Virus record (IMG/VR): IMGVR_UViG_3300038548_000429
Coordinates: 1-50,348 of that record
Source of the DNA: a virus
Strand: one strand, 5' to 3'
DNA length: 50,348 nt
Shown piece after piece: positions 1 through 50,348 of the stretch. A program made the translations under genes and the position numbers. How positions within the stretch are numbered: position 1 is the first letter of the stretch; every line of letters starts with the position of its first letter. Under the pieces are notes generated by a model. That model did not search any database. It saw only the letters and a program-made list of their open reading frames with translations, and was not told the origin of the DNA.

Positions 1-127
1 ATGATAACCCAGAAGTGTGGGTGCTGGAATTTGAGTTAGTGAAGCGCGATAAATCGCGGAAGGCGGTGCGCGGATGAAATGCCCACAGTGCGGTAAACGT
101 ATGAGACTGATGCGATCTGATGCTGTA
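1..127. repeat. Contig-end overlap, left copy
   Basis: These 127 bases are identical to 50222-50348. They contain the 3' end of the ASCH gene (stop at 75-77) and the 5' part of the zinc-ribbon gene that starts at 74, so genes read straight across the join. This shows a circular or circularly permuted molecule of 50,221 bp. The length 127 equals a common maximum assembly k-mer, so I read it as an assembly overlap and not as a packaged terminal repeat. Confidence 0.95.
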
Positions 128-226
128 TGGAGCTTAGCAGGTATACGCGCAATCATTACATTTCAATGTTCATTTTGTAGCTATGTTGAAATTATAGACC
201 CGAAAGTAAAGCAGGAGCAGTTATGA
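74..226 (+). CDS. Small zinc-ribbon protein (50 aa)
   Basis: A 50-residue ORF with two CxxC knuckles, CPQC at residues 3-6 and CSFC at 32-35, the layout of a minimal zinc ribbon. Its ATG overlaps the stop of the ASCH gene (as ATGA), and its own stop overlaps the ATG of the primase-helicase at 223. It is therefore translationally coupled inside the replication operon. Partner and target are unknown. Position next to the helicase suggests a nucleic-acid-binding accessory factor, which is inference. The 5' part is repeated at 50295-50348 because of the contig overlap. Confidence 0.75.
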   Translation: MKCPQCGKRMRLMRSDAVWSLAGIRAIITFQCSFCSYVEIIDPKVKQEQL

Positions 227-2181
227 GCTATAAAGAACTTACTGACAGCACCCGCACCGCCATCATGCGGGAAGCGGAACAGCGATTCGGATTCAACAGT
301 TATAACAATGATGGATGGTCTCAAGGCAAACCTTTCCTTAATCCGCATAATCCAGCGGACACAAACGCATCCTGCCGGATTAATTTTTTCACTGGCATCA
401 TAAATGACTTTGGCGGCTCTACACATAGCCCGCACGAAACAGCCAAGCTATGGGGTATAGAGCTGGAGTACGAAGGCGATAACGGGCATGTGACCCCAGC
501 GCCTGCATTAAGCAAAGCCCCTGAGACGATGGAAGAATTCGCATTCAATCGTGGCACGACAGCGCAAGCCTACCGGGATGTAGGGTGGGTAATGGGCATA
601 CAGATGAATCGGCCCGGCTTTGAATTCCCTACTAAAAATGGCAAGCGTATGCGCTTCATTGACCGTTATGAGATGTCACAGGATAAAAAGCTCAGACGGT
701 TCAATCACCCTGCTGGGTACAAGCCTTGCTGGTATGGACTAGACCGGGCTATCAAGATGGACATGGGCTTTATCGTGCTAGTAAATGGCGAATCCTCTAC
801 CGTAGCCGCACAAGACAACGGTATCCCGGCTTGTTGTACCACATCATCAGGGGAGCGCAAATTGAGTGACGACCTACTCAAAGAGCTACAAGATGCCTAT
901 GACAAGCAGATTTACATCGCACTAGATTGTGATAGTAAAGGGCGTGAAGCTGCGGCCAAACTTCATGCTCAATTACCCGGTAGCATCGTGATTGACTTGA
1001 ACATGCCGGATATGGACATGGGTGATTTCTGCCGTTTGCATCAACCAAAGCCGGAAGTATTGCCAGCGTGGCGCAAGTTGATCGCATCGCATCGCGTGAT
1101 TGAGCCTCCCAAAATTCACAAGCAATCCGACCTCATTGTGGATTGGATAGATTACATGAATGGCGGTATGAAGCTCGTTGATCTTACGCCCGATACGATA
1201 GCGTTCCCGATTAAATCTATGCACCAATATAAAGGGGCGTGTCACTGGTTAAGAGCGCGGTCTATGGTGGCAGTGGTGGCCAATAGCGGCGGTGGTAAAA
1301 CATCGTTCTTGCGAATGCTAGTGGATGAATTCCGTGTCAAACAGAAAGTCAATATCGCTTATTGGGGGACTGAGTTTAGCCCGCTGGATTATCTTGAAAT
1401 GTTTATCCAATCGGCTTATGGCATCCCGCAGACGCTATTTGAGCAAGATCGCAAAGCCCGAAAAGAAGAGCGTGATGGCATCCCAGCACGATTATGTAGA
1501 GGCATATTGATTGCAGACTATGTAGAACGTGTCACACGTAATGGGGCAAATCCACATGTCAAAGAATGGCCACTCAAAATAAAGAATGCACTTGCTACAT
1601 TGGATGTAGGGCGTGAGACGTGGGGCGAATTCAGTGTGATGGATTTTTCAATAGGATTGCCCGTGATGTTGGACATGCTTGAAGATCATATGGCACTTCA
1701 GTCATCAAAAGGCAAGCCTATCACCGTCCTTATCATTGACTACCTACAACGCGTCCAAAAGTCAAAGACTGAAGGCGAACATCCTGATGAACATAACCTA
1801 GCACTGATTGACGAATTCACTAACCGACATAATCTTGTCACTTTCATCGGAAACCAAACCACCAAACAAGAGACACGCGATAATATGCGAACTGGGCGCA
1901 TGGGTAGTACCGAGTCCATGAAGTTTGCCACATCGAATAAGTTTAAGATGGTGCTGAACCTCAGAGTCGGATGGAAAGAGAATGAATATTTTCAGTTGGT
2001 GCGAGATGAAGATGATGACGCAATCGGCGTGAGTAAGAATAATCGGGGGATGGTGCATATCCAGCATCCCATGACATTTGATGGGCCGCGCCTCACATGG
2101 CGGGAAAGACGCGATTCATCGCAGCTCAGTACATCAGCATCCAACATACCAATAGATAAGAGAAAGGACATTGAATTATGA
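223..2181 (+). CDS. TOPRIM primase / DnaB-type replicative helicase
   Basis: 652 residues with the architecture of phage primase-helicases. The N-terminal region lacks an obvious zinc finger. A TOPRIM domain follows, with the glutamate motif VNGESS near residues 187-192 and the acidic motif LDCDSKGRE near 233-241. A RecA-fold helicase domain comes next, with Walker A NSGGGKTS near 353-360 and Walker B LIIDYLQRV near 503-511. The family unwinds DNA at the fork and, where primase-competent, makes RNA primers. It overlaps the zinc-ribbon gene upstream and the next gene downstream by ATGA, so it sits in the middle of a coupled replication operon. Primase activity is uncertain because the catalytic zinc-binding part is not visible. 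The helicase assignment is firm. Confidence 0.92.
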   Translation: MSYKELTDSTRTAIMREAEQRFGFNSYNNDGWSQGKPFLNPHNPADTNASCRINFFTGIINDFGGSTHSPHETAKLWGIELEYEGDNGHVTPAPALSKAPETMEEFAFNRGTTAQAYRDVGWVMGIQMNRPGFEFPTKNGKRMRFIDRYEMSQDKKLRRFNHPAGYKPCWYGLDRAIKMDMGFIVLVNGESSTVAAQDNGIPACCTTSSGERKLSDDLLKELQDAYDKQIYIALDCDSKGREAAAKLHAQLPGSIVIDLNMPDMDMGDFCRLHQPKPEVLPAWRKLIASHRVIEPPKIHKQSDLIVDWIDYMNGGMKLVDLTPDTIAFPIKSMHQYKGACHWLRARSMVAVVANSGGGKTSFLRMLVDEFRVKQKVNIAYWGTEFSPLDYLEMFIQSAYGIPQTLFEQDRKARKEERDGIPARLCRGILIADYVERVTRNGANPHVKEWPLKIKNALATLDVGRETWGEFSVMDFSIGLPVMLDMLEDHMALQSSKGKPITVLIIDYLQRVQKSKTEGEHPDEHNLALIDEFTNRHNLVTFIGNQTTKQETRDNMRTGRMGSTESMKFATSNKFKMVLNLRVGWKENEYFQLVRDEDDDAIGVSKNNRGMVHIQHPMTFDGPRLTWRERRDSSQLSTSASNIPIDKRKDIEL

Positions 2182-2570
2182 ACAGCGATAAAGTCAAGAG
2201 AAATGAATACCGTCACTATAGGGATAAAATATTATCGGGCGAGTATACTGATGAAGAACGAGGAGTCATTATCGGTATTGCCAACGGAGTCGTTAGATTT
2301 TTAACACATGAAGATAACCAAACCTTAGCAGACGATTTTTGTAACCACGATAATTTTGACTCAATGTATCCCTTACTTGAAATAATCTCCGATGAAATGG
2401 ATATATACAATTGGATTCATCATAGTGATGAAATCATGGGCAAGTTGATAGGCCCCGCATTATGGGAATCCTATTTCCTGATGCACAACACAACCGCATT
2501 AGACGCTGCACATTTATCAGGAGGTATTGATTATCGAATGGAGCAACAAAATGAACACCATACCTGCTAG
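2178..2570 (+). CDS. Hypothetical acidic protein (130 aa)
   Basis: Not recognised. An acidic, mostly helical-looking 130-residue protein with no signal peptide or membrane segment. The ATG overlaps the helicase stop (ATGA at 2178), so it is coupled to the helicase. Its C-terminus overlaps the XRE-family gene start at 2551 by about 20 bases. Placement suggests an early, replication-period function, but nothing in the sequence names it. Confidence 0.75.
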   Translation: MNSDKVKRNEYRHYRDKILSGEYTDEERGVIIGIANGVVRFLTHEDNQTLADDFCNHDNFDSMYPLLEIISDEMDIYNWIHHSDEIMGKLIGPALWESYFLMHNTTALDAAHLSGGIDYRMEQQNEHHTC

Positions 2571-3003
2571 ATTACAGCAAGCTCGCATTAACAGCCGTAA
2601 GTCTATTTATCAAGCCGCTGGGCATATCACCGATTGCACACCCGACTTGCTGAGAATGTGGGAAAATAACGATGTGGAGCTTGAACCGACTATAAAACAG
2701 ATGTTGGACATCCTACAGTTGTATGAGGTTACGCTTAAATGGCTGATTAGCGGCGATGATAGCGACGATGGGCATATCCACAAGCAAGCCCGCGCAAAAC
2801 CGCTTAAAACGCCCGTATCGTCGTTTCGGCTCAATTCAGTTCAGCGCATCTACCTAGCGGCGCTTAATTGGGGCGGTTCTACTAATGAGCGTGAAATACA
2901 GGTGATGGATTATTTCGAGTTAGTAAGGTGGGGGATGGTGAAGAACGATGTTATCACGGCATTTGGCATACGGTACGCGCAAGATCATTTGGAGGCAACA
3001 TGA
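2551..3003 (+). CDS. XRE/Cro-CI family DNA-binding protein
   Basis: About 150 residues. Residues 5-65 fit a lambda-repressor-type helix-turn-helix: RLQQAR, then a helix with AAGHI, the recognition segment around LLRMWEN, and LYEVTLKWLISGD at the end. I chose the ATG at 2551 because GGAG lies about nine bases upstream. An earlier in-frame start at 2527 would overlap the previous gene more deeply. The C-terminal 80 residues have no recognised domain. It may regulate phage promoters and is a candidate reader of the GTATAC dyads near 30.0, 40.4 and 44.9 kb, but no direct link is seen. No protease-type cleavage domain of a CI repressor is visible. Confidence 0.8.
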   Translation: MNTIPARLQQARINSRKSIYQAAGHITDCTPDLLRMWENNDVELEPTIKQMLDILQLYEVTLKWLISGDDSDDGHIHKQARAKPLKTPVSSFRLNSVQRIYLAALNWGGSTNEREIQVMDYFELVRWGMVKNDVITAFGIRYAQDHLEAT

Positions 3004-3245
3004 TGGATGGTCAACACTTGAATAGCACTATAATTGTAACCAAAAATCGCATTATAAGTCTAAATGGATTCAGCAATATTCTAATTCAACATTACTCTTC
3101 GGATGGAAATGATAAACAAAATAATCATCACTTGTTGATTTATTATCATTCCGGCTCTGTTATGGAACTCAACGGACAGGAAGCTGATGAAGTGTGGGAG
3201 CTTATAAAAAGTAGTCTGCCAGAAGGTGTTGCTCATGAGCAATAG
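3000..3245 (+). CDS. Hypothetical protein (81 aa)
   Basis: Not recognised. Starts with ATGATG at 3000, overlapping the stop of the XRE gene and preceded by GGAGG, a strong ribosome-binding site. A longer in-frame version from 2928 would run inside the XRE gene and has no such site. Beta-rich N-terminal half, then a short helix. No cysteine motif or membrane segment. Part of the coupled early operon. Confidence 0.7.
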   Translation: MMDGQHLNSTIIVTKNRIISLNGFSNILIQHYSSDGNDKQNNHHLLIYYHSGSVMELNGQEADEVWELIKSSLPEGVAHEQ

Positions 3246-3462
3246 CAGAGACAGCGACCACAATGCTCGGAAGTATTATTATCGTCGGCTAGGTGCTGGC
3301 AATGCGTGGCTCAAATCAGACAAGCCTCGCGCCAATGGCTACTGGATTAGCGAAGAATCGTATCGTAGGCAAGTCATAATCCATAAGAACAAAGCCAAGC
3401 AGCAAGCGAAAGCACGGCAATTGAAGCACAATATGAGACGTATATTGAATGGAGATGATTAG
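3235..3462 (+). CDS. Small basic hypothetical protein (75 aa)
   Basis: Not recognised. Very rich in Lys, Arg and Gln, with the C-terminal half a probable single helix (KNKAKQQAKARQLKHN). This suggests nucleic-acid contact, by composition only. The ATG at 3235 overlaps the end of the previous gene. A GTG nine bases earlier is possible but less likely. Confidence 0.65.
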   Translation: MSNSRDSDHNARKYYYRRLGAGNAWLKSDKPRANGYWISEESYRRQVIIHKNKAKQQAKARQLKHNMRRILNGDD

Positions 3463-3464
3463 TC

Positions 3465-3914
3465 ATGCCAATGGACAAATCGCGTTACCCACCTCACTGG
3501 AAAGAGATTAGCGAATACATCCGCTTTGACCGTGCCAATAATCATTGCGAGTGGTGCGGTGTGGAGAACTATTCATTAATGCTCCGTGACAAATTTGGTG
3601 TTGCTTATGACTATCATGACATCTTGGAGAATTGGGATAGCGATGTAGCAGAGTTTTGTTTTGGTAACGATGTATGGACAAAGAAACCGATAAAGATAGT
3701 TCTCACCACCGCCCATATCGGCATTCCTAAGTTTCCCGGTGGCCCGCGAGATAAGCACGATAAAATGGACTGTCGCTATAATAACTTGCGGGCGTTATGC
3801 CAACGCTGTCATATCAACTTTGATATTAAAGAACATGTAGAGAATGGCCGCCGTACACGCTACGCAAAGAAGAAAGCACGAATAGCTGCAACTGGCCAGC
3901 TATCGTTATGGTAA
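3465..3914 (+). CDS. HNH endonuclease-like protein
   Basis: 149 residues with the zinc-supported HNH arrangement. CEWC is at residues 28-31, the first histidine block TTAHI at 81-85, and NNLRALCQRCH at 106-116 supplies the Asn, the second CxxC pair and the last His. This is the common phage HNH layout. Such proteins act as homing nucleases or assist packaging. Here it is the last gene of the + strand replication block, facing the convergent lipoprotein gene, and lies far from the terminase genes, so a packaging role is less obvious. It is close to the expected length and looks intact. Confidence 0.85.
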   Translation: MPMDKSRYPPHWKEISEYIRFDRANNHCEWCGVENYSLMLRDKFGVAYDYHDILENWDSDVAEFCFGNDVWTKKPIKIVLTTAHIGIPKFPGGPRDKHDKMDCRYNNLRALCQRCHINFDIKEHVENGRRTRYAKKKARIAATGQLSLW

Positions 3915-3926
3915 CATAATCGTACT

Positions 3927-4655
3927 TCAAGGCAACACTATCACAGCATCCCCATAATCATCCGCGCTAACTTGAATGGCGCGGATTTCATAAAAGTCGA
4001 TATGCCCTTCCAGCACTTGCCAATCGATATTCAATAACGCATCAAATCGCACAGTGCGAGACTCACTTGTTTCTAGCACACATATAAACTCGCCTTCACC
4101 TTGCAGCACACCGGGTTGTTTGTGAGTGATGGTGCTGAATGATGCTAGATTATCCAATTTACAATACCCATAATAATGACGGCTATTCAAGGCCGCACCT
4201 TGCATCACATGCAGATCAGCAAAGTATTCACCCACCACAATATAACGTTTGCCAGCTTGCGTGGCGATGTGAGACGCTAATCCGAATGCCCCTCCCCTAC
4301 TGGTCACTTCAAACCTAATCCCCCCACCATCAATAGGCAATACTTCCGGGTGCGGATTCGGGTCGGTTATAAGCAGGTTTGGATACCACGAAACAAACCA
4401 ATTGAATGGTACACATACATCCCGTCCATTCACGCGAATTATGGGCGTGGGCGGACATGTAACGGACAGATCATAGTTGTTATTCAGTGGTAAATCACTA
4501 ATAACTTCCTGTGTGGGTGTGGGATCAGGCGCTGGGATGGTCGTGGCTGGGATTGTGGCAGTGGGGGCCGCTAAAGTAGCGGTGGGGGAGGGGGGTAATG
4601 TCGCTTCACACCCCACCATCACCATCAATATAATGATATACAGAATATATTTCAT
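3927..4655 (-). CDS. Lipoprotein with Pro/Thr-rich linker
   Basis: 242 residues. A hydrophobic signal (YILYIIILMVMVG) ends at Cys16, a slightly non-canonical lipobox (MVGC). A linker of repeated PTAT/PATT units follows to about residue 50, then a beta-rich domain of about 180 residues with scattered cysteines, resembling a carbohydrate-binding sandwich. It would be anchored to the outer face of the membrane. It is the last gene of the late - strand operon, just after the holin-like gene (stop/start overlap at 4655). It could be a superinfection-exclusion or surface-altering protein, or part of lysis. No enzyme motif is seen. PT-rich linkers of this style are frequent in Chloroflexota exported proteins. 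Confidence 0.75.
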   Translation of the reverse strand: MKYILYIIILMVMVGCEATLPPSPTATLAAPTATIPATTIPAPDPTPTQEVISDLPLNNNYDLSVTCPPTPIIRVNGRDVCVPFNWFVSWYPNLLITDPNPHPEVLPIDGGGIRFEVTSRGGAFGLASHIATQAGKRYIVVGEYFADLHVMQGAALNSRHYYGYCKLDNLASFSTITHKQPGVLQGEGEFICVLETSESRTVRFDALLNIDWQVLEGHIDFYEIRAIQVSADDYGDAVIVLP

Positions 4656-4867
4656 TAGGTGGTTGCGCTCGTTCCATTGCTATATTTTTCAATGGCAGTA
4701 TCTTGCACCGTGAAACCACCAATCGTAAACATTACTATCCCCAAAATGCTGGGTGCTAATGTTTCGATATGTTCCTCTAATCCGGGAAATGCGGCCACTG
4801 CAAGCATGGTTAGGATGCCTACTATGGCTGTCCAAAACTTCTTACTCATGAATGGATTTGTTGTCAT
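4655..4867 (-). CDS. Putative holin (two transmembrane segments)
   Basis: 70 residues with two hydrophobic helices, about 12-28 (WTAIVGILTMLAVAAF) and 39-55 (LAPSILGIVMFTIGGF), separated by a short acidic loop, and a charged start and polar tail. Size and topology fit small class II holins. The SKKFW entry into the first helix is common in them. An AAGG element precedes the ATG at 4867. Its location at the end of the tail operon supports a lysis role. No endolysin gene was recognised beside it, so the assignment rests on topology and position only. Confidence 0.6.
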   Translation of the reverse strand: MTTNPFMSKKFWTAIVGILTMLAVAAFPGLEEHIETLAPSILGIVMFTIGGFTVQDTAIEKYSNGTSATT

Positions 4868-5531
4868 CTGAATTGTCCTTGTCTATTGTCTCTTCTTTGG
4901 TAGATGCTGCTTGTGTGGCTTGCTCTAATCGGCTTGCCACAACATCAAAACGCGCTACAATATCGCCATTAACTTCGCGCTTTTGCCGTAATTCATCCAC
5001 TAGTAATTGCATCTGTTTCGTGAGGTCTTCGATATTCTTACGCAATGCTTCCATACTATCTTTGCTATCATCGTTATGGCGCGTACTTTGGGCTAAGTGA
5101 CTCATAATTGTATCCTCTAATTCATTGATGCTGTCCCCAAACCCATCAACCTTGTCAACAATGCTACTGGTGAATGTTGTTAGGGCCTCAGTGAGTGATA
5201 CAATCAGGTGGCCATTCTCCCTATTGCTTTCATTTATGGCAGTCATCTCTTTTGCAATGAGTGCGTTTGTTTCAGCTATGATGGTGTTATTGTCTACTTG
5301 ATCTTGTACCAACCCCACCAACATTTTATTGAACTCAGTTTGTGATTGTCTATCATCTGCCTGTGCAGTCGCTGCGGCATTGGCTTGTTTAATCTTGCCC
5401 TGTAGATAATCCCTTAATATACGACCACCATAAACCACAATAAAAAACAGGGTGCTGAAAAATATAAGTAGCGTGAGGGCTGCGGCTGTGCCTGCATCTA
5501 TCCCTAGAAATTTTGCGATTAATGTTTCCAT
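4842..5531 (-). CDS. Membrane-anchored coiled-coil protein
   Basis: 229 residues. A single N-terminal membrane helix (about residues 15-35) is followed by a long polar, Gln/Asn/Glu/Lys-rich region with heptad-like spacing, probably an extended coiled coil. It overlaps the holin-like gene by 26 bases. One membrane helix plus a long periplasmic or cytoplasmic rod resembles spanin-like or membrane-tethered virion accessory proteins, but no family is recognised. The context (after the baseplate genes, before the holin and the lipoprotein) suggests lysis or envelope function. Confidence 0.65.
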   Translation of the reverse strand: METLIAKFLGIDAGTAAALTLLIFFSTLFFIVVYGGRILRDYLQGKIKQANAAATAQADDRQSQTEFNKMLVGLVQDQVDNNTIIAETNALIAKEMTAINESNRENGHLIVSLTEALTTFTSSIVDKVDGFGDSINELEDTIMSHLAQSTRHNDDSKDSMEALRKNIEDLTKQMQLLVDELRQKREVNGDIVARFDVVASRLEQATQAASTKEETIDKDNSDDNKSIHE

Positions 5532-5549
5532 ACTAACCCCTAGTGCGCT

Positions 5550-6734
5550 TTAAAATACAATCTGGTTAGGGCGCTGTCCGAACACGCGATTAAAATCACG
5601 CTGGGTGCTAAATGTTCGCATAACACCTTCCATATTTATATCATCCTCTCCCGACCATACTACACTATTATTTACCTGTTTGTATGCAATGGCTTTTATG
5701 TATGTCTCGCGCGGGTCACTTCCTATAGCACCCCAACCCACCAATATATCATTCACGCGCACTATCTTATCGGGCTTAATCGTCCATGGCCGCAGCAACC
5801 CACCTTGCGTATTGCGTATCCTCAGACCGTCGTCTGTGCGGGCGGTCAATTCCACCACCCGATTGGATGCCCGATAGTACACGCGCCGCTTACCATTTGA
5901 TTTAGTTTCAGTAACGCCCACAATCCACAAATTAGTGCCATCGCCAAATTCCGCGATATTCTGAAATAAATCCCATATGGTTTCGCCTGATTTCTGTCGA
6001 CTTGTTGATGTTACACTTACGCCCGGCGTATCTATTTCGGTGAAATCGGTATTATCCAAAAATGTAGAGGTATTAAGTAGGTCGGGCAATGAATCAGTCG
6101 TCATTAGAGTGGCTTGTGATGAATTAGCTCTATTGGTCTGCACTTTCTCCCACGCCAATGTATCGTAAAATCCCCTCATTTCTATCTTTATGAAAGAGTT
6201 ACCACCTGACTTTTGTGTGACAGATGTTTGTGGAAAACTTACCTCTGCTACTTTACGCGCCCGCAATAGATCAAAGCTAGTAGATTCAACGATTCCACCA
6301 GCTGCCCGCCCTTTCACTGCCACTTCCTTAATTCCATAAATTGATTGGCTATCTGTAACGGATGAAATTCCGGTAATCTCTGTAGTGAAAGTACCAGCCA
6401 CCGACTTGTCATAATTCACATACACCCGGTTGGCCATATTGTCCATAGAGCGCCGGAATTCCAACCCACCTGCTGTATAGTAGGCGGTGCTGATGAAGCC
6501 TTCCCATATAGGTTCAGCCGGGTTATCCACAAACACCGCTACCCGATTACCTACATATTGTGAGAAGAACAATTCAGCTTCCGCTTGTGTCAGGGCTATT
6601 TCGCAATTAGCGGTATCAAACCAACCCATCACATTGATTTTATGCTGATAGCCATTGGCACGATAACGCGCTTTGAAGGCATCCCCCTCTGCGGGCTTAT
6701 CATAAATGTGTATCCAATGTGGCAATACGCTCAT
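5550..6734 (-). CDS. Putative baseplate hub / tail-associated protein
   Basis: 394 residues, second gene after the tape measure. The N-terminal 120 residues (VFVDNPAEPIWEGFI, then FRRSMDNMANRVYV) have the feel of phage tail hub modules, in which a value at a point on the tail axis is wrapped by beta structure. The rest is beta-rich without a peptidase motif. Its ATG overlaps the stop of the Dit-like gene at 6734. I infer that it forms the tail-tip ring below the distal tail protein. The name rests on gene order and weak similarity. Confidence 0.6.
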   Translation of the reverse strand: MSVLPHWIHIYDKPAEGDAFKARYRANGYQHKINVMGWFDTANCEIALTQAEAELFFSQYVGNRVAVFVDNPAEPIWEGFISTAYYTAGGLEFRRSMDNMANRVYVNYDKSVAGTFTTEITGISSVTDSQSIYGIKEVAVKGRAAGGIVESTSFDLLRARKVAEVSFPQTSVTQKSGGNSFIKIEMRGFYDTLAWEKVQTNRANSSQATLMTTDSLPDLLNTSTFLDNTDFTEIDTPGVSVTSTSRQKSGETIWDLFQNIAEFGDGTNLWIVGVTETKSNGKRRVYYRASNRVVELTARTDDGLRIRNTQGGLLRPWTIKPDKIVRVNDILVGWGAIGSDPRETYIKAIAYKQVNNSVVWSGEDDINMEGVMRTFSTQRDFNRVFGQRPNQIVF

Positions 6735-8455
6735 TACACGTCTCGAATTCCCCGCCAGCGCGGGATAATGTTGACGTACATCTCATGCACAATATTAGAT
6801 GATGATTGGGAAAGGTTGCTCAATATTCGATGCGTGAGTAGATAGATACGGTTATCTTGACCCGGTTCTAGCTTCACACCATTACCACGTAATTCATTCT
6901 GGAATATAATATCATGCAAACTAACATCGTCCACATTGGTTTGTGCTATATCTTGTGGTTTACCGTGTGCCAAATAGCCCGAGCTATCCACAATGGCACT
7001 TCTATCGCTCCAGACATATCCAATAGTGAGTGATGTGGAGTCACCCACTGGTATGAATATTATATCTAATGATGTAATGATGCGTGTGGAGGCATCATTA
7101 TTAGTGAATTTTAATTGAAATTCCATATCAGCATTGGTTTGCGATTCACCAACATATACCCCTGTTCCTTCCATTGTCGCATTCACACCATCACCGATTG
7201 GTAATCGAAATTCACCTATATAGGTAAATCCAAATTCACATGTCACACCCGCCCCTATCGGCCATCCACCACCAGAACCGGGGATATTGACTATCCCTAC
7301 TGTGACCGCTTCCTGTGATACGGAAGCATTTAATGATGACGGTACGAGGATGTCCAATTGTGCGCTGACTAAATCTTGTGTAGAATGATCGTATCCTGCC
7401 CTCACAAATGCCATCCAATGACCGCGCAATAACTGCATAGTGAGGGGTACAGTAGACCCGTCCCACTCATAAGTATCATCTGAGCCTGCTGTTAGGCTTA
7501 ACGCACCGTATCCATGCCCCGATGCAATAACCTGTTCTATGCCACAAGTAGCATCGGTTGTTTTAGTGCCTGTATTTGATGATTGGTCAAGCGTGTTCAA
7601 TGACACAAATTGATTAATTGCCCCGCCGCTTTCATCAGGCAATGAATCGGGCAAGTGGCTCACGCCCATGTAAAATCTAGTTACTATATCTATATCTGCT
7701 TTTAGGCCCACGCTTACCAATGCAGGGGCATCACCTGCAATGAGGTCTTTGTCTATATCCAACCAGTTCTTTGTGAGGATGGTGGTAGCTGTAGTAACGG
7801 GTGTATGTTCACATATATTACGCATCGTTGTTGATGATGCAAGATGCCCCGTCCCTTCTACTAACGCCAAATCTGCCAAATCATAATCAATACCCGGCTT
7901 TTGCCCTAATCGCTCAAAGCTCCATATCTTGGGATTGCTGCCGGGCGGCAATACACGCCAGAAAGGTTCTCGCTCAATAGCGATTGTGAGGGTACGCGAT
8001 GCGGGATTATCTCTATCCATCGTCTCTGTTACGTTCATATTGTGAATCAAGGCATATTGTGGCCCGGGTGCGCCTTCAAACCATACATTGATATACACAG
8101 GTTCAATCTGCTGCGATGTCTGCCAGAAATCGCGTGTCAATTCCACCATGCGATTCAAATCTACTAGCACCAATGCTAGTCCCTTCACAGTGGCTGCAGT
8201 GGCAAAGGCTGTCATCTCTTCATTCACATTCTGTTCATTAATACCATGTAGTGTACGCCCATCTGAGGATTCATTATCACTCCATACACCGCCCTTACTC
8301 TGCGCTATCTTAGGTATCCATCCTTCCACTGGTTCAAGTGCAATGTCAGTGTCCCTGCCTGTCAAAGTGAGAGATGCGATTATACCTTGCTCGGAACTGT
8401 TAACGTCGTTGTAGGCTTTGGGAATGCCCGCCTGTATTTTCACCCATTTAAACAT
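6734..8455 (-). CDS. Putative distal tail (Dit-like) protein with extension
   Basis: 573 residues, directly downstream of the tape measure, where siphoviruses encode the distal tail protein. The N-terminal 185 residues end with REPFWRVLPPG, a motif I associate with Dit-type ring proteins. The C-terminal about 380 residues are beta-rich and may add a carbohydrate-binding arm, as in evolved Dit proteins. Stop/start overlap with the hub gene downstream. Assignment is by gene order plus fold impression, so the function is moderately secure and the carbohydrate role is inference. Confidence 0.6.
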   Translation of the reverse strand: MFKWVKIQAGIPKAYNDVNSSEQGIIASLTLTGRDTDIALEPVEGWIPKIAQSKGGVWSDNESSDGRTLHGINEQNVNEEMTAFATAATVKGLALVLVDLNRMVELTRDFWQTSQQIEPVYINVWFEGAPGPQYALIHNMNVTETMDRDNPASRTLTIAIEREPFWRVLPPGSNPKIWSFERLGQKPGIDYDLADLALVEGTGHLASSTTMRNICEHTPVTTATTILTKNWLDIDKDLIAGDAPALVSVGLKADIDIVTRFYMGVSHLPDSLPDESGGAINQFVSLNTLDQSSNTGTKTTDATCGIEQVIASGHGYGALSLTAGSDDTYEWDGSTVPLTMQLLRGHWMAFVRAGYDHSTQDLVSAQLDILVPSSLNASVSQEAVTVGIVNIPGSGGGWPIGAGVTCEFGFTYIGEFRLPIGDGVNATMEGTGVYVGESQTNADMEFQLKFTNNDASTRIITSLDIIFIPVGDSTSLTIGYVWSDRSAIVDSSGYLAHGKPQDIAQTNVDDVSLHDIIFQNELRGNGVKLEPGQDNRIYLLTHRILSNLSQSSSNIVHEMYVNIIPRWRGIRDV

Positions 8456-8458
8456 GCT

Positions 8459-10963
8459 CTAAAATCCTCTCATAGCTGACGCTGTGGCGTTCATAGCTTG
8501 AATATCCTCTGCTCCGCTGCTGCTCATAATATTGATAGTGGTGTCGCCTCTTGAGTTGTTGGTGGTATTGCCAGTACCAAGCCCCATGCCACCTAGTACA
8601 TGCCCTAATCCACTCATTATAGCGTTGCTAGTTTGCGAGTTCAGCACTGCCACACTCTGAGCGCGTGGGCCAGTCATCAATATCTCATTTTCGTGGATAC
8701 GTGCCATGCCATTAAATACGCCACCGGATGCTTCACCGGGTATATCGAAATTGCCACCGCCACCGCCACCACCAAGAGCGCCTGCAATGCCCGCATTCAC
8801 AGCATCAACTAAACTGATGTCGCTAATTACATCCATGCGATTCAGAATTGCATCTAACTCTAGCACAATCTTGCCTAACTCTAGCGCCCCTATCGTGCTG
8901 AATGAGGCAATCGTAGCACCTATTGCGTTGGTAGCCTCTTTGATGGTAGGGCCGGATAAGGTGAATGCGTTGGCCGCATTTTTAGTTTTTGTCTCTACAC
9001 CGCCCATTGCAGATGCCATTAACTCGGCGTTAGCAGTGACTGCTTGCAATGCTGTAACGTCACCGAATTCTGTATTGAGTGCATTCGCAGCTTCGAGCGC
9101 ACCCGGTAAATCTGCGTTTTCTACAGCCACGCCAAATGCTTCAAATAATTCCGCGCTCCGGTTTAGGTCATCTATACCACTCGTATCCACCACCGTTCCG
9201 GGATCGTCTGCATTAATTGTTACATTCTTAATCTGCTGCGCTATCTGATTCGCCAACGCTAAATCACCGCTAGACACTGCTTCATCGAATTGGGATTGTA
9301 CGATTTCTACTATGTTTGCGGCCTCAACACCATGACTTATGGCGCGATTAAGTACATTTTCTAGCGCCTTCTCATCCTCCGCATTTACAATATCAAAGGG
9401 TAATTGGCCCGTTGCTAGTCGCGTTACTTCAGTTTGCGTGGCTGCGGCCCCCGCCACATTTCCACCAATAGATTGCAGGTCAGCAATAAATTGCAAAGCT
9501 CCAATTGCGAAGTTCACTAATGCGGATTCCAGATCATGTACCGTCTGAGCAAACCCATCTAACTGGAACGCAATCTCTATAGCTTCGGGTATGTCCATAC
9601 CGCCTGCAATGAGACTCGTAAAGTCAGTTATGCCCGCCGTGAATTGTGCAATCTTGCCCGGTATATCAAAGGCATCACTCACAGTAGTGGCGAGTTCTTC
9701 AGTGATGGTGCGTTCTAATGTAAGGATGGCAGTACCAAGATCGCCAAATAATATTTGTGTTTGAAGAGCAGCGCGACCCGCTGAATTTCGTAATTCATCG
9801 GCCACTTGTGTAGGGTCAAGCTGTATCGCTACCAATAACCCGACATCCTCACCTTGACTTCCTAACAAGTCGGCCAATTGCCCTTTATTAATTAGACCTG
9901 CTTCAAAGGCAACTTCTGCTGCTTGGAACATACCCGCAAAGAATTCATCTGCGGCTAATTCCCCCGCTGCAAATGCTTCTGCCTCATCAAGTTGTCCAAG
10001 AATCTCCAATACATCAAATTTAACATCACCCGAACCCGCCGCTAATGCCAGTGGTATAGCGTTACCAAGTTCTTTAAATAAATCAACCACTTTATCAACA
10101 TCGCGTGTACCCAAATCTAGTGCCTGTTTCACAGCACTAAATCCAGCTTCAGCACTTAGTCCAATATCGGTAAATTGTACGGAGTATTCATCAATAGAAT
10201 CTAAGAAATCGCCACTGGAATTAAGTCCAGTTTCAAACCCTGCAACGATGAAATCAACAGCTCGTTCAATATTGCTAAATAGCCCTGTGTCTACCAACTT
10301 GTCAGCAGCAGTTAATACCGATAGAAAATCCTCGCCTGTGAGCGCCGCGCCTGCAAAAACAGCCTCAGTATTTTTAGCTAAATCCTTTACATTACCCGTT
10401 GTTTGCAATACTAACGCTGCATTCTCTGCAATCTCTTCCTTACTATCGGCCCACGCATTCAAGAATATCCCCTGAATAAGCCCAGCAGCATCAGGGATGT
10501 CCTGATTAACGCGGCTTGTTAACGTCCGCACGGCCTTGTCTGTATCTAGGATTGTACTAAGTAAGGGAATATCGGCTATGCTAGTGGGGATGGGAAGATT
10601 GGCCACGATGTTGATGACAGCATCAACACCAAGTAAGGTCTGTACCCATGAATCCACATCTGCATCAGCATTCGACATATCGGCATCGACTTCAATTTCA
10701 GCATCGGGCACGTCAATAGACCTAATGGCGGATTCGGCTTTGCTGATGTCAGCATCCACGCCAATCTCTACATTCTTGCCCTTCACACCTTTCAGTAACC
10801 CGCCAAGTGTGTCAAGACCTTTGCTATCGACACTCACTTTCGCGGTGATGTCCTTGAGGGCTTTGTCGGCTTTAGCTCCCAGCGCAATAGCTTTATTAAG
10901 GTCTTTTGTATAGTCCTTAATATCCGCTTCAACGCTGATGCCTATTGTAGGGAACTCTGCCAT
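8459..10963 (-). CDS. Tail tape measure protein
   Basis: 834 residues, the longest gene in the genome. It is Ala/Asp/Leu-rich, mainly helical, with repeated hydrophobic patches and a seven-glycine run near residue 730. It ends with a segment (GGVFNGMARIHENEI, then TGPRAQS) typical of tape-measure C-termini. It starts one base after the stop of the chaperone reading frame. It sets tail length during assembly. At about 0.15 nm per residue this predicts a tail near 125 nm, a siphovirus value (established scaling, not measured here). No lysozyme or peptidase module is embedded. Confidence 0.9.
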   Translation of the reverse strand: MAEFPTIGISVEADIKDYTKDLNKAIALGAKADKALKDITAKVSVDSKGLDTLGGLLKGVKGKNVEIGVDADISKAESAIRSIDVPDAEIEVDADMSNADADVDSWVQTLLGVDAVINIVANLPIPTSIADIPLLSTILDTDKAVRTLTSRVNQDIPDAAGLIQGIFLNAWADSKEEIAENAALVLQTTGNVKDLAKNTEAVFAGAALTGEDFLSVLTAADKLVDTGLFSNIERAVDFIVAGFETGLNSSGDFLDSIDEYSVQFTDIGLSAEAGFSAVKQALDLGTRDVDKVVDLFKELGNAIPLALAAGSGDVKFDVLEILGQLDEAEAFAAGELAADEFFAGMFQAAEVAFEAGLINKGQLADLLGSQGEDVGLLVAIQLDPTQVADELRNSAGRAALQTQILFGDLGTAILTLERTITEELATTVSDAFDIPGKIAQFTAGITDFTSLIAGGMDIPEAIEIAFQLDGFAQTVHDLESALVNFAIGALQFIADLQSIGGNVAGAAATQTEVTRLATGQLPFDIVNAEDEKALENVLNRAISHGVEAANIVEIVQSQFDEAVSSGDLALANQIAQQIKNVTINADDPGTVVDTSGIDDLNRSAELFEAFGVAVENADLPGALEAANALNTEFGDVTALQAVTANAELMASAMGGVETKTKNAANAFTLSGPTIKEATNAIGATIASFSTIGALELGKIVLELDAILNRMDVISDISLVDAVNAGIAGALGGGGGGGNFDIPGEASGGVFNGMARIHENEILMTGPRAQSVAVLNSQTSNAIMSGLGHVLGGMGLGTGNTTNNSRGDTTINIMSSSGAEDIQAMNATASAMRGF

Positions 10964-11271
10964 TATTTGTTCTTCTTATTCTTTGCGTCTAATTTACGCT
11001 GCTCATTATCGTCATAATCGCGCATGGCCCGAATGTTGCTCATTCCATACGTTTCAGCACACATCACTACCCTATCTTCATGGCTCAATTCCCACCATTC
11101 AGAAGGGCTAAGATTATACTCTTTAGCTACCGTCAGATGCCCTAGAATCGAACTGTACTTGACGCCGTAACTTTGTGATTTCTTGAAGCAAGGGTGTGTA
11201 TTTATCCAATCCGCTACGTTCACTCCGCGATACTCTAACCCGAAACACACGCCACGCGGAATGAATATCAT
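10963..11271 (-). CDS. Tail assembly chaperone, frameshift extension (gpT-like)
   Basis: The reading frame overlaps the end of the upstream chaperone ORF by about 150 bases, is open from roughly 11299 down, and ends against the tape measure start. The part unique to it (EYNLSPSEWWELSHEDRV) matches the Pro-Ser-Glu-Trp pattern of gpT-like extensions. The in-frame ATG at 11271 has GAGG directly against it, too close for initiation. I therefore think it is made as a fusion to the upstream ORF by a shift into the +1 frame. The ORF is given here by its maximal ATG form. The true junction is probably near 11191. Confidence 0.7.
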   Translation of the reverse strand: MIFIPRGVCFGLEYRGVNVADWINTHPCFKKSQSYGVKYSSILGHLTVAKEYNLSPSEWWELSHEDRVVMCAETYGMSNIRAMRDYDDNEQRKLDAKNKKNK

Positions 11272-11785
11272 CCTCGCTAGGCTCTGCCTCCATGATGTCT
11301 AGTTGGTCGTGCGCGGCTTCGTATATCTCATCTATATCGCCCTGTGAGGCGCATAGACAATGATACAGCGTAGCAAGCCACTCATCATCCGGTAAATCCA
11401 TAAAGGCGCTCAGGTCGCTTCGTTGATCTTTATATTGCTCAATGAGGGCTTCTTTCGATTGCGGCCACTCCACACTTATTTCCACCATTGCTTCTAGGTA
11501 TCCACGATTCCGCAATTTATCCGCTTCCGATTTGATGGCTTCATATTCCTCATATCTCACATTCGATTTATCACTAATCGGGATGGTTGCACCGGGTGAC
11601 TCACTTCCCTCGATTTGCTCTTCATATTCCTTCTCATCGGGGTAGGGGAATGTATCAGCAAGTTTCTTAAACACCGCTTGACGGGTATAAGGCGATAGCG
11701 GCTTCACCAATATGGTGACGCCACTATCCAGTATCAATTCGATTGCCTTCATCTTCACTGCTGTCGTACCGTTCTTTCTGCTCAT
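11123..11785 (-). CDS. Tail assembly chaperone (gpG-like)
   Basis: 220 residues, acidic, between the major tail protein and the tape measure. This position holds the G/GT chaperone pair in long-tailed phages. A C-terminal overlap with a second frame is the family hallmark. Residues 1-60 carry VKPLSPYTRQAVFKKLADTF, reminiscent of tail-chaperone N-termini. It should bind the tape measure and recruit tail tube subunits. Most translation would stop at 11123. A fraction would continue in the other frame. Confidence 0.8.
   Translation of the reverse strand: MSRKNGTTAVKMKAIELILDSGVTILVKPLSPYTRQAVFKKLADTFPYPDEKEYEEQIEGSESPGATIPISDKSNVRYEEYEAIKSEADKLRNRGYLEAMVEISVEWPQSKEALIEQYKDQRSDLSAFMDLPDDEWLATLYHCLCASQGDIDEIYEAAHDQLDIMEAEPSEDDIHSAWRVFRVRVSRSERSGLDKYTPLLQEITKLRRQVQFDSRASDGS
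11189..11194 (-). promoter_or_regulatory. Candidate +1 ribosomal frameshift site CCC-T
   Basis: Reading the - strand, the chaperone frame has codons ACA CCC TTG at this point. Slippage of the proline tRNA from CCC to CCT moves the ribosome into the frame that reads TGC TTC AAG and continues to 10963. The two ORFs are related by +1 (or -2), not by the usual -1, and CCC-T is a known type of +1 slippery codon. No stop codon follows immediately to enhance it, so the exact site is a proposal. Confidence 0.4.
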
Positions 11786-11818
11786 ATGGAGTGCTTTCCG
11801 CGACTATGCAGCCGCCTT

Positions 11819-13348
11819 TTATTGTCTCACTAATCCGATAAATCCTTGTCCACCATCCGCTTCACCTACCGTAATACAGTGCTGGTTATCGGCTACTGCA
11901 ATGCTATTGATGGTCTGATTTGCTGGGCTAGTGAATGACCCTATCACTTCCGTTTGTTTATCGCCTAAATTACCACCACTGCGATCAAACAGCACACGCG
12001 ATAAAGCCGCTGCATCGGTCTGTACGATGAATAAGATAGCGCCTCTGAATCCGGTAAATTTCAAATCCTCAATTGTCCCCACACCTTGTTTCTGAAACGA
12101 TGGCAATGTATAGGCGGGTTTGTTGTTGTTTTGCGGTTTCTTGCTGCGCCAAATCGTACCCGCATCCGTGCCTAAAAACAACTCATCGCGGTCAGGTGGG
12201 GCAGCAATCGCGGTGACAGCGTCGGTTAACGCCGTACCATCCGCTTGCTTCACTGTAGCTAAACTTCCTACACGCGCACCGGATGGGCCATCAATCTTTA
12301 CTACCACGCCACCTGCTCCACCTATCCATGCTAGATTTGAATTGCTCACTGCGCCTACCGTGAGGTCGGCTGATGTAATAACAGCAGCATCGAATGATGT
12401 CCAACTCCCACCACCATCGGTACTGATATAGATGTAGCCACCATCACCAAATGCGATGATGTCACCATTGGGCATCACCATACCATCATTGGGGAAATTG
12501 GCTGTAATGCCAGTGGAGGCAGTAAAGGATGTCGGGCCTAAATCATCGCGCAAGTCCTGCAAAGCTACCCGCGTCGGGCCATGTGATGGGCTAAACACAA
12601 CCAATGTATCGCCTTGCTTCACAATACCTGTGGCGTTGGCTGTCAGGAAATCATCTATAGCAGTGAGATCCCATGTTGCGCCTTTATCCTCACTAAAACC
12701 AACATACGGAATGCTCGTTCCGGCATAACCGGGTGACGCATCCAAATCCGTGACAAATGCGATTTCATTTGTGCCATCTAACTGGTCGCCACAATCGCCA
12801 TAACATTGCTCTGGACTTAGATATATCACTTTGTTGATAGCTACATCTGTGACGTCCTTGCTGATGTCAGTATGCTGCAACTTGGTGGACAATACACGGA
12901 TACCCGCACTATAAGGGAGGCTAAACTTTTGGTCACTTCCGGGTGTGTCGGCGTTATTGGCTAACGGGTCACTGAAATCATTTGAGGTAGAATATGAGTC
13001 TTGAAACTCAGTGATAGCCTGATAATTGGTGATTTCACGAATATCCCCGCACATGTGCCTCACTCTGACATTAACCGGGCAATCTGTGAAACCCTTAACC
13101 TTCAAAAACTCTTGTACTGTCGCACGATACATCATAGTGAATGTAAAACGCTCCCGGTTGCTGGTGACATTACCACCGATATAAGCATCGCCCCCGTCAT
13201 CACCACGTCCCCACTTACTATCTACACTGACACCACCACCTGTTGCGGCATCAATCTCGCCTTGCGTATCCACAATGACCCAGGGATTGCCAGCGCCTTT
13301 CTGAATACCAACTATCGTGCGGCTGCGTTCATTGCTAATTTGTGCCAT
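11819..13348 (-). CDS. Major tail protein with Asp-box beta-propeller domain
   Basis: 509 residues. The gene lies between the head-tail joining gene and the chaperones, where the tail tube protein is expected. Residues 1-180 look like a tube subunit. From about 190 onward there are repeated blades with Asp-box (BNR) motifs: FSEDKGATWDL near 219-229, YISTDGGGSWTS near 304-315, and a weaker GTDAGTIWRS near 395. This is the signature of sialidase-like or Ycf48-like propellers. I infer a tube protein that displays a propeller on the outside of the tail, perhaps to bind glycans. A separate, non-tube role is possible but would leave no other major tail protein. Confidence 0.75.
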   Translation of the reverse strand: MAQISNERSRTIVGIQKGAGNPWVIVDTQGEIDAATGGGVSVDSKWGRGDDGGDAYIGGNVTSNRERFTFTMMYRATVQEFLKVKGFTDCPVNVRVRHMCGDIREITNYQAITEFQDSYSTSNDFSDPLANNADTPGSDQKFSLPYSAGIRVLSTKLQHTDISKDVTDVAINKVIYLSPEQCYGDCGDQLDGTNEIAFVTDLDASPGYAGTSIPYVGFSEDKGATWDLTAIDDFLTANATGIVKQGDTLVVFSPSHGPTRVALQDLRDDLGPTSFTASTGITANFPNDGMVMPNGDIIAFGDGGYIYISTDGGGSWTSFDAAVITSADLTVGAVSNSNLAWIGGAGGVVVKIDGPSGARVGSLATVKQADGTALTDAVTAIAAPPDRDELFLGTDAGTIWRSKKPQNNNKPAYTLPSFQKQGVGTIEDLKFTGFRGAILFIVQTDAAALSRVLFDRSGGNLGDKQTEVIGSFTSPANQTINSIAVADNQHCITVGEADGGQGFIGLVRQ

Positions 13349-13364
13349 GATATTTGTTCCTTTT

Positions 13365-13901
13365 TTACTTTATTTTACGTGAAGCTCTTCGCAGAGCATT
13401 TTCCATTCGTCGTTTAAAATCTGGTTTCAATACATCTTCTAATGTACTTGTGAACTCGCGTGCTTCTATGCCGGGATGAATCACACCTTTTGCAGCAACA
13501 CGCGGCCCGGATGCCTTGCCCGAACCCACATTCGCTTTTGCTATCGGCCTTGTGCGCGGGCTATAGCCTGTCCTAAAGAACAATGTTCCGCCCGGCTTCT
13601 TTGGAAATATTGGGTATGCAGACTTCTTAGGGCCAAACTTGCCCGTCCCTTTATCTACCCAATGGAATATATTCACAATGTCCTTTTTGCCCGTGACATT
13701 GACTATGCCAGTGATTAAATTAGGCGTGATACGATTCTCTGGTGTGAATTTAGGTTTCTTTTTCCATCCTTGCACTGAAGCCGTCAAAAGCGCGGCCAAT
13801 GCGAAAGTGACTACGTGCATTTCTTTATTCAATTCTTGCTTTAACACTTTATCTTGCCGTATCATCTCGGCGCGTATGCTCTTTACTTTACGTGACGCCA
13901 T
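13365..13901 (-). CDS. HK97 gp10-like head-tail joining / tail completion protein
   Basis: 178 residues, strongly basic. The middle carries FHWVDKGTGKFG, then AYPIFPK, and the C-terminal half VIHPGIEAREF. This is the W..GT / HPG pattern of the HK97 gp10 family, which caps the tail or joins it to the head. It lies directly upstream of the major tail protein, as usual. Its start overlaps the glycosyltransferase gene by 14 bases. A convincing family match by motif and position. Confidence 0.8.
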   Translation of the reverse strand: MASRKVKSIRAEMIRQDKVLKQELNKEMHVVTFALAALLTASVQGWKKKPKFTPENRITPNLITGIVNVTGKKDIVNIFHWVDKGTGKFGPKKSAYPIFPKKPGGTLFFRTGYSPRTRPIAKANVGSGKASGPRVAAKGVIHPGIEAREFTSTLEDVLKPDFKRRMENALRRASRKIK

Positions 13902-14562
13902 TAATAACCTCCATCACCATATTCTTGATGGTGGTATGATAACGATTGGCACGGCTGTATCGCTTACTGGCTGTGCGATTATAAAAGAACACCGGATAGT
14001 CTATGTATAGAGGCTTCACTTTCGCCTTGTAAATGAGAGACGCCATGAATCCCCAATGCTCCCCACCTATATTGAATTCGGGGCTATACCCACCTGCTTT
14101 ATGCCAGTCCTTTTTATCGAACATGAAACTAGCATAACCTATGTTCTTGTGATGTATCATAGATGGCTTGGGAGGGCGTTGATCTACCATGCCATTGCCA
14201 TTTACTTCCACCCAATTGCCATATACAAAATGGCCGGGCTTATAGGCGGTTTTCATCGCTTCCACTGCGCCCTCTGCCAACCAATCATCAGCATCCAATG
14301 GCAATATAAGACCATCGTCTGCCTCGCCTATCGCTAGATTGCGGGCATGACACACGCCCGCTGGAAATGCTGAATGGGTGCTAAAATAGTCTAAATGTGT
14401 GGGATTGCGAAAATGTGATTCTAATGTTTCATATCCATCACCATTGTCACCATCAAACACCACAATCACACTATCACATTGGTCTATGGCACTCTCTACC
14501 GCTTTATTCAGCGTAGAGGCATTATTGTGGCACGGGATAATGCACGTAACTGGTAATGTCAT
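13888..14562 (-). CDS. Family 2 glycosyltransferase embedded in head-tail genes
   Basis: 224 residues of GT-A fold. The nucleotide-sugar start motif is CIIPCHNNAS at residues 7-16, a DxD-type metal site DADD lies at 90-93, and a later acceptor loop includes GGYSPEFNIGGEHW. It would transfer a sugar from a nucleotide-sugar donor. Donor and acceptor are unknown. It overlaps structural genes on both sides (13901 and 14559), so it is translated together with head-tail joining proteins. That suggests the acceptor is the virion or is modified at assembly time. Confidence 0.85.
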   Translation of the reverse strand: MTLPVTCIIPCHNNASTLNKAVESAIDQCDSVIVVFDGDNGDGYETLESHFRNPTHLDYFSTHSAFPAGVCHARNLAIGEADDGLILPLDADDWLAEGAVEAMKTAYKPGHFVYGNWVEVNGNGMVDQRPPKPSMIHHKNIGYASFMFDKKDWHKAGGYSPEFNIGGEHWGFMASLIYKAKVKPLYIDYPVFFYNRTASKRYSRANRYHTTIKNMVMEVINGVT

Positions 14563-15740
14563 AATGCACCTCGCACTCTAGTCGAGGTGAACTTGCCCCC
14601 ACGCCCTAACGCCTGTTCTTGCACAAAATCCCACGCAAATAGGCTACCTTCATTTATTCCAAACGGATTGGTAATGTTGCGCTCAGTCGTGGGGCCTTCA
14701 TTCAAATCACGTCGCATAATCGCTTGGATAGGGTCACATACCTTCTCTATATCTACAATGAAGGTGTTAGCCAGACGCATCAGGACTTGTGCAAAGTCAT
14801 TATCCATACGCTGATATTGTTCTTGGAATCCTGCTTTATAAAACACCCTCACGGTATTGGGCGCGAATTTAGTGGACTGACTCCCTTCAAACCGTACTTG
14901 AAATATCCCTAAGCGATTGTTTCTAGGCAATACAAGCCCACTATGTAAATTCCATATCTCTAAATCGGTAAGTTCAGTAAAGACCGGGTCGCTCATATAT
15001 TGCACGGGAGTCGTTGTGTCGGTGTAAACGCGATATATATCTACTAATGTAACAAAATCCCCCGCCGTGCTGGTATCGGCTTGGTTGATGTCGCGTGATT
15101 CAGGTTCGTTGTAAGGTGTGTCCCATATATTAGGTTTCACAAATAATGCGCGATGCCCCACAATCGTAATAGTGACGCCATCAGTCGTGACCGTGACAGG
15201 CGCTATCCGAAAGCGTTCATCCCCAGCGGCTTTGCCAGAATCGCTTGCTGTGAAGAATATCTGAATTTCATCTGCACTGAGCGTGGAAGCGACGGTCATG
15301 GTGGCGGTATCATCAGCACTCAATATACCGGGATTCGATTCTGAGTATGTCACCGTAGCATCGTCATCTAATAATGTGGTGGCCCGTTGCCCATATTCAA
15401 TCACATAGCCCATGCTAGTCTGTAGCTGCTGCTGACTCACTGGAATGCCAAAGCCTAGTGGAATTTCCTCAACAAAATACTGAGGCAAAGGCGTGTAGCC
15501 AAGATGGGATGACATTTTGCGATAAGCAGTATATAACCCACGCGCCACTGAATCACGAGAGGGTTGCACCCAACTAGGGCATTGACTAGTCGGTACATCG
15601 TCACCCGTCACCTGATTGAAACGCCAAATCTCTTCTCTAATCTCTTCACGCCAAATATTCAGTAAGTGCGGCGGTATTAAGGAACGCGCCCCCGTGCTGT
15701 TGTTGAGTTGGAAATGCGATGTAAGTTCGGTTATGGCCAT
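14559..15740 (-). CDS. Putative head-tail junction / virion structural protein
   Basis: 393 residues, first gene after the 770-bp non-coding region and so probably first in the tail operon. Alternating helical (1-110, 310-360) and beta-rich (120-300) parts. The C-terminal part includes CDPIQAIMRRDLNEGPTTE. No family was recognised with confidence. Position just before the gp10-like and tail genes makes a head-completion or connector role likely. The beta insert around residues 130-200 could be a surface domain. Confidence 0.55.
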   Translation of the reverse strand: MAITELTSHFQLNNSTGARSLIPPHLLNIWREEIREEIWRFNQVTGDDVPTSQCPSWVQPSRDSVARGLYTAYRKMSSHLGYTPLPQYFVEEIPLGFGIPVSQQQLQTSMGYVIEYGQRATTLLDDDATVTYSESNPGILSADDTATMTVASTLSADEIQIFFTASDSGKAAGDERFRIAPVTVTTDGVTITIVGHRALFVKPNIWDTPYNEPESRDINQADTSTAGDFVTLVDIYRVYTDTTTPVQYMSDPVFTELTDLEIWNLHSGLVLPRNNRLGIFQVRFEGSQSTKFAPNTVRVFYKAGFQEQYQRMDNDFAQVLMRLANTFIVDIEKVCDPIQAIMRRDLNEGPTTERNITNPFGINEGSLFAWDFVQEQALGRGGKFTSTRVRGAL

Positions 15741-15807
15741 AAAAAATCATGCCTCCACATCCACAATAACATATAATATTACGATGCGATACCACTAAGG
15801 AAACACA

Positions 15808-15839
15808 AAAAGCGCCCATCGGGGAGATAAGGCGCTTTT
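15808..15839. terminator. Bidirectional terminator-like hairpin
   Basis: The inverted repeat AAAAGCGCC (15808-15816) pairs with GGCGCTTTT (15831-15839), giving U-rich ends on both strands. It lies in the leader of the tail operon (- strand) before the gene starting at 15740. Confidence 0.6.
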
Positions 15840-16121
15840 GCATTGAATTACGTCATTAGCCAAAAAGAATCGGTCAATGCAATCATTATAGCATAAAACA
15901 AATAAAACCCCCACTTGGGTGTGACGACCTGTGAGGGTTGAGGCCGCTTACGTTTGCGTTTGCCCCACGTAAGAGGGTGTTTATGCAAATAACGCGGCTA
16001 ACGTTATAAATTATAATATACCACGTCACAGCACAAAACGCCACCCATTGGCAGCGCCTTGTGCAATTTACATACCATCGTTAGAAGACTCATCTTAAAC
16101 GATAAAGGGAGTATAGCACAT

Positions 16122-16143
16122 AAAAAGCGCCCACTAGGGGCGC
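16122..16143 (-). terminator. Rho-independent terminator, - strand
   Basis: On the - strand GCGCCC (16143-16138) pairs with GGGCGC (16132-16127) across a five-base loop, followed by TTTTT (16126-16122). Good geometry. It lies downstream of the promoter-like site at 16362-16370, inside the presumed leader. Confidence 0.6.
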
Positions 16144-16198
16144 AAGTTCAGAATAGAGGGAGGAGCTTTATGAAAATCAGTCTCTATCAGTATACCAC

Positions 16199-16227
16199 AA
16201 AAAAACAGCCCCACGCTGTTAGGGCTG
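16199..16227 (-). terminator. Rho-independent terminator, - strand
   Basis: On the - strand CAGCCC (16227-16222) pairs with GGGCTG (16211-16206), followed by seven T (16205-16199). It would end transcripts from the promoter-like site at 16362-16370 after about 150 bases unless antiterminated, so it may define a small RNA. Confidence 0.65.
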
Positions 16228-16361
16228 CTTTCTCCGTCTTATGAGAAACAATTGCCTTACACTTTACCTCACTCAATACATTGTTTGTGTGAAGGGCGTA
16301 ATCGCCATGTTTCCTGTCGTGCTGTCCTAGTATCGAGAATTTCGATACCCGTTGCATATAT

Positions 16362-16370
16362 AGTGTACCA
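16362..16370 (-). promoter_or_regulatory. Extended -10 promoter-like site, - strand
   Basis: Reads TGGTACACT on the - strand, an extended -10 form (TGnTAnACT). The same GTGGTAyACTAT core appears on the + strand at 30056-30068 and 40418-40429 ahead of gene clusters. TTGACG lies only six bases upstream of the -10, too close to be its -35. It would drive the leader of the head-tail/tail operon. Confidence 0.45.
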
Positions 16371-16414
16371 CTTCGTCAATGGAAATGCAATGTTGGTGAG
16401 ACGGCCTACAAACT

Positions 16415-16444
16415 AAAACGCCAGCTATTGTTAGTAGCTGGCGT
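16415..16444 (-). terminator. Terminator of the glycan-island operon
   Basis: A 10-bp perfect stem, ACGCCAGCTA (16418-16427) with TAGCTGGCGT (16435-16444), with a seven-base loop and a T-run on the - strand. It sits about 65 bases past the stop of the double glycosyltransferase gene. Confidence 0.7.
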
Positions 16445-16509
16445 TGGAATCAGCATTTAATAGCGATTCATGTATTGCCCTTCTCAATTCCAATATCAAT
16501 TATAACAGA

Positions 16510-18369
16510 TTATGGTTCTTGCGGATAGCAAATCTCGTATAGCTCAGGCTGTCGTGCGAAATAGGCAGTGTGTTCCGGTTCTATCTGGCACACGCGACCG
16601 GGTACAATTGAATAATGTCTCCCACCTGTGAATTCACCAAATGGCTTTTGGTTTTTGCCGTGATACCGCACACCGAAATATGTAGCAGGTGGGCGTTGTG
16701 TGAGATGTACTAAGCCTGTTTTAGGTTGGAATAATTGCGCTACCCTAGCGGTGAACGAATGATGCTGGCGGATGTGGCGTGTCCCACGATTGGCAATGCG
16801 CTTGCGCTCTACATCATGAGCCAGATAGTATTTGATTTTAGCTACCATCTCATCTAATGAATCGAAGCCCACATAATGTTTACCTTCCTCAATACCAATG
16901 AGTTCGTCTAATCGTGGCACATTCTGATGGATAAGTAGGCAATTCCCAGCGGCTATCGCTTGGAATAATCTATTGCTAACAAAGCCATCAGCATCGGGGT
17001 ATTCATTTGTGCCTATAGCAATCTTGGCACTGCGATATAGGGCTTTCGCATTAGTGAAATTATATAATGTAGATGGCTCACTATCCGGCCCATATTGAGC
17101 ATAATCGAATTGCTGCAACCGGGCATCCACTTGCTTACGCGGTTCATTATATACCGTCGCCAGCCACACTACATCTACTGGTTCGGGCTTGAAATCGGCC
17201 TTAACGGGTGGGTCTTCATATCCGATTTGCCAATAAGCAGATTGAATTGCGGTGTCTGTGTACGTCTTCCTAACACTATCATTTACCACAAGTTGCAAAT
17301 CGAATTGACGCAACAAATGGAGCATGTTATCGGATACAAGCGACTTGGGCCAATAATCCCCATTCCAATTTATCCATACCGATTTGGGAGCGTGGGCGCG
17401 GGCCATGCGGATTTGTTCAGGTGCTATGCGGTCAGTATCGTGAAATTGTGTCATCACCATGTTGGGCTTAAATAGGTCAAGGATGTTGCATAAACTCTGA
17501 TAAGGGCTTTTACTGTACATATAGTTAAATTCCCATATCCACTGACCACGCCCGTAATCGCGCAAGGCGTCTCTAAGACCTGTTTTTTGCTCTAATTGGA
17601 TGGGGTGACCCGGTTCATACAGGGGCAAGTATAGGACGCGCAAATGGGCGTTATCGTCGCGTGTAGCAGGTAATGCAGGGATGAATGGGCCGTTAGGATA
17701 CCGCTTAAAATAGCCATTGCTATCATTAGCCGTCATGCGCTCTCTAAGTTCATCTCTTACAATGAGGTCATGCACCTTCACACCGGGTACACGGTCAATA
17801 GAAAGTCCCATTTCCCATATCCGCGCACTGAGATAATTATCCACTCCGTAAGTAATGGGCGGTAGTGCTTCATCATCAATGCCCCACCATCCGGCCTCAT
17901 CGCCTATATCGCGTGGATACATCCCCACTTGTGCATAAACCACCCATTTTTGCGCCCCGTGCGCTGGCATCCCCTGTACGCCGTATATGTCAGAGTTATC
18001 GCCGCGATTGCTGCGATCATCCTCAAATGCCACCCCGCCGCAAGAACGATTGTCCTCAAGGTATATCATTGCCTGTATGATGCCATTATCTAAGAATTGT
18101 ATGTCATCATTAGCCAATACCACATAATCGCCCGTAGACGCAAAAGCTCCATCACAGAATGCCTTTTGCACACCTAGCAATTCGCCATGTTCTATGAGCT
18201 TTATATCATCCTGCTCTTTACACCATGCCAGTGTGCCGTCTGTGCTACCGCCATCTACTACTACGAACTCGCGTTCTATCCCAACCGGGAACTGCACACG
18301 GGCGCTTTCGATCATAGTCTTTAAGTGGGGAAGGCGGTTGTATGTGCCTGTAACAATGCTAATTTTCAC
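16510..18369 (-). CDS. Two-domain glycosyltransferase (GT2 + CgeB-like GT-B)
   Basis: 619 residues. The first 250 are a GT2 domain with ISIVTGTYNR at 3-12, VVDGGSTDGT at 37-46 and acidic site ANDD at 86-89. Residues about 240-560 form a second domain resembling CgeB-type GT-B enzymes: FKPNMVMTQFHD, SNRLFQAIAAGNCLLIHQ and GFDSLDEMVAKIKYYL, the usual donor-side signature with a trailing RHIRQHHSF. A short C-terminal extension follows. A fused pair can add two sugars in sequence (inference). It is the last gene of the glycan island and overlaps the appendage gene at 18369. Donors and acceptor unknown. Confidence 0.85.
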   Translation of the reverse strand: MKISIVTGTYNRLPHLKTMIESARVQFPVGIEREFVVVDGGSTDGTLAWCKEQDDIKLIEHGELLGVQKAFCDGAFASTGDYVVLANDDIQFLDNGIIQAMIYLEDNRSCGGVAFEDDRSNRGDNSDIYGVQGMPAHGAQKWVVYAQVGMYPRDIGDEAGWWGIDDEALPPITYGVDNYLSARIWEMGLSIDRVPGVKVHDLIVRDELRERMTANDSNGYFKRYPNGPFIPALPATRDDNAHLRVLYLPLYEPGHPIQLEQKTGLRDALRDYGRGQWIWEFNYMYSKSPYQSLCNILDLFKPNMVMTQFHDTDRIAPEQIRMARAHAPKSVWINWNGDYWPKSLVSDNMLHLLRQFDLQLVVNDSVRKTYTDTAIQSAYWQIGYEDPPVKADFKPEPVDVVWLATVYNEPRKQVDARLQQFDYAQYGPDSEPSTLYNFTNAKALYRSAKIAIGTNEYPDADGFVSNRLFQAIAAGNCLLIHQNVPRLDELIGIEEGKHYVGFDSLDEMVAKIKYYLAHDVERKRIANRGTRHIRQHHSFTARVAQLFQPKTGLVHLTQRPPATYFGVRYHGKNQKPFGEFTGGRHYSIVPGRVCQIEPEHTAYFARQPELYEICYPQEP

Positions 18370-19700
18370 TATCCGTTTTCCTCAATATCTAGTCGGGCGA
18401 AATAGGTCTCCGCACCACTCACCACCACACGCGCGGCCAATACCAATTCATCGCGTGTTCCATCAATGAGTGAGCCAAGACGTAGGCGATTTTGTATCAC
18501 CTCATGCCCGATATTAGCTGACTTTTGCGTGAGCGTTCCACCTAAATCTATCCCGCCTGTGAGGGTGTTGGTGTCATCGCGGCTAATGTCATATTCTATG
18601 CTCCCATTAGTCAACCCTACCCATGATACTTGGTCATCCCCCGCCACTGTGGGGTTTAATAGCAGCATGGATTCAAAATTAGAATTACCTACCGTCATGA
18701 TGGCATAATCCAATATATTCACAACCGCATGTAGATGATCCTCTTTGAGGCGGATAGATAGAATAGGGTATAAGTTAGTATCATTGCCAGCAGAAAACCC
18801 GCTTGCACCCCGCGTCACACCACGTATCACACCCGCATTCTGTTCGCCACCTTCACTAATTACAGTCGAACAGATTTGTACCAATGAAGCCGCCGCACCT
18901 GTGCCATCGTTATTAATTTCAAATCTCACAGGCAAGTTTGGACTACTCATATATACGGTTGTGAGTGTGTTGGCATGATGCGAATGGTGGGCAATAATTG
19001 GGATACCATCTATAAATATCCCCCACCTTACTTGCCCCGTACCAAGCCATTCATAATCTAAAAAGAATATCTGTACTTTCGTTGTATCAATTGTTACTTG
19101 CGATAACCCTTCACCATCTAAGGTATCGAAATTCCACGCGGATTGCGGTGTGACTGAATCAACCGCGCTACCAGACGCACTAGAACGAATCACCAGCGAT
19201 AACACACTATCCTTTAGTTGAAAAAACATGCCATCATCATCATTATATAACCCTAATCGGCGCGTGATACCATCCTCTGCCGCACCCAATACCCCTGTAA
19301 ATATGGCAAGTTGCGATTTGCCGGGTTGATAATTATTATGGGTTTTCTGTTGTCGTATTCGTGTCCCCGCTGTGGCTGCGCTCACTGACATAGTAGAGGC
19401 TGCTAAGGGTATAGAATGTGTAGAGGTAGTTCCCGCGCCCGATGTTTCGGCGTCGTCAAAAAGCAATGGGTTGTTATCGAATATCTGTTTGCTATCAAAT
19501 AGAGTGTGAGGTGTAGTGACCCGTTGCCTTGCGAATGCGTCCAATGCCGCGCTATCTACCATCCCCACCGATAACGCTATAGGGTCACGGGCAAAGGGGT
19601 GTGTGGCAAATAATAGTGCGTGGGTATCATCTTGCATATCTAACCACCGCTGTCTTATATCAGGTGGAGTCAGTCTAATAGGTTGAATTTTATCGGGCAT
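18369..19700 (-). CDS. Virion structural protein, probable appendage/fibre
   Basis: 443 residues. The segment HSIPLAASTMSVSAATAG, then RIRQQK.HNNYQPGKSQLAIFTGVLG is of a type I recognise from a widespread phage virion protein usually near fibres. The remainder is beta-rich and jelly-roll-like (about 110-290), then a second beta region. It is rich in Ser/Thr and could be an acceptor for glycosylation. Its stop and start overlap the double glycosyltransferase and the small gene at 19700, so all are co-translated. Confidence 0.6.
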   Translation of the reverse strand: MPDKIQPIRLTPPDIRQRWLDMQDDTHALLFATHPFARDPIALSVGMVDSAALDAFARQRVTTPHTLFDSKQIFDNNPLLFDDAETSGAGTTSTHSIPLAASTMSVSAATAGTRIRQQKTHNNYQPGKSQLAIFTGVLGAAEDGITRRLGLYNDDDGMFFQLKDSVLSLVIRSSASGSAVDSVTPQSAWNFDTLDGEGLSQVTIDTTKVQIFFLDYEWLGTGQVRWGIFIDGIPIIAHHSHHANTLTTVYMSSPNLPVRFEINNDGTGAAASLVQICSTVISEGGEQNAGVIRGVTRGASGFSAGNDTNLYPILSIRLKEDHLHAVVNILDYAIMTVGNSNFESMLLLNPTVAGDDQVSWVGLTNGSIEYDISRDDTNTLTGGIDLGGTLTQKSANIGHEVIQNRLRLGSLIDGTRDELVLAARVVVSGAETYFARLDIEENG

Positions 19701-20110
19701 TATAGGTATCCTTGTGCCATTCGTATCAGGTCATATTGAAAATCATTCCACCCATCTCTGTCCAACTCTTCTACTTTTGAATAATGCGGATTATGATCTT
19801 CCCATTCTGGATCATATTCCATAAGCCACATACGCCCGTCTATCCGACTCACTGTAATGGAACGACTTGATTCTTGCATCACTATTACGCCCACATCCTC
19901 CCAATCTTGCGTGATAGCTTCCGCATGATTATACTTCACCCCATCTATTATTTTTAGCACCATAAGACGCTCCCACCATATCCCGTCCTCTACCCATATT
20001 GGCTGGGATTTACCATTCAGGAATAGGAACGATGTGCTAGAGACGATAGGCGCGAGTGGGGCGTTAGGAATGCGGAATAAAGAACGTATAAATGCCCATA
20101 TGCTATTCAT
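19700..20110 (-). CDS. Hypothetical protein (136 aa)
   Basis: Not recognised. Trp/Asp/Glu-rich 136-residue protein with a hydrophobic N-terminal stretch (SIWAFIRSLFRI). The ATG at 20110 overlaps the upstream gene's stop. A second ATG at 20125 is possible. It lies between structural genes of the island, and may be a small virion or assembly factor. Confidence 0.6.
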   Translation of the reverse strand: MNSIWAFIRSLFRIPNAPLAPIVSSTSFLFLNGKSQPIWVEDGIWWERLMVLKIIDGVKYNHAEAITQDWEDVGVIVMQESSRSITVSRIDGRMWLMEYDPEWEDHNPHYSKVEELDRDGWNDFQYDLIRMAQGYL

Positions 20111-20537
20111 TCCAGTCTGCATCATTGTCTATGATATAAGCGCGGGCTTCATTACCTGATTGCACCCAATTCGCACCCAACCCACCAAATATAGCCACAC
20201 GTAGCTTATCCACGCCTAATAAATCGAGTGTTATGATATTTGAGATACGTGTGTCCCATGTGAATGTAGTATTCACGTTCCCAATATCACCCACATCTAC
20301 ACTAAATATATCCACTAGAAACGATTTGAATTTCTCAACAGTGATATTATCAGCATTATATAGGGCTTCAAATATCGCGGCGTCATTATCCAAACGAAAG
20401 CGCCAATGGTGACGCTTTGCAGGGGATTCATCTTGTGGTGAAATGCCTAATGCTTGAATTTCAGTTACAAGTAAAGAACGTTGCGCGTTGTTCAAGTCGA
20501 TGTTCTCTATGCCAAAATACCCATGCCAGTTAGTCAT
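20103..20537 (-). CDS. Hypothetical protein (144 aa)
   Basis: Not recognised. 144 residues, mixed alpha/beta, with no motif. It follows the LamG-like fibre gene by one base and overlaps the next gene. A fibre-assembly or small fibre role is suggested by position only. Confidence 0.65.
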   Translation of the reverse strand: MTNWHGYFGIENIDLNNAQRSLLVTEIQALGISPQDESPAKRHHWRFRLDNDAAIFEALYNADNITVEKFKSFLVDIFSVDVGDIGNVNTTFTWDTRISNIITLDLLGVDKLRVAIFGGLGANWVQSGNEARAYIIDNDADWNE

Positions 20538-20538
20538 A

Positions 20539-21501
20539 TTACACCGTCCCTAATGCTAGGATTGCAGGCGTAATGGGAGTATCCCATATTGCAAATTGTG
20601 CCAGATAGCCATTCCAGGGAGAAATTGGGGCGGGGCCAGATGCTCCCAACGCTGTAGCACCTGCACTTAGTCCGATTCCTGCTGTAGCGTCACAAACTGC
20701 TGTACCTTCAGAAACGCCATCAACCACCATTTCTATCTCATTGCCTATCACTGACCACGAAAATATAAAACTTTGCCAAGCAGTTATACCTGTTACCGAT
20801 TTGGTAATTGACCGTTCAGCTAATCCACTGCCTCTGTGGCGGACTCGTAAATCATCGCCCGATGAGTCCATTGCAATATAATTGTTTGCATCACGACGGA
20901 TACGAAACTGTGCGCGGAATTGGTCGTTCCACGATCCGGCGTCGTTTGGTTTCACCCACAGTAACACACACCCCTCATCCATATCGAAATCAGCACCAAA
21001 TCCCCCATCAAAAATATCTACAGAATCATTTACCCCATCAAAGAACGGAGCTTCACCACCCGTTGGCGGTATTTGTCCATCCCATGTCACACCTATATAT
21101 GGCGAGTTATAACCGTTTCCAGATGAATCTAGTGCATTAGCGCCACTACCCTCATTTAACTTAAGGTAGAGGAATGGGTTGGTCGCTAACACATCACCAG
21201 CATAATCAACCGCAAATGCAATCAATTCTTTCAAGTATACAATCTCAAGGTCACTCTGCCATTGGATATATAGCCTATGTAAGGCGCTACTTAACGTGGC
21301 ATTAGTAGTGCCTAGCACCTCCAATATCGCAGCATCAATAATGACAGCACCCAAATCACCCACCACTGGCAACGGTACTACCGCCGTGAGCAGAGGTTCT
21401 TGCACTGTAAGGTCTTCGATAAATGCTTTCAGGCGGATGTAGTCCAATCCATCATTTTGCAAAGCCAATGGACGCCCGCGCACGTCGCTTAATGTGGACA
21501 T
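20539..21501 (-). CDS. LamG/concanavalin-like lectin domain protein, probable receptor-binding
   Basis: 320 residues. The first about 105 are helical. Residues about 110-320 show the laminin-G/ConA-like jelly-roll series: YLKLNEGSGANALDSSGNG, then PFFDGVNDSVDIF, FSWSVIGNEIEMVVDGV, and the closing NGYLAQFAIWDTPITPA. This fold binds sugars in many phage fibres and in secreted adhesins. It sits between hypothetical virion genes and the methyltransferases, with ATGA-type overlaps, so it is expressed with the glycan-modifying enzymes. I infer a receptor-binding or decoration protein. Confidence 0.78.
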   Translation of the reverse strand: MSTLSDVRGRPLALQNDGLDYIRLKAFIEDLTVQEPLLTAVVPLPVVGDLGAVIIDAAILEVLGTTNATLSSALHRLYIQWQSDLEIVYLKELIAFAVDYAGDVLATNPFLYLKLNEGSGANALDSSGNGYNSPYIGVTWDGQIPPTGGEAPFFDGVNDSVDIFDGGFGADFDMDEGCVLLWVKPNDAGSWNDQFRAQFRIRRDANNYIAMDSSGDDLRVRHRGSGLAERSITKSVTGITAWQSFIFSWSVIGNEIEMVVDGVSEGTAVCDATAGIGLSAGATALGASGPAPISPWNGYLAQFAIWDTPITPAILALGTV

Positions 21502-22415
21502 TAGGCGTCTCCATTTTTCATACGGGTCGCTTTCCGTTTACCTTCATTTTGTGCAGCCTCTAACTGAGATGTCACGGTGCGATCATCAATACCATCACCA
21601 TTTTCATCTACAAATTCAGTATCATGTGACGCCTTTAATAGTCCTATCAACCTACCACGATCTAATTTGGCAGATTTTCTCTTGCCTTCACGCACTAAGA
21701 TGCTACGAATTTGCTCTCTTATGTTACGTTCTTTAGGGCCGCTACGCTTCCACAAATCATCATATTTCATAGCATCATAATCAATGGCTACATCAGCAGC
21801 ATCCGCACGAAATATTGCAAGCCCGCAATCACCCGGCTCTGTAAGATAGTAATTGGGAACTATGTCCGTTGCTTCAATTCCCATCCTCACTTGTGAACCA
21901 ACTAAGTGATGCTGTGCGGCATGTGATATGAGAAAGCCACCCGGCTTTATCAACCTATCGCGCTGTTCCCATATTGACCGTACACGGTAGCTATCATGTG
22001 ACCCACGTTCAAATACAAAATCATAGTCATCATCCTGTGAGGTTAACCAGTCGTAAATATCCTCTTTTAATAATTCAGAGGAGCGCCGTAAACGTACTGG
22101 CCAACCCTGACCCGCGCCCTTTACATTACTTACCGCCTTTAGGGTAGAAATGTTATCATTAGCCTTCATAGCCAATAGCATATGCGTAGTAGAGCAGCCG
22201 TGCCATGTACCCAATTCCAGTAACCTAGTCGGCTTAGTGGCACGAATCAAGGCATACAATACTTGCCCATCCACACGCCATATTGACCCATTGGGCCACG
22301 CGCCGTAGCTATCGTCCCATCCAGTCTCGGTGTCCTCTGCGGCATAGTTGATTAACTCAGTAGCGTCTAGTCCAAAGTCCGCTGCTAATTTTGTGAGTGT
22401 GTGTGTTAAGTTCAT
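21501..22415 (-). CDS. SAM-dependent methyltransferase, paralogue A
   Basis: 304 residues. Class I motif I is LELGTWHG at 66-73. The first about 205 residues align throughout with the protein at 22776-23459, starting from the same MNL.TL.K opening. Compared with that copy, the DxxxH pair is altered (ERGSH) and the HD before the last helix is HA (His165-Ala166), so catalysis may be changed. A charged extension (205-304) is unique. The family methylates sugars or small hydroxylated acceptors. The acceptor here is unknown. Part of the glycan island. Confidence 0.8.
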   Translation of the reverse strand: MNLTHTLTKLAADFGLDATELINYAAEDTETGWDDSYGAWPNGSIWRVDGQVLYALIRATKPTRLLELGTWHGCSTTHMLLAMKANDNISTLKAVSNVKGAGQGWPVRLRRSSELLKEDIYDWLTSQDDDYDFVFERGSHDSYRVRSIWEQRDRLIKPGGFLISHAAQHHLVGSQVRMGIEATDIVPNYYLTEPGDCGLAIFRADAADVAIDYDAMKYDDLWKRSGPKERNIREQIRSILVREGKRKSAKLDRGRLIGLLKASHDTEFVDENGDGIDDRTVTSQLEAAQNEGKRKATRMKNGDA

Positions 22416-22819
22416 TTGATTTCCTTTACCATGCTCTTCAAATTGCCATTGTTCGATTGCAAATATCGTGCCTCTGCCTCTTGCGTAATTTGGGCTAGAC
22501 CCGTTTCACGCATCTTATTGCATATCGTGCGCGTTAAATCGGGATGTCTCCCAAAGCCCCACCTATCCACGCCAATGTCAAGGACATGTAACTTAGCATC
22601 CGGGCAAGTCGGTATATGCTCCCTCAGTAGTGGTTCGCCTGCAATAATCACCTTATCGGCCCACTCGCATAACATAGCTCGTGTAGCAGGGGAGGTAGTC
22701 ACCATCCCGGCAACAATCACATCTTTCATGCCTACTACATCTTTCAATATGCCGCCCGTACCCATGCTTCTAACATTACCGTAGGCGCAAAATACCGCTA
22801 TTTTTGTATCCGTGTTCAT
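22412..22819 (-). CDS. Low-molecular-weight phosphatase-like protein
   Basis: 135 residues. The N-terminus after a first strand (IAVF) contains CAYGNVRS at 11-18, the C-x5-R-S phosphate loop of protein tyrosine phosphatases. Later, EWADKVII and VLDIGVDRW (Asp81/Asp85) resemble the WAD and general-acid regions of the predicted phosphatase family COG4551. It could remove phosphate from tyrosine or from a sugar-phosphate. It is nested between two methyltransferase paralogues and overlaps the second by 44 bases. No other phosphatase domain feature was verified, so the assignment is motif-based. Confidence 0.6.
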   Translation of the reverse strand: MNTDTKIAVFCAYGNVRSMGTGGILKDVVGMKDVIVAGMVTTSPATRAMLCEWADKVIIAGEPLLREHIPTCPDAKLHVLDIGVDRWGFGRHPDLTRTICNKMRETGLAQITQEAEARYLQSNNGNLKSMVKEIK

Positions 22820-23459
22820 TTGATTCCTCTATATATAGTTTCTGTTCAATGGCTAATCCGCAATCACTCGGTTCTGTAATGTAGGTGAAGGGCACTCCAC
22901 CTGCTAACTTTATGCCCATCCTCACCGCGTTACCCACCGCATGATGTAAGGCATCATGACTAAGCATGAAGCCACCGGGCGATAGGCGCGGCTTTGATGC
23001 CATCCACAAACCGCATGTAAGTTCTATTGTGTGGTTGGTATCCTCAAAGATGAAATCATATTGATTCGTCGTTTCGGTCATCCATTCCATTGCATCACGC
23101 AGATAAAATGTGAATGGGTCTGTTAAATACTCTGGGATCATGTTGCCAGGACTAATACCATGCGTGTCTCTGTCCACTGCATCCAATATAGCCCCGTTGT
23201 CATTAGCCTGCATAGCCATCAATATATGGGTGGCAGAGCAGCCGTGCCATGTCCCTAGTTCAAGGATGTGTTTAGGCTTGATAGCACGAATGAGCGCGTA
23301 TAACGTTTGACCCTCGACTTGCCATAAGCTACCCTCCGGCCAGTCACCTTCGCCCCTATCCCATCCGGTTTCGGTGTCTTCGTCAGCATAGGCAATAAGC
23401 TCATCAGCATCTAAATTAAAATCTATCGCTATTTTAGATAATGTACGAGATAGATTCAT
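22776..23459 (-). CDS. SAM-dependent methyltransferase, paralogue B
   Basis: 227 residues, class I fold, with motif I LELGTWHG at 66-73, DTNHT around 140-144 and SHDALHH near 167-173. These conserved acids and histidines match the CmcI-like/Methyltransf_24 type, and are the ones altered in paralogue A. The last about 20 residues differ in composition and overlap the phosphatase-like gene. It is a likely O-methyltransferase acting on a glycan or nucleotide-sugar (inference). Confidence 0.82.
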   Translation of the reverse strand: MNLSRTLSKIAIDFNLDADELIAYADEDTETGWDRGEGDWPEGSLWQVEGQTLYALIRAIKPKHILELGTWHGCSATHILMAMQANDNGAILDAVDRDTHGISPGNMIPEYLTDPFTFYLRDAMEWMTETTNQYDFIFEDTNHTIELTCGLWMASKPRLSPGGFMLSHDALHHAVGNAVRMGIKLAGGVPFTYITEPSDCGLAIEQKLYIEESNEHGYKNSGILRLR

Positions 23460-23785
23460 TCAGTTTCCATTACTTTCATAAAGTCGCCATTGATGTAACG
23501 CTTATTTAATTCATCAAAATGCTTGGCACAAACTGTAAAGAATCTTTCAATTGTGTGCGGCTCTTCAAAATCAATAGGGTAATCATTGTAACCTATCATG
23601 AGTGTTCTACCGCTTTTATTCTCAAAACCTAAACTAACTCGGATTTGGTAGCTATTATAATGATACTCACTATTACTATTACTAGATAAACTCACTATAT
23701 CATGTCCCCAATAGGTATGAATTTGGACATTATAAAGAATGTCGTGTTTATTAAGTAATTTGCTTGCCGTGTATTCTACACTCAT
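23456..23785 (-). CDS. Hypothetical protein (109 aa)
   Basis: Not recognised. Tyr/Ser/Asn-rich and AT-rich relative to neighbours. I chose the ATG at 23785 because AGGAAG lies eight bases upstream; a GTG at 23794 lacks a site. It overlaps the methyltransferase start downstream. Confidence 0.6.
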   Translation of the reverse strand: MSVEYTASKLLNKHDILYNVQIHTYWGHDIVSLSSNSNSEYHYNSYQIRVSLGFENKSGRTLMIGYNDYPIDFEEPHTIERFFTVCAKHFDELNKRYINGDFMKVMETE

Positions 23786-24243
23786 TCGATCCACTTCCTA
23801 TCTGCTAATATTTCTTTGTAATCATGTCGTCCTGAATATGATAAATGTCGTGTCCGATAATGACTGAACCAAAATGGATATTCACTCCATGTAAAGGCGA
23901 TGCGGGTAGCATCCTCTAAATTCAAACTATCAGACCATTCAAAATATGAATCAATAAGGTCACATATCCGTATAGACATCCAATCATAAGATATTGCAAG
24001 CACCTTGTCATCTGTATCGAATTTACCAGAATAAGTATTGCCGCCTTGATACACCCTATAGACGGTGTACAAATAATTTTGGACAAGAATAGTTGCCATC
24101 TCAAATGTCACACTCATTGTATTCTGATAGGGTTCATTCTTATAACGCTCAGGATAAGAGAATGAAACATTCAATGTATTGCCATTAAGTGTCGGTACAT
24201 CCCGCGCAAGGTTCATTTCAAAAACAAACTTCATTCTATTCAT
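23782..24243 (-). CDS. Hypothetical protein (about 150 aa)
   Basis: Not recognised. Aromatic-rich (many Tyr, Trp, Phe), predicted mixed beta/alpha, with no motif. Two starts are possible. ATG 24243 overlaps the stop of the previous gene, and ATG 24234 has AGAGGG about nine bases upstream. AT-rich like its two flanking small genes. Confidence 0.6.
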   Translation of the reverse strand: MNRMKFVFEMNLARDVPTLNGNTLNVSFSYPERYKNEPYQNTMSVTFEMATILVQNYLYTVYRVYQGGNTYSGKFDTDDKVLAISYDWMSIRICDLIDSYFEWSDSLNLEDATRIAFTWSEYPFWFSHYRTRHLSYSGRHDYKEILADRKWIE

Positions 24244-24655
24244 CCCTCTTTAACGTTTTAATTATATCGTAAAGTTCATCAGAAGTCTTACAATGTACCA
24301 TTGTCTTCACTTTGGAATCATCGAATGCAACTTTCCCCTTAAATGGCATATATTTATGTCCACCATAATCCCTGTGATAATACGCACGATACTTAAAATC
24401 TATCGTATTTCCATCAATTGAAATATCGACATATTGGCCTAAACCTATATACAGTGATAAAGACCAAACGAAGTATTGATTCCAACTTTCAAATTCCATC
24501 ACCTTATTATTGCATCGCCATAGCATCTTGGCGAGTTGTTTAGGCTTCAAATCATTAGATATAAAATTGTTGCGAATCAAGTAGCGTAATTGTTGTTTAT
24601 TTAAATAACCTAATAGTTCCCCAGCATATATAATAGATTCCACATGTTCTATCAT
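24236..24655 (-). CDS. Hypothetical protein (139 aa)
   Basis: Not recognised. Helical first half (LNKQQLRYLIRNNFI), then a beta-rich second half with many Tyr/Lys. The ATG at 24655 has GGAG eight bases upstream. The GTG at 24664 is less likely. It overlaps both neighbours. It joins the next two genes in an AT-rich trio whose start regions look alike. Confidence 0.6.
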   Translation of the reverse strand: MIEHVESIIYAGELLGYLNKQQLRYLIRNNFISNDLKPKQLAKMLWRCNNKVMEFESWNQYFVWSLSLYIGLGQYVDISIDGNTIDFKYRAYYHRDYGGHKYMPFKGKVAFDDSKVKTMVHCKTSDELYDIIKTLKRDE

Positions 24656-25404
24656 TCTATCCACTCCATATTATAAAACGGATGTGATTGCATCCAATCG
24701 GGCATGTAATCCAGCGGATTTATCACATCAAAATTCCAGCTATCGCTACCCACAGGATGCAGGTCGTCTTGTCTATCTTTGTTCAAATAGACCTCATCAA
24801 ACCATGAAGTCCTGTATTCGCCTCTATGCCCATGTATAAGCCATTTATAGCGCATTAGGGAAGGGCGTATCGCATAGCCAAAGTGGTTGATGTAGCCAAA
24901 TTCATTCGGTATTTCACGCTCACCTGATTGTTTCGGACAAATTAATCGCACAGGATAAGATGTGTCTTGCGTAATACAACGTCTAAACGAGCGCCAATAA
25001 TGCACCATCGGAACGCGATAAGTACGTGCTTTTCTCGCCACACGACCCATACTAGTAATTACATACTCAATTGAATAATCCAATTGTTCTCGACCCCATA
25101 CTTCATCGCTATCAACTATCACAATGATGTCAGCGTCCGGTTCGTATTCATATATCATATCACGCTGTTTGCCTTCGTGCGGCCACTCGCCACGATGCCA
25201 CACCAATTTATTCCCAGCGGCTTTATGTGCCAGTGCTTTCAATAGCTTCTCAGGTTCAGGGCAAGCGACTTGCGTCCGTGCGCCATGACTCCCTACCGGG
25301 CTATAGGCAATGTGGAACACATCAACATGGTCAATGATGCTTTCGATAGCATACTGGATGTAATCCGCCCCATAGTGCAAGGCCATAAAGCCAACTATTC
25401 TCAT
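24652..25404 (-). CDS. Glycosyltransferase, GT-A type
   Basis: 250 residues. Opens with RIVGFMALHYGADYIQYAIE, the start of a GT-A Rossmann half. The metal site IVIVDSDEVWG is at 94-104 (DSDE 98-101). Later WRSFRRCITQDTSYPVRL and HRGEYRTSWFDE are consistent with acceptor side loops. Similar to phage GT2/GT92-like enzymes. Part of the island, with the AT-rich trio downstream. Donor and acceptor unknown. Confidence 0.75.
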   Translation of the reverse strand: MRIVGFMALHYGADYIQYAIESIIDHVDVFHIAYSPVGSHGARTQVACPEPEKLLKALAHKAAGNKLVWHRGEWPHEGKQRDMIYEYEPDADIIVIVDSDEVWGREQLDYSIEYVITSMGRVARKARTYRVPMVHYWRSFRRCITQDTSYPVRLICPKQSGEREIPNEFGYINHFGYAIRPSLMRYKWLIHGHRGEYRTSWFDEVYLNKDRQDDLHPVGSDSWNFDVINPLDYMPDWMQSHPFYNMEWIE

Positions 25405-25467
25405 TTAGTCCCCTTCTTTTTCGGCTTCTTTTTCTTCGGTGGTAAAGTGTGCTTTGGCATTATTCAT
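25405..25467 (-). CDS. Very small ORF (20 aa)
   Basis: An ORF of 20 codons that starts within the end of the upstream gene (ATG at 25467 overlapping its stop) and ends one base before the glycosyltransferase ATG. The peptide is very acidic/basic mixed (TTEEKEAEKEGD). Its tail holds the AAGGGG ribosome site for the next gene. It may simply couple translation. Coding status is uncertain. Confidence 0.35.
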   Translation of the reverse strand: MNNAKAHFTTEEKEAEKEGD

Positions 25468-25897
25468 CGTCCCTATAATCTTTAATAACGAGTAAGTTCA
25501 TGATAAGTCCTTGATCGGTGATGTAAGAGATTGTATATGGTGTGGTTAAGCGCGGGCCGCTAGTGTTAGATGGAATACTTGAATCCCAATGTTGGCCGGG
25601 CTTATTTGCCATAAACTCATCCATGTGATGCCGCACCCATGACCAATGCCCATCCTCATTGCGAAGTTGCTCATTTTCGGATTCGAGACGTGCTATCTCT
25701 TTGCGTAATTCTTTCTTTGATTCTTTCTTAGAAGACATATCAGGTTTCTCCACAGGTTTCTCCACAGGTATCAACACACATCCGAATATATTGGCATGTT
25801 TTATAATTGCCTCGCGCGGCCACTTCGCAGCTAATATCTGAAAATCATTGGGCTTCAAGTTATCAGTCCGTATCAATACTTTGCCTCGCTTATTCAT
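25460..25897 (-). CDS. Hypothetical coiled-coil protein (145 aa)
   Basis: Not recognised. A basic start, a repeated PVEKP unit near residue 45, then a short Lys/Glu-rich coiled coil (about 55-82) and a C-terminal domain with Trp/His. The ATG overlaps the stop of the small gene at 25894 (ATGA). Perhaps a scaffold or assembly partner; function unknown. Confidence 0.6.
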   Translation of the reverse strand: MNKRGKVLIRTDNLKPNDFQILAAKWPREAIIKHANIFGCVLIPVEKPVEKPDMSSKKESKKELRKEIARLESENEQLRNEDGHWSWVRHHMDEFMANKPGQHWDSSIPSNTSGPRLTTPYTISYITDQGLIMNLLVIKDYRDDE

Positions 25898-26043
25898 TCA
25901 TCGTCTCCCCATAGCGTTAGGATGGCTTGTACACCGTCCTTCTCTGCTTGCCAACTGATATTCTTATGGCGCATACGATAGGCGTTTTTGCCTGATGATG
26001 TTCGTGGCACTAACACAGTTACATAGATTTGTTTCGCCGTCAT
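25894..26043 (-). CDS. Small hypothetical protein (49 aa)
   Basis: Too short to appear in a standard ORF scan. The ATG at 26043 overlaps the sulfotransferase stop (ATGA), and its stop overlaps the next ATG at 25897. Both couplings support a real gene. Basic and aromatic, with no motif. Confidence 0.6.
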   Translation of the reverse strand: MTAKQIYVTVLVPRTSSGKNAYRMRHKNISWQAEKDGVQAILTLWGDDE

Positions 26044-26726
26044 TCTCCAACCTCCAACATCACACGCTCATTAACGATGTCTAACACAATCTCATATAAG
26101 GCAATATCCTTCTCATTCTGCGCCTGTATCGTCGCCAATGTGTCCGGCTTCAATGTATATAGTGGGATGCCATGACTCACGTTAGCCACCTCTACAATGG
26201 TGGGTGATGGCTTGTCTAATCTATTGCACATATCATCCATCGCGTCCTGTAACCCATTGGTGCGATTCTGTATCCCTAGTACATCCACCTGCGCGAGTCG
26301 GTATATCTCTCCATTGTCTATATGCACCCGGTCACATAGAAAGCGAGTCTGCAAATCCGTATGGGCAAGTGTGCGGTCTGACTTCAGCCATTCCTCTAAT
26401 GTGGTGGATTGAAGCCATGCTTGGAAATCAGGGTCACGCCAATACCCACGTTCATGCACGTATGCCCAATGTGACAGCACACGCGCCACAGGGTCACGCA
26501 TTAGCATCACTGTGAGAATGTCAATGCCAGCATTCCTGAATTGCACAATAAAGGACATCGGATAATGCCCACTGATATAATCATATTGTGTCCAATAATC
26601 AAACGGTTTCTCTTGCGCCTCTGCCCATGATAAACGCGGTGCTGGGTTGTCGAATAATGTACGGGCGCGATTGTCGAATGCCCCGCCACCTGTTTTGGGG
26701 ATGTGCAGGAATATGGTGATGGTCAT
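26040..26726 (-). CDS. Sulfotransferase family protein
   Basis: 228 residues. Near the N-terminus HIPKTGGG at 8-15 is the 5'-phosphosulfate-binding loop of the Sulfotransfer_2 type. SGHYP at 52-56 follows, and RDPVARVLSHW at 77-87 is the 3'-phosphate-binding segment. Together these identify a PAPS-dependent sulfotransferase, which moves sulfate from PAPS to a sugar or lipid hydroxyl. It lies between small hypothetical genes in the glycan island, so a sulfated glycan is the plausible product. Acceptor unknown. Length is at the short end of the family but the core motifs are intact. Confidence 0.85.
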   Translation of the reverse strand: MTITIFLHIPKTGGGAFDNRARTLFDNPAPRLSWAEAQEKPFDYWTQYDYISGHYPMSFIVQFRNAGIDILTVMLMRDPVARVLSHWAYVHERGYWRDPDFQAWLQSTTLEEWLKSDRTLAHTDLQTRFLCDRVHIDNGEIYRLAQVDVLGIQNRTNGLQDAMDDMCNRLDKPSPTIVEVANVSHGIPLYTLKPDTLATIQAQNEKDIALYEIVLDIVNERVMLEVGE

Positions 26727-27154
26727 GATGCCTCTTTTTTAGCTTCTAACTTTAAATATTCTATCCTCATCAATCGCACAAATCCATAATCTAAACGTAA
26801 ATGATCCTCGCGGCGTTGGCTGTCTAAATCAAATGTGATGTCAACATATACACCGCTAGGAAATTCAATATCTCTAGCTCCGACTCTTCTGTCCATCCCA
26901 TATATATATGCAAATTCATGCTCGTGCCAATGTGGTAGATAGGTGATGTCATAATCATTCAACCAAAAAAAGAATCGCTCAGTCAATGCCACCTTAGTAT
27001 CATGAATTAATCCATGATCGCCTAATTCAATGTCTAATTGGATAATCCGACCTTGCCTAACTAATTCTCTACATACTTCAATTTCCTCATTTATAGCACT
27101 GCTCTGTTCCTCTAAATCCGCTAGTTTTTCAATTGCTGCATCAGTGATGGTCAT
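26723..27154 (-). CDS. Hypothetical protein (143 aa)
   Basis: Not recognised. Starts with a short coiled-coil (EKLADLEEQSSAINEEIE), then a beta-rich part with aromatic residues and an Arg/Asp-rich region (about 110-130). Its stop overlaps the sulfotransferase ATG (ATGA), so it is coupled. Confidence 0.65.
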   Translation of the reverse strand: MTITDAAIEKLADLEEQSSAINEEIEVCRELVRQGRIIQLDIELGDHGLIHDTKVALTERFFFWLNDYDITYLPHWHEHEFAYIYGMDRRVGARDIEFPSGVYVDITFDLDSQRREDHLRLDYGFVRLMRIEYLKLEAKKEAS

Positions 27155-27164
27155 ATGTTGTCCT

Positions 27165-27470
27165 TTACGGCAAGCTAATAAATACTAACACAGGCGCCCC
27201 AGCTTCCGTGCGTCCCACCCATCCGGCGCTTTCAAGTTGCGTCACAATCGCATCCACATTCGCTGCCCATAACGCGCGTGATGCAATGATGTTGCCTTGA
27301 TGCACAGGCGCTTCCAATGCCAGTTCGTTACCATATCCCAAATATTCGTACCGGGCGTGTATTAATTTGTTGATCTCACTCATTGCAAATGCCGCATATT
27401 CACTCACCGTAAGGGGATTCTCAGCATCGAATTGTGCTTGGATAGATGTTGCTGTGATGAATGATGCCAT
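27165..27470 (-). CDS. Hypothetical protein (101 aa)
   Basis: Not recognised. Helical, Ala-rich, 101 residues, starting right at the end of the glycosyltransferase gene (overlap of one base at 27470). No motif. Confidence 0.65.
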   Translation of the reverse strand: MASFITATSIQAQFDAENPLTVSEYAAFAMSEINKLIHARYEYLGYGNELALEAPVHQGNIIASRALWAANVDAIVTQLESAGWVGRTEAGAPVLVFISLP

Positions 27471-28246
27471 TATACCGCTCCCTCCACTACCTTCTGAAAT
27501 GAATATTCCTCATGTAATAAATGCTGCAATCGTGCGCTGTAATCGTCTAGCATAGGTTGATCCGATAAAAAATGTTTAAATTTACCTACTGAAGTTTTCA
27601 TATCACTCCACATTATGGGAAATCGATATATACCCATATTATTCACATTCTCGCATAATAGGGGCAAACCATGCGCGGCTGCTATAGCCATACGGATACC
27701 GGATATAGCATAATATGGGTCGCGTTGATGCACATGCACCATGAGGCGCGATTCCCACAACGCCCGCACCCTAGCTTCACCTAGTTCATTCTCTGGCATA
27801 GTGGTGAAAGTACGCTTGATAGCATCGAATATCGGTTGCCGTCGCTCACTAGAATAGGCAAGTAAGGCGATGTCGTATTTTGGTTCTATATTTTTATCCC
27901 TTATATATCCCAAATCAGGATGCCCTCCAATTGGGATATATTCATGACTCATGACGTCGGCTTGCCACGCATCCATGTGCCAGAATCGCTTTATGTTGGG
28001 GCTGTAATCCACGTATCGTTCTGGCGTGATGTATTCAGTTTGCCACAATATCAATTGCGCCTTAGCGGGCTGCTCATTACCATTGATCCCTAGCGCGGCA
28101 AAGTGCGTAAGGATGTAAGTATGATCTGGATTCTGCTGGTCAAGTTCATCCTGATAGCACGTTGCATATCCACTCACCTCTATCAGCTTCCACCAATCCA
28201 CATAAGATGCGTAAGTGTGGCGTGTGCGTACAAAGAATGTGGTCAT
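27470..28246 (-). CDS. Putative GT-B glycosyltransferase
   Basis: 258 residues. KYDIALLAYSSERRQ, then ALWESRLMVHVHQ and GIRMAIAAAHGLPLLCEN are characteristic of CgeB/GT1-like donor halves, where a long helix follows an acidic residue binding the sugar nucleotide. The N-terminal half is less clear. The ATG at 28246 overlaps the stop of the upstream gene (ATGA). Member of the island; specificity unknown. Confidence 0.65.
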   Translation of the reverse strand: MTTFFVRTRHTYASYVDWWKLIEVSGYATCYQDELDQQNPDHTYILTHFAALGINGNEQPAKAQLILWQTEYITPERYVDYSPNIKRFWHMDAWQADVMSHEYIPIGGHPDLGYIRDKNIEPKYDIALLAYSSERRQPIFDAIKRTFTTMPENELGEARVRALWESRLMVHVHQRDPYYAISGIRMAIAAAHGLPLLCENVNNMGIYRFPIMWSDMKTSVGKFKHFLSDQPMLDDYSARLQHLLHEEYSFQKVVEGAV

Positions 28247-28566
28247 TTCCACCAACTATTATAATTATCCGGCGTGATTGCTATCACATCTATATTCACT
28301 CCTACCTTCATCGCAGCGAACACCGCCGTCTTGTAAGCCAAATCCCAACCCGCTTCATTCAACCCGGCATAGCAAATTATATTCTGCCTACGGCGCGTCA
28401 AAGTCACGGTATTAGGTTCAGAAGCGGGCCGCGTCTCAAAGTCCTTAATAGCAGCATCAATCGCTTCCTTGAATCGGACTCTAGTCCGCTTAGGCAGATT
28501 GTCCCACCATAGCGGCTTCTCTTGAGTGCGCGTTATCTGTGCGTTATTGTGTTGGTAGGCTGTCAT
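28243..28566 (-). CDS. Hypothetical protein (107 aa)
   Basis: Not recognised. Helix-rich, with a basic block (TLTRRRQN) mid-way. The ATG at 28566 overlaps the DUF1360 stop by ATGA. Four extra codons from 28578 are possible but less likely. Confidence 0.6.
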   Translation of the reverse strand: MTAYQHNNAQITRTQEKPLWWDNLPKRTRVRFKEAIDAAIKDFETRPASEPNTVTLTRRRQNIICYAGLNEAGWDLAYKTAVFAAMKVGVNIDVIAITPDNYNSWWK

Positions 28567-28928
28567 GAGTCCCTCCATACCTGAATCATAGCAGCCACAC
28601 CCGCGATGGCAAACACCATGATAATGTCGCGTAACTCAACGGCACGTCCATTAATCCACAAGCCCCAAAATATGATGGCTATCCAAAATGACGTGCAATA
28701 TACGCATGACAATAACGCGCCTACTGCGCGAATGAGACGTGTTTCGCCTGTTTGCTTAATGACAGTGCGGACAGCAACAACATTGCCTAATTGCACTATA
28801 TCCTCATTGGCTTCACGCGCCCCGAACAAATGCCGCAGCCACTTGAATACATCCTCATTGGTGATAGCATACGATAATCGCCATACAGCCATCCCAACTA
28901 TAATCACGGTGAAAAGAATGTCAATCAT
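28563..28928 (-). CDS. DUF1360-like membrane protein
   Basis: 121 residues with membrane segments at the N-terminus (IDILFTVIIVGMAVWRLSY) and C-terminus, and the conserved CVYCTSFW centre, matching the DUF1360 family found in phages and sporulation-related genes. Function unknown in the family. The ATG at 28928 has AGGTGA upstream and overlaps the stop of the preceding small membrane gene. Confidence 0.7.
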   Translation of the reverse strand: MIDILFTVIIVGMAVWRLSYAITNEDVFKWLRHLFGAREANEDIVQLGNVVAVRTVIKQTGETRLIRAVGALLSCVYCTSFWIAIIFWGLWINGRAVELRDIIMVFAIAGVAAMIQVWRDS

Positions 28929-29026
28929 GTCCAATCACCTTTATAGCGTGTCAGAAATATCCATGTGAGATTGGTCAATATAGAACCTAGAATAAAGCCT
29001 AATAGAATATATGTAGTTGGAGTCAT
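28925..29026 (-). CDS. Small membrane protein (33 aa)
   Basis: 33 residues with one membrane helix (ILLGFILGSILTNLTWIFL) and a basic tail. The ATG at 29026 overlaps the stop of the glycosyltransferase gene, and its stop overlaps the DUF1360 start at 28928. The double coupling makes it likely real despite its size. It may pair with the DUF1360 protein in the membrane. Confidence 0.65.
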   Translation of the reverse strand: MTPTTYILLGFILGSILTNLTWIFLTRYKGDWT

Positions 29027-29934
29027 GCGTTACCACCAAATTTATTCAGCAAATCCACAACTTCTTGTGTATCCGGTGCAATTTTGCGTGGGTCGGGGAT
29101 AACCGTGACACGGTGCTTGCGGTGTGTAAGGTGGGGCTGCACATCCCGCGCATCCATGAAGAGCAAGCGGCTAGAATCGGTTTTAGGATAGAGACGTTTG
29201 CTCACGCTCCCGCTGAACCGCGCTTGCTTCGCCACCATCACTAGCACATCAGTGTCAAATTGCTGGCCTGCAACACCCGCTGCTATTGAACTTCCTTCTT
29301 TACATTTGCACATTGTAACTCCCCACGCATTAGCGTGTTTTTGTGTAAGTAGTCGGTAAAAATCTTCCATCCATGAAGTAATTTGCATTGGCGACTTATC
29401 CGGACTGACCGGGCTATCGCCTTGTGTTCGGTTGTACGTCAATAACGTCTCATCTAACTTTACGCCGCACACGCCAATCTGATGCAACCGCATATAGAGT
29501 TCAATATCTTCCATGCCCGGCAACGATTCATCAAAGCCACCTATCCACATCAGTGCCTTGCGCGGTACTAAGCACGTTACGGTATGCGCCATGCCATCTT
29601 TGAATATATCAAACTCACTAGCAGGCACATGCTCCATGCCATCATCCGTAAGCCAATTCGTATAGACGTACTTGCCTTGCTCATAGCGCCCCAGCGTCTT
29701 CTCTACGAAGTCCGGTGTGATAGTGTCATCAGCATCCAAGAACACCACAAAGGGCGCTGTAGCGGATTTAATCCCTTGATTCCTTGCCCACGCTGGCCCG
29801 TGTCCCTGCTCATCTATAATGGGTATAGTATTGCACCTTACAGTCTGCGCTTCCGCAGCATCTATAGCAGTAGTGATATGTGCATGGTAGGGCGCAATGG
29901 GGATGATGATGTCGCAAATAGGTGTAGAGTTCAT
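29023..29934 (-). CDS. Family 2 glycosyltransferase with C-terminal extension
   Basis: 303 residues, first gene of the glycan-island operon. The GT-A start CDIIIPIAPYHAHI is at residues 7-20, DADD at 67-70, and GGFDESLPGMEDIELYMRL near 133-151 is the usual acceptor/catalytic ED segment. Residues about 200-303 are an extra domain with no match. Downstream of the shared divergent regulatory region at 29.94-30.09 kb. Sugar donor and acceptor unknown. Confidence 0.85.
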   Translation of the reverse strand: MNSTPICDIIIPIAPYHAHITTAIDAAEAQTVRCNTIPIIDEQGHGPAWARNQGIKSATAPFVVFLDADDTITPDFVEKTLGRYEQGKYVYTNWLTDDGMEHVPASEFDIFKDGMAHTVTCLVPRKALMWIGGFDESLPGMEDIELYMRLHQIGVCGVKLDETLLTYNRTQGDSPVSPDKSPMQITSWMEDFYRLLTQKHANAWGVTMCKCKEGSSIAAGVAGQQFDTDVLVMVAKQARFSGSVSKRLYPKTDSSRLLFMDARDVQPHLTHRKHRVTVIPDPRKIAPDTQEVVDLLNKFGGNA

Positions 29935-29940
29935 AGCCCT

Positions 29941-29969
29941 ATCGTATCACAAGCGGAAGTCAGGCACAA
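29941..29969 (-). promoter_or_regulatory. Candidate -35/-10 promoter for the glycan island
   Basis: On the - strand TTGTGC (29969-29964) and TACGAT (29946-29941) are separated by 17 bases. The predicted start would fall almost on the ATG at 29934, so transcripts would have almost no leader, which makes the call uncertain. Confidence 0.3.
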
Positions 29970-29987
29970 TAACGTATATTACAAAGT

Positions 29988-30001
29988 GTATACGGGTATA
30001 C
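29988..30001. promoter_or_regulatory. GTATAC-GG-GTATAC operator-like dyad
   Basis: Two GTATAC half-sites two bases apart lie between the divergent glycan operon (-) and small-gene cassette (+). Paired GTATAC sites also occur at 40421-40435 and 44865-44878, both divergent junctions. Confidence 0.55.
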
Positions 30002-30057
30002 AAGTGTAAAGAACTTATATAGATGTGATGATGGGCCTTCACTGAGAAGGGATAAGG

Positions 30058-30066
30058 TGGTACACT
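30058..30066 (+). promoter_or_regulatory. Extended -10 promoter of the small-gene cassette
   Basis: TGGTACACT, followed by ATG-rich AT sequence and the first ATG at 30096 with GAGGAG upstream. It shares GTGGTAyACTAT with the sites at 40418-40429 (+) and 16362-16370 (-). Confidence 0.5.
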
Positions 30067-30095
30067 ATGTTTATTGATAGATTGAGTGAGGAGCA

Positions 30096-30305
30096 ATGAG
30101 CATGACAGACAAAGAACGAATCGAAGAACTAGAGAACTTACTATATGACATGCAAGATGTAAGCCACGACTTGCTACCTAACCCGCACCCCTTCATTGTC
30201 TACATCAATCGTGCGCGGAGCATGTTAGGTGTGAGACAATATGAGATACAAGCAGAGCGCAAATTACAGAATGAGGAAACGGATGCCAACCAAGAAACCA
30301 CGTAG
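30096..30305 (+). CDS. Small hypothetical protein (69 aa)
   Basis: Not recognised. Starts MSMTDKERIEELENLL, a likely coiled-coil, and is Glu/Arg-rich. First gene of a + strand cassette embedded between capsid and glycan genes. GAGGAG precedes the ATG. Overlaps the RHH gene start by about 20 bases. Confidence 0.6.
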   Translation: MSMTDKERIEELENLLYDMQDVSHDLLPNPHPFIVYINRARSMLGVRQYEIQAERKLQNEETDANQETT

Positions 30306-30477
30306 CTACATCTACTTATCGAATCTGAACAAAGCCCGCGCATTGAAGCATGGGCAGTCGCTCGGCTACACGTCGCTCAGTGCCTATATGAACGCGCTAT
30401 TGCTGCGTGAAGTACCTCACTATGAGCGCGAATTGGGACGTGGGGAATACACGAGAAAAGCAAAGGAGACTAAGTGA
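30283..30477 (+). CDS. Ribbon-helix-helix DNA-binding protein candidate (64 aa)
   Basis: 64 residues. SYIYLSNLNKARALKHG then YTSLSAYMNALLLREV fits a beta strand and two helices, as in CopG/Arc-type repressors. The ATG at 30283 has GAGGAAACGG upstream. Longer versions from 30241 would overlap more. It is a plausible autoregulator of its cassette through the dyad at 29988-30001 (inference). Confidence 0.6.
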   Translation: MPTKKPRSYIYLSNLNKARALKHGQSLGYTSLSAYMNALLLREVPHYERELGRGEYTRKAKETK

Positions 30478-30680
30478 TGAGCAAGCAAGATTACGTTGTC
30501 TGTCCTCAGTGTCGCGGTGATGGGTTGCTGGCGTTAGAGTGTTGGCTGTGCGAAGGTGATAGAGTGATTGGCCGGCAGATTTTGATCGACATCAAGGCTG
30601 GGATGGAAGACGCAAAGAACGGTAATACGCACGATATTTCGACGCTGTGGGATGGTATTGATGATGAGGAGACTGAGTGA
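30477..30680 (+). CDS. DnaJ-type zinc-finger-like small protein (67 aa)
   Basis: 67 residues with CPQCRGDG and CWLCEGDRV near the N-terminus, the CxxCxGxG pairing of the DnaJ cysteine-rich fold, followed by an acidic C-terminus. GGAGA precedes the ATG. Possible chaperone-like or zinc-binding decoy role; no catalytic motif. Its stop overlaps the next ATG. Confidence 0.6.
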   Translation: MSKQDYVVCPQCRGDGLLALECWLCEGDRVIGRQILIDIKAGMEDAKNGNTHDISTLWDGIDDEETE

Positions 30681-30694
30681 TGAGCGAGAATGAA
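30668..30694 (+). repeat. 27-bp direct repeat spanning RBS and start codon (copy 1)
   Basis: Begins GGAGACTGAGTGATGAGCGA and is identical to 31357-31383. Looser versions lie at 30463-30486 and 31183-31207. Each carries the ribosome site and first codons of a small gene. Confidence 0.85.
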
Positions 30695-30865
30695 CCTAAT
30701 CGTTGCGGTTGGTGCGGGAAATACCTTGAGGGTAATAATACGATGTGCGCTCATCAGGGGCCACCATGTAACCCTCACATGCAAGATATTCATGAGAAAG
30801 AAATGGAAGAACAAGCCCGACAACAAGAAGAAATAGATTTCTATCGGAGACATCCCAACGGATGA
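30680..30865 (+). CDS. Small Cys-rich hypothetical protein (61 aa)
   Basis: 61 residues. CGWC near the start, two further Cys around residue 25-35, then a Glu/Gln-rich helix. The start is in the repeated ribosome-site module GGAGACTGAGTGATGAGCGA shared with the gene at 31369. Function unknown. Confidence 0.55.
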   Translation: MSENEPNRCGWCGKYLEGNNTMCAHQGPPCNPHMQDIHEKEMEEQARQQEEIDFYRRHPNG

Positions 30866-30922
30866 TTGCTTCTTCAGACATTTAGACGCAATAATATATT
30901 GATAAATTAGGAGGATGGAATT

Positions 30923-31180
30923 GTGAGCGAGAAGCTAGGTACATTACATTGGGGCAAGGCGGTTGTTCGCATAAGTCGAAGCAATACGTCTGGATGGAAC
31001 GAGTCTGAATATCGCAAGGGGAGACATTCCGCATATACCGATTGTCGATATTCGCGAATGTTTGGGCAATCATGCAGGAAACTTACCGTGAGTTATTGTA
31101 CAGGGTATGTGTTAGCTTGGAATATGTACTCAACACGCGCACGATTTACGAACACGTTGAAACGATTTGACTTGCTTTAA
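30923..31180 (+). CDS. Small basic hypothetical protein (85 aa), GTG start
   Basis: 85 residues, basic and Ser/Tyr-rich, with two Cys. Starts with GTG at 30923 after GGAGGATGGAATT; GAGCGAGAAG directly after the start echoes the repeated start module. Not recognised. Confidence 0.5.
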   Translation: MSEKLGTLHWGKAVVRISRSNTSGWNESEYRKGRHSAYTDCRYSRMFGQSCRKLTVSYCTGYVLAWNMYSTRARFTNTLKRFDLL

Positions 31181-31197
31181 AAAGGAGACTGAGTGAT

Positions 31198-31365
31198 ATG
31201 AGCGAGAAACGGATATACGAACCATCCCCTGAAGAATTAGCTCAAGCAATAATGCAAATAATTCAAAATTGGGATGAATGGAGACGTAATCAAATCAGCG
31301 GCAAGCTATTTGATAACCTAGATTATGTCATAGAAAACGCCAGAAAGCTAACAGAAGGAGACTGA
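31198..31365 (+). CDS. Small hypothetical protein (55 aa)
   Basis: 55 residues, helical and amphipathic (PEELAQAIMQIIQNWDEW), from ATG 31198 preceded by AAAGGAGACTGAGTG. Its last codons form the ribosome site of the next gene. Not recognised. Confidence 0.55.
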   Translation: MSEKRIYEPSPEELAQAIMQIIQNWDEWRRNQISGKLFDNLDYVIENARKLTEGD

Positions 31366-31383
31366 GTGATGAGCGAGAATGAA
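31357..31383 (+). repeat. 27-bp direct repeat spanning RBS and start codon (copy 2)
   Basis: Identical to 30668-30694. The preceding gene reads through it in a different frame in each copy, so it is not a protein-level repeat but a DNA-level module. Confidence 0.85.
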
Positions 31384-31530
31384 ATTATAGAATCAATTGA
31401 CAAATTGAACGCGGACTATGACGAGGCCCACAATCGCAAAACGAATGCAGAGGAGGATATGATAGTCATCAACAGCAACATCCAAGAATTGCAAGATAAA
31501 CTATTTATGATTCGCACCCGCCGCGAGTGA
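31369..31530 (+). CDS. Small coiled-coil protein (53 aa)
   Basis: 53 residues, almost all helix (SIDKLNADYDEAHNRK and INSNIQELQDKLF). Shares a 27-base identical start region with the gene at 30680. Last gene before the terminator at 31567-31597. Not recognised. Confidence 0.55.
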   Translation: MSENEIIESIDKLNADYDEAHNRKTNAEEDMIVINSNIQELQDKLFMIRTRRE

Positions 31531-31566
31531 AGTCACCATCCGCGCATAGCTTGACATGAATGGAAA

Positions 31567-31597
31567 AAGGGAGTCGGGCTAGAGGCCTAACTCCCTT
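31567..31597. terminator. Bidirectional terminator between cassette and capsid gene
   Basis: AAGGGAGT (31567-31574) pairs with ACTCCCTT (31590-31597), then TCTTTATT on the + strand and a T-run on the - strand. Placed between the convergent small-gene cassette and capsid gene. Confidence 0.75.
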
Positions 31598-31653
31598 CTT
31601 TATTATACTACATGGTTGTACCGAACTGTACCCTTATCCTAATTATGATGATA

Positions 31654-33087
31654 CTAACGTAAGCTAGTGCTATCCCAATACTGCCCGCCATCGCGATAAT
31701 ATTGTGACGTTGGGTCTGCTGAACGGTTCCAAGCAAAATCTGGCAAGTTATAGTTGACTGACGTGATACGTGCGCCTAGCCAAGGGGTTCGGCATATCAG
31801 TCGGGGTTGCATGTGGAACTTCCACTCCATACAGGTATGTGAGCGCAAGCTAGAGAGCATATATAGACCTCCATTCGTCACATCAATCCCACTTTCATTG
31901 CCGCCCATTGTACGCCATGCTGCTGCGTCTGCGCTACCAAGATCGAAAGGTTCAATGAAAGTAACTTTGCGTCCCATAGCTGTCATGGGAACAACATAGA
32001 TTGTGCTAGAATATCCCGCCCCAACCGCTGTACGTCCCATCAGGCCACCATCAACCGTGACGACTGGCCACGGCAATCCATTGATCCTCAGGAAATTTCC
32101 GGTTCGCATTTCATCGCGCATTTGAATCTGTCGTGCGCTATCAATGTTTAGGGGCTGGGATGTAGATTGCACAGCACAGCCATCAGTCAAGTAAGAGCAT
32201 GGCCATATCTCAGTGAGGCGATAGAACAAATCGGCATCCATCAAGATTTTCCATGTCGCACCTAATGCGGTGTTATTGGCTAAATCCATTAGCTTCTTTG
32301 TAATGCCCGCTAGAGTTTGCACGATGTCCGCGTCCCCTACTGTAGCCGTCACGTCATTATCTGACCAATCAACAATGGTAGATGATGCCGCTGCAATAAC
32401 ATTTCCTAGTACATCGGTTGGGTTATTGATTAGAATTTGGTCAAATCCATCAAACTCATCAGTAAAGATTCGGTCTGATGTCCCGTTGTTCCCGTTGAAT
32501 AATCCCCATAACATATCGCGCTCAATGGCGATTGCCGTGCGGAATAAGGTGAGGCCCGTTGTAGTATTGATATTCCACTGCGTCACCACATCGGGCAAGA
32601 ATGGGCTATTAAATACGAAGCTATTCACTAGCTGCCGATCTACATCAGCGCGGTTAATACGCCCGCCCATTTGCGTCAAGTCAACTTTCTCAGTCATCAC
32701 ATTAACTTCGCCAAAGCGGCTTGTAAAAATGGCTAACTTGGCCGTACCTGCTATTGGTGCGACACTGCAAGCATCCACCGCTGGGCTACCAGTGAGTGGA
32801 TTCACACCCGTCAATACATCGTATTCTGGGTTACGAAACGGGTTCGCACTGACCATCAGGGAATTCATAAATCCCGTGTCAGGTCTAACCACTGTGTGGA
32901 ATACATCCGATTCCGCGCCCGGCCCGCTAAACAAACCGCCCGTGTTTTGATCTTGGAATAGACCATGCGGTACTTGTACATTGGGCGATACTGCGATTGT
33001 GTCATGCTTTTCGATAAGTCCAGCAGATTGAGCCTTTACGACTTCCTCCACCGTCTCGAATGTATATCCTTGAATTAGTATGGTCAT
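31654..33087 (-). CDS. Major capsid protein (HK97 fold)
   Basis: 477 residues, immediately after the protease-scaffold gene. The order terS-terL-portal-protease-capsid is standard. The protein has long beta/alpha sections, a glycine-rich N-terminal arm, and a segment MQMRDEMRTGNFLRINGLPWPVV fitting an HK97 spine and P-loop region. Length is larger than the 300-400 typical, so an extra insertion domain is possible. The N-terminus may be removed by the protease. Structural identity is strong by context, weaker by motif. Confidence 0.85.
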   Translation of the reverse strand: MTILIQGYTFETVEEVVKAQSAGLIEKHDTIAVSPNVQVPHGLFQDQNTGGLFSGPGAESDVFHTVVRPDTGFMNSLMVSANPFRNPEYDVLTGVNPLTGSPAVDACSVAPIAGTAKLAIFTSRFGEVNVMTEKVDLTQMGGRINRADVDRQLVNSFVFNSPFLPDVVTQWNINTTTGLTLFRTAIAIERDMLWGLFNGNNGTSDRIFTDEFDGFDQILINNPTDVLGNVIAAASSTIVDWSDNDVTATVGDADIVQTLAGITKKLMDLANNTALGATWKILMDADLFYRLTEIWPCSYLTDGCAVQSTSQPLNIDSARQIQMRDEMRTGNFLRINGLPWPVVTVDGGLMGRTAVGAGYSSTIYVVPMTAMGRKVTFIEPFDLGSADAAAWRTMGGNESGIDVTNGGLYMLSSLRSHTCMEWKFHMQPRLICRTPWLGARITSVNYNLPDFAWNRSADPTSQYYRDGGQYWDSTSLR

Positions 33088-34415
33088 TATTGACCTCCTG
33101 TACTAGGGACGGAATTTAGTTCGTCCCACATCGGATGCGTCTTCTCTTTCACGCCCGCATCATCCTTAATTTGCTTGCCTTTTTCGGGTGTGATGTTACT
33201 GAGACGTTGATCTCGCGCTTGTTTCGGTGTGTCGGAAATGAAGCCCTCTACTGTTTCGAGGCGCTTCAATACGTCTGCACTATCATCAGTAAAGGCTTTG
33301 CTCACTTCTTTCTGAGCTTCGATACGTTCATCCAAGTCAGCTTGTGCCTCGACTAGTTCTACATAGTGGTCTAGCATTTTTTCAACCGCGCTTAAAAAGA
33401 TAGGGGGTGCGGGTGAAACTTCCTTATCATCAGCAGTATCGCCTTCATTTTTTGCTTCTAATCCTTGCTGCGCTACCAGTACCGCAAATTCATCCGGCTT
33501 TGTTTTTATCATTTCAGCAGCATTGGGGATTTCGGAGAATATTACATCTAGTAATTCATCTCTTGATTTTACCATTGGTATTACCTCGCTAGTTGTTAGT
33601 TGATTTGCTGCGGCTTCCCATAATAGGACGCTCGTTTCTTTCTTCTTGATTTTTTCATGGACGGTTTTACCGTCCTGAATAGTAGACTTGAGTGAGGGAA
33701 AAGCATGTGATGTCCCCCAGCGATACGTTCCGTCATTTGCGGAAGCCTCCCAAAAGTTCCATATTATGTGAGCAATAGGTGTATCACGCTCCTTACTCAC
33801 CTCTACGAGAAACCCGCTATACATATCAGCGTGGACAATATTTCCAATATGTAATCGTTTGTTGTGCCAAAATAACAACGGGTTATCTCCGATATATTCA
33901 ATGTCTTCACCTACCTGCTTATAGCAACTATCAACATATTCCTGCAATGCCTTAGTTGCTACATGCTCTTTGTCCCTGTCTTCATAGCCATTGCTAGTGA
34001 CATGAATCGCTAATCGCATCCCATCAGGGGCACGTCCAAATAGCGTGTGCGCCTTATCGCGGCGCATGAGCTTGTCTGTAAGGCCGCTTCTCAGTGGCTT
34101 AGGTGTGATGTATAAAGAGCGTGAAGCGGGTTCGCTTCGCTGCTCCCGTTCAACTTCTACCAATAATGGCTCTTCTGCAAAAGGTAATTTTTCCTCGTAC
34201 TTAAGGCAATAGCCATCAGGCCCAATCTTCTCGGGCCACGGTTCTACAATCGTGCAACGTGTGACCCTCACTCGCCCATCTTCATCTATATCAGTTGGCT
34301 TAAAGAATTTGCAAAATGCACATTGTTCATCACCGGGAAAATCCGACTTTATTACGTAATTCACTGCCGGATCACTTTGCTGAAATACTGCATCACTACT
34401 TTTAATTGTTGCCAT
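33087..34415 (-). CDS. Prohead protease with scaffold region
   Basis: 442 residues. N-terminal four-cysteine motif: CAFC at 32-35, C54 and C70, resembling small metal-binding modules at the start of some phage prohead proteins. Middle: LAIHVTSNGYEDRDKEHV, HIGNIVHADMYSGFLVEVS, GTSHAFPSLKS and KKETSVLLWEAAANQL, fitting a XkdF/HK97-type serine protease with His and Ser positions and a closing AAN segment. The C-terminal about 150 residues are acidic, helical and Lys/Glu-rich, like a scaffold. It would mature the capsid and be removed. It overlaps the capsid start at 33087. Confidence 0.75.
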   Translation of the reverse strand: MATIKSSDAVFQQSDPAVNYVIKSDFPGDEQCAFCKFFKPTDIDEDGRVRVTRCTIVEPWPEKIGPDGYCLKYEEKLPFAEEPLLVEVEREQRSEPASRSLYITPKPLRSGLTDKLMRRDKAHTLFGRAPDGMRLAIHVTSNGYEDRDKEHVATKALQEYVDSCYKQVGEDIEYIGDNPLLFWHNKRLHIGNIVHADMYSGFLVEVSKERDTPIAHIIWNFWEASANDGTYRWGTSHAFPSLKSTIQDGKTVHEKIKKKETSVLLWEAAANQLTTSEVIPMVKSRDELLDVIFSEIPNAAEMIKTKPDEFAVLVAQQGLEAKNEGDTADDKEVSPAPPIFLSAVEKMLDHYVELVEAQADLDERIEAQKEVSKAFTDDSADVLKRLETVEGFISDTPKQARDQRLSNITPEKGKQIKDDAGVKEKTHPMWDELNSVPSTGGQ

Positions 34416-34581
34416 TATTCAATGCCTCGTACTCTTTAATAGCGTTTCTGGCCCATTCTAATTCATCCTCAGTAAGTGGATGGGTCTTGTTATAAATCAT
34501 TACTTTTTCCATTTCAAAACGCATCTTACGACGTTCAACATGCGCTCTAAAATCTTTGCGCCAAACATCTCTAGGTGTCAT
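34402..34581 (-). CDS. Small hypothetical protein (59 aa)
   Basis: 59 residues, helical and charged (MRFEMEKVM, EDELEWARNAIKEY). ATG at 34581 is preceded by GAGGTGA, and its end overlaps the protease start. An upstream GTG (34617) with AAGG is an alternative. Not recognised. Confidence 0.55.
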   Translation of the reverse strand: MTPRDVWRKDFRAHVERRKMRFEMEKVMIYNKTHPLTEDELEWARNAIKEYEALNNGNN

Positions 34582-34582
34582 A

Positions 34583-34729
34583 TCATTCACCTCTAGGTAT
34601 GCCTCGTATCGTGTCACCCGGCTTTACCTTATAATCACGGTGTAACTTATCTGTCAACTTCTTATATAGCTTCCATTCGCTCTTGCGCTTTGCTTCTTTA
34701 ATCTTTTCTAGCAGTTTTTTCTTTTTCAT
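34583..34729 (-). CDS. Small Lys-rich protein (48 aa)
   Basis: 48 residues, extremely basic (KKKKLLEKIKEAKRKSEWKLYKK). ATG 34729 is preceded by AAAGGG and lies within the upstream gene's end. Stop lies one base before the next gene start. Missed by standard scans because of its size. Function unknown; may bind nucleic acid (composition only). Confidence 0.5.
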   Translation of the reverse strand: MKKKKLLEKIKEAKRKSEWKLYKKLTDKLHRDYKVKPGDTIRGIPRGE

Positions 34730-34988
34730 ATGATTTCCCTTTGACCGTAATCTGTTCAATACTTACAATCATCTTTCTTGGTATTTTCATTAATTCACCG
34801 AATCGGGTTTTGTCTTTAGTCATAGCCAATACCACAAAATCATCAGTGTCATATAGTAGCCATCCAAGTGTCTTGAATATGGATAAGGGTTGCTCGATGT
34901 AGTCTTTGACTTCTAACTCATCATGCCAACCCGGTGCTGCTTCCGAGTCCATCCATCTGATTTGTGTCGCTTTCGGTTTTTTAATCAT
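34698..34988 (-). CDS. Hypothetical protein (96 aa)
   Basis: 96 residues. Residues 33-90 look like a small beta-barrel (LGWLLYDTDDFVVLAMTKD). It starts just inside the portal gene's end (overlap at 34985-34988). Not recognised. Confidence 0.6.
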   Translation of the reverse strand: MIKKPKATQIRWMDSEAAPGWHDELEVKDYIEQPLSIFKTLGWLLYDTDDFVVLAMTKDKTRFGELMKIPRKMIVSIEQITVKGKSYEKEKTARKD

Positions 34989-37015
34989 TCGCCTCTAGGG
35001 ATACGTCGTAATCGCCCGCTGGCCTGTCCTGTAACGCGCGTTAGGGTGCATTTGCATTGGAAGCCACCGCAGATTAATCTATTGCCTTGTGGCATCACGC
35101 CAGCCCGTATCCATTCTTTCATACGATGGACTTGGCCATCAGCTTTCCTACATGTCTTGCAATGCTCTTTAGTAGAGCCTAGTTTCCACTTATATAGACC
35201 ATTCTTATCCGCACTAGCGAGGGCTTGCTGATAGATACTATTCAGTGACTTGTTGCCCCAACTATCGGCCCTTCTAGCACTATCAAAGAATATGCCTGCA
35301 TCATGCTGATAAATAGAACGCCCCAAGTCGGTGACAAATGCGCTCTGCTCTGCCATCCACGCATTGAATAGCTTCTTGTCATCACCTTGCAGCACGGTGA
35401 TTTGCACACCCCCATCGGACATACCATCCTTAAATGCTGCCCGTCCATCACGCGCTAAATGACCACGCATAATGATGCTGAAACGGGTGCGGTTAAAGTC
35501 GCGGTTCTGAGCGCCCTTCAGGGCATCCTCTACATTCTTGATGAACCTCTTACGGGTAGTAAGATATTCCTTAATAATGTGTGACTTATCCAATGTAGGG
35601 CGAAGACCTACGTTCTTCAGCGGGTTGGTGTCTTCAGCAACCACTGCATCATCATCTGTACTACCTTGCTCGGTGTCATCCAGTTCACTTACTTGTGCTT
35701 CCGGCTCTTCTCTTATATCGGTATCCGGCAACGTCACCACCACACCATCATCGTCAGTGAGTACATCGTGCCATTCATTCACCGTGTTAGCCAATAGCTG
35801 GCGACGTTCCATAGCTGATGCTTGTACGCTAGGATCGCCCGCTGCGGTAGTCCATGCTTGCGCTCGTTGTGCGTTTTTGAGTCCGGTTTCCGTATCCTCT
35901 GGTTTGAATTCAAACTCGGCACTAGGCGGAAACACCTTCGTGTTCAACATGGTTTCGATCATCTTGTACAACAGACCAATCGTAAGGGATTTTGATTTCT
36001 CATTAAGCACTTGCGATTGCCCACTTGTACCACTTAGACCACCTGTAAGGGGTGCAATATCCTGTGGGTCAATGCCTAGACTGAGTGCCACGATGTTGCG
36101 GTCAATATCATTATAGGTTCTGTAATCGAACCCCTCTGGTAAGTTGCTGAAATTCACGAATTGCACATCTATCTTTTGCTGTGGGTCAAGGGCCTGCATC
36201 TGCTTAATATTGCGCCACACCGTCTGGCCTTCAGTAGTCCGGTCTGCTTCATATGAGGTCGTGGCATCTTGAATATCCTTTTCGCGTACATTCCCTAGCA
36301 CAAGAAAACCAGCAGGCGGTTGGTCTGACAATCTTTCCACTGTGTATTTGGACATAAGGATTTGGCGATAGTGATGCCCTATATAACGATAGAAGGCGCT
36401 CTCGCCCATGCCCAATAAACGCTCATCACTATCTGGCATGTCTACAATGCGATGTACCCGGCTTTCGTGCATCAGGTGAAATGTAGTGCGCTTATCGCCC
36501 TTCACATCTATCCAGAAATTCTCATAAACAATGGGAGTTTCGGGGATGCCTGTCAGGTAGCATCGAATAGGGTCAAGCAGTTTTATCCCGGTAGGCATAC
36601 CGATAAGGGGCTTGTCTATCTTGCCCGCCCCTACAATCTCTACAATCGCGCCAATATTGAAAGTGGCAAAATCCTTCACTAACGATTCCATGAAGCCTTG
36701 CCAACCGATGCCCCATCCGGCTGTCTGCAATAAGGATTGCATTTGCCTAACACGTCGCTTGCCCTTAATCACAAAGGGCGTGGCAGCGGCTTGCTTGGCT
36801 AACGTGGTACGTGCGCCCATCCATAAACTGCCCCACATATTCTGCCCAAATTCGCGTAATTGAATGTCAAGGGACTTTGAACCATAAGGGCTTAGGAGAT
36901 GATGCTGGCGATTGTGCGAGTGGCCTAGCAGGAATATCGAACTACCGCCCATCGACGCTTGCTCAATAGGTGGCGTGTTCTGTACCGATTGTTCAACAAC
37001 TTCTGCTATAGCCAT
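34985..37015 (-). CDS. Portal protein fused to MuF-like minor head domain
   Basis: 676 residues. Residues 1-440 have the portal pattern, including NIVALSLGIDPQDIAPLTGG near 310-330, which lines portal cores. The C-terminal part (about 480-676) is MuF-like: KWKLGSTKEHCKTC, then NRLICGGFQCKC, with Cys619, Cys622, Cys649, Cys654 and Cys656, the zinc-bound Cys set of MuF/SPP1 gp7 proteins. The two activities are usually on separate genes. The fusion places the minor head protein on each of the 12 portal subunits. DNA passes through the portal during packaging and ejection. Confidence 0.8.
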   Translation of the reverse strand: MAIAEVVEQSVQNTPPIEQASMGGSSIFLLGHSHNRQHHLLSPYGSKSLDIQLREFGQNMWGSLWMGARTTLAKQAAATPFVIKGKRRVRQMQSLLQTAGWGIGWQGFMESLVKDFATFNIGAIVEIVGAGKIDKPLIGMPTGIKLLDPIRCYLTGIPETPIVYENFWIDVKGDKRTTFHLMHESRVHRIVDMPDSDERLLGMGESAFYRYIGHHYRQILMSKYTVERLSDQPPAGFLVLGNVREKDIQDATTSYEADRTTEGQTVWRNIKQMQALDPQQKIDVQFVNFSNLPEGFDYRTYNDIDRNIVALSLGIDPQDIAPLTGGLSGTSGQSQVLNEKSKSLTIGLLYKMIETMLNTKVFPPSAEFEFKPEDTETGLKNAQRAQAWTTAAGDPSVQASAMERRQLLANTVNEWHDVLTDDDGVVVTLPDTDIREEPEAQVSELDDTEQGSTDDDAVVAEDTNPLKNVGLRPTLDKSHIIKEYLTTRKRFIKNVEDALKGAQNRDFNRTRFSIIMRGHLARDGRAAFKDGMSDGGVQITVLQGDDKKLFNAWMAEQSAFVTDLGRSIYQHDAGIFFDSARRADSWGNKSLNSIYQQALASADKNGLYKWKLGSTKEHCKTCRKADGQVHRMKEWIRAGVMPQGNRLICGGFQCKCTLTRVTGQASGRLRRIPRGE

Positions 37016-37025
37016 GAAATGCCTT

Positions 37026-38471
37026 CTATAAATTCAGTCTCATTGCCGTGTCCACTGCCATGCTAAGTGCCACAGCTAAATCATTCTTTGCCGTATTTGA
37101 CCGCTTAGTGATACGGAACTTATTATCATCTTTACCCGTATTTTCATTACGGTTGGCATTCAATATATGCTCTGTAAGTTCTTCATTACCATCATGCACA
37201 ATTTCACGCGCCATAATCATGTCATACAAACGACGGTCTGATAATTCGCGTGGTCTGCCCTGCTCAAACTTTTGCACCCATACCGTTGATTGCTGACGCA
37301 ATGTAGTCATCATGTGGTGAAGCTGCGTTGGATCATACGTGACCACTTGAATATGATAGCGTTCAACCAAGTCCTCAATAAATGCTAAAGGCAGTGCAAA
37401 ATCAATTGATTGACCGTGAGCAGGTTGCCATTTCTTAATAATCACAGGATAACAAAGATTGTTACGACGCGCAACGACAACGATGCCAAAGCAATCAGAA
37501 CTCACACCAGCATCAACCGCCACCACTAGATTCCAACTAAGTGCATCATCAGGAATCACGCCTTTGCAATCTGCCCAACGATGGGCATCTACAAATGCCA
37601 TACTAGAGGATGTCCATTGGTTGCGGTGCATACGCTGAAATTGGTCAGGTGTGAGAGTCTGCGACTCGCTGGCATAGTATTCATCAGTTTGCCAAGACAA
37701 CATAGGCTTTGTCACCCATGTCGCCATTTGCCGACCATTTTCATATACCTCGAGATCTTCCCAAATCTGTTGGCCGTGCTTCACTATATGTTCATAGAGG
37801 GGTTCAAGTATGGGGGATTCTCCGCTGTACCCAGCGTATGTATCTACCCAGCGTTGAGCATAGCCAAAGCGGTTTGGTGATATAGTGAGTTCGGCCCACA
37901 TCTGAGTATGGGCTGTATGCTTCCATCCCCACAATTCTGAGAAAACAATCATGTCATAGTTAGAGCCAGCCTCGCCTGTAGGGTCAATCGGTAGCATCTC
38001 AATGCGGCTGCCATTGGGATACCGTATCGTGCCAGATTCCCGTACTGGTACTTGCACCCCTTTCGATGATGACAGCCCGTTCTTTTTCCCTAGCTTAATG
38101 CTTTCGCGCAAATAGAATCCTACACGACTGCTAGCTTGTCTGAGGTCATTAGCTATGAAGGCTATCTGTGCATTGGGCTTATGGCAGGCCACGTAGTGGG
38201 CCACGGCGGCAATGATGGTGGACTTGGCGCTCTTTTTCATCCATGACCATACAATAGTGTCATACATGTAGCGTCCGCTGCTATCGCGCGTTAGGGCGTG
38301 GTCTAATGGGCGGGCTTGTGAGTCATTGAGCGTGATAAGGGATAAAGTGTCATACAGATAGAAATGGTCTGCGACCCACTCAGAGGGGAGGGGCCAATCT
38401 ATGGGTGCAAGCGTGGTGTCGGGTGATGCTATGCCAAAAGCGCGTGAGGCAATCTCATGAGGTTGTATCAT
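37026..38471 (-). CDS. terL: Terminase large subunit
   Basis: 481 residues. The ATPase part has a variant Walker A, WMKKSAKST near 75-83, and Walker B MIVFSELWGW near 171-180. The nuclease part shows VAVDAGVSSD near 318-327, YDPTQL near 363-368 and a final DLAVALSMAV segment. Cuts and pumps DNA into the prohead. It overlaps terS by 17 bases, the usual arrangement, and precedes the portal. Length normal. Packaging strategy cannot be told from the motif. Confidence 0.9.
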   Translation of the reverse strand: MIQPHEIASRAFGIASPDTTLAPIDWPLPSEWVADHFYLYDTLSLITLNDSQARPLDHALTRDSSGRYMYDTIVWSWMKKSAKSTIIAAVAHYVACHKPNAQIAFIANDLRQASSRVGFYLRESIKLGKKNGLSSSKGVQVPVRESGTIRYPNGSRIEMLPIDPTGEAGSNYDMIVFSELWGWKHTAHTQMWAELTISPNRFGYAQRWVDTYAGYSGESPILEPLYEHIVKHGQQIWEDLEVYENGRQMATWVTKPMLSWQTDEYYASESQTLTPDQFQRMHRNQWTSSSMAFVDAHRWADCKGVIPDDALSWNLVVAVDAGVSSDCFGIVVVARRNNLCYPVIIKKWQPAHGQSIDFALPLAFIEDLVERYHIQVVTYDPTQLHHMMTTLRQQSTVWVQKFEQGRPRELSDRRLYDMIMAREIVHDGNEELTEHILNANRNENTGKDDNKFRITKRSNTAKNDLAVALSMAVDTAMRLNL

Positions 38472-39006
38472 GTTCCTCAGCCATTCGTATCATCTCATTA
38501 AATACATCAGCAGGCTCTTGACCCATACTCTTAATCGCATCTATCGTTTGTTGCAAGAGGCGACGGTCTATTATTTCCGTGCGGCTAGTCGGTTGGTCAT
38601 CATATGCCTTCCGATATTCATCAGCCGATTTATTCATCACATTCAATGCACTGGCAACAGCCATAACGGTAGGATTTTTATTCTTCCCCACACGCTGCCC
38701 GACACGCCCCGCTAGGTTGATGCCAAAGTCTGCCATGTCCAATACATTATTCTTCTGTTTGGCTTTGCGTTTGAGGTAGGAGGCTTCATGTTCCTTCTGT
38801 GAAATGGCATCCAAATAGACATCATATTGATTAACACGCTCCACCCAATAATGAGTATGTGACCATCGTGTGATAATCGTATCACTTTTCCCCAACTCTT
38901 TCGCAACCTTAGACAGTGACCGCTTGCGCCCCATGTCCCGGTATATCTGGAAGGCCTCCCATGACTTGCTTGTATCAGTGGATTGGTGTAACCATGCTTT
39001 GCTCAT
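38455..39006 (-). CDS. terS: Terminase small subunit
   Basis: 183 residues. N-terminal helix-turn-helix (SLSKVAKELGKSDTIITRWS), then a long helix, matching small terminases that bind pac/cos DNA. It directly precedes terL and follows the DNA methyltransferase gene (four-base overlap at 39003-39006). Confidence 0.85.
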   Translation of the reverse strand: MSKAWLHQSTDTSKSWEAFQIYRDMGRKRSLSKVAKELGKSDTIITRWSHTHYWVERVNQYDVYLDAISQKEHEASYLKRKAKQKNNVLDMADFGINLAGRVGQRVGKNKNPTVMAVASALNVMNKSADEYRKAYDDQPTSRTEIIDRRLLQQTIDAIKSMGQEPADVFNEMIRMAEEHDTTS

Positions 39007-40304
39007 AGTTTGCTCACCTCAAGACCCAAACCCGTCAGGCGTTCCAGCACCACTGCGACGTATGGCGGGTGTAACTCTGCTCCATACCCGCGACGGTTTA
39101 GCTGTTCGCAAGCGACTAAGGTTGTGCCAGAGCCTAAACATAAGTCAACAACTATATCATTATCAAGTGACCAAAGATTTAAGCAACGTATCGGTAATTC
39201 GAGCGGAAACGGGGCTTTATGTCCAATTGCCTTTGCGCTCTCTGGTGAGATATCCCATACATTTAGAGCCATCCAACGCTTGTAATCTTGTGGTATCCCA
39301 CATTTCTTTTCTCTTGGTTTCCAGTCCCCTTTGAAAAACAAGAATATAAATTCATGGGCCAAAGATGGGATACATGGGCGCCTCATAAAAGATGGGGGGG
39401 TTAAATTTGGGCTTATTTTATTCCATATTATTTGACCGCGTGGAATAAATCCAATTTCTTTACATGCAATAGTAGTAGTAGTAGTAGTAGTAGTAATCAT
39501 TCCATGATTACCAAAGGGAACATCTGCCACATTCCACAAACAAACACCGCCATCAGGCAAAATATCCCACGCGGTTTCTAGTAATTGTCTATTTAATTTG
39601 TTTAGCTTATCAATAACTATAAATTTATCTGAACCATCATCATTCCACATTTCAGCACCGGGATATGGAGGGCTTGTTAAAACAAGATTAGGAATTTCGT
39701 CACCCATCAGTCTTTTTACATCCTCGGCCTTCGTGCTATCTCCGCACAATACCCGGTGTTCCCCCACCTTATACAAATCCCCTAATGTAACGGCCCACTT
39801 CTCTTGCAATTCATCAGCGCGTGACATATCTGCGCCGGGGTCTTCTGGCACGTCATCATCACTAATCGCGCCTAGTTCCAGCAACTCTGTTTCTGAGAAC
39901 ATCCGCGACAAATCCACGCCTGCATCTATATCTAGCTGTAATTGCTCAGGCGACCATGTGAGCGACAACTCCCCCGCACGATTATCTCTATAAGCATAAC
40001 GTCGTGCTGCACCTTCGGGGTCACTCAAATCGAAGTCACGCCTTTTATGTACGATGATGGCATCCCCGTCAGTCTCAATCTCTATGACTTTGGTGATGCC
40101 AGCATTCACGGCAGCATCTTGCGTCTTATTGCCAGCCACTAAGCGCCCGTCCTTGTCAGCTACTAAGGAACGCCCGGCCCCATCCTGTGATAGTGAGTCT
40201 TCGATCATAGACGCGCCGCGCTCACTCCCTAAATTAGCATTGGACGCGTCAGGGATGTAATCCTCAATGTCGCGTTCCGTGATTTTGTATGGTTGTTTCT
40301 TCAT
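39003..40304 (-). CDS. ParB-like / DNA methyltransferase fusion
   Basis: 433 residues. N-terminal ParB/Srx-like domain: YIPDASNANLGSERGASMIE, SLSQDGAGRSLVADKDG, RLVAGNKT, then HKRRDFDL. The C-terminal adenine/cytosine-N4 methyltransferase carries motif IV TSPPYPG (about 210) and motif I DLCLGSGTTLVACEQ near 385, a beta-type order. It would methylate DNA, protecting phage DNA or marking the packaging site (inference, as terS is next). A tract of eight ACT codons (39471-39494) lies between the motifs. No restriction partner is present. Confidence 0.88.
   Translation of the reverse strand: MKKQPYKITERDIEDYIPDASNANLGSERGASMIEDSLSQDGAGRSLVADKDGRLVAGNKTQDAAVNAGITKVIEIETDGDAIIVHKRRDFDLSDPEGAARRYAYRDNRAGELSLTWSPEQLQLDIDAGVDLSRMFSETELLELGAISDDDVPEDPGADMSRADELQEKWAVTLGDLYKVGEHRVLCGDSTKAEDVKRLMGDEIPNLVLTSPPYPGAEMWNDDGSDKFIVIDKLNKLNRQLLETAWDILPDGGVCLWNVADVPFGNHGMITTTTTTTTIACKEIGFIPRGQIIWNKISPNLTPPSFMRRPCIPSLAHEFIFLFFKGDWKPREKKCGIPQDYKRWMALNVWDISPESAKAIGHKAPFPLELPIRCLNLWSLDNDIVVDLCLGSGTTLVACEQLNRRGYGAELHPPYVAVVLERLTGLGLEVSKL
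39471..39494. repeat. (AGT)8 trinucleotide repeat
   Basis: Eight tandem AGT on the + strand, i.e. ACT codons on the - strand, giving a poly-threonine stretch inside the methyltransferase. A multiple of three, so changes would lengthen or shorten a loop without a frameshift. Confidence 0.95.
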
Positions 40305-40418
40305 ATTTACATCGTAACGTTAATTATTACGCTACGCAACTATCAAGTATCGTTTGACAGTTCATATCCCATTTTTACAGCTTCTTTATACTTCACACTA
40401 TACAATCCCCCTGCTAGG

Positions 40419-40435
40419 TGGTATACTATGTATAC
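40419..40435 (+). promoter_or_regulatory. Extended -10 with GTATAC dyad
   Basis: TGGTATACT is an extended -10 (40419-40427). Overlapping it, GTATAC-TAT-GTATAC (40421-40435) forms an operator-like dyad. It lies between the divergent methyltransferase-terminase block and the gene at 40465, which has AAAGGAGG ahead of its ATG. A repressor bound at the dyad would cover the -10 hexamer. Confidence 0.6.
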
Positions 40436-40464
40436 AGATAAGGCATACAACAAAGGAGGTTTAC

Positions 40465-40914
40465 ATGAAATCGTATTTCTCAATCCATGTAATAAATTGG
40501 CATCCGCACTTCATCTGCGAGCAACGCAGCCCTATTTGGAAGCAATACCGCGACATGACAGACCCGCGTGAATTCATCGTGATGATTCACACAGCATCCG
40601 GTAGTGAGCGTTGGATGTCCTACATTATGGATGACAGCATATTTGAAGCGGGGCATTGTACACTGGCGATGTTGCAGCGCATTCGTAAAGCCGCCCAACA
40701 TCACATCGAACAGATCACTAAAGAGCGACACGCCAATTTTATTAAAGAAAGTCGCGCTACTATACTTCATGGCTACGCATCTTTGGATAAACTACCCCGT
40801 TGGTACGAGGATGAAGAGCTAGATAGCCCCGATGAAGAGCATGAAACATTCGGGGATTTTGATGAATATCGCGCCGCTTATTATGAGCGCACTTGGAACA
40901 ATCCACACCTTTAA
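40465..40914 (+). CDS. Hypothetical protein (149 aa)
   Basis: Not recognised. 149 residues with many Trp/His, helical middle, acidic C-terminus (EDEELDSPDEEHE). ATG 40465 has an excellent AAAGGAGG upstream; a start at 40354 would lie across the operator. First gene of a two-gene + strand unit. Confidence 0.7.
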   Translation: MKSYFSIHVINWHPHFICEQRSPIWKQYRDMTDPREFIVMIHTASGSERWMSYIMDDSIFEAGHCTLAMLQRIRKAAQHHIEQITKERHANFIKESRATILHGYASLDKLPRWYEDEELDSPDEEHETFGDFDEYRAAYYERTWNNPHL

Positions 40915-40950
40915 CGAAGTATCTTTAATCAGTCTATGAGGAGCAAGATC

Positions 40951-41334
40951 ATGGCAACACAACAACATTCACTAAGTTCCATTATCACGCTATATCATGG
41001 GGTTATTTGCACAATGCCCCTTAACCCTCTATATGACCTAATGGAATGGATGACAGGGGAACGCCCTTTCACAACTCAATTAGGTCGTTTTGCGGATGAA
41101 TGCAAGCCCTATTTGCGAGAACAATTAACATGGATAGATGACATCAACTCTGATTTCCCTGATGGTGAATTCAAATCATGGTGGGCAGATATTCAATCGC
41201 GCTATGATAGCCATTATGCTATCCGTCCTATCCACTTAGAAGATCATGAAGTGATTGACCCGATTGAAGAACTGAAGCGCAGGAAACTCGATGCCAAAAT
41301 AATTAAGATAGACCCTAACGACTTCGCAGAATAA
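40951..41334 (+). CDS. Hypothetical protein (127 aa), DUF7736-like?
   Basis: 127 residues. LSSIITLYHGVICTMPLNP and LYDLMEWMTGERPFTTQL fit a small phage domain I associate with DUF7736, found across unrelated phages, function unknown. Second gene after the dyad promoter. ATG 40951 has GAGGAG upstream. Followed by the terminator at 41356-41395. Confidence 0.5.
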   Translation: MATQQHSLSSIITLYHGVICTMPLNPLYDLMEWMTGERPFTTQLGRFADECKPYLREQLTWIDDINSDFPDGEFKSWWADIQSRYDSHYAIRPIHLEDHEVIDPIEELKRRKLDAKIIKIDPNDFAE

Positions 41335-41355
41335 CAACACCTTTAATACCAAAGA

Positions 41356-41400
41356 GCCGCCTTCACTCTTTAGAGTGCATCATTAGCGGCTTTTGTTTTG
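41356..41400 (+). terminator. Rho-independent terminator
   Basis: GCCGC (41356-41360) pairs with GCGGC (41386-41390), with an inner CACTC/GAGTG hairpin, then TTTTGTTTT. Ends the two-gene unit and faces the convergent - strand genes. Confidence 0.7.
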
Positions 41401-41417
41401 GCAGATTGTTACATTCG

Positions 41418-41663
41418 TTACAATCTGCTACCCACCACAACATCTTTTTGAACTACATGTATAGGTGGCCCTTCGTCTAGATTTATATCACCCTGCTCAT
41501 CGCCAAATGCTACTATATATCGAGCATCGCCAGTGAATAAATGTGATTTCACATTGTCTTTAAATACAGAATGGGCATAAGCCCAACAATCATCCATTGC
41601 TGCATCAGCATTATCATAGATTGTTATTGTCCCTTCAATATACAACATATAGACATATTTCAT
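41418..41663 (-). CDS. Hypothetical protein (81 aa)
   Basis: 81 residues. Starts MKYVYMLYIEG, a short beta-rich protein. ATG 41663 has GAGGGAAG upstream and overlaps the nuclease stop. Longer versions run into the nuclease gene. Not recognised. Confidence 0.6.
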   Translation of the reverse strand: MKYVYMLYIEGTITIYDNADAAMDDCWAYAHSVFKDNVKSHLFTGDARYIVAFGDEQGDINLDEGPPIHVVQKDVVVGSRL

Positions 41664-42082
41664 TATTCTTCCCTCATTATTTTTATATCTTGCATCCGAT
41701 GTACTATTACGCGTTCCACCAACTCGCAGCACCATGATGGATTCTTATCCAGCATCCCCGATGTGAATGCCAGCACCACCCAACCATGAAGGGCGGCCAA
41801 GTTGTTCTTCTCGCAATCACGCTCATAACCTTGTGGCCTTATATGCGCCCCACGTCGCTTCCCCGTGCCATAGATACCACCTTGTAGCTCAATGGCTACC
41901 TTGCTCTCTACATGCACGAAGTCAAACCTATACTTACGGTCTGGGATCACCTTATATTCACGTTCCAGTGGGATATGCGATATGAGCATGTTGGTATAAT
42001 AAGCGAAGGCTGTTTCGAGTTCGGATTGTGCGCTACCCTGCTTCACATCTTTAGATGCGCTCAAATCTTTAGATGCCTTCAT
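41663..42082 (-). CDS. PD-(D/E)xK-type endonuclease-like protein
   Basis: 139 residues. After a helical start, RKYRFDFVHVESKVAIELQGG supplies Asp54 and a Glu65-x-Gln67 pair, the pattern of a small restriction-like nuclease. The later GYERDCEKNNLAALHGWVVL is typical of this phage nuclease group (VSR/DUF559-like). It may act in recombination or branch resolution. Overlaps the next gene's ATG by four bases. Confidence 0.7.
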   Translation of the reverse strand: MKASKDLSASKDVKQGSAQSELETAFAYYTNMLISHIPLEREYKVIPDRKYRFDFVHVESKVAIELQGGIYGTGKRRGAHIRPQGYERDCEKNNLAALHGWVVLAFTSGMLDKNPSWCCELVERVIVHRMQDIKIMREE

Positions 42083-42339
42083 GCTATCACCATGTTAAAT
42101 CGCATATCGCTGTAATTTTCTTCAATCGTTTCTCGAATACCCTGCGCTAAGGCATCATAATTCTCAATTCTAAGCGCCTTGGCCTTCACCCATAAATCAG
42201 CACCACCCACTCTTTTTGCCAACGCCTTCAAAATAGCCCCTTGATAAGCATCCCCCTTATATAACAGATCGCCTAAGTATGCGACCATGACGGGGTTATC
42301 TGTTAAGTATTGGTATATTGTATCCTCTATATCTATCAT
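42079..42339 (-). CDS. Hypothetical protein (86 aa)
   Basis: 86 residues, helical (IYQYLTDNPVMVAYLGDLL). Coupled to both neighbours by overlapping starts and stops. Not recognised. Confidence 0.6.
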   Translation of the reverse strand: MIDIEDTIYQYLTDNPVMVAYLGDLLYKGDAYQGAILKALAKRVGGADLWVKAKALRIENYDALAQGIRETIEENYSDMRFNMVIA

Positions 42340-42941
42340 GATAGCACCTCACTAATCCATATCGCAATATCGTCTAGTCGATCAAATAGCCGCCTCCACC
42401 AGAATATAGGACGCTTAGGCTTTTGCTTGCGTGATGTTTGGTGCTTACAGTCGAGGCACACTGTATTAGAGGTAAAGCCATACATCGCAATACCACAACT
42501 CGGACAGAGGTCAGGAACGTCCTGTATATGGTGTTCATACTTATCACGTAATGACCAAAATGCAGCGCGTTTGGGCTTTTGCTTGCGTTCTAGTATTCCG
42601 GGATTACGTGGGCGCAATTGGTGCTCAGGCACAAACGCACGTTTAGCATACTTATCACGTAATGACTTCCAATAATGCAGGTTTGAATGTACCCATAAAC
42701 AGGACTCGCATAGCCCCTCGCTACTCTCTTTTCCGTAAACCTTATCACATTTGATACAATAGCTTGGCAACGCCTTCAAGTCCTTATGCTCAATAATGGG
42801 ACGGAAGTCGCGCGTGGTGGACTGGAGCAAGTTGAGTTGTACATGCAGATCATGTTCAGTATTACCGCATGACCAGTATGTGCCTCCATCCGCATAATAG
42901 GTAGCTTGTGGCAAAGGTTCTAGGTTAATCCACTGTGTCAT
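42336..42941 (-). CDS. Zinc-ribbon protein with internal repeats
   Basis: 201 residues. Four CxxC pairs (CIKC, CESC, CPSC, CLDC) and two copies of RKQKPKR followed by aromatic residues, plus two SLRDKY units. The repeated DNA lies at 42536-42555 and 42647-42666 (20 identical bases). Suggests an internal duplication of a Cys/Lys-rich module, perhaps a DNA or RNA binder. ATG 42941 overlaps the stop of the membrane-protein gene. Confidence 0.6.
   Translation of the reverse strand: MTQWINLEPLPQATYYADGGTYWSCGNTEHDLHVQLNLLQSTTRDFRPIIEHKDLKALPSYCIKCDKVYGKESSEGLCESCLWVHSNLHYWKSLRDKYAKRAFVPEHQLRPRNPGILERKQKPKRAAFWSLRDKYEHHIQDVPDLCPSCGIAMYGFTSNTVCLDCKHQTSRKQKPKRPIFWWRRLFDRLDDIAIWISEVLS
42536..42555. 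repeat. 20-bp exact direct repeat, copy 1
   Basis: CATACTTATCACGTAATGAC inside the zinc-ribbon gene, identical to 42647-42666, 111 bases apart. Encodes the repeated SLRDKY block. Confidence 0.9.
42647..42666. repeat. 20-bp exact direct repeat, copy 2
   Basis: Identical to 42536-42555. Confidence 0.9.
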
Positions 42942-43186
42942 GATGATGTATCCTCGCAATCTTCATACTGCGCCCACTGTCGCTCAATGCGCTTTGTATC
43001 AAGATTTCTAGCGATCAACGTTGTATTGTAAGAAATCTGGATAAATTCGTATCCGGGCGGTATGTAAAGACATGCCCCGCTATTAGCAAATTTCCATGAG
43101 CTATGCAAACTCATTGCTACTAAAATAATCCCTCCCACTATTGCAAATATCGCAACGAATTCTGCTTTCCCAAAACCTTTCATCAT
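42938..43186 (-). CDS. Small membrane protein (82 aa)
   Basis: 82 residues. One strong membrane helix near residues 10-27 (FVAIFAIVGGIILVAMSL), the rest polar with two Cys. GAGGAG lies just ahead. Function unknown. Confidence 0.6.
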   Translation of the reverse strand: MMKGFGKAEFVAIFAIVGGIILVAMSLHSSWKFANSGACLYIPPGYEFIQISYNTTLIARNLDTKRIERQWAQYEDCEDTSS

Positions 43187-43854
43187 TCACTCTCCTCTTC
43201 TATCGCTTCTGTCCAAAAACTAACATGCACCACAGCACCATCATCCATCTTTATTTGCTCACTGAGTCGCAACGTGCGCCCCCATACCTTCGCCTCCACA
43301 TTACGCTCATGATACTTTCGATTATTGCGAGACCGTTGATGCTCTGCTTGCCGCGCTATCGCTTCCAATTCATTCTTCATCACAGCCGCATGTATAGGAT
43401 TGTCAACAATGGGGTGCGATTCGCCATCCCCTATATCCACTGAACCAGTAGTAGTGATTTCATCAATAACTTGCCCTACACGCTCTATACGGGTTGCTGT
43501 GAGGGTGTCCTGTAAAGAAGCAGTCACCGCCAGCGCCGCGTCTATCGTGATACGACGATGTTCAGGGGCGATGTTTGATAAAGAATCAAGTTGGGATTTA
43601 GAAAGTGTTAAGTTTGTGCCAATATTGGCAAGCTGCGTCATTGTCACAAATCGCTCAATTTCACGATACGCTGTACGCGGTGACATACATAAATCTTTCA
43701 AATACGCATCAAAAGTTTTATAGTCACCCGCTAGATATAATCGCTCATCACGCATTCGCATTAAGGCTTGTCCCGCTATGCTAAGACTGTGTTTAATATC
43801 ATTATCAACAGCAATAAAATCTTTCACGGATGTATTAACTATCTTGGGGATCAT
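43183..43854 (-). CDS. HTH protein, ParB/KorB-like
   Basis: 223 residues. FDAYLKDLCMSPRTAYREIERF, then ITIDAALAV, resembles plasmid ParB/KorB or DUF3102-type helix-turn-helix regions that follow a long helix. No ParA or clear partition site was found, so a transcription role is as likely. ATG 43854 has AAAGGA upstream and lies in the end of the GIY-YIG gene. Confidence 0.5.
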   Translation of the reverse strand: MIPKIVNTSVKDFIAVDNDIKHSLSIAGQALMRMRDERLYLAGDYKTFDAYLKDLCMSPRTAYREIERFVTMTQLANIGTNLTLSKSQLDSLSNIAPEHRRITIDAALAVTASLQDTLTATRIERVGQVIDEITTTGSVDIGDGESHPIVDNPIHAAVMKNELEAIARQAEHQRSRNNRKYHERNVEAKVWGRTLRLSEQIKMDDGAVVHVSFWTEAIEEESE

Positions 43855-44386
43855 GGTAATTCCTTTCATCAATAATCAAAATATCCTTCACATCTCGTTC
43901 ATCCAATTCAAACCATTCGCCCTCAAGTCGTTTATCATCGTACTCGATATGTAATGCCCGTTCACACTTGGACATATCATCAGTTCTAATGAGGTGCATC
44001 ACCTCAATAGGGAATGGGAGTTTAACCCCCATTTTTTTAAGCCGTTTTTTGGGTTCGGACGACTTCCCAATTTTATATATCCTTTCCGGGTATACTGCCT
44101 TCACTAAATACACATATCCGGGATTCGTAGTTACATTGGTTTCAATAGGTGGGACAAATAATACGGAAACATCTGACACTCGTGCTGATTTCATAGCAGG
44201 ATGATGATATAATTCTTCAGCCCTTTTAAGAATTGCATCGTTTAAGGTACATTTTCCGGCTCTGTAATCGTCAAAGTGAGCTTGAATTCTTTTTAGTTCA
44301 TTCTTATGTTTGCGGTGAAATCTAATCGCCTTATCCAGTCGCGTGTATTGCTCTAAGCGTGTCTCTATACCAGCATCAGTCATCAT
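43835..44386 (-). CDS. GIY-YIG nuclease (T5orf172/MUG113 type)
   Basis: 183 residues. After a helical N-terminal part, GYVYLV (90-95) and YKIGKSSEPKKRL (104-116) form the GIY-YIG core; CERALH (141-146) supplies the Glu, and GEWFEL near 156-161 the end. This compact GIY-YIG type occurs in phages and mobile elements, in recombination, DNA repair or homing. No intron is visible. Looks complete. Confidence 0.85.
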   Translation of the reverse strand: MMTDAGIETRLEQYTRLDKAIRFHRKHKNELKRIQAHFDDYRAGKCTLNDAILKRAEELYHHPAMKSARVSDVSVLFVPPIETNVTTNPGYVYLVKAVYPERIYKIGKSSEPKKRLKKMGVKLPFPIEVMHLIRTDDMSKCERALHIEYDDKRLEGEWFELDERDVKDILIIDERNYHDPQDS

Positions 44387-44567
44387 CTTCCACGCCCCAC
44401 GTATCGGCCAACATTATCACGGCCTGATGCAATACCTCAAATAGTTTCATGTGCTGCTCATCCGCTATCCGTTTCGCCAATTCGTGCGTGGCAGGCGTAA
44501 GTTGCGCCGGACGCCTCTCCACTAACGGCCCCTTATTGCGTGGCCTCCCTTGCTGCTGTGGTGTCAT
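44376..44567 (-). CDS. Ribbon-helix-helix candidate (63 aa)
   Basis: 63 residues. RPAQLTPATHELAKRIADEQ then KLFEVLHQAVIML fits strand-helix-helix (CopG/Arc-like). Starts at ATG 44567 (AAAGGGGG upstream). A possible regulator of its own operon, which begins at the dyad at 44865-44878. Confidence 0.5.
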   Translation of the reverse strand: MTPQQQGRPRNKGPLVERRPAQLTPATHELAKRIADEQHMKLFEVLHQAVIMLADTWGVEDDD

Positions 44568-44833
44568 ACTATGCCCCCTTTCGCTCGTTCCCACATCTCA
44601 CTTAGAGACCATTTAATGAATGCAGGTGTATATTTTATTGTGTTATAAATTAGCCCCACACAAATCCATGCGATGAAATACGACCAAACCGATAGCGTAA
44701 TAGGGATAAAAACGATGGCATATTCAATATCAAGCCAATATAATTGCAGTAGCCTAGCCAGAATAAATCCCGCTATCTCAATAACTACCAATGCTACGAA
44801 CTTTACCTTAGGATCAAACTTTACTTTCATCAT
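44564..44833 (-). CDS. Membrane protein (about 89 aa)
   Basis: Two hydrophobic helices (VALVVIEIAGFILARLL and VFIPITLSVWSYFIAWICV). First gene of a - strand unit, next to the divergent dyad promoter. Two starts, ATG 44833 or 44830; AAGGA favours the latter. Function unknown. Confidence 0.6.
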   Translation of the reverse strand: MMKVKFDPKVKFVALVVIEIAGFILARLLQLYWLDIEYAIVFIPITLSVWSYFIAWICVGLIYNTIKYTPAFIKWSLSEMWERAKGGIV

Positions 44834-44864
44834 GATTCCTTATGTTATTTTATTCAATTATGGT

Positions 44865-44878
44865 GTATACTTGTATAC
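44865..44878. promoter_or_regulatory. GTATAC-TT-GTATAC operator-like dyad
   Basis: Two GTATAC sites two bases apart, in the TGTATAC/GTATACA symmetric form. Covers a TATACT -10-like hexamer for the + strand unit. Third of the three dyads at divergent junctions. Confidence 0.6.
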
Positions 44879-44923
44879 AGAATAACATATTATACGATGA
44901 AAGCCTATAGTGAGGAACTTTTC

Positions 44924-46027
44924 ATGGCACAAAAGAACGACAGAGCAGCAATGTGGATAGCTGTGAGTGCGCCGCATGATAATGAACGGTATTGGTTGAA
45001 TGTGAGCTTTCGCGCTCCTGAACCGATCATCACATATGATACAGAGGGGAATGAGGAAGTGTCTTATCCGGCATGGATCAATCCAAAATTGAAAGCCATG
45101 CTGATTGCTAATACCGTGAAAAAATGGCTAGCCACATTGGCATGGTTTGAAACGGGGGAAGTTGTTGGAAGTGAAGATGGTAGTCAATCATCTATATATA
45201 AAACACAAGAATCTGCTTTATCAAACAGGCTTGCTGATAAGGACGATTCCTTCATTGAAAATGACCATGAGCCGCTAGTGAGTGTGTACTGTGCATGGTC
45301 AAAGCCCGTCCCTCATGGGGTGAATACGCAGCTTACTTACAACAAATCACCTTATACCTTCACAGTCACGTCCAGCACTGTACCGGGTCAATTAGTGGTA
45401 GAGCTAGAAGCTATGGCGATGGCACACAAGGCGCTGATGAAGAATGAACTAACGGATTCAGATCGCAAGCAAGAATCAAATCGCCAGATTGCAGAACATG
45501 TAAACAACCCCGATGAACTTTATAAGCGGGATGACTTCGCACATGCACAACGGCAATCGCGTTCCATTAGCGACATGTCAGGCGACCCACTTTTGCTGCC
45601 ATCTCAGATTGATGAGATTATCAGCGGTAGATTCAACCGGGCAGACTATGAGCAACAATTTGGGCAAGGTACGTCGATCACATTCGAAGTCACCAAATCT
45701 GAATGGGAGACGACTGATAATGGCAATACATCACTTCGATTCTATGGCGAGGGGTGTGAATTTCCATACCCATTCAAAGTGACCGATAAGAATTATGACT
45801 ACATCAATACAGGGAAAGACCTGCTGCCAAAAGAAAGTCAAAAGGGGGCATATGGATTGTTATTCGTAAAAGCCCAGATCGGCAAACAATTTGATTATAA
45901 AGGCAAGTCCTACCATTACTGGAACGTAACCGACGTATGGAACAATGCTTATGAGCGAGAAGGAGGAAGTATGCAACCAGCATATAGTGACTTGCAAGGT
46001 CTACCTTCTGACCAAGAGCCATTCTAA
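44924..46027 (+). CDS. Putative single-stranded DNA-binding-like protein
   Basis: 367 residues. C-terminus LPSDQEPF ends in an acidic patch and Pro-Phe, like the tail of single-stranded DNA-binding proteins that docks partner enzymes. No canonical SSB beta barrel was recognised. Residues 240-340 (KSEWETTDNGNTSLRFYG and KSYHYWNV) could be an OB-like fold. ATG 44924 has GAGGAA six bases upstream. The start at 44897 lacks one. First gene of the early + strand operon, consistent with a replication role. Confidence 0.45.
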   Translation: MAQKNDRAAMWIAVSAPHDNERYWLNVSFRAPEPIITYDTEGNEEVSYPAWINPKLKAMLIANTVKKWLATLAWFETGEVVGSEDGSQSSIYKTQESALSNRLADKDDSFIENDHEPLVSVYCAWSKPVPHGVNTQLTYNKSPYTFTVTSSTVPGQLVVELEAMAMAHKALMKNELTDSDRKQESNRQIAEHVNNPDELYKRDDFAHAQRQSRSISDMSGDPLLLPSQIDEIISGRFNRADYEQQFGQGTSITFEVTKSEWETTDNGNTSLRFYGEGCEFPYPFKVTDKNYDYINTGKDLLPKESQKGAYGLLFVKAQIGKQFDYKGKSYHYWNVTDVWNNAYEREGGSMQPAYSDLQGLPSDQEPF

Positions 46028-46139
46028 CGCGCAATATGCGCTCATTCTCGCGTTTATGGCGCTAGTCGGTATGATAGCGCCCTTATTCAAGTTAGCGCCC
46101 TTAATGGGCATAATCATAGTGAAGTAAGGAGAAATTATT

Positions 46140-46346
46140 ATGGGTTCTGGCGCAATGTGGGAAATGAAATATCTGCGAGAAAAAGCAGACGACTATAGAA
46201 AAACTCATATTCAAGAATTAGAGAGCATCATTGAACGCATCGCAAAGGCGGAAAATGGTGCGGACTTGTTGGTTATGATTGGGGTCGCACAACGGCTTAT
46301 AGCAAATCACCACAAGACAATCGAAAAACTTATGAGGAATGAATAA
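46140..46346 (+). CDS. Small helical hypothetical protein (68 aa)
   Basis: 68 residues, largely coiled coil (KADDYRKTHIQELESIIERI). AAGGAG is seven bases upstream of ATG 46140. Early operon. Not recognised. Confidence 0.6.
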   Translation: MGSGAMWEMKYLREKADDYRKTHIQELESIIERIAKAENGADLLVMIGVAQRLIANHHKTIEKLMRNE

Positions 46347-46375
46347 TGGGCATAATCACGGAGCATTTAAGATGA

Positions 46376-46398
46376 GTTGTAAGGGAATCCCGTACAAC
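46376..46398. promoter_or_regulatory. Compact inverted repeat
   Basis: GTTGTA (46376-46381) and TACAAC (46393-46398) with inner GGG/CCC and a short loop. Lies in the gap between 46346 and 46413 and could be an operator or a hairpin that controls the next RBS (GAGGAG). Confidence 0.45.
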
Positions 46399-46412
46399 TG
46401 AGGAGACATCAC

Positions 46413-46637
46413 ATGACACAAATAACCATTGAAGCTGACAATATTGAACTCATAACAGTGGGGAAAACAAACGACGGCGTAAATGACGGTTTTGATACTA
46501 ACTGCCCGGTATGTGACACATTCTTATTCGCAACTTCAACTAACGGCATAATCGCTCTACAAAGTGACTGCGATCATTTGCTTGGGTGGAAAATTCCCTG
46601 TTCCCAACTACTCGTTTTTGTCATTGAAAGGACATAA
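46413..46637 (+). CDS. Small CxxC protein (74 aa)
   Basis: 74 residues. One CPVC pair near residue 31-34 and two more Cys later, possibly a zinc-binding beta protein. Clear GAGGAG ahead. Not recognised. Confidence 0.6.
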   Translation: MTQITIEADNIELITVGKTNDGVNDGFDTNCPVCDTFLFATSTNGIIALQSDCDHLLGWKIPCSQLLVFVIERT

Positions 46638-46639
46638 TC

Positions 46640-46945
46640 ATGACACGTAGTACAACCAACCTATCACACATTGACCGACTCATAGCAGGCGAGTTAGGCG
46701 TGAAGGTAGGAGACAGCATTCCCGCTTACACAACCGATTTGAACGTGGCGATAGAACTGATTGATTATACAGCACATCGCGTTAATGGCGTTTGGGATTT
46801 AGGATGGAACATGGGGGAATGGTATATCAAATACCACGATGAAAAGTTTGGTGGGTCGAAATATGGGATAGATAAGTCACTCGCACTCGCCATCTGCAAA
46901 GCACGATTTCCGCACCTATTTAGCGACAAGGATGAATCATCATGA
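46640..46945 (+). CDS. Phage ABA-sandwich-like protein (101 aa)
   Basis: 101 residues. IPAYTTDLNVAIELID, then a WDLGW/WYIKY pair, and SLALAICKARF at the end match the small phage ABA-sandwich domain, common in early operons with unknown role. Confidence 0.6.
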   Translation: MTRSTTNLSHIDRLIAGELGVKVGDSIPAYTTDLNVAIELIDYTAHRVNGVWDLGWNMGEWYIKYHDEKFGGSKYGIDKSLALAICKARFPHLFSDKDESS

Positions 46946-47235
46946 CTAAACACGAAACGCATCACAATCAAGATAGGGGATTCAGTAAGCCCGCACCATT
47001 TGACAAAGATCGAAAAGAGCCTATGAAAGCATTAGAGAGTGTCGTATCGGAACAACAGGCTATAGACGATAGTCAGGAGGCCTTTCGCACGATTGAAAGC
47101 TCTATGGGACACTTACTATCTATTAAGGGAGGCCATCATAATGGACGTGTATTCAACGGTGTGGTGGTGCTGCACTTCAAACTACTCACAATTAAAAAAC
47201 AATTTGATGAATTATTTGATATAGCGATAGAGTAA
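46942..47235 (+). CDS. Hypothetical protein (97 aa)
   Basis: 97 residues, His/Lys-rich start, then helical. ATG overlaps the previous stop (ATGA). Not recognised. Confidence 0.6.
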   Translation: MTKHETHHNQDRGFSKPAPFDKDRKEPMKALESVVSEQQAIDDSQEAFRTIESSMGHLLSIKGGHHNGRVFNGVVVLHFKLLTIKKQFDELFDIAIE

Positions 47236-47250
47236 AAACGGAGAAAGGAA

Positions 47251-47409
47251 ATGACTACATTACCCATATTGGCATTACGAATCGGGCGAGACTATAAAGA
47301 TGAGATGCAATTAGCTATGCGCCTCTATCGCAAGGGCATCATCTTGCGCGGTATGCTGACACGGCTGCTAATCTATTTCTATCGGCAAAGCATGAGGTTA
47401 CAAAATTGA
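47251..47409 (+). CDS. Small basic protein (52 aa)
   Basis: 52 residues, basic helix (MQLAMRLYRKGIILRGMLTRLL). ATG 47251 has AAAGGAA upstream. Missed by length filters. Not recognised. Confidence 0.55.
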   Translation: MTTLPILALRIGRDYKDEMQLAMRLYRKGIILRGMLTRLLIYFYRQSMRLQN

Positions 47410-47437
47410 TACAATGAAGCTCAAAAGGGGGATAGTG

Positions 47438-47446
47438 TGGTATGAT
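47438..47446 (+). promoter_or_regulatory. Extended -10 promoter-like site
   Basis: TGGTATGAT, an extended -10 hexamer pair, lies 46 bases upstream of leader hairpin A. No clear -35. Confidence 0.45.
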
Positions 47447-47491
47447 TACTTTATTGAAATGAAGATCGTTTCACTTCGTTCAACAATTAAA

Positions 47492-47634
47492 AAAGACACC
47501 GTGAAGTGTCTTTAAAACTATGCCTTGCTGAGGGGCGAAAAGAATGTTGTCTGGTTACAGGCTACACCTCAACGCCCCGAATAGCAAGGTACAATGACAG
47601 AGTTTATTACACAAGGAGAATAACAATGAATAAA
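47492..47634 (+). ncRNA. Leader element A (structured RNA candidate)
   Basis: 8-bp hairpin AAAGACAC/GTGTCTTT with a 6-base loop (47492-47513). Then a closed domain: CCTTGCT (47523-47529) with AGCAAGG (47583-47589), inner GGGGCG/CGCCCC (47532-47537, 47573-47578). It ends with a segment (47603-47634) nearly identical to 48450-48481 that carries the ribosome site and start of the gene at 47626. Confidence 0.55.
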
Positions 47635-47931
47635 GCATACGACGAAAAAAGCCACTCATATTACAATCGCCCTGACAATCATGCCACTGGCGATGAAATT
47701 CGAGCAGCCGAATCTAATGGATGGCTAGTTAGGATTCCGCCAATGGAATTCACATCACGCTATTTTGGCCGTTTCCACGTTCTATATCCCGATGGACGCT
47801 ATAGTCAATACTCTTATGAACATTACCTTGAGGCATGGGATAGCGTGATACCAATCATGAGAACACGCACCTTTACCGGACGTAATAACCGATTAATTCC
47901 AATATGGGAAACTAAAGAGGATGAATCATGA
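47626..47931 (+). CDS. Hypothetical protein (101 aa)
   Basis: 101 residues, aromatic-rich (RFHVLYPDGRYSQYSYEHYLE). ATG 47626 has AAGGAG upstream; earlier in-frame starts lie inside leader A and are less likely. Not recognised. Confidence 0.65.
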   Translation: MNKAYDEKSHSYYNRPDNHATGDEIRAAESNGWLVRIPPMEFTSRYFGRFHVLYPDGRYSQYSYEHYLEAWDSVIPIMRTRTFTGRNNRLIPIWETKEDES

Positions 47932-48254
47932 TAGCTATAGTATTCATTATCGGTTTTATGGTAATGGTAGGGATTCTTATTATCACACACACAAATAGGC
48001 CGCCATTATATAGTGACCTTGCAAAAGCTCAGATAACAGAACTAATCGAAATGACTAAAGCCGCGCAACAATCCGCATTCAAACACCGCCGTGCCAACAA
48101 TATCATGCTAAGTACATGGCGTGAACATTATGCTGACACAGTGATAGATAGCCAATATATGGAAACGGCACTAGTTGAAATTTGGGCGATGTTTGACAAA
48201 GAAGATTATCATGATGCTTTTGCAGATATTATAACTGAACTAAGTAACAAATGA
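47928..48254 (+). CDS. Membrane-anchored hypothetical protein (108 aa)
   Basis: 108 residues. One N-terminal membrane helix (AIVFIIGFMVMVGILII), then a helical soluble part with an acidic end. ATG overlaps the previous stop (ATGA). Not recognised. Confidence 0.65.
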   Translation: MIAIVFIIGFMVMVGILIITHTNRPPLYSDLAKAQITELIEMTKAAQQSAFKHRRANNIMLSTWREHYADTVIDSQYMETALVEIWAMFDKEDYHDAFADIITELSNK

Positions 48255-48265
48255 GGTACTTCATC

Positions 48266-48337
48266 ATGACTCACTCTGTATCATTGTGCAATTATGGGGT
48301 ATGCTTAGAGCATAGAAATGAAAAAACGCACCGCTAA
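48266..48337 (+). CDS. Leader peptide candidate (23 aa)
   Basis: 23 codons from ATG 48266 (GAGGT upstream) to TAA at 48335-48337, ending inside the loop of leader hairpin B. Position suggests a translated leader that could influence folding of element B. Coding status uncertain. Confidence 0.35.
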   Translation: MTHSVSLCNYGVCLEHRNEKTHR

Positions 48338-48481
48338 GTGCGTTTAGTAAAATCCGTTTTGAGTGGCGGAATGAACCGGGATTCATTGGAAGAATGATAC
48401 CAAAATCCCCCTTCATTGTCTAGCCTGAATAAACGGATTAATTTCCGACTTTATTACACAAGGACAATATCAATGAATAAA
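48324..48481 (+). ncRNA. Leader element B (structured RNA candidate)
   Basis: 8-bp hairpin AAACGCAC/GTGCGTTT with a 6-base loop (48324-48345), the same geometry as element A. Then a domain closed by AATCCGTTT (48351-48359) and AAACGGATT (48431-48439), with an inner GGGATT/AATCCC helix. Ends with the shared segment 48450-48481 leading into the gene at 48473. Confidence 0.55.
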
Positions 48482-48802
48482 ATCACAAACCAACATCAGA
48501 TTAATCCAATACAACTCGCACAGATCAATATTTATATTGGTAACTATGGCATAGATGGTGGATGCTTACGGCTTCGGTCTTATGAGAATAACATATCAAC
48601 CGCGCATTTATATCACAACGGTATAGAAACTCCACTATCCTTAACACCTGATGAGATACATCAATTGAGGGGGTTAGGATGGGGTTATATCAGGGTCAAT
48701 GATGGTGGCTGGCAGAGCATGGGCGACACTGAAAAAATATTGACCATCAATGACATTAAACAAATTGAATCAATATCGAAGTTATTGGAGAACAAATTAT
48801 GA
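48473..48802 (+). CDS. Hypothetical protein (109 aa)
   Basis: 109 residues. Asn/Ile/Gly-rich, with a helix near the C-terminus. ATG 48473 has AAGGAC upstream; the start at 48416 would be within leader B. Not recognised. Confidence 0.65.
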   Translation: MNKITNQHQINPIQLAQINIYIGNYGIDGGCLRLRSYENNISTAHLYHNGIETPLSLTPDEIHQLRGLGWGYIRVNDGGWQSMGDTEKILTINDIKQIESISKLLENKL

Positions 48803-49791
48803 GCGACAGAATCCAGCGAGAACCCGATTACACACCGCCAACTGTGAAGATACTATGGGCATCAGCACAAGATGAAACCATCAGCTTAGAGGCGCTTGGA
48901 TTGATGGTATACATCCTCAGTAAGCCCGATGATTGGATATGTCAACTCACAGACATTTGCAAACGAACAGGCATAGGAATGAGCAAAGCGAAACGTGTCA
49001 TGAAAGAACTCATTGCAGCCGGGTATGTAAAGCCCAAAGAGCGATACAATGACAAGAAAGGACACATCAACTTTACGCCCTATATATTCCACTCAAATAA
49101 TACCGTCTGGAACACCGTCCATAATAAGTCACCACTAGTTGAAAAACCATTGATGGTTGAACCATCGGTTGGAAAACCATCGACGGTTATTGAACCACAT
49201 ACAGTATATAGAGATAACAATAGTAAGAAAGATATAAAAGAAAAAATAAACAAAAAGAACGCGGCGTCCGCCGCTATTTCTTTTTCTGATTCTTCTTTGC
49301 CTACTGTAGAGGATGAAGTTGTTGGATTTTCACCACCTACTGAAATAGCATCATCCCCTACTAAAAAAGAGAAGGCCCGCGAAACCAAAGCAGCACAGGA
49401 CGCGCATACAGCCCGGCAAGTGAATGCGGCGTTCTCCACGCCTGATGCGATGCGTGCGGCGGTGGGCGGCATTTGGGGGACATTGGGAGTGACTGGCATA
49501 GCGAATGACAAAATGGCTCAGTTATTACAGGGCAAAGGCAAGCACAAGGACGCGGACACCCGTGCCTGTTTAGCCTATTACAAATCTGAGCCAGTCACGC
49601 CGGATGAATTGATAGCCGTATTTAAGGCATGGACAGCCAAGCGCAAGTTGCACGATTTGAATACATCGGCAGATTTACATTGCAAGTCGCCCCTCATGGT
49701 GCAGTCTGAAATAGCATCCTACCGTGCAGCGCCTAAGAAAGCAGCATCCACGCAAGCGGCCAATTTAGCGCCGCAATTAGTGATAGAATGA
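48799..49791 (+). CDS. Replication organiser-like protein (winged helix)
   Basis: 330 residues. Residues 25-90: SLEALGLMVYILSKPDDW, LTDICKRTGIGMSKAKRVM, LIAAGYVKPKERY match the winged-helix domain of phage replication initiators/DnaD-like organisers. A long low-complexity Ser/Lys/Ala linker follows, then an Ala-rich C-terminal domain (WGTLGVTGIANDKMAQLLQG). Probably loads the helicase at the origin. It lies two genes before the primase-helicase. No iterons were recognised in its neighbourhood. The name is by fold and gene order. Confidence 0.7.
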   Translation: MSDRIQREPDYTPPTVKILWASAQDETISLEALGLMVYILSKPDDWICQLTDICKRTGIGMSKAKRVMKELIAAGYVKPKERYNDKKGHINFTPYIFHSNNTVWNTVHNKSPLVEKPLMVEPSVGKPSTVIEPHTVYRDNNSKKDIKEKINKKNAASAAISFSDSSLPTVEDEVVGFSPPTEIASSPTKKEKARETKAAQDAHTARQVNAAFSTPDAMRAAVGGIWGTLGVTGIANDKMAQLLQGKGKHKDADTRACLAYYKSEPVTPDELIAVFKAWTAKRKLHDLNTSADLHCKSPLMVQSEIASYRAAPKKAASTQAANLAPQLVIE

Positions 49792-49818
49792 AGCGCCCTA
49801 AAGGGCAGAGGAGCAATC

Positions 49819-50298
49819 ATGATATTTCAGCATACACACGAGAAAGTTATGGACGGAACGAAGACGCAGACACGGCGGTTGGTCAAGCCGGGGGAAACTG
49901 ACAATATAGAAATAGCTCTCGAATTAGCCAGCGCAGTAGGCGGCGGTCTGCGCGGCGTGTGCGAAATTGATACTGTTTATACAGGCTGGGATAACCATCG
50001 CATAAAATGGCAAGTAGGCAAAACCTACGCCATACAGCCGGGACGCACAACGAAGGCTATTGGGCGTATTCGCATCACGGAGATAAGGCAGGAACGGTTG
50101 TGGGATATGACAGTTGATGATGCACTTGATGAAGGGGTTTTTGCAATACCATATAGCGCCCTTAGTGTACGTTTTGCAAAGCTATGGGATACCATCCACA
50201 CGAAGCCCGGTACACGCTATGATGATAACCCAGAAGTGTGGGTGCTGGAATTTGAGTTAGTGAAGCGCGATAAATCGCGGAAGGCGGTGCGCGGATGA
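49819..50298 (+). CDS. ASCH-domain protein
   Basis: 159 residues. Start IFQHTHEKVMDGTKTQTRRLVKPG, centre WQVGKTYAIQPG, end GRIRITEIRQERLWDMT are typical of phage ASCH domains. ASCH folds bind nucleic acids, and some relatives are amidohydrolases of modified cytidine. GAGGAG precedes the ATG. Its stop overlaps the zinc-ribbon ATG (at 74 in the left copy). Its 3' end is duplicated at positions 1-77. Confidence 0.85.
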   Translation: MIFQHTHEKVMDGTKTQTRRLVKPGETDNIEIALELASAVGGGLRGVCEIDTVYTGWDNHRIKWQVGKTYAIQPGRTTKAIGRIRITEIRQERLWDMTVDDALDEGVFAIPYSALSVRFAKLWDTIHTKPGTRYDDNPEVWVLEFELVKRDKSRKAVRG

Positions 50299-50348
50299 AA
50301 TGCCCACAGTGCGGTAAACGTATGAGACTGATGCGATCTGATGCTGTA
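50222..50348. repeat. Contig-end overlap, right copy
   Basis: Identical to 1-127. Contains the end of the ASCH gene and the first 54 bases of the zinc-ribbon gene starting at 50295, which continues from position 128 after joining the ends. Confidence 0.95.

Follow-up and report, generated by a model that had tools for sequence, protein, structure and literature searches.

A predicted tail-tube protein with a C-terminal Asp-box beta-propeller in a family of uncultured phages

The window analysed here is a stretch of 50,348 nucleotides, covering positions 1 to 50,348 of the IMG/VR record IMGVR_UViG_3300038548_000429. Its tail genes lie on the minus strand in the order neck protein, 509-aa protein, chaperone, overlapping ORF and tape measure. 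The same gene order was found in relatives wherever the contig extended far enough. The 509-aa gene (11819..13348, minus strand) is interpreted below as encoding a tail-tube (major tail) protein with a beta-propeller joined to it, as indicated by its ORF, 32 relatives, the gene order and the structural model of one relative. Directly upstream lies a gene for a neck or tail-completion protein of 178 aa (13365..13901, minus), which had a weak match to PHROG 5 and a homologue on a Chloroflexota contig with matching terminase (TerL) and capsid genes. Further upstream, a gene of about 400 aa (14559..15740, minus) is adaptor-like by position, and most relatives have a similar-sized gene upstream. 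On the other side of the 509-aa gene, the tape-measure protein (834 aa; 8459..10963, minus) matched PHROG tape-measure families (E 3e-5) and occupies the same place in relatives. It is followed by a 573-aa protein (6734..8455, minus), a distal tail protein by position, whose counterpart in a core relative has a Dit domain.

Between the 509-aa gene and the tape measure lies a 220-aa ORF, a G-like tail-assembly chaperone by position (11123..11785, minus). It is overlapped by a T-like ORF in the +1 frame (10963..11271, minus; overlap 11123-11271), which is probably read by frameshifting. An ORF in this relative frame was present at 26/26 loci examined, comprising the window and 25 relatives (e.g. 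L210, L219 and L166). In 21 of these loci the overlap contained an in-frame TTT followed by C, often as TTT CCT GGG; in the window it is at 11245-11242. In-frame TTT_C made up 3.3% of the codons in the overlap, compared with 0.27% elsewhere in the chaperone genes. The features of the overlap suggest a programmed +1 frameshift site, and its TTT_C resembles the UUU_C shift of influenza PA-X. The order of genes matches that of lambda and HK97; the shift annotated in HK97 is -1.

The 509-aa protein almost certainly consists of two parts, the second being a propeller. Residues 1-190 form an N-terminal domain (12779..13348, minus), predicted to be tube-forming and delimited by alignment to the modelled relative (profile E 1.5e-4), with cysteines at residues 90, 100, 182 and 186 in the domain and the linker after it. 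Residues from about 195 to 509 form the Asp-box beta-propeller (11822..12766, minus). Two Asp-boxes matched the consensus (S/T)-x-(D/N)-x-G-x-(T/S)-W: SEDKGATW at residues 219-226 (12671..12694, minus) and STDGGGSW at residues 309-316 (12401..12424, minus). An earlier note on this DNA, which gave no strand for the gene, had reported at least two well-formed Asp-boxes in the C-terminal 320 residues, and both points held. Among 20,000 composition-preserving shuffles of the protein, 19,958 had no box, 42 had one and none had two, so the pair is beyond chance; the propeller of the modelled relative spans about residues 198-500. A recognisable box is retained in only two blades of the 509-aa protein, compared with up to five boxes in relatives, and few blades with a recognisable box are common in the Asp-box propeller family (PMC2716378).

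Taken by itself, the protein had few matches. Against Pfam it gave a BNR match below threshold (E 0.011), and no match was found in PHROG, PDB sequences or the phage collection. As a direct query it retrieved nothing from IMG/VR, GTDB contigs or INPHARED. The tape measure, the chaperone and a structural protein likewise retrieved nothing from IMG/VR, and the tape measure found nothing in related records. The terminase, in turn, had a relative with 43% identity on a Chloroflexota genome contig, where the capsid and neck genes matched too. A two-sequence TerL alignment then retrieved 31 IMG/VR records. Within these records, the 509-aa protein matched a 515-residue frame over residues 51-323 (30% identity, E 1e-21) and a 508-residue frame (E 9.5e-8). 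After iterative profile searches and two more scans, the family comprised the 509-aa protein and 32 non-redundant members, all of these relatives metagenomic.

These 32 relatives, from other uncultured phages, share the two-part design. Where the frame is complete, its length is about 497-524 aa, and every full-length member has both parts. A profile built without the 509-aa protein retrieved it with E 2.7e-27 for the whole protein, 7e-18 for the propeller part and 1.5e-4 for the N-terminal domain. Relatives of the same length matched Pfam above the cut-off, namely Ycf48/PSII_BNR (E 6e-7) and Sortilin-Vps10 (E 7e-12). The N-terminal domain profile matched only ORFs that also hold the propeller. 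None of the family members tested had a convincing PHROG match, and INPHARED gave no match for the members tested, save one partial propeller match in a Sinorhizobium phage. In 400 Chloroflexota genomes, only matches to the propeller part were found; the three from the first search lay in cellular propeller proteins and were rejected.

A structure prediction of the full protein, proposed as a check in the earlier note, succeeded for a relative, while the 509-aa protein alone (single-sequence AlphaFold2) reached only pLDDT 30. For the relative, the member encoded on contig L210 (L210:2648-4147), an AlphaFold2 model from 32 aligned sequences had a mean pLDDT of 87 and a pTM of 0.85, and showed a small N-terminal domain and a propeller (residues 198-500). 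The best Foldseek match of the propeller was Ycf48, itself an Asp-box propeller (E 4e-11). VIA-align superposed the model on seven-bladed propellers with Z about 29 over about 290 residues at 2.5-3 angstrom. The best viral structural match was A0A1P8DJ39 in BFVD (497 aa, without name or annotation), which matched over its full length (TM 0.70, E 1.3e-17). It is probably another member of the family; its sequence identity is 16%. Because the 509-aa protein and the modelled L210 protein share about 21% identity, we infer the structure of the former from its relative. Going by this model, its C-terminal half is very probably a seven-bladed Asp-box propeller. Asp-box propellers also occur in other phage proteins. 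Ycf48 differs in being a free-standing protein, which takes part in photosystem II assembly and binds the D1 peptide, whereas the phage propeller forms part of a tail protein and retains fewer of its Asp-boxes intact.

The tube assignment comes from gene order, with the 509-aa gene directly before the chaperone and its +1-frame ORF, and these in turn before the tape measure. The tape measure was identified by profile in the window and in four relatives, and by size and place elsewhere. In the four relatives tested, PHROG tape-measure families matched in every case (E to 7.5e-43) and Pfam TMP_3 in two (E 1e-16 and 1.5e-14). The next gene in the core clade has a Dit domain (one member tested). 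On this gene order, we are confident that the 509-aa protein is the tail-tube subunit of a long tail. It is very unlikely to be a neck, tip or free accessory protein, with the tube made from another gene. Such a reading draws on the N-terminal domain, which had no sequence match to tube families. It conflicts with the constant position of the gene and with the need of a phage with a tape measure for a tube protein. The other conserved genes nearby encode only proteins of about 97, 178 and 400 aa, of neck or adaptor types, and none of the related loci has another plausible tube gene between these and the chaperone and tape measure. The alternative tube protein that would have overturned the earlier note was thus absent from this interval. 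A profile of the N-terminal domain did not align with lambda and HK97 proteins, a comparison that is uninformative as these were single sequences. Tail-tube chains were absent among the structural matches listed for L210, which is equally uninformative as propellers fill the list. The strand-helix order of the N-terminal domain in the L210 model is compatible with a tube domain.

In the architecture that we propose, the 509-aa protein would build the tube of a long-tailed, non-contractile phage. Roughly the first 190 residues would form the tube ring, and the seven-bladed Asp-box propeller would be carried outside. Since all members have the two parts fused in frame, a propeller should be present on every subunit. 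Tape measures account for 1.5 angstrom of tail per residue. Rings are 38-43 angstrom high (PMC9022992). At about 4 nm per ring, a tape measure of 834 residues would span an estimated total of about 30 hexameric rings, which would bear about 190 propellers per tail. The propellers might act as non-enzymatic, multivalent binders of low affinity, which would hold the virion loosely to a polymer or protein of the host surface until the tip engages. The combination of tube subunit, outward propellers and loose multivalent adhesion is, in our judgement, the best joint explanation, and moderately likely to be right. The adhesion role itself is a best guess, at even or slightly better, with stiffening or shielding possible. 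Of the earlier interpretation, the propeller in frame with a tail-tube subunit stands, by gene position. Glycan binding and loose host attachment would be conjectures; divergence of the propeller is no quicker than that of the N-terminal domain, and Ycf48, its closest structural match, binds a peptide and not a sugar.

Asp-box propellers are known both as enzymes and as receptors, and many are glycosidases (PMC2716378). GH74 xyloglucanases were also present among the structural matches, and a propeller with sialidase or xyloglucanase activity, for example, could trim surface glycans along the tail. Residue conservation speaks against this. Across 32 sequences, the positions kept in at least 85% of propellers were glycines, aromatics and one Asp, the structural one of an Asp-box, and no Glu, Arg, His or Lys reached that level. 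Catalysis is therefore unlikely, and the best structural match, Ycf48, is not a glycosidase. An enzymatic propeller is accordingly a very unlikely reading, and assignment to the glycosidase families GH33 or GH74 was rejected because residues of the catalytic kind are not widely conserved in the propeller.

A structural cuff, in which adjacent propellers would pack round the tube to make the tail stiffer or shield it, with no part in host binding, deserves more weight, although we consider it rather unlikely. It would fit the universal fusion in the family and the similar divergence of the two parts, with mean identities in the core clade of 64% for the propeller and 67% for the N-terminal domain. 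With divergence so nearly equal, the propeller is no obvious host-range domain of the fast-changing kind; its role could be structural, or its ligand could be a conserved one. A fixed joint between the two parts would also suit a cuff. Two cysteines of the N-terminal domain and at least two of the linker (residues 90, 100, 182 and 186 in the 509-aa protein) were kept in 31/32 aligned members, and the remaining member, L240, had lost one of each together. This pattern suggests paired disulfides or a metal site at the joint, as far as the alignment can tell. Against a cuff, known tube decorations are dispensable for tube formation (PMC9022992), and relatives carry another, unrelated propeller in the distal tail protein, which is a better fit to a binding role.

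Tail-tube decorations are common and their role is unsettled; most of those known are small Ig-like domains, as in lambda, T5, HK97 and YSD1 (PMC9022992). Like lambda gpV, T5 pb6, HK97 gp12 and YSD1_22, the 509-aa protein would form the tube and bear an additional domain, C-terminal and on the outside, and the likeness to lambda and HK97 extends to the chaperone and tape measure downstream. It differs in the decoration, which is a propeller of 300 residues, larger than the tube domain itself, instead of a small Ig-like fold. The earlier note had named smaller Ig-like decorations as the known case. This is incomplete, as in lactococcal phages of the 936 group some of the tube subunits bear a larger carbohydrate-binding extension, with a function in host-cell binding (PMC6669499). 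The major tail protein of this group, with its TpeX extension, resembles the 509-aa protein in having a large extra tube domain and a total length of about 470-530 aa, and host-cell binding has been shown for 936 phages. There, however, a BppA-like carbohydrate-binding domain is added by frameshift to a share of the subunits, whereas here the propeller is in frame on every subunit; all full-length members of the family have a single open frame, without a TpeX-type frameshift to the extension.

Among the titles and abstract openings that searches of open-access literature retrieved, none described a propeller on a tail tube. Decorated tail-tube proteins are already known; the propeller would be new as the decoration, in a family absent from PHROG and INPHARED matches. 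A propeller fixed in every subunit across diverse phages would offer a clear, testable case of the purpose of tail-wide display, and the family brings together uncultured phages that otherwise have no annotation for their tail genes. More tentatively, these phages could be a widespread group in which a tail coated with about 190 reversible-adhesion propellers and a second, unrelated propeller in the distal tail protein of the core relatives form a general host-contact module.

The second propeller was found by profile in the distal tail protein of L210 (L210:7104-9560), as a Rax2/DUF5122 propeller beside a Dit C-terminal domain. ORFs in L195, L166 and L198 are similar to this protein by eye. 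The 573-aa distal tail protein of the window had no Rax2/DUF5122 propeller match.

Several other genes of the window may relate to the host or the virion surface. A putative lipoprotein (3927-4655) has a Pro-Thr-rich N-terminal stretch, which is typical of Chloroflexota lipoproteins and a hint to the host. Together with the one genome contig, which may reflect a binning error, this hints at a Chloroflexota host. Glycosyltransferases (13888-14562, 16510-18369 and 29023-29934) and two methyltransferases (21501-22415 and 22776-23459) are encoded among the structural genes, and the related contig L128 has sugar-nucleotide-like genes after the capsid gene. Judged from these gene contents, glycosylation of the virion is possible. 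The product of 18369-19700 is a virion structural protein of PHROG 1645 (E 3e-83), common to cyanophages, phage HMO-2011 and Virus Rctr197k. A protein with a LamG/concanavalin-like lectin domain (20539-21501) is possibly another virion surface protein.
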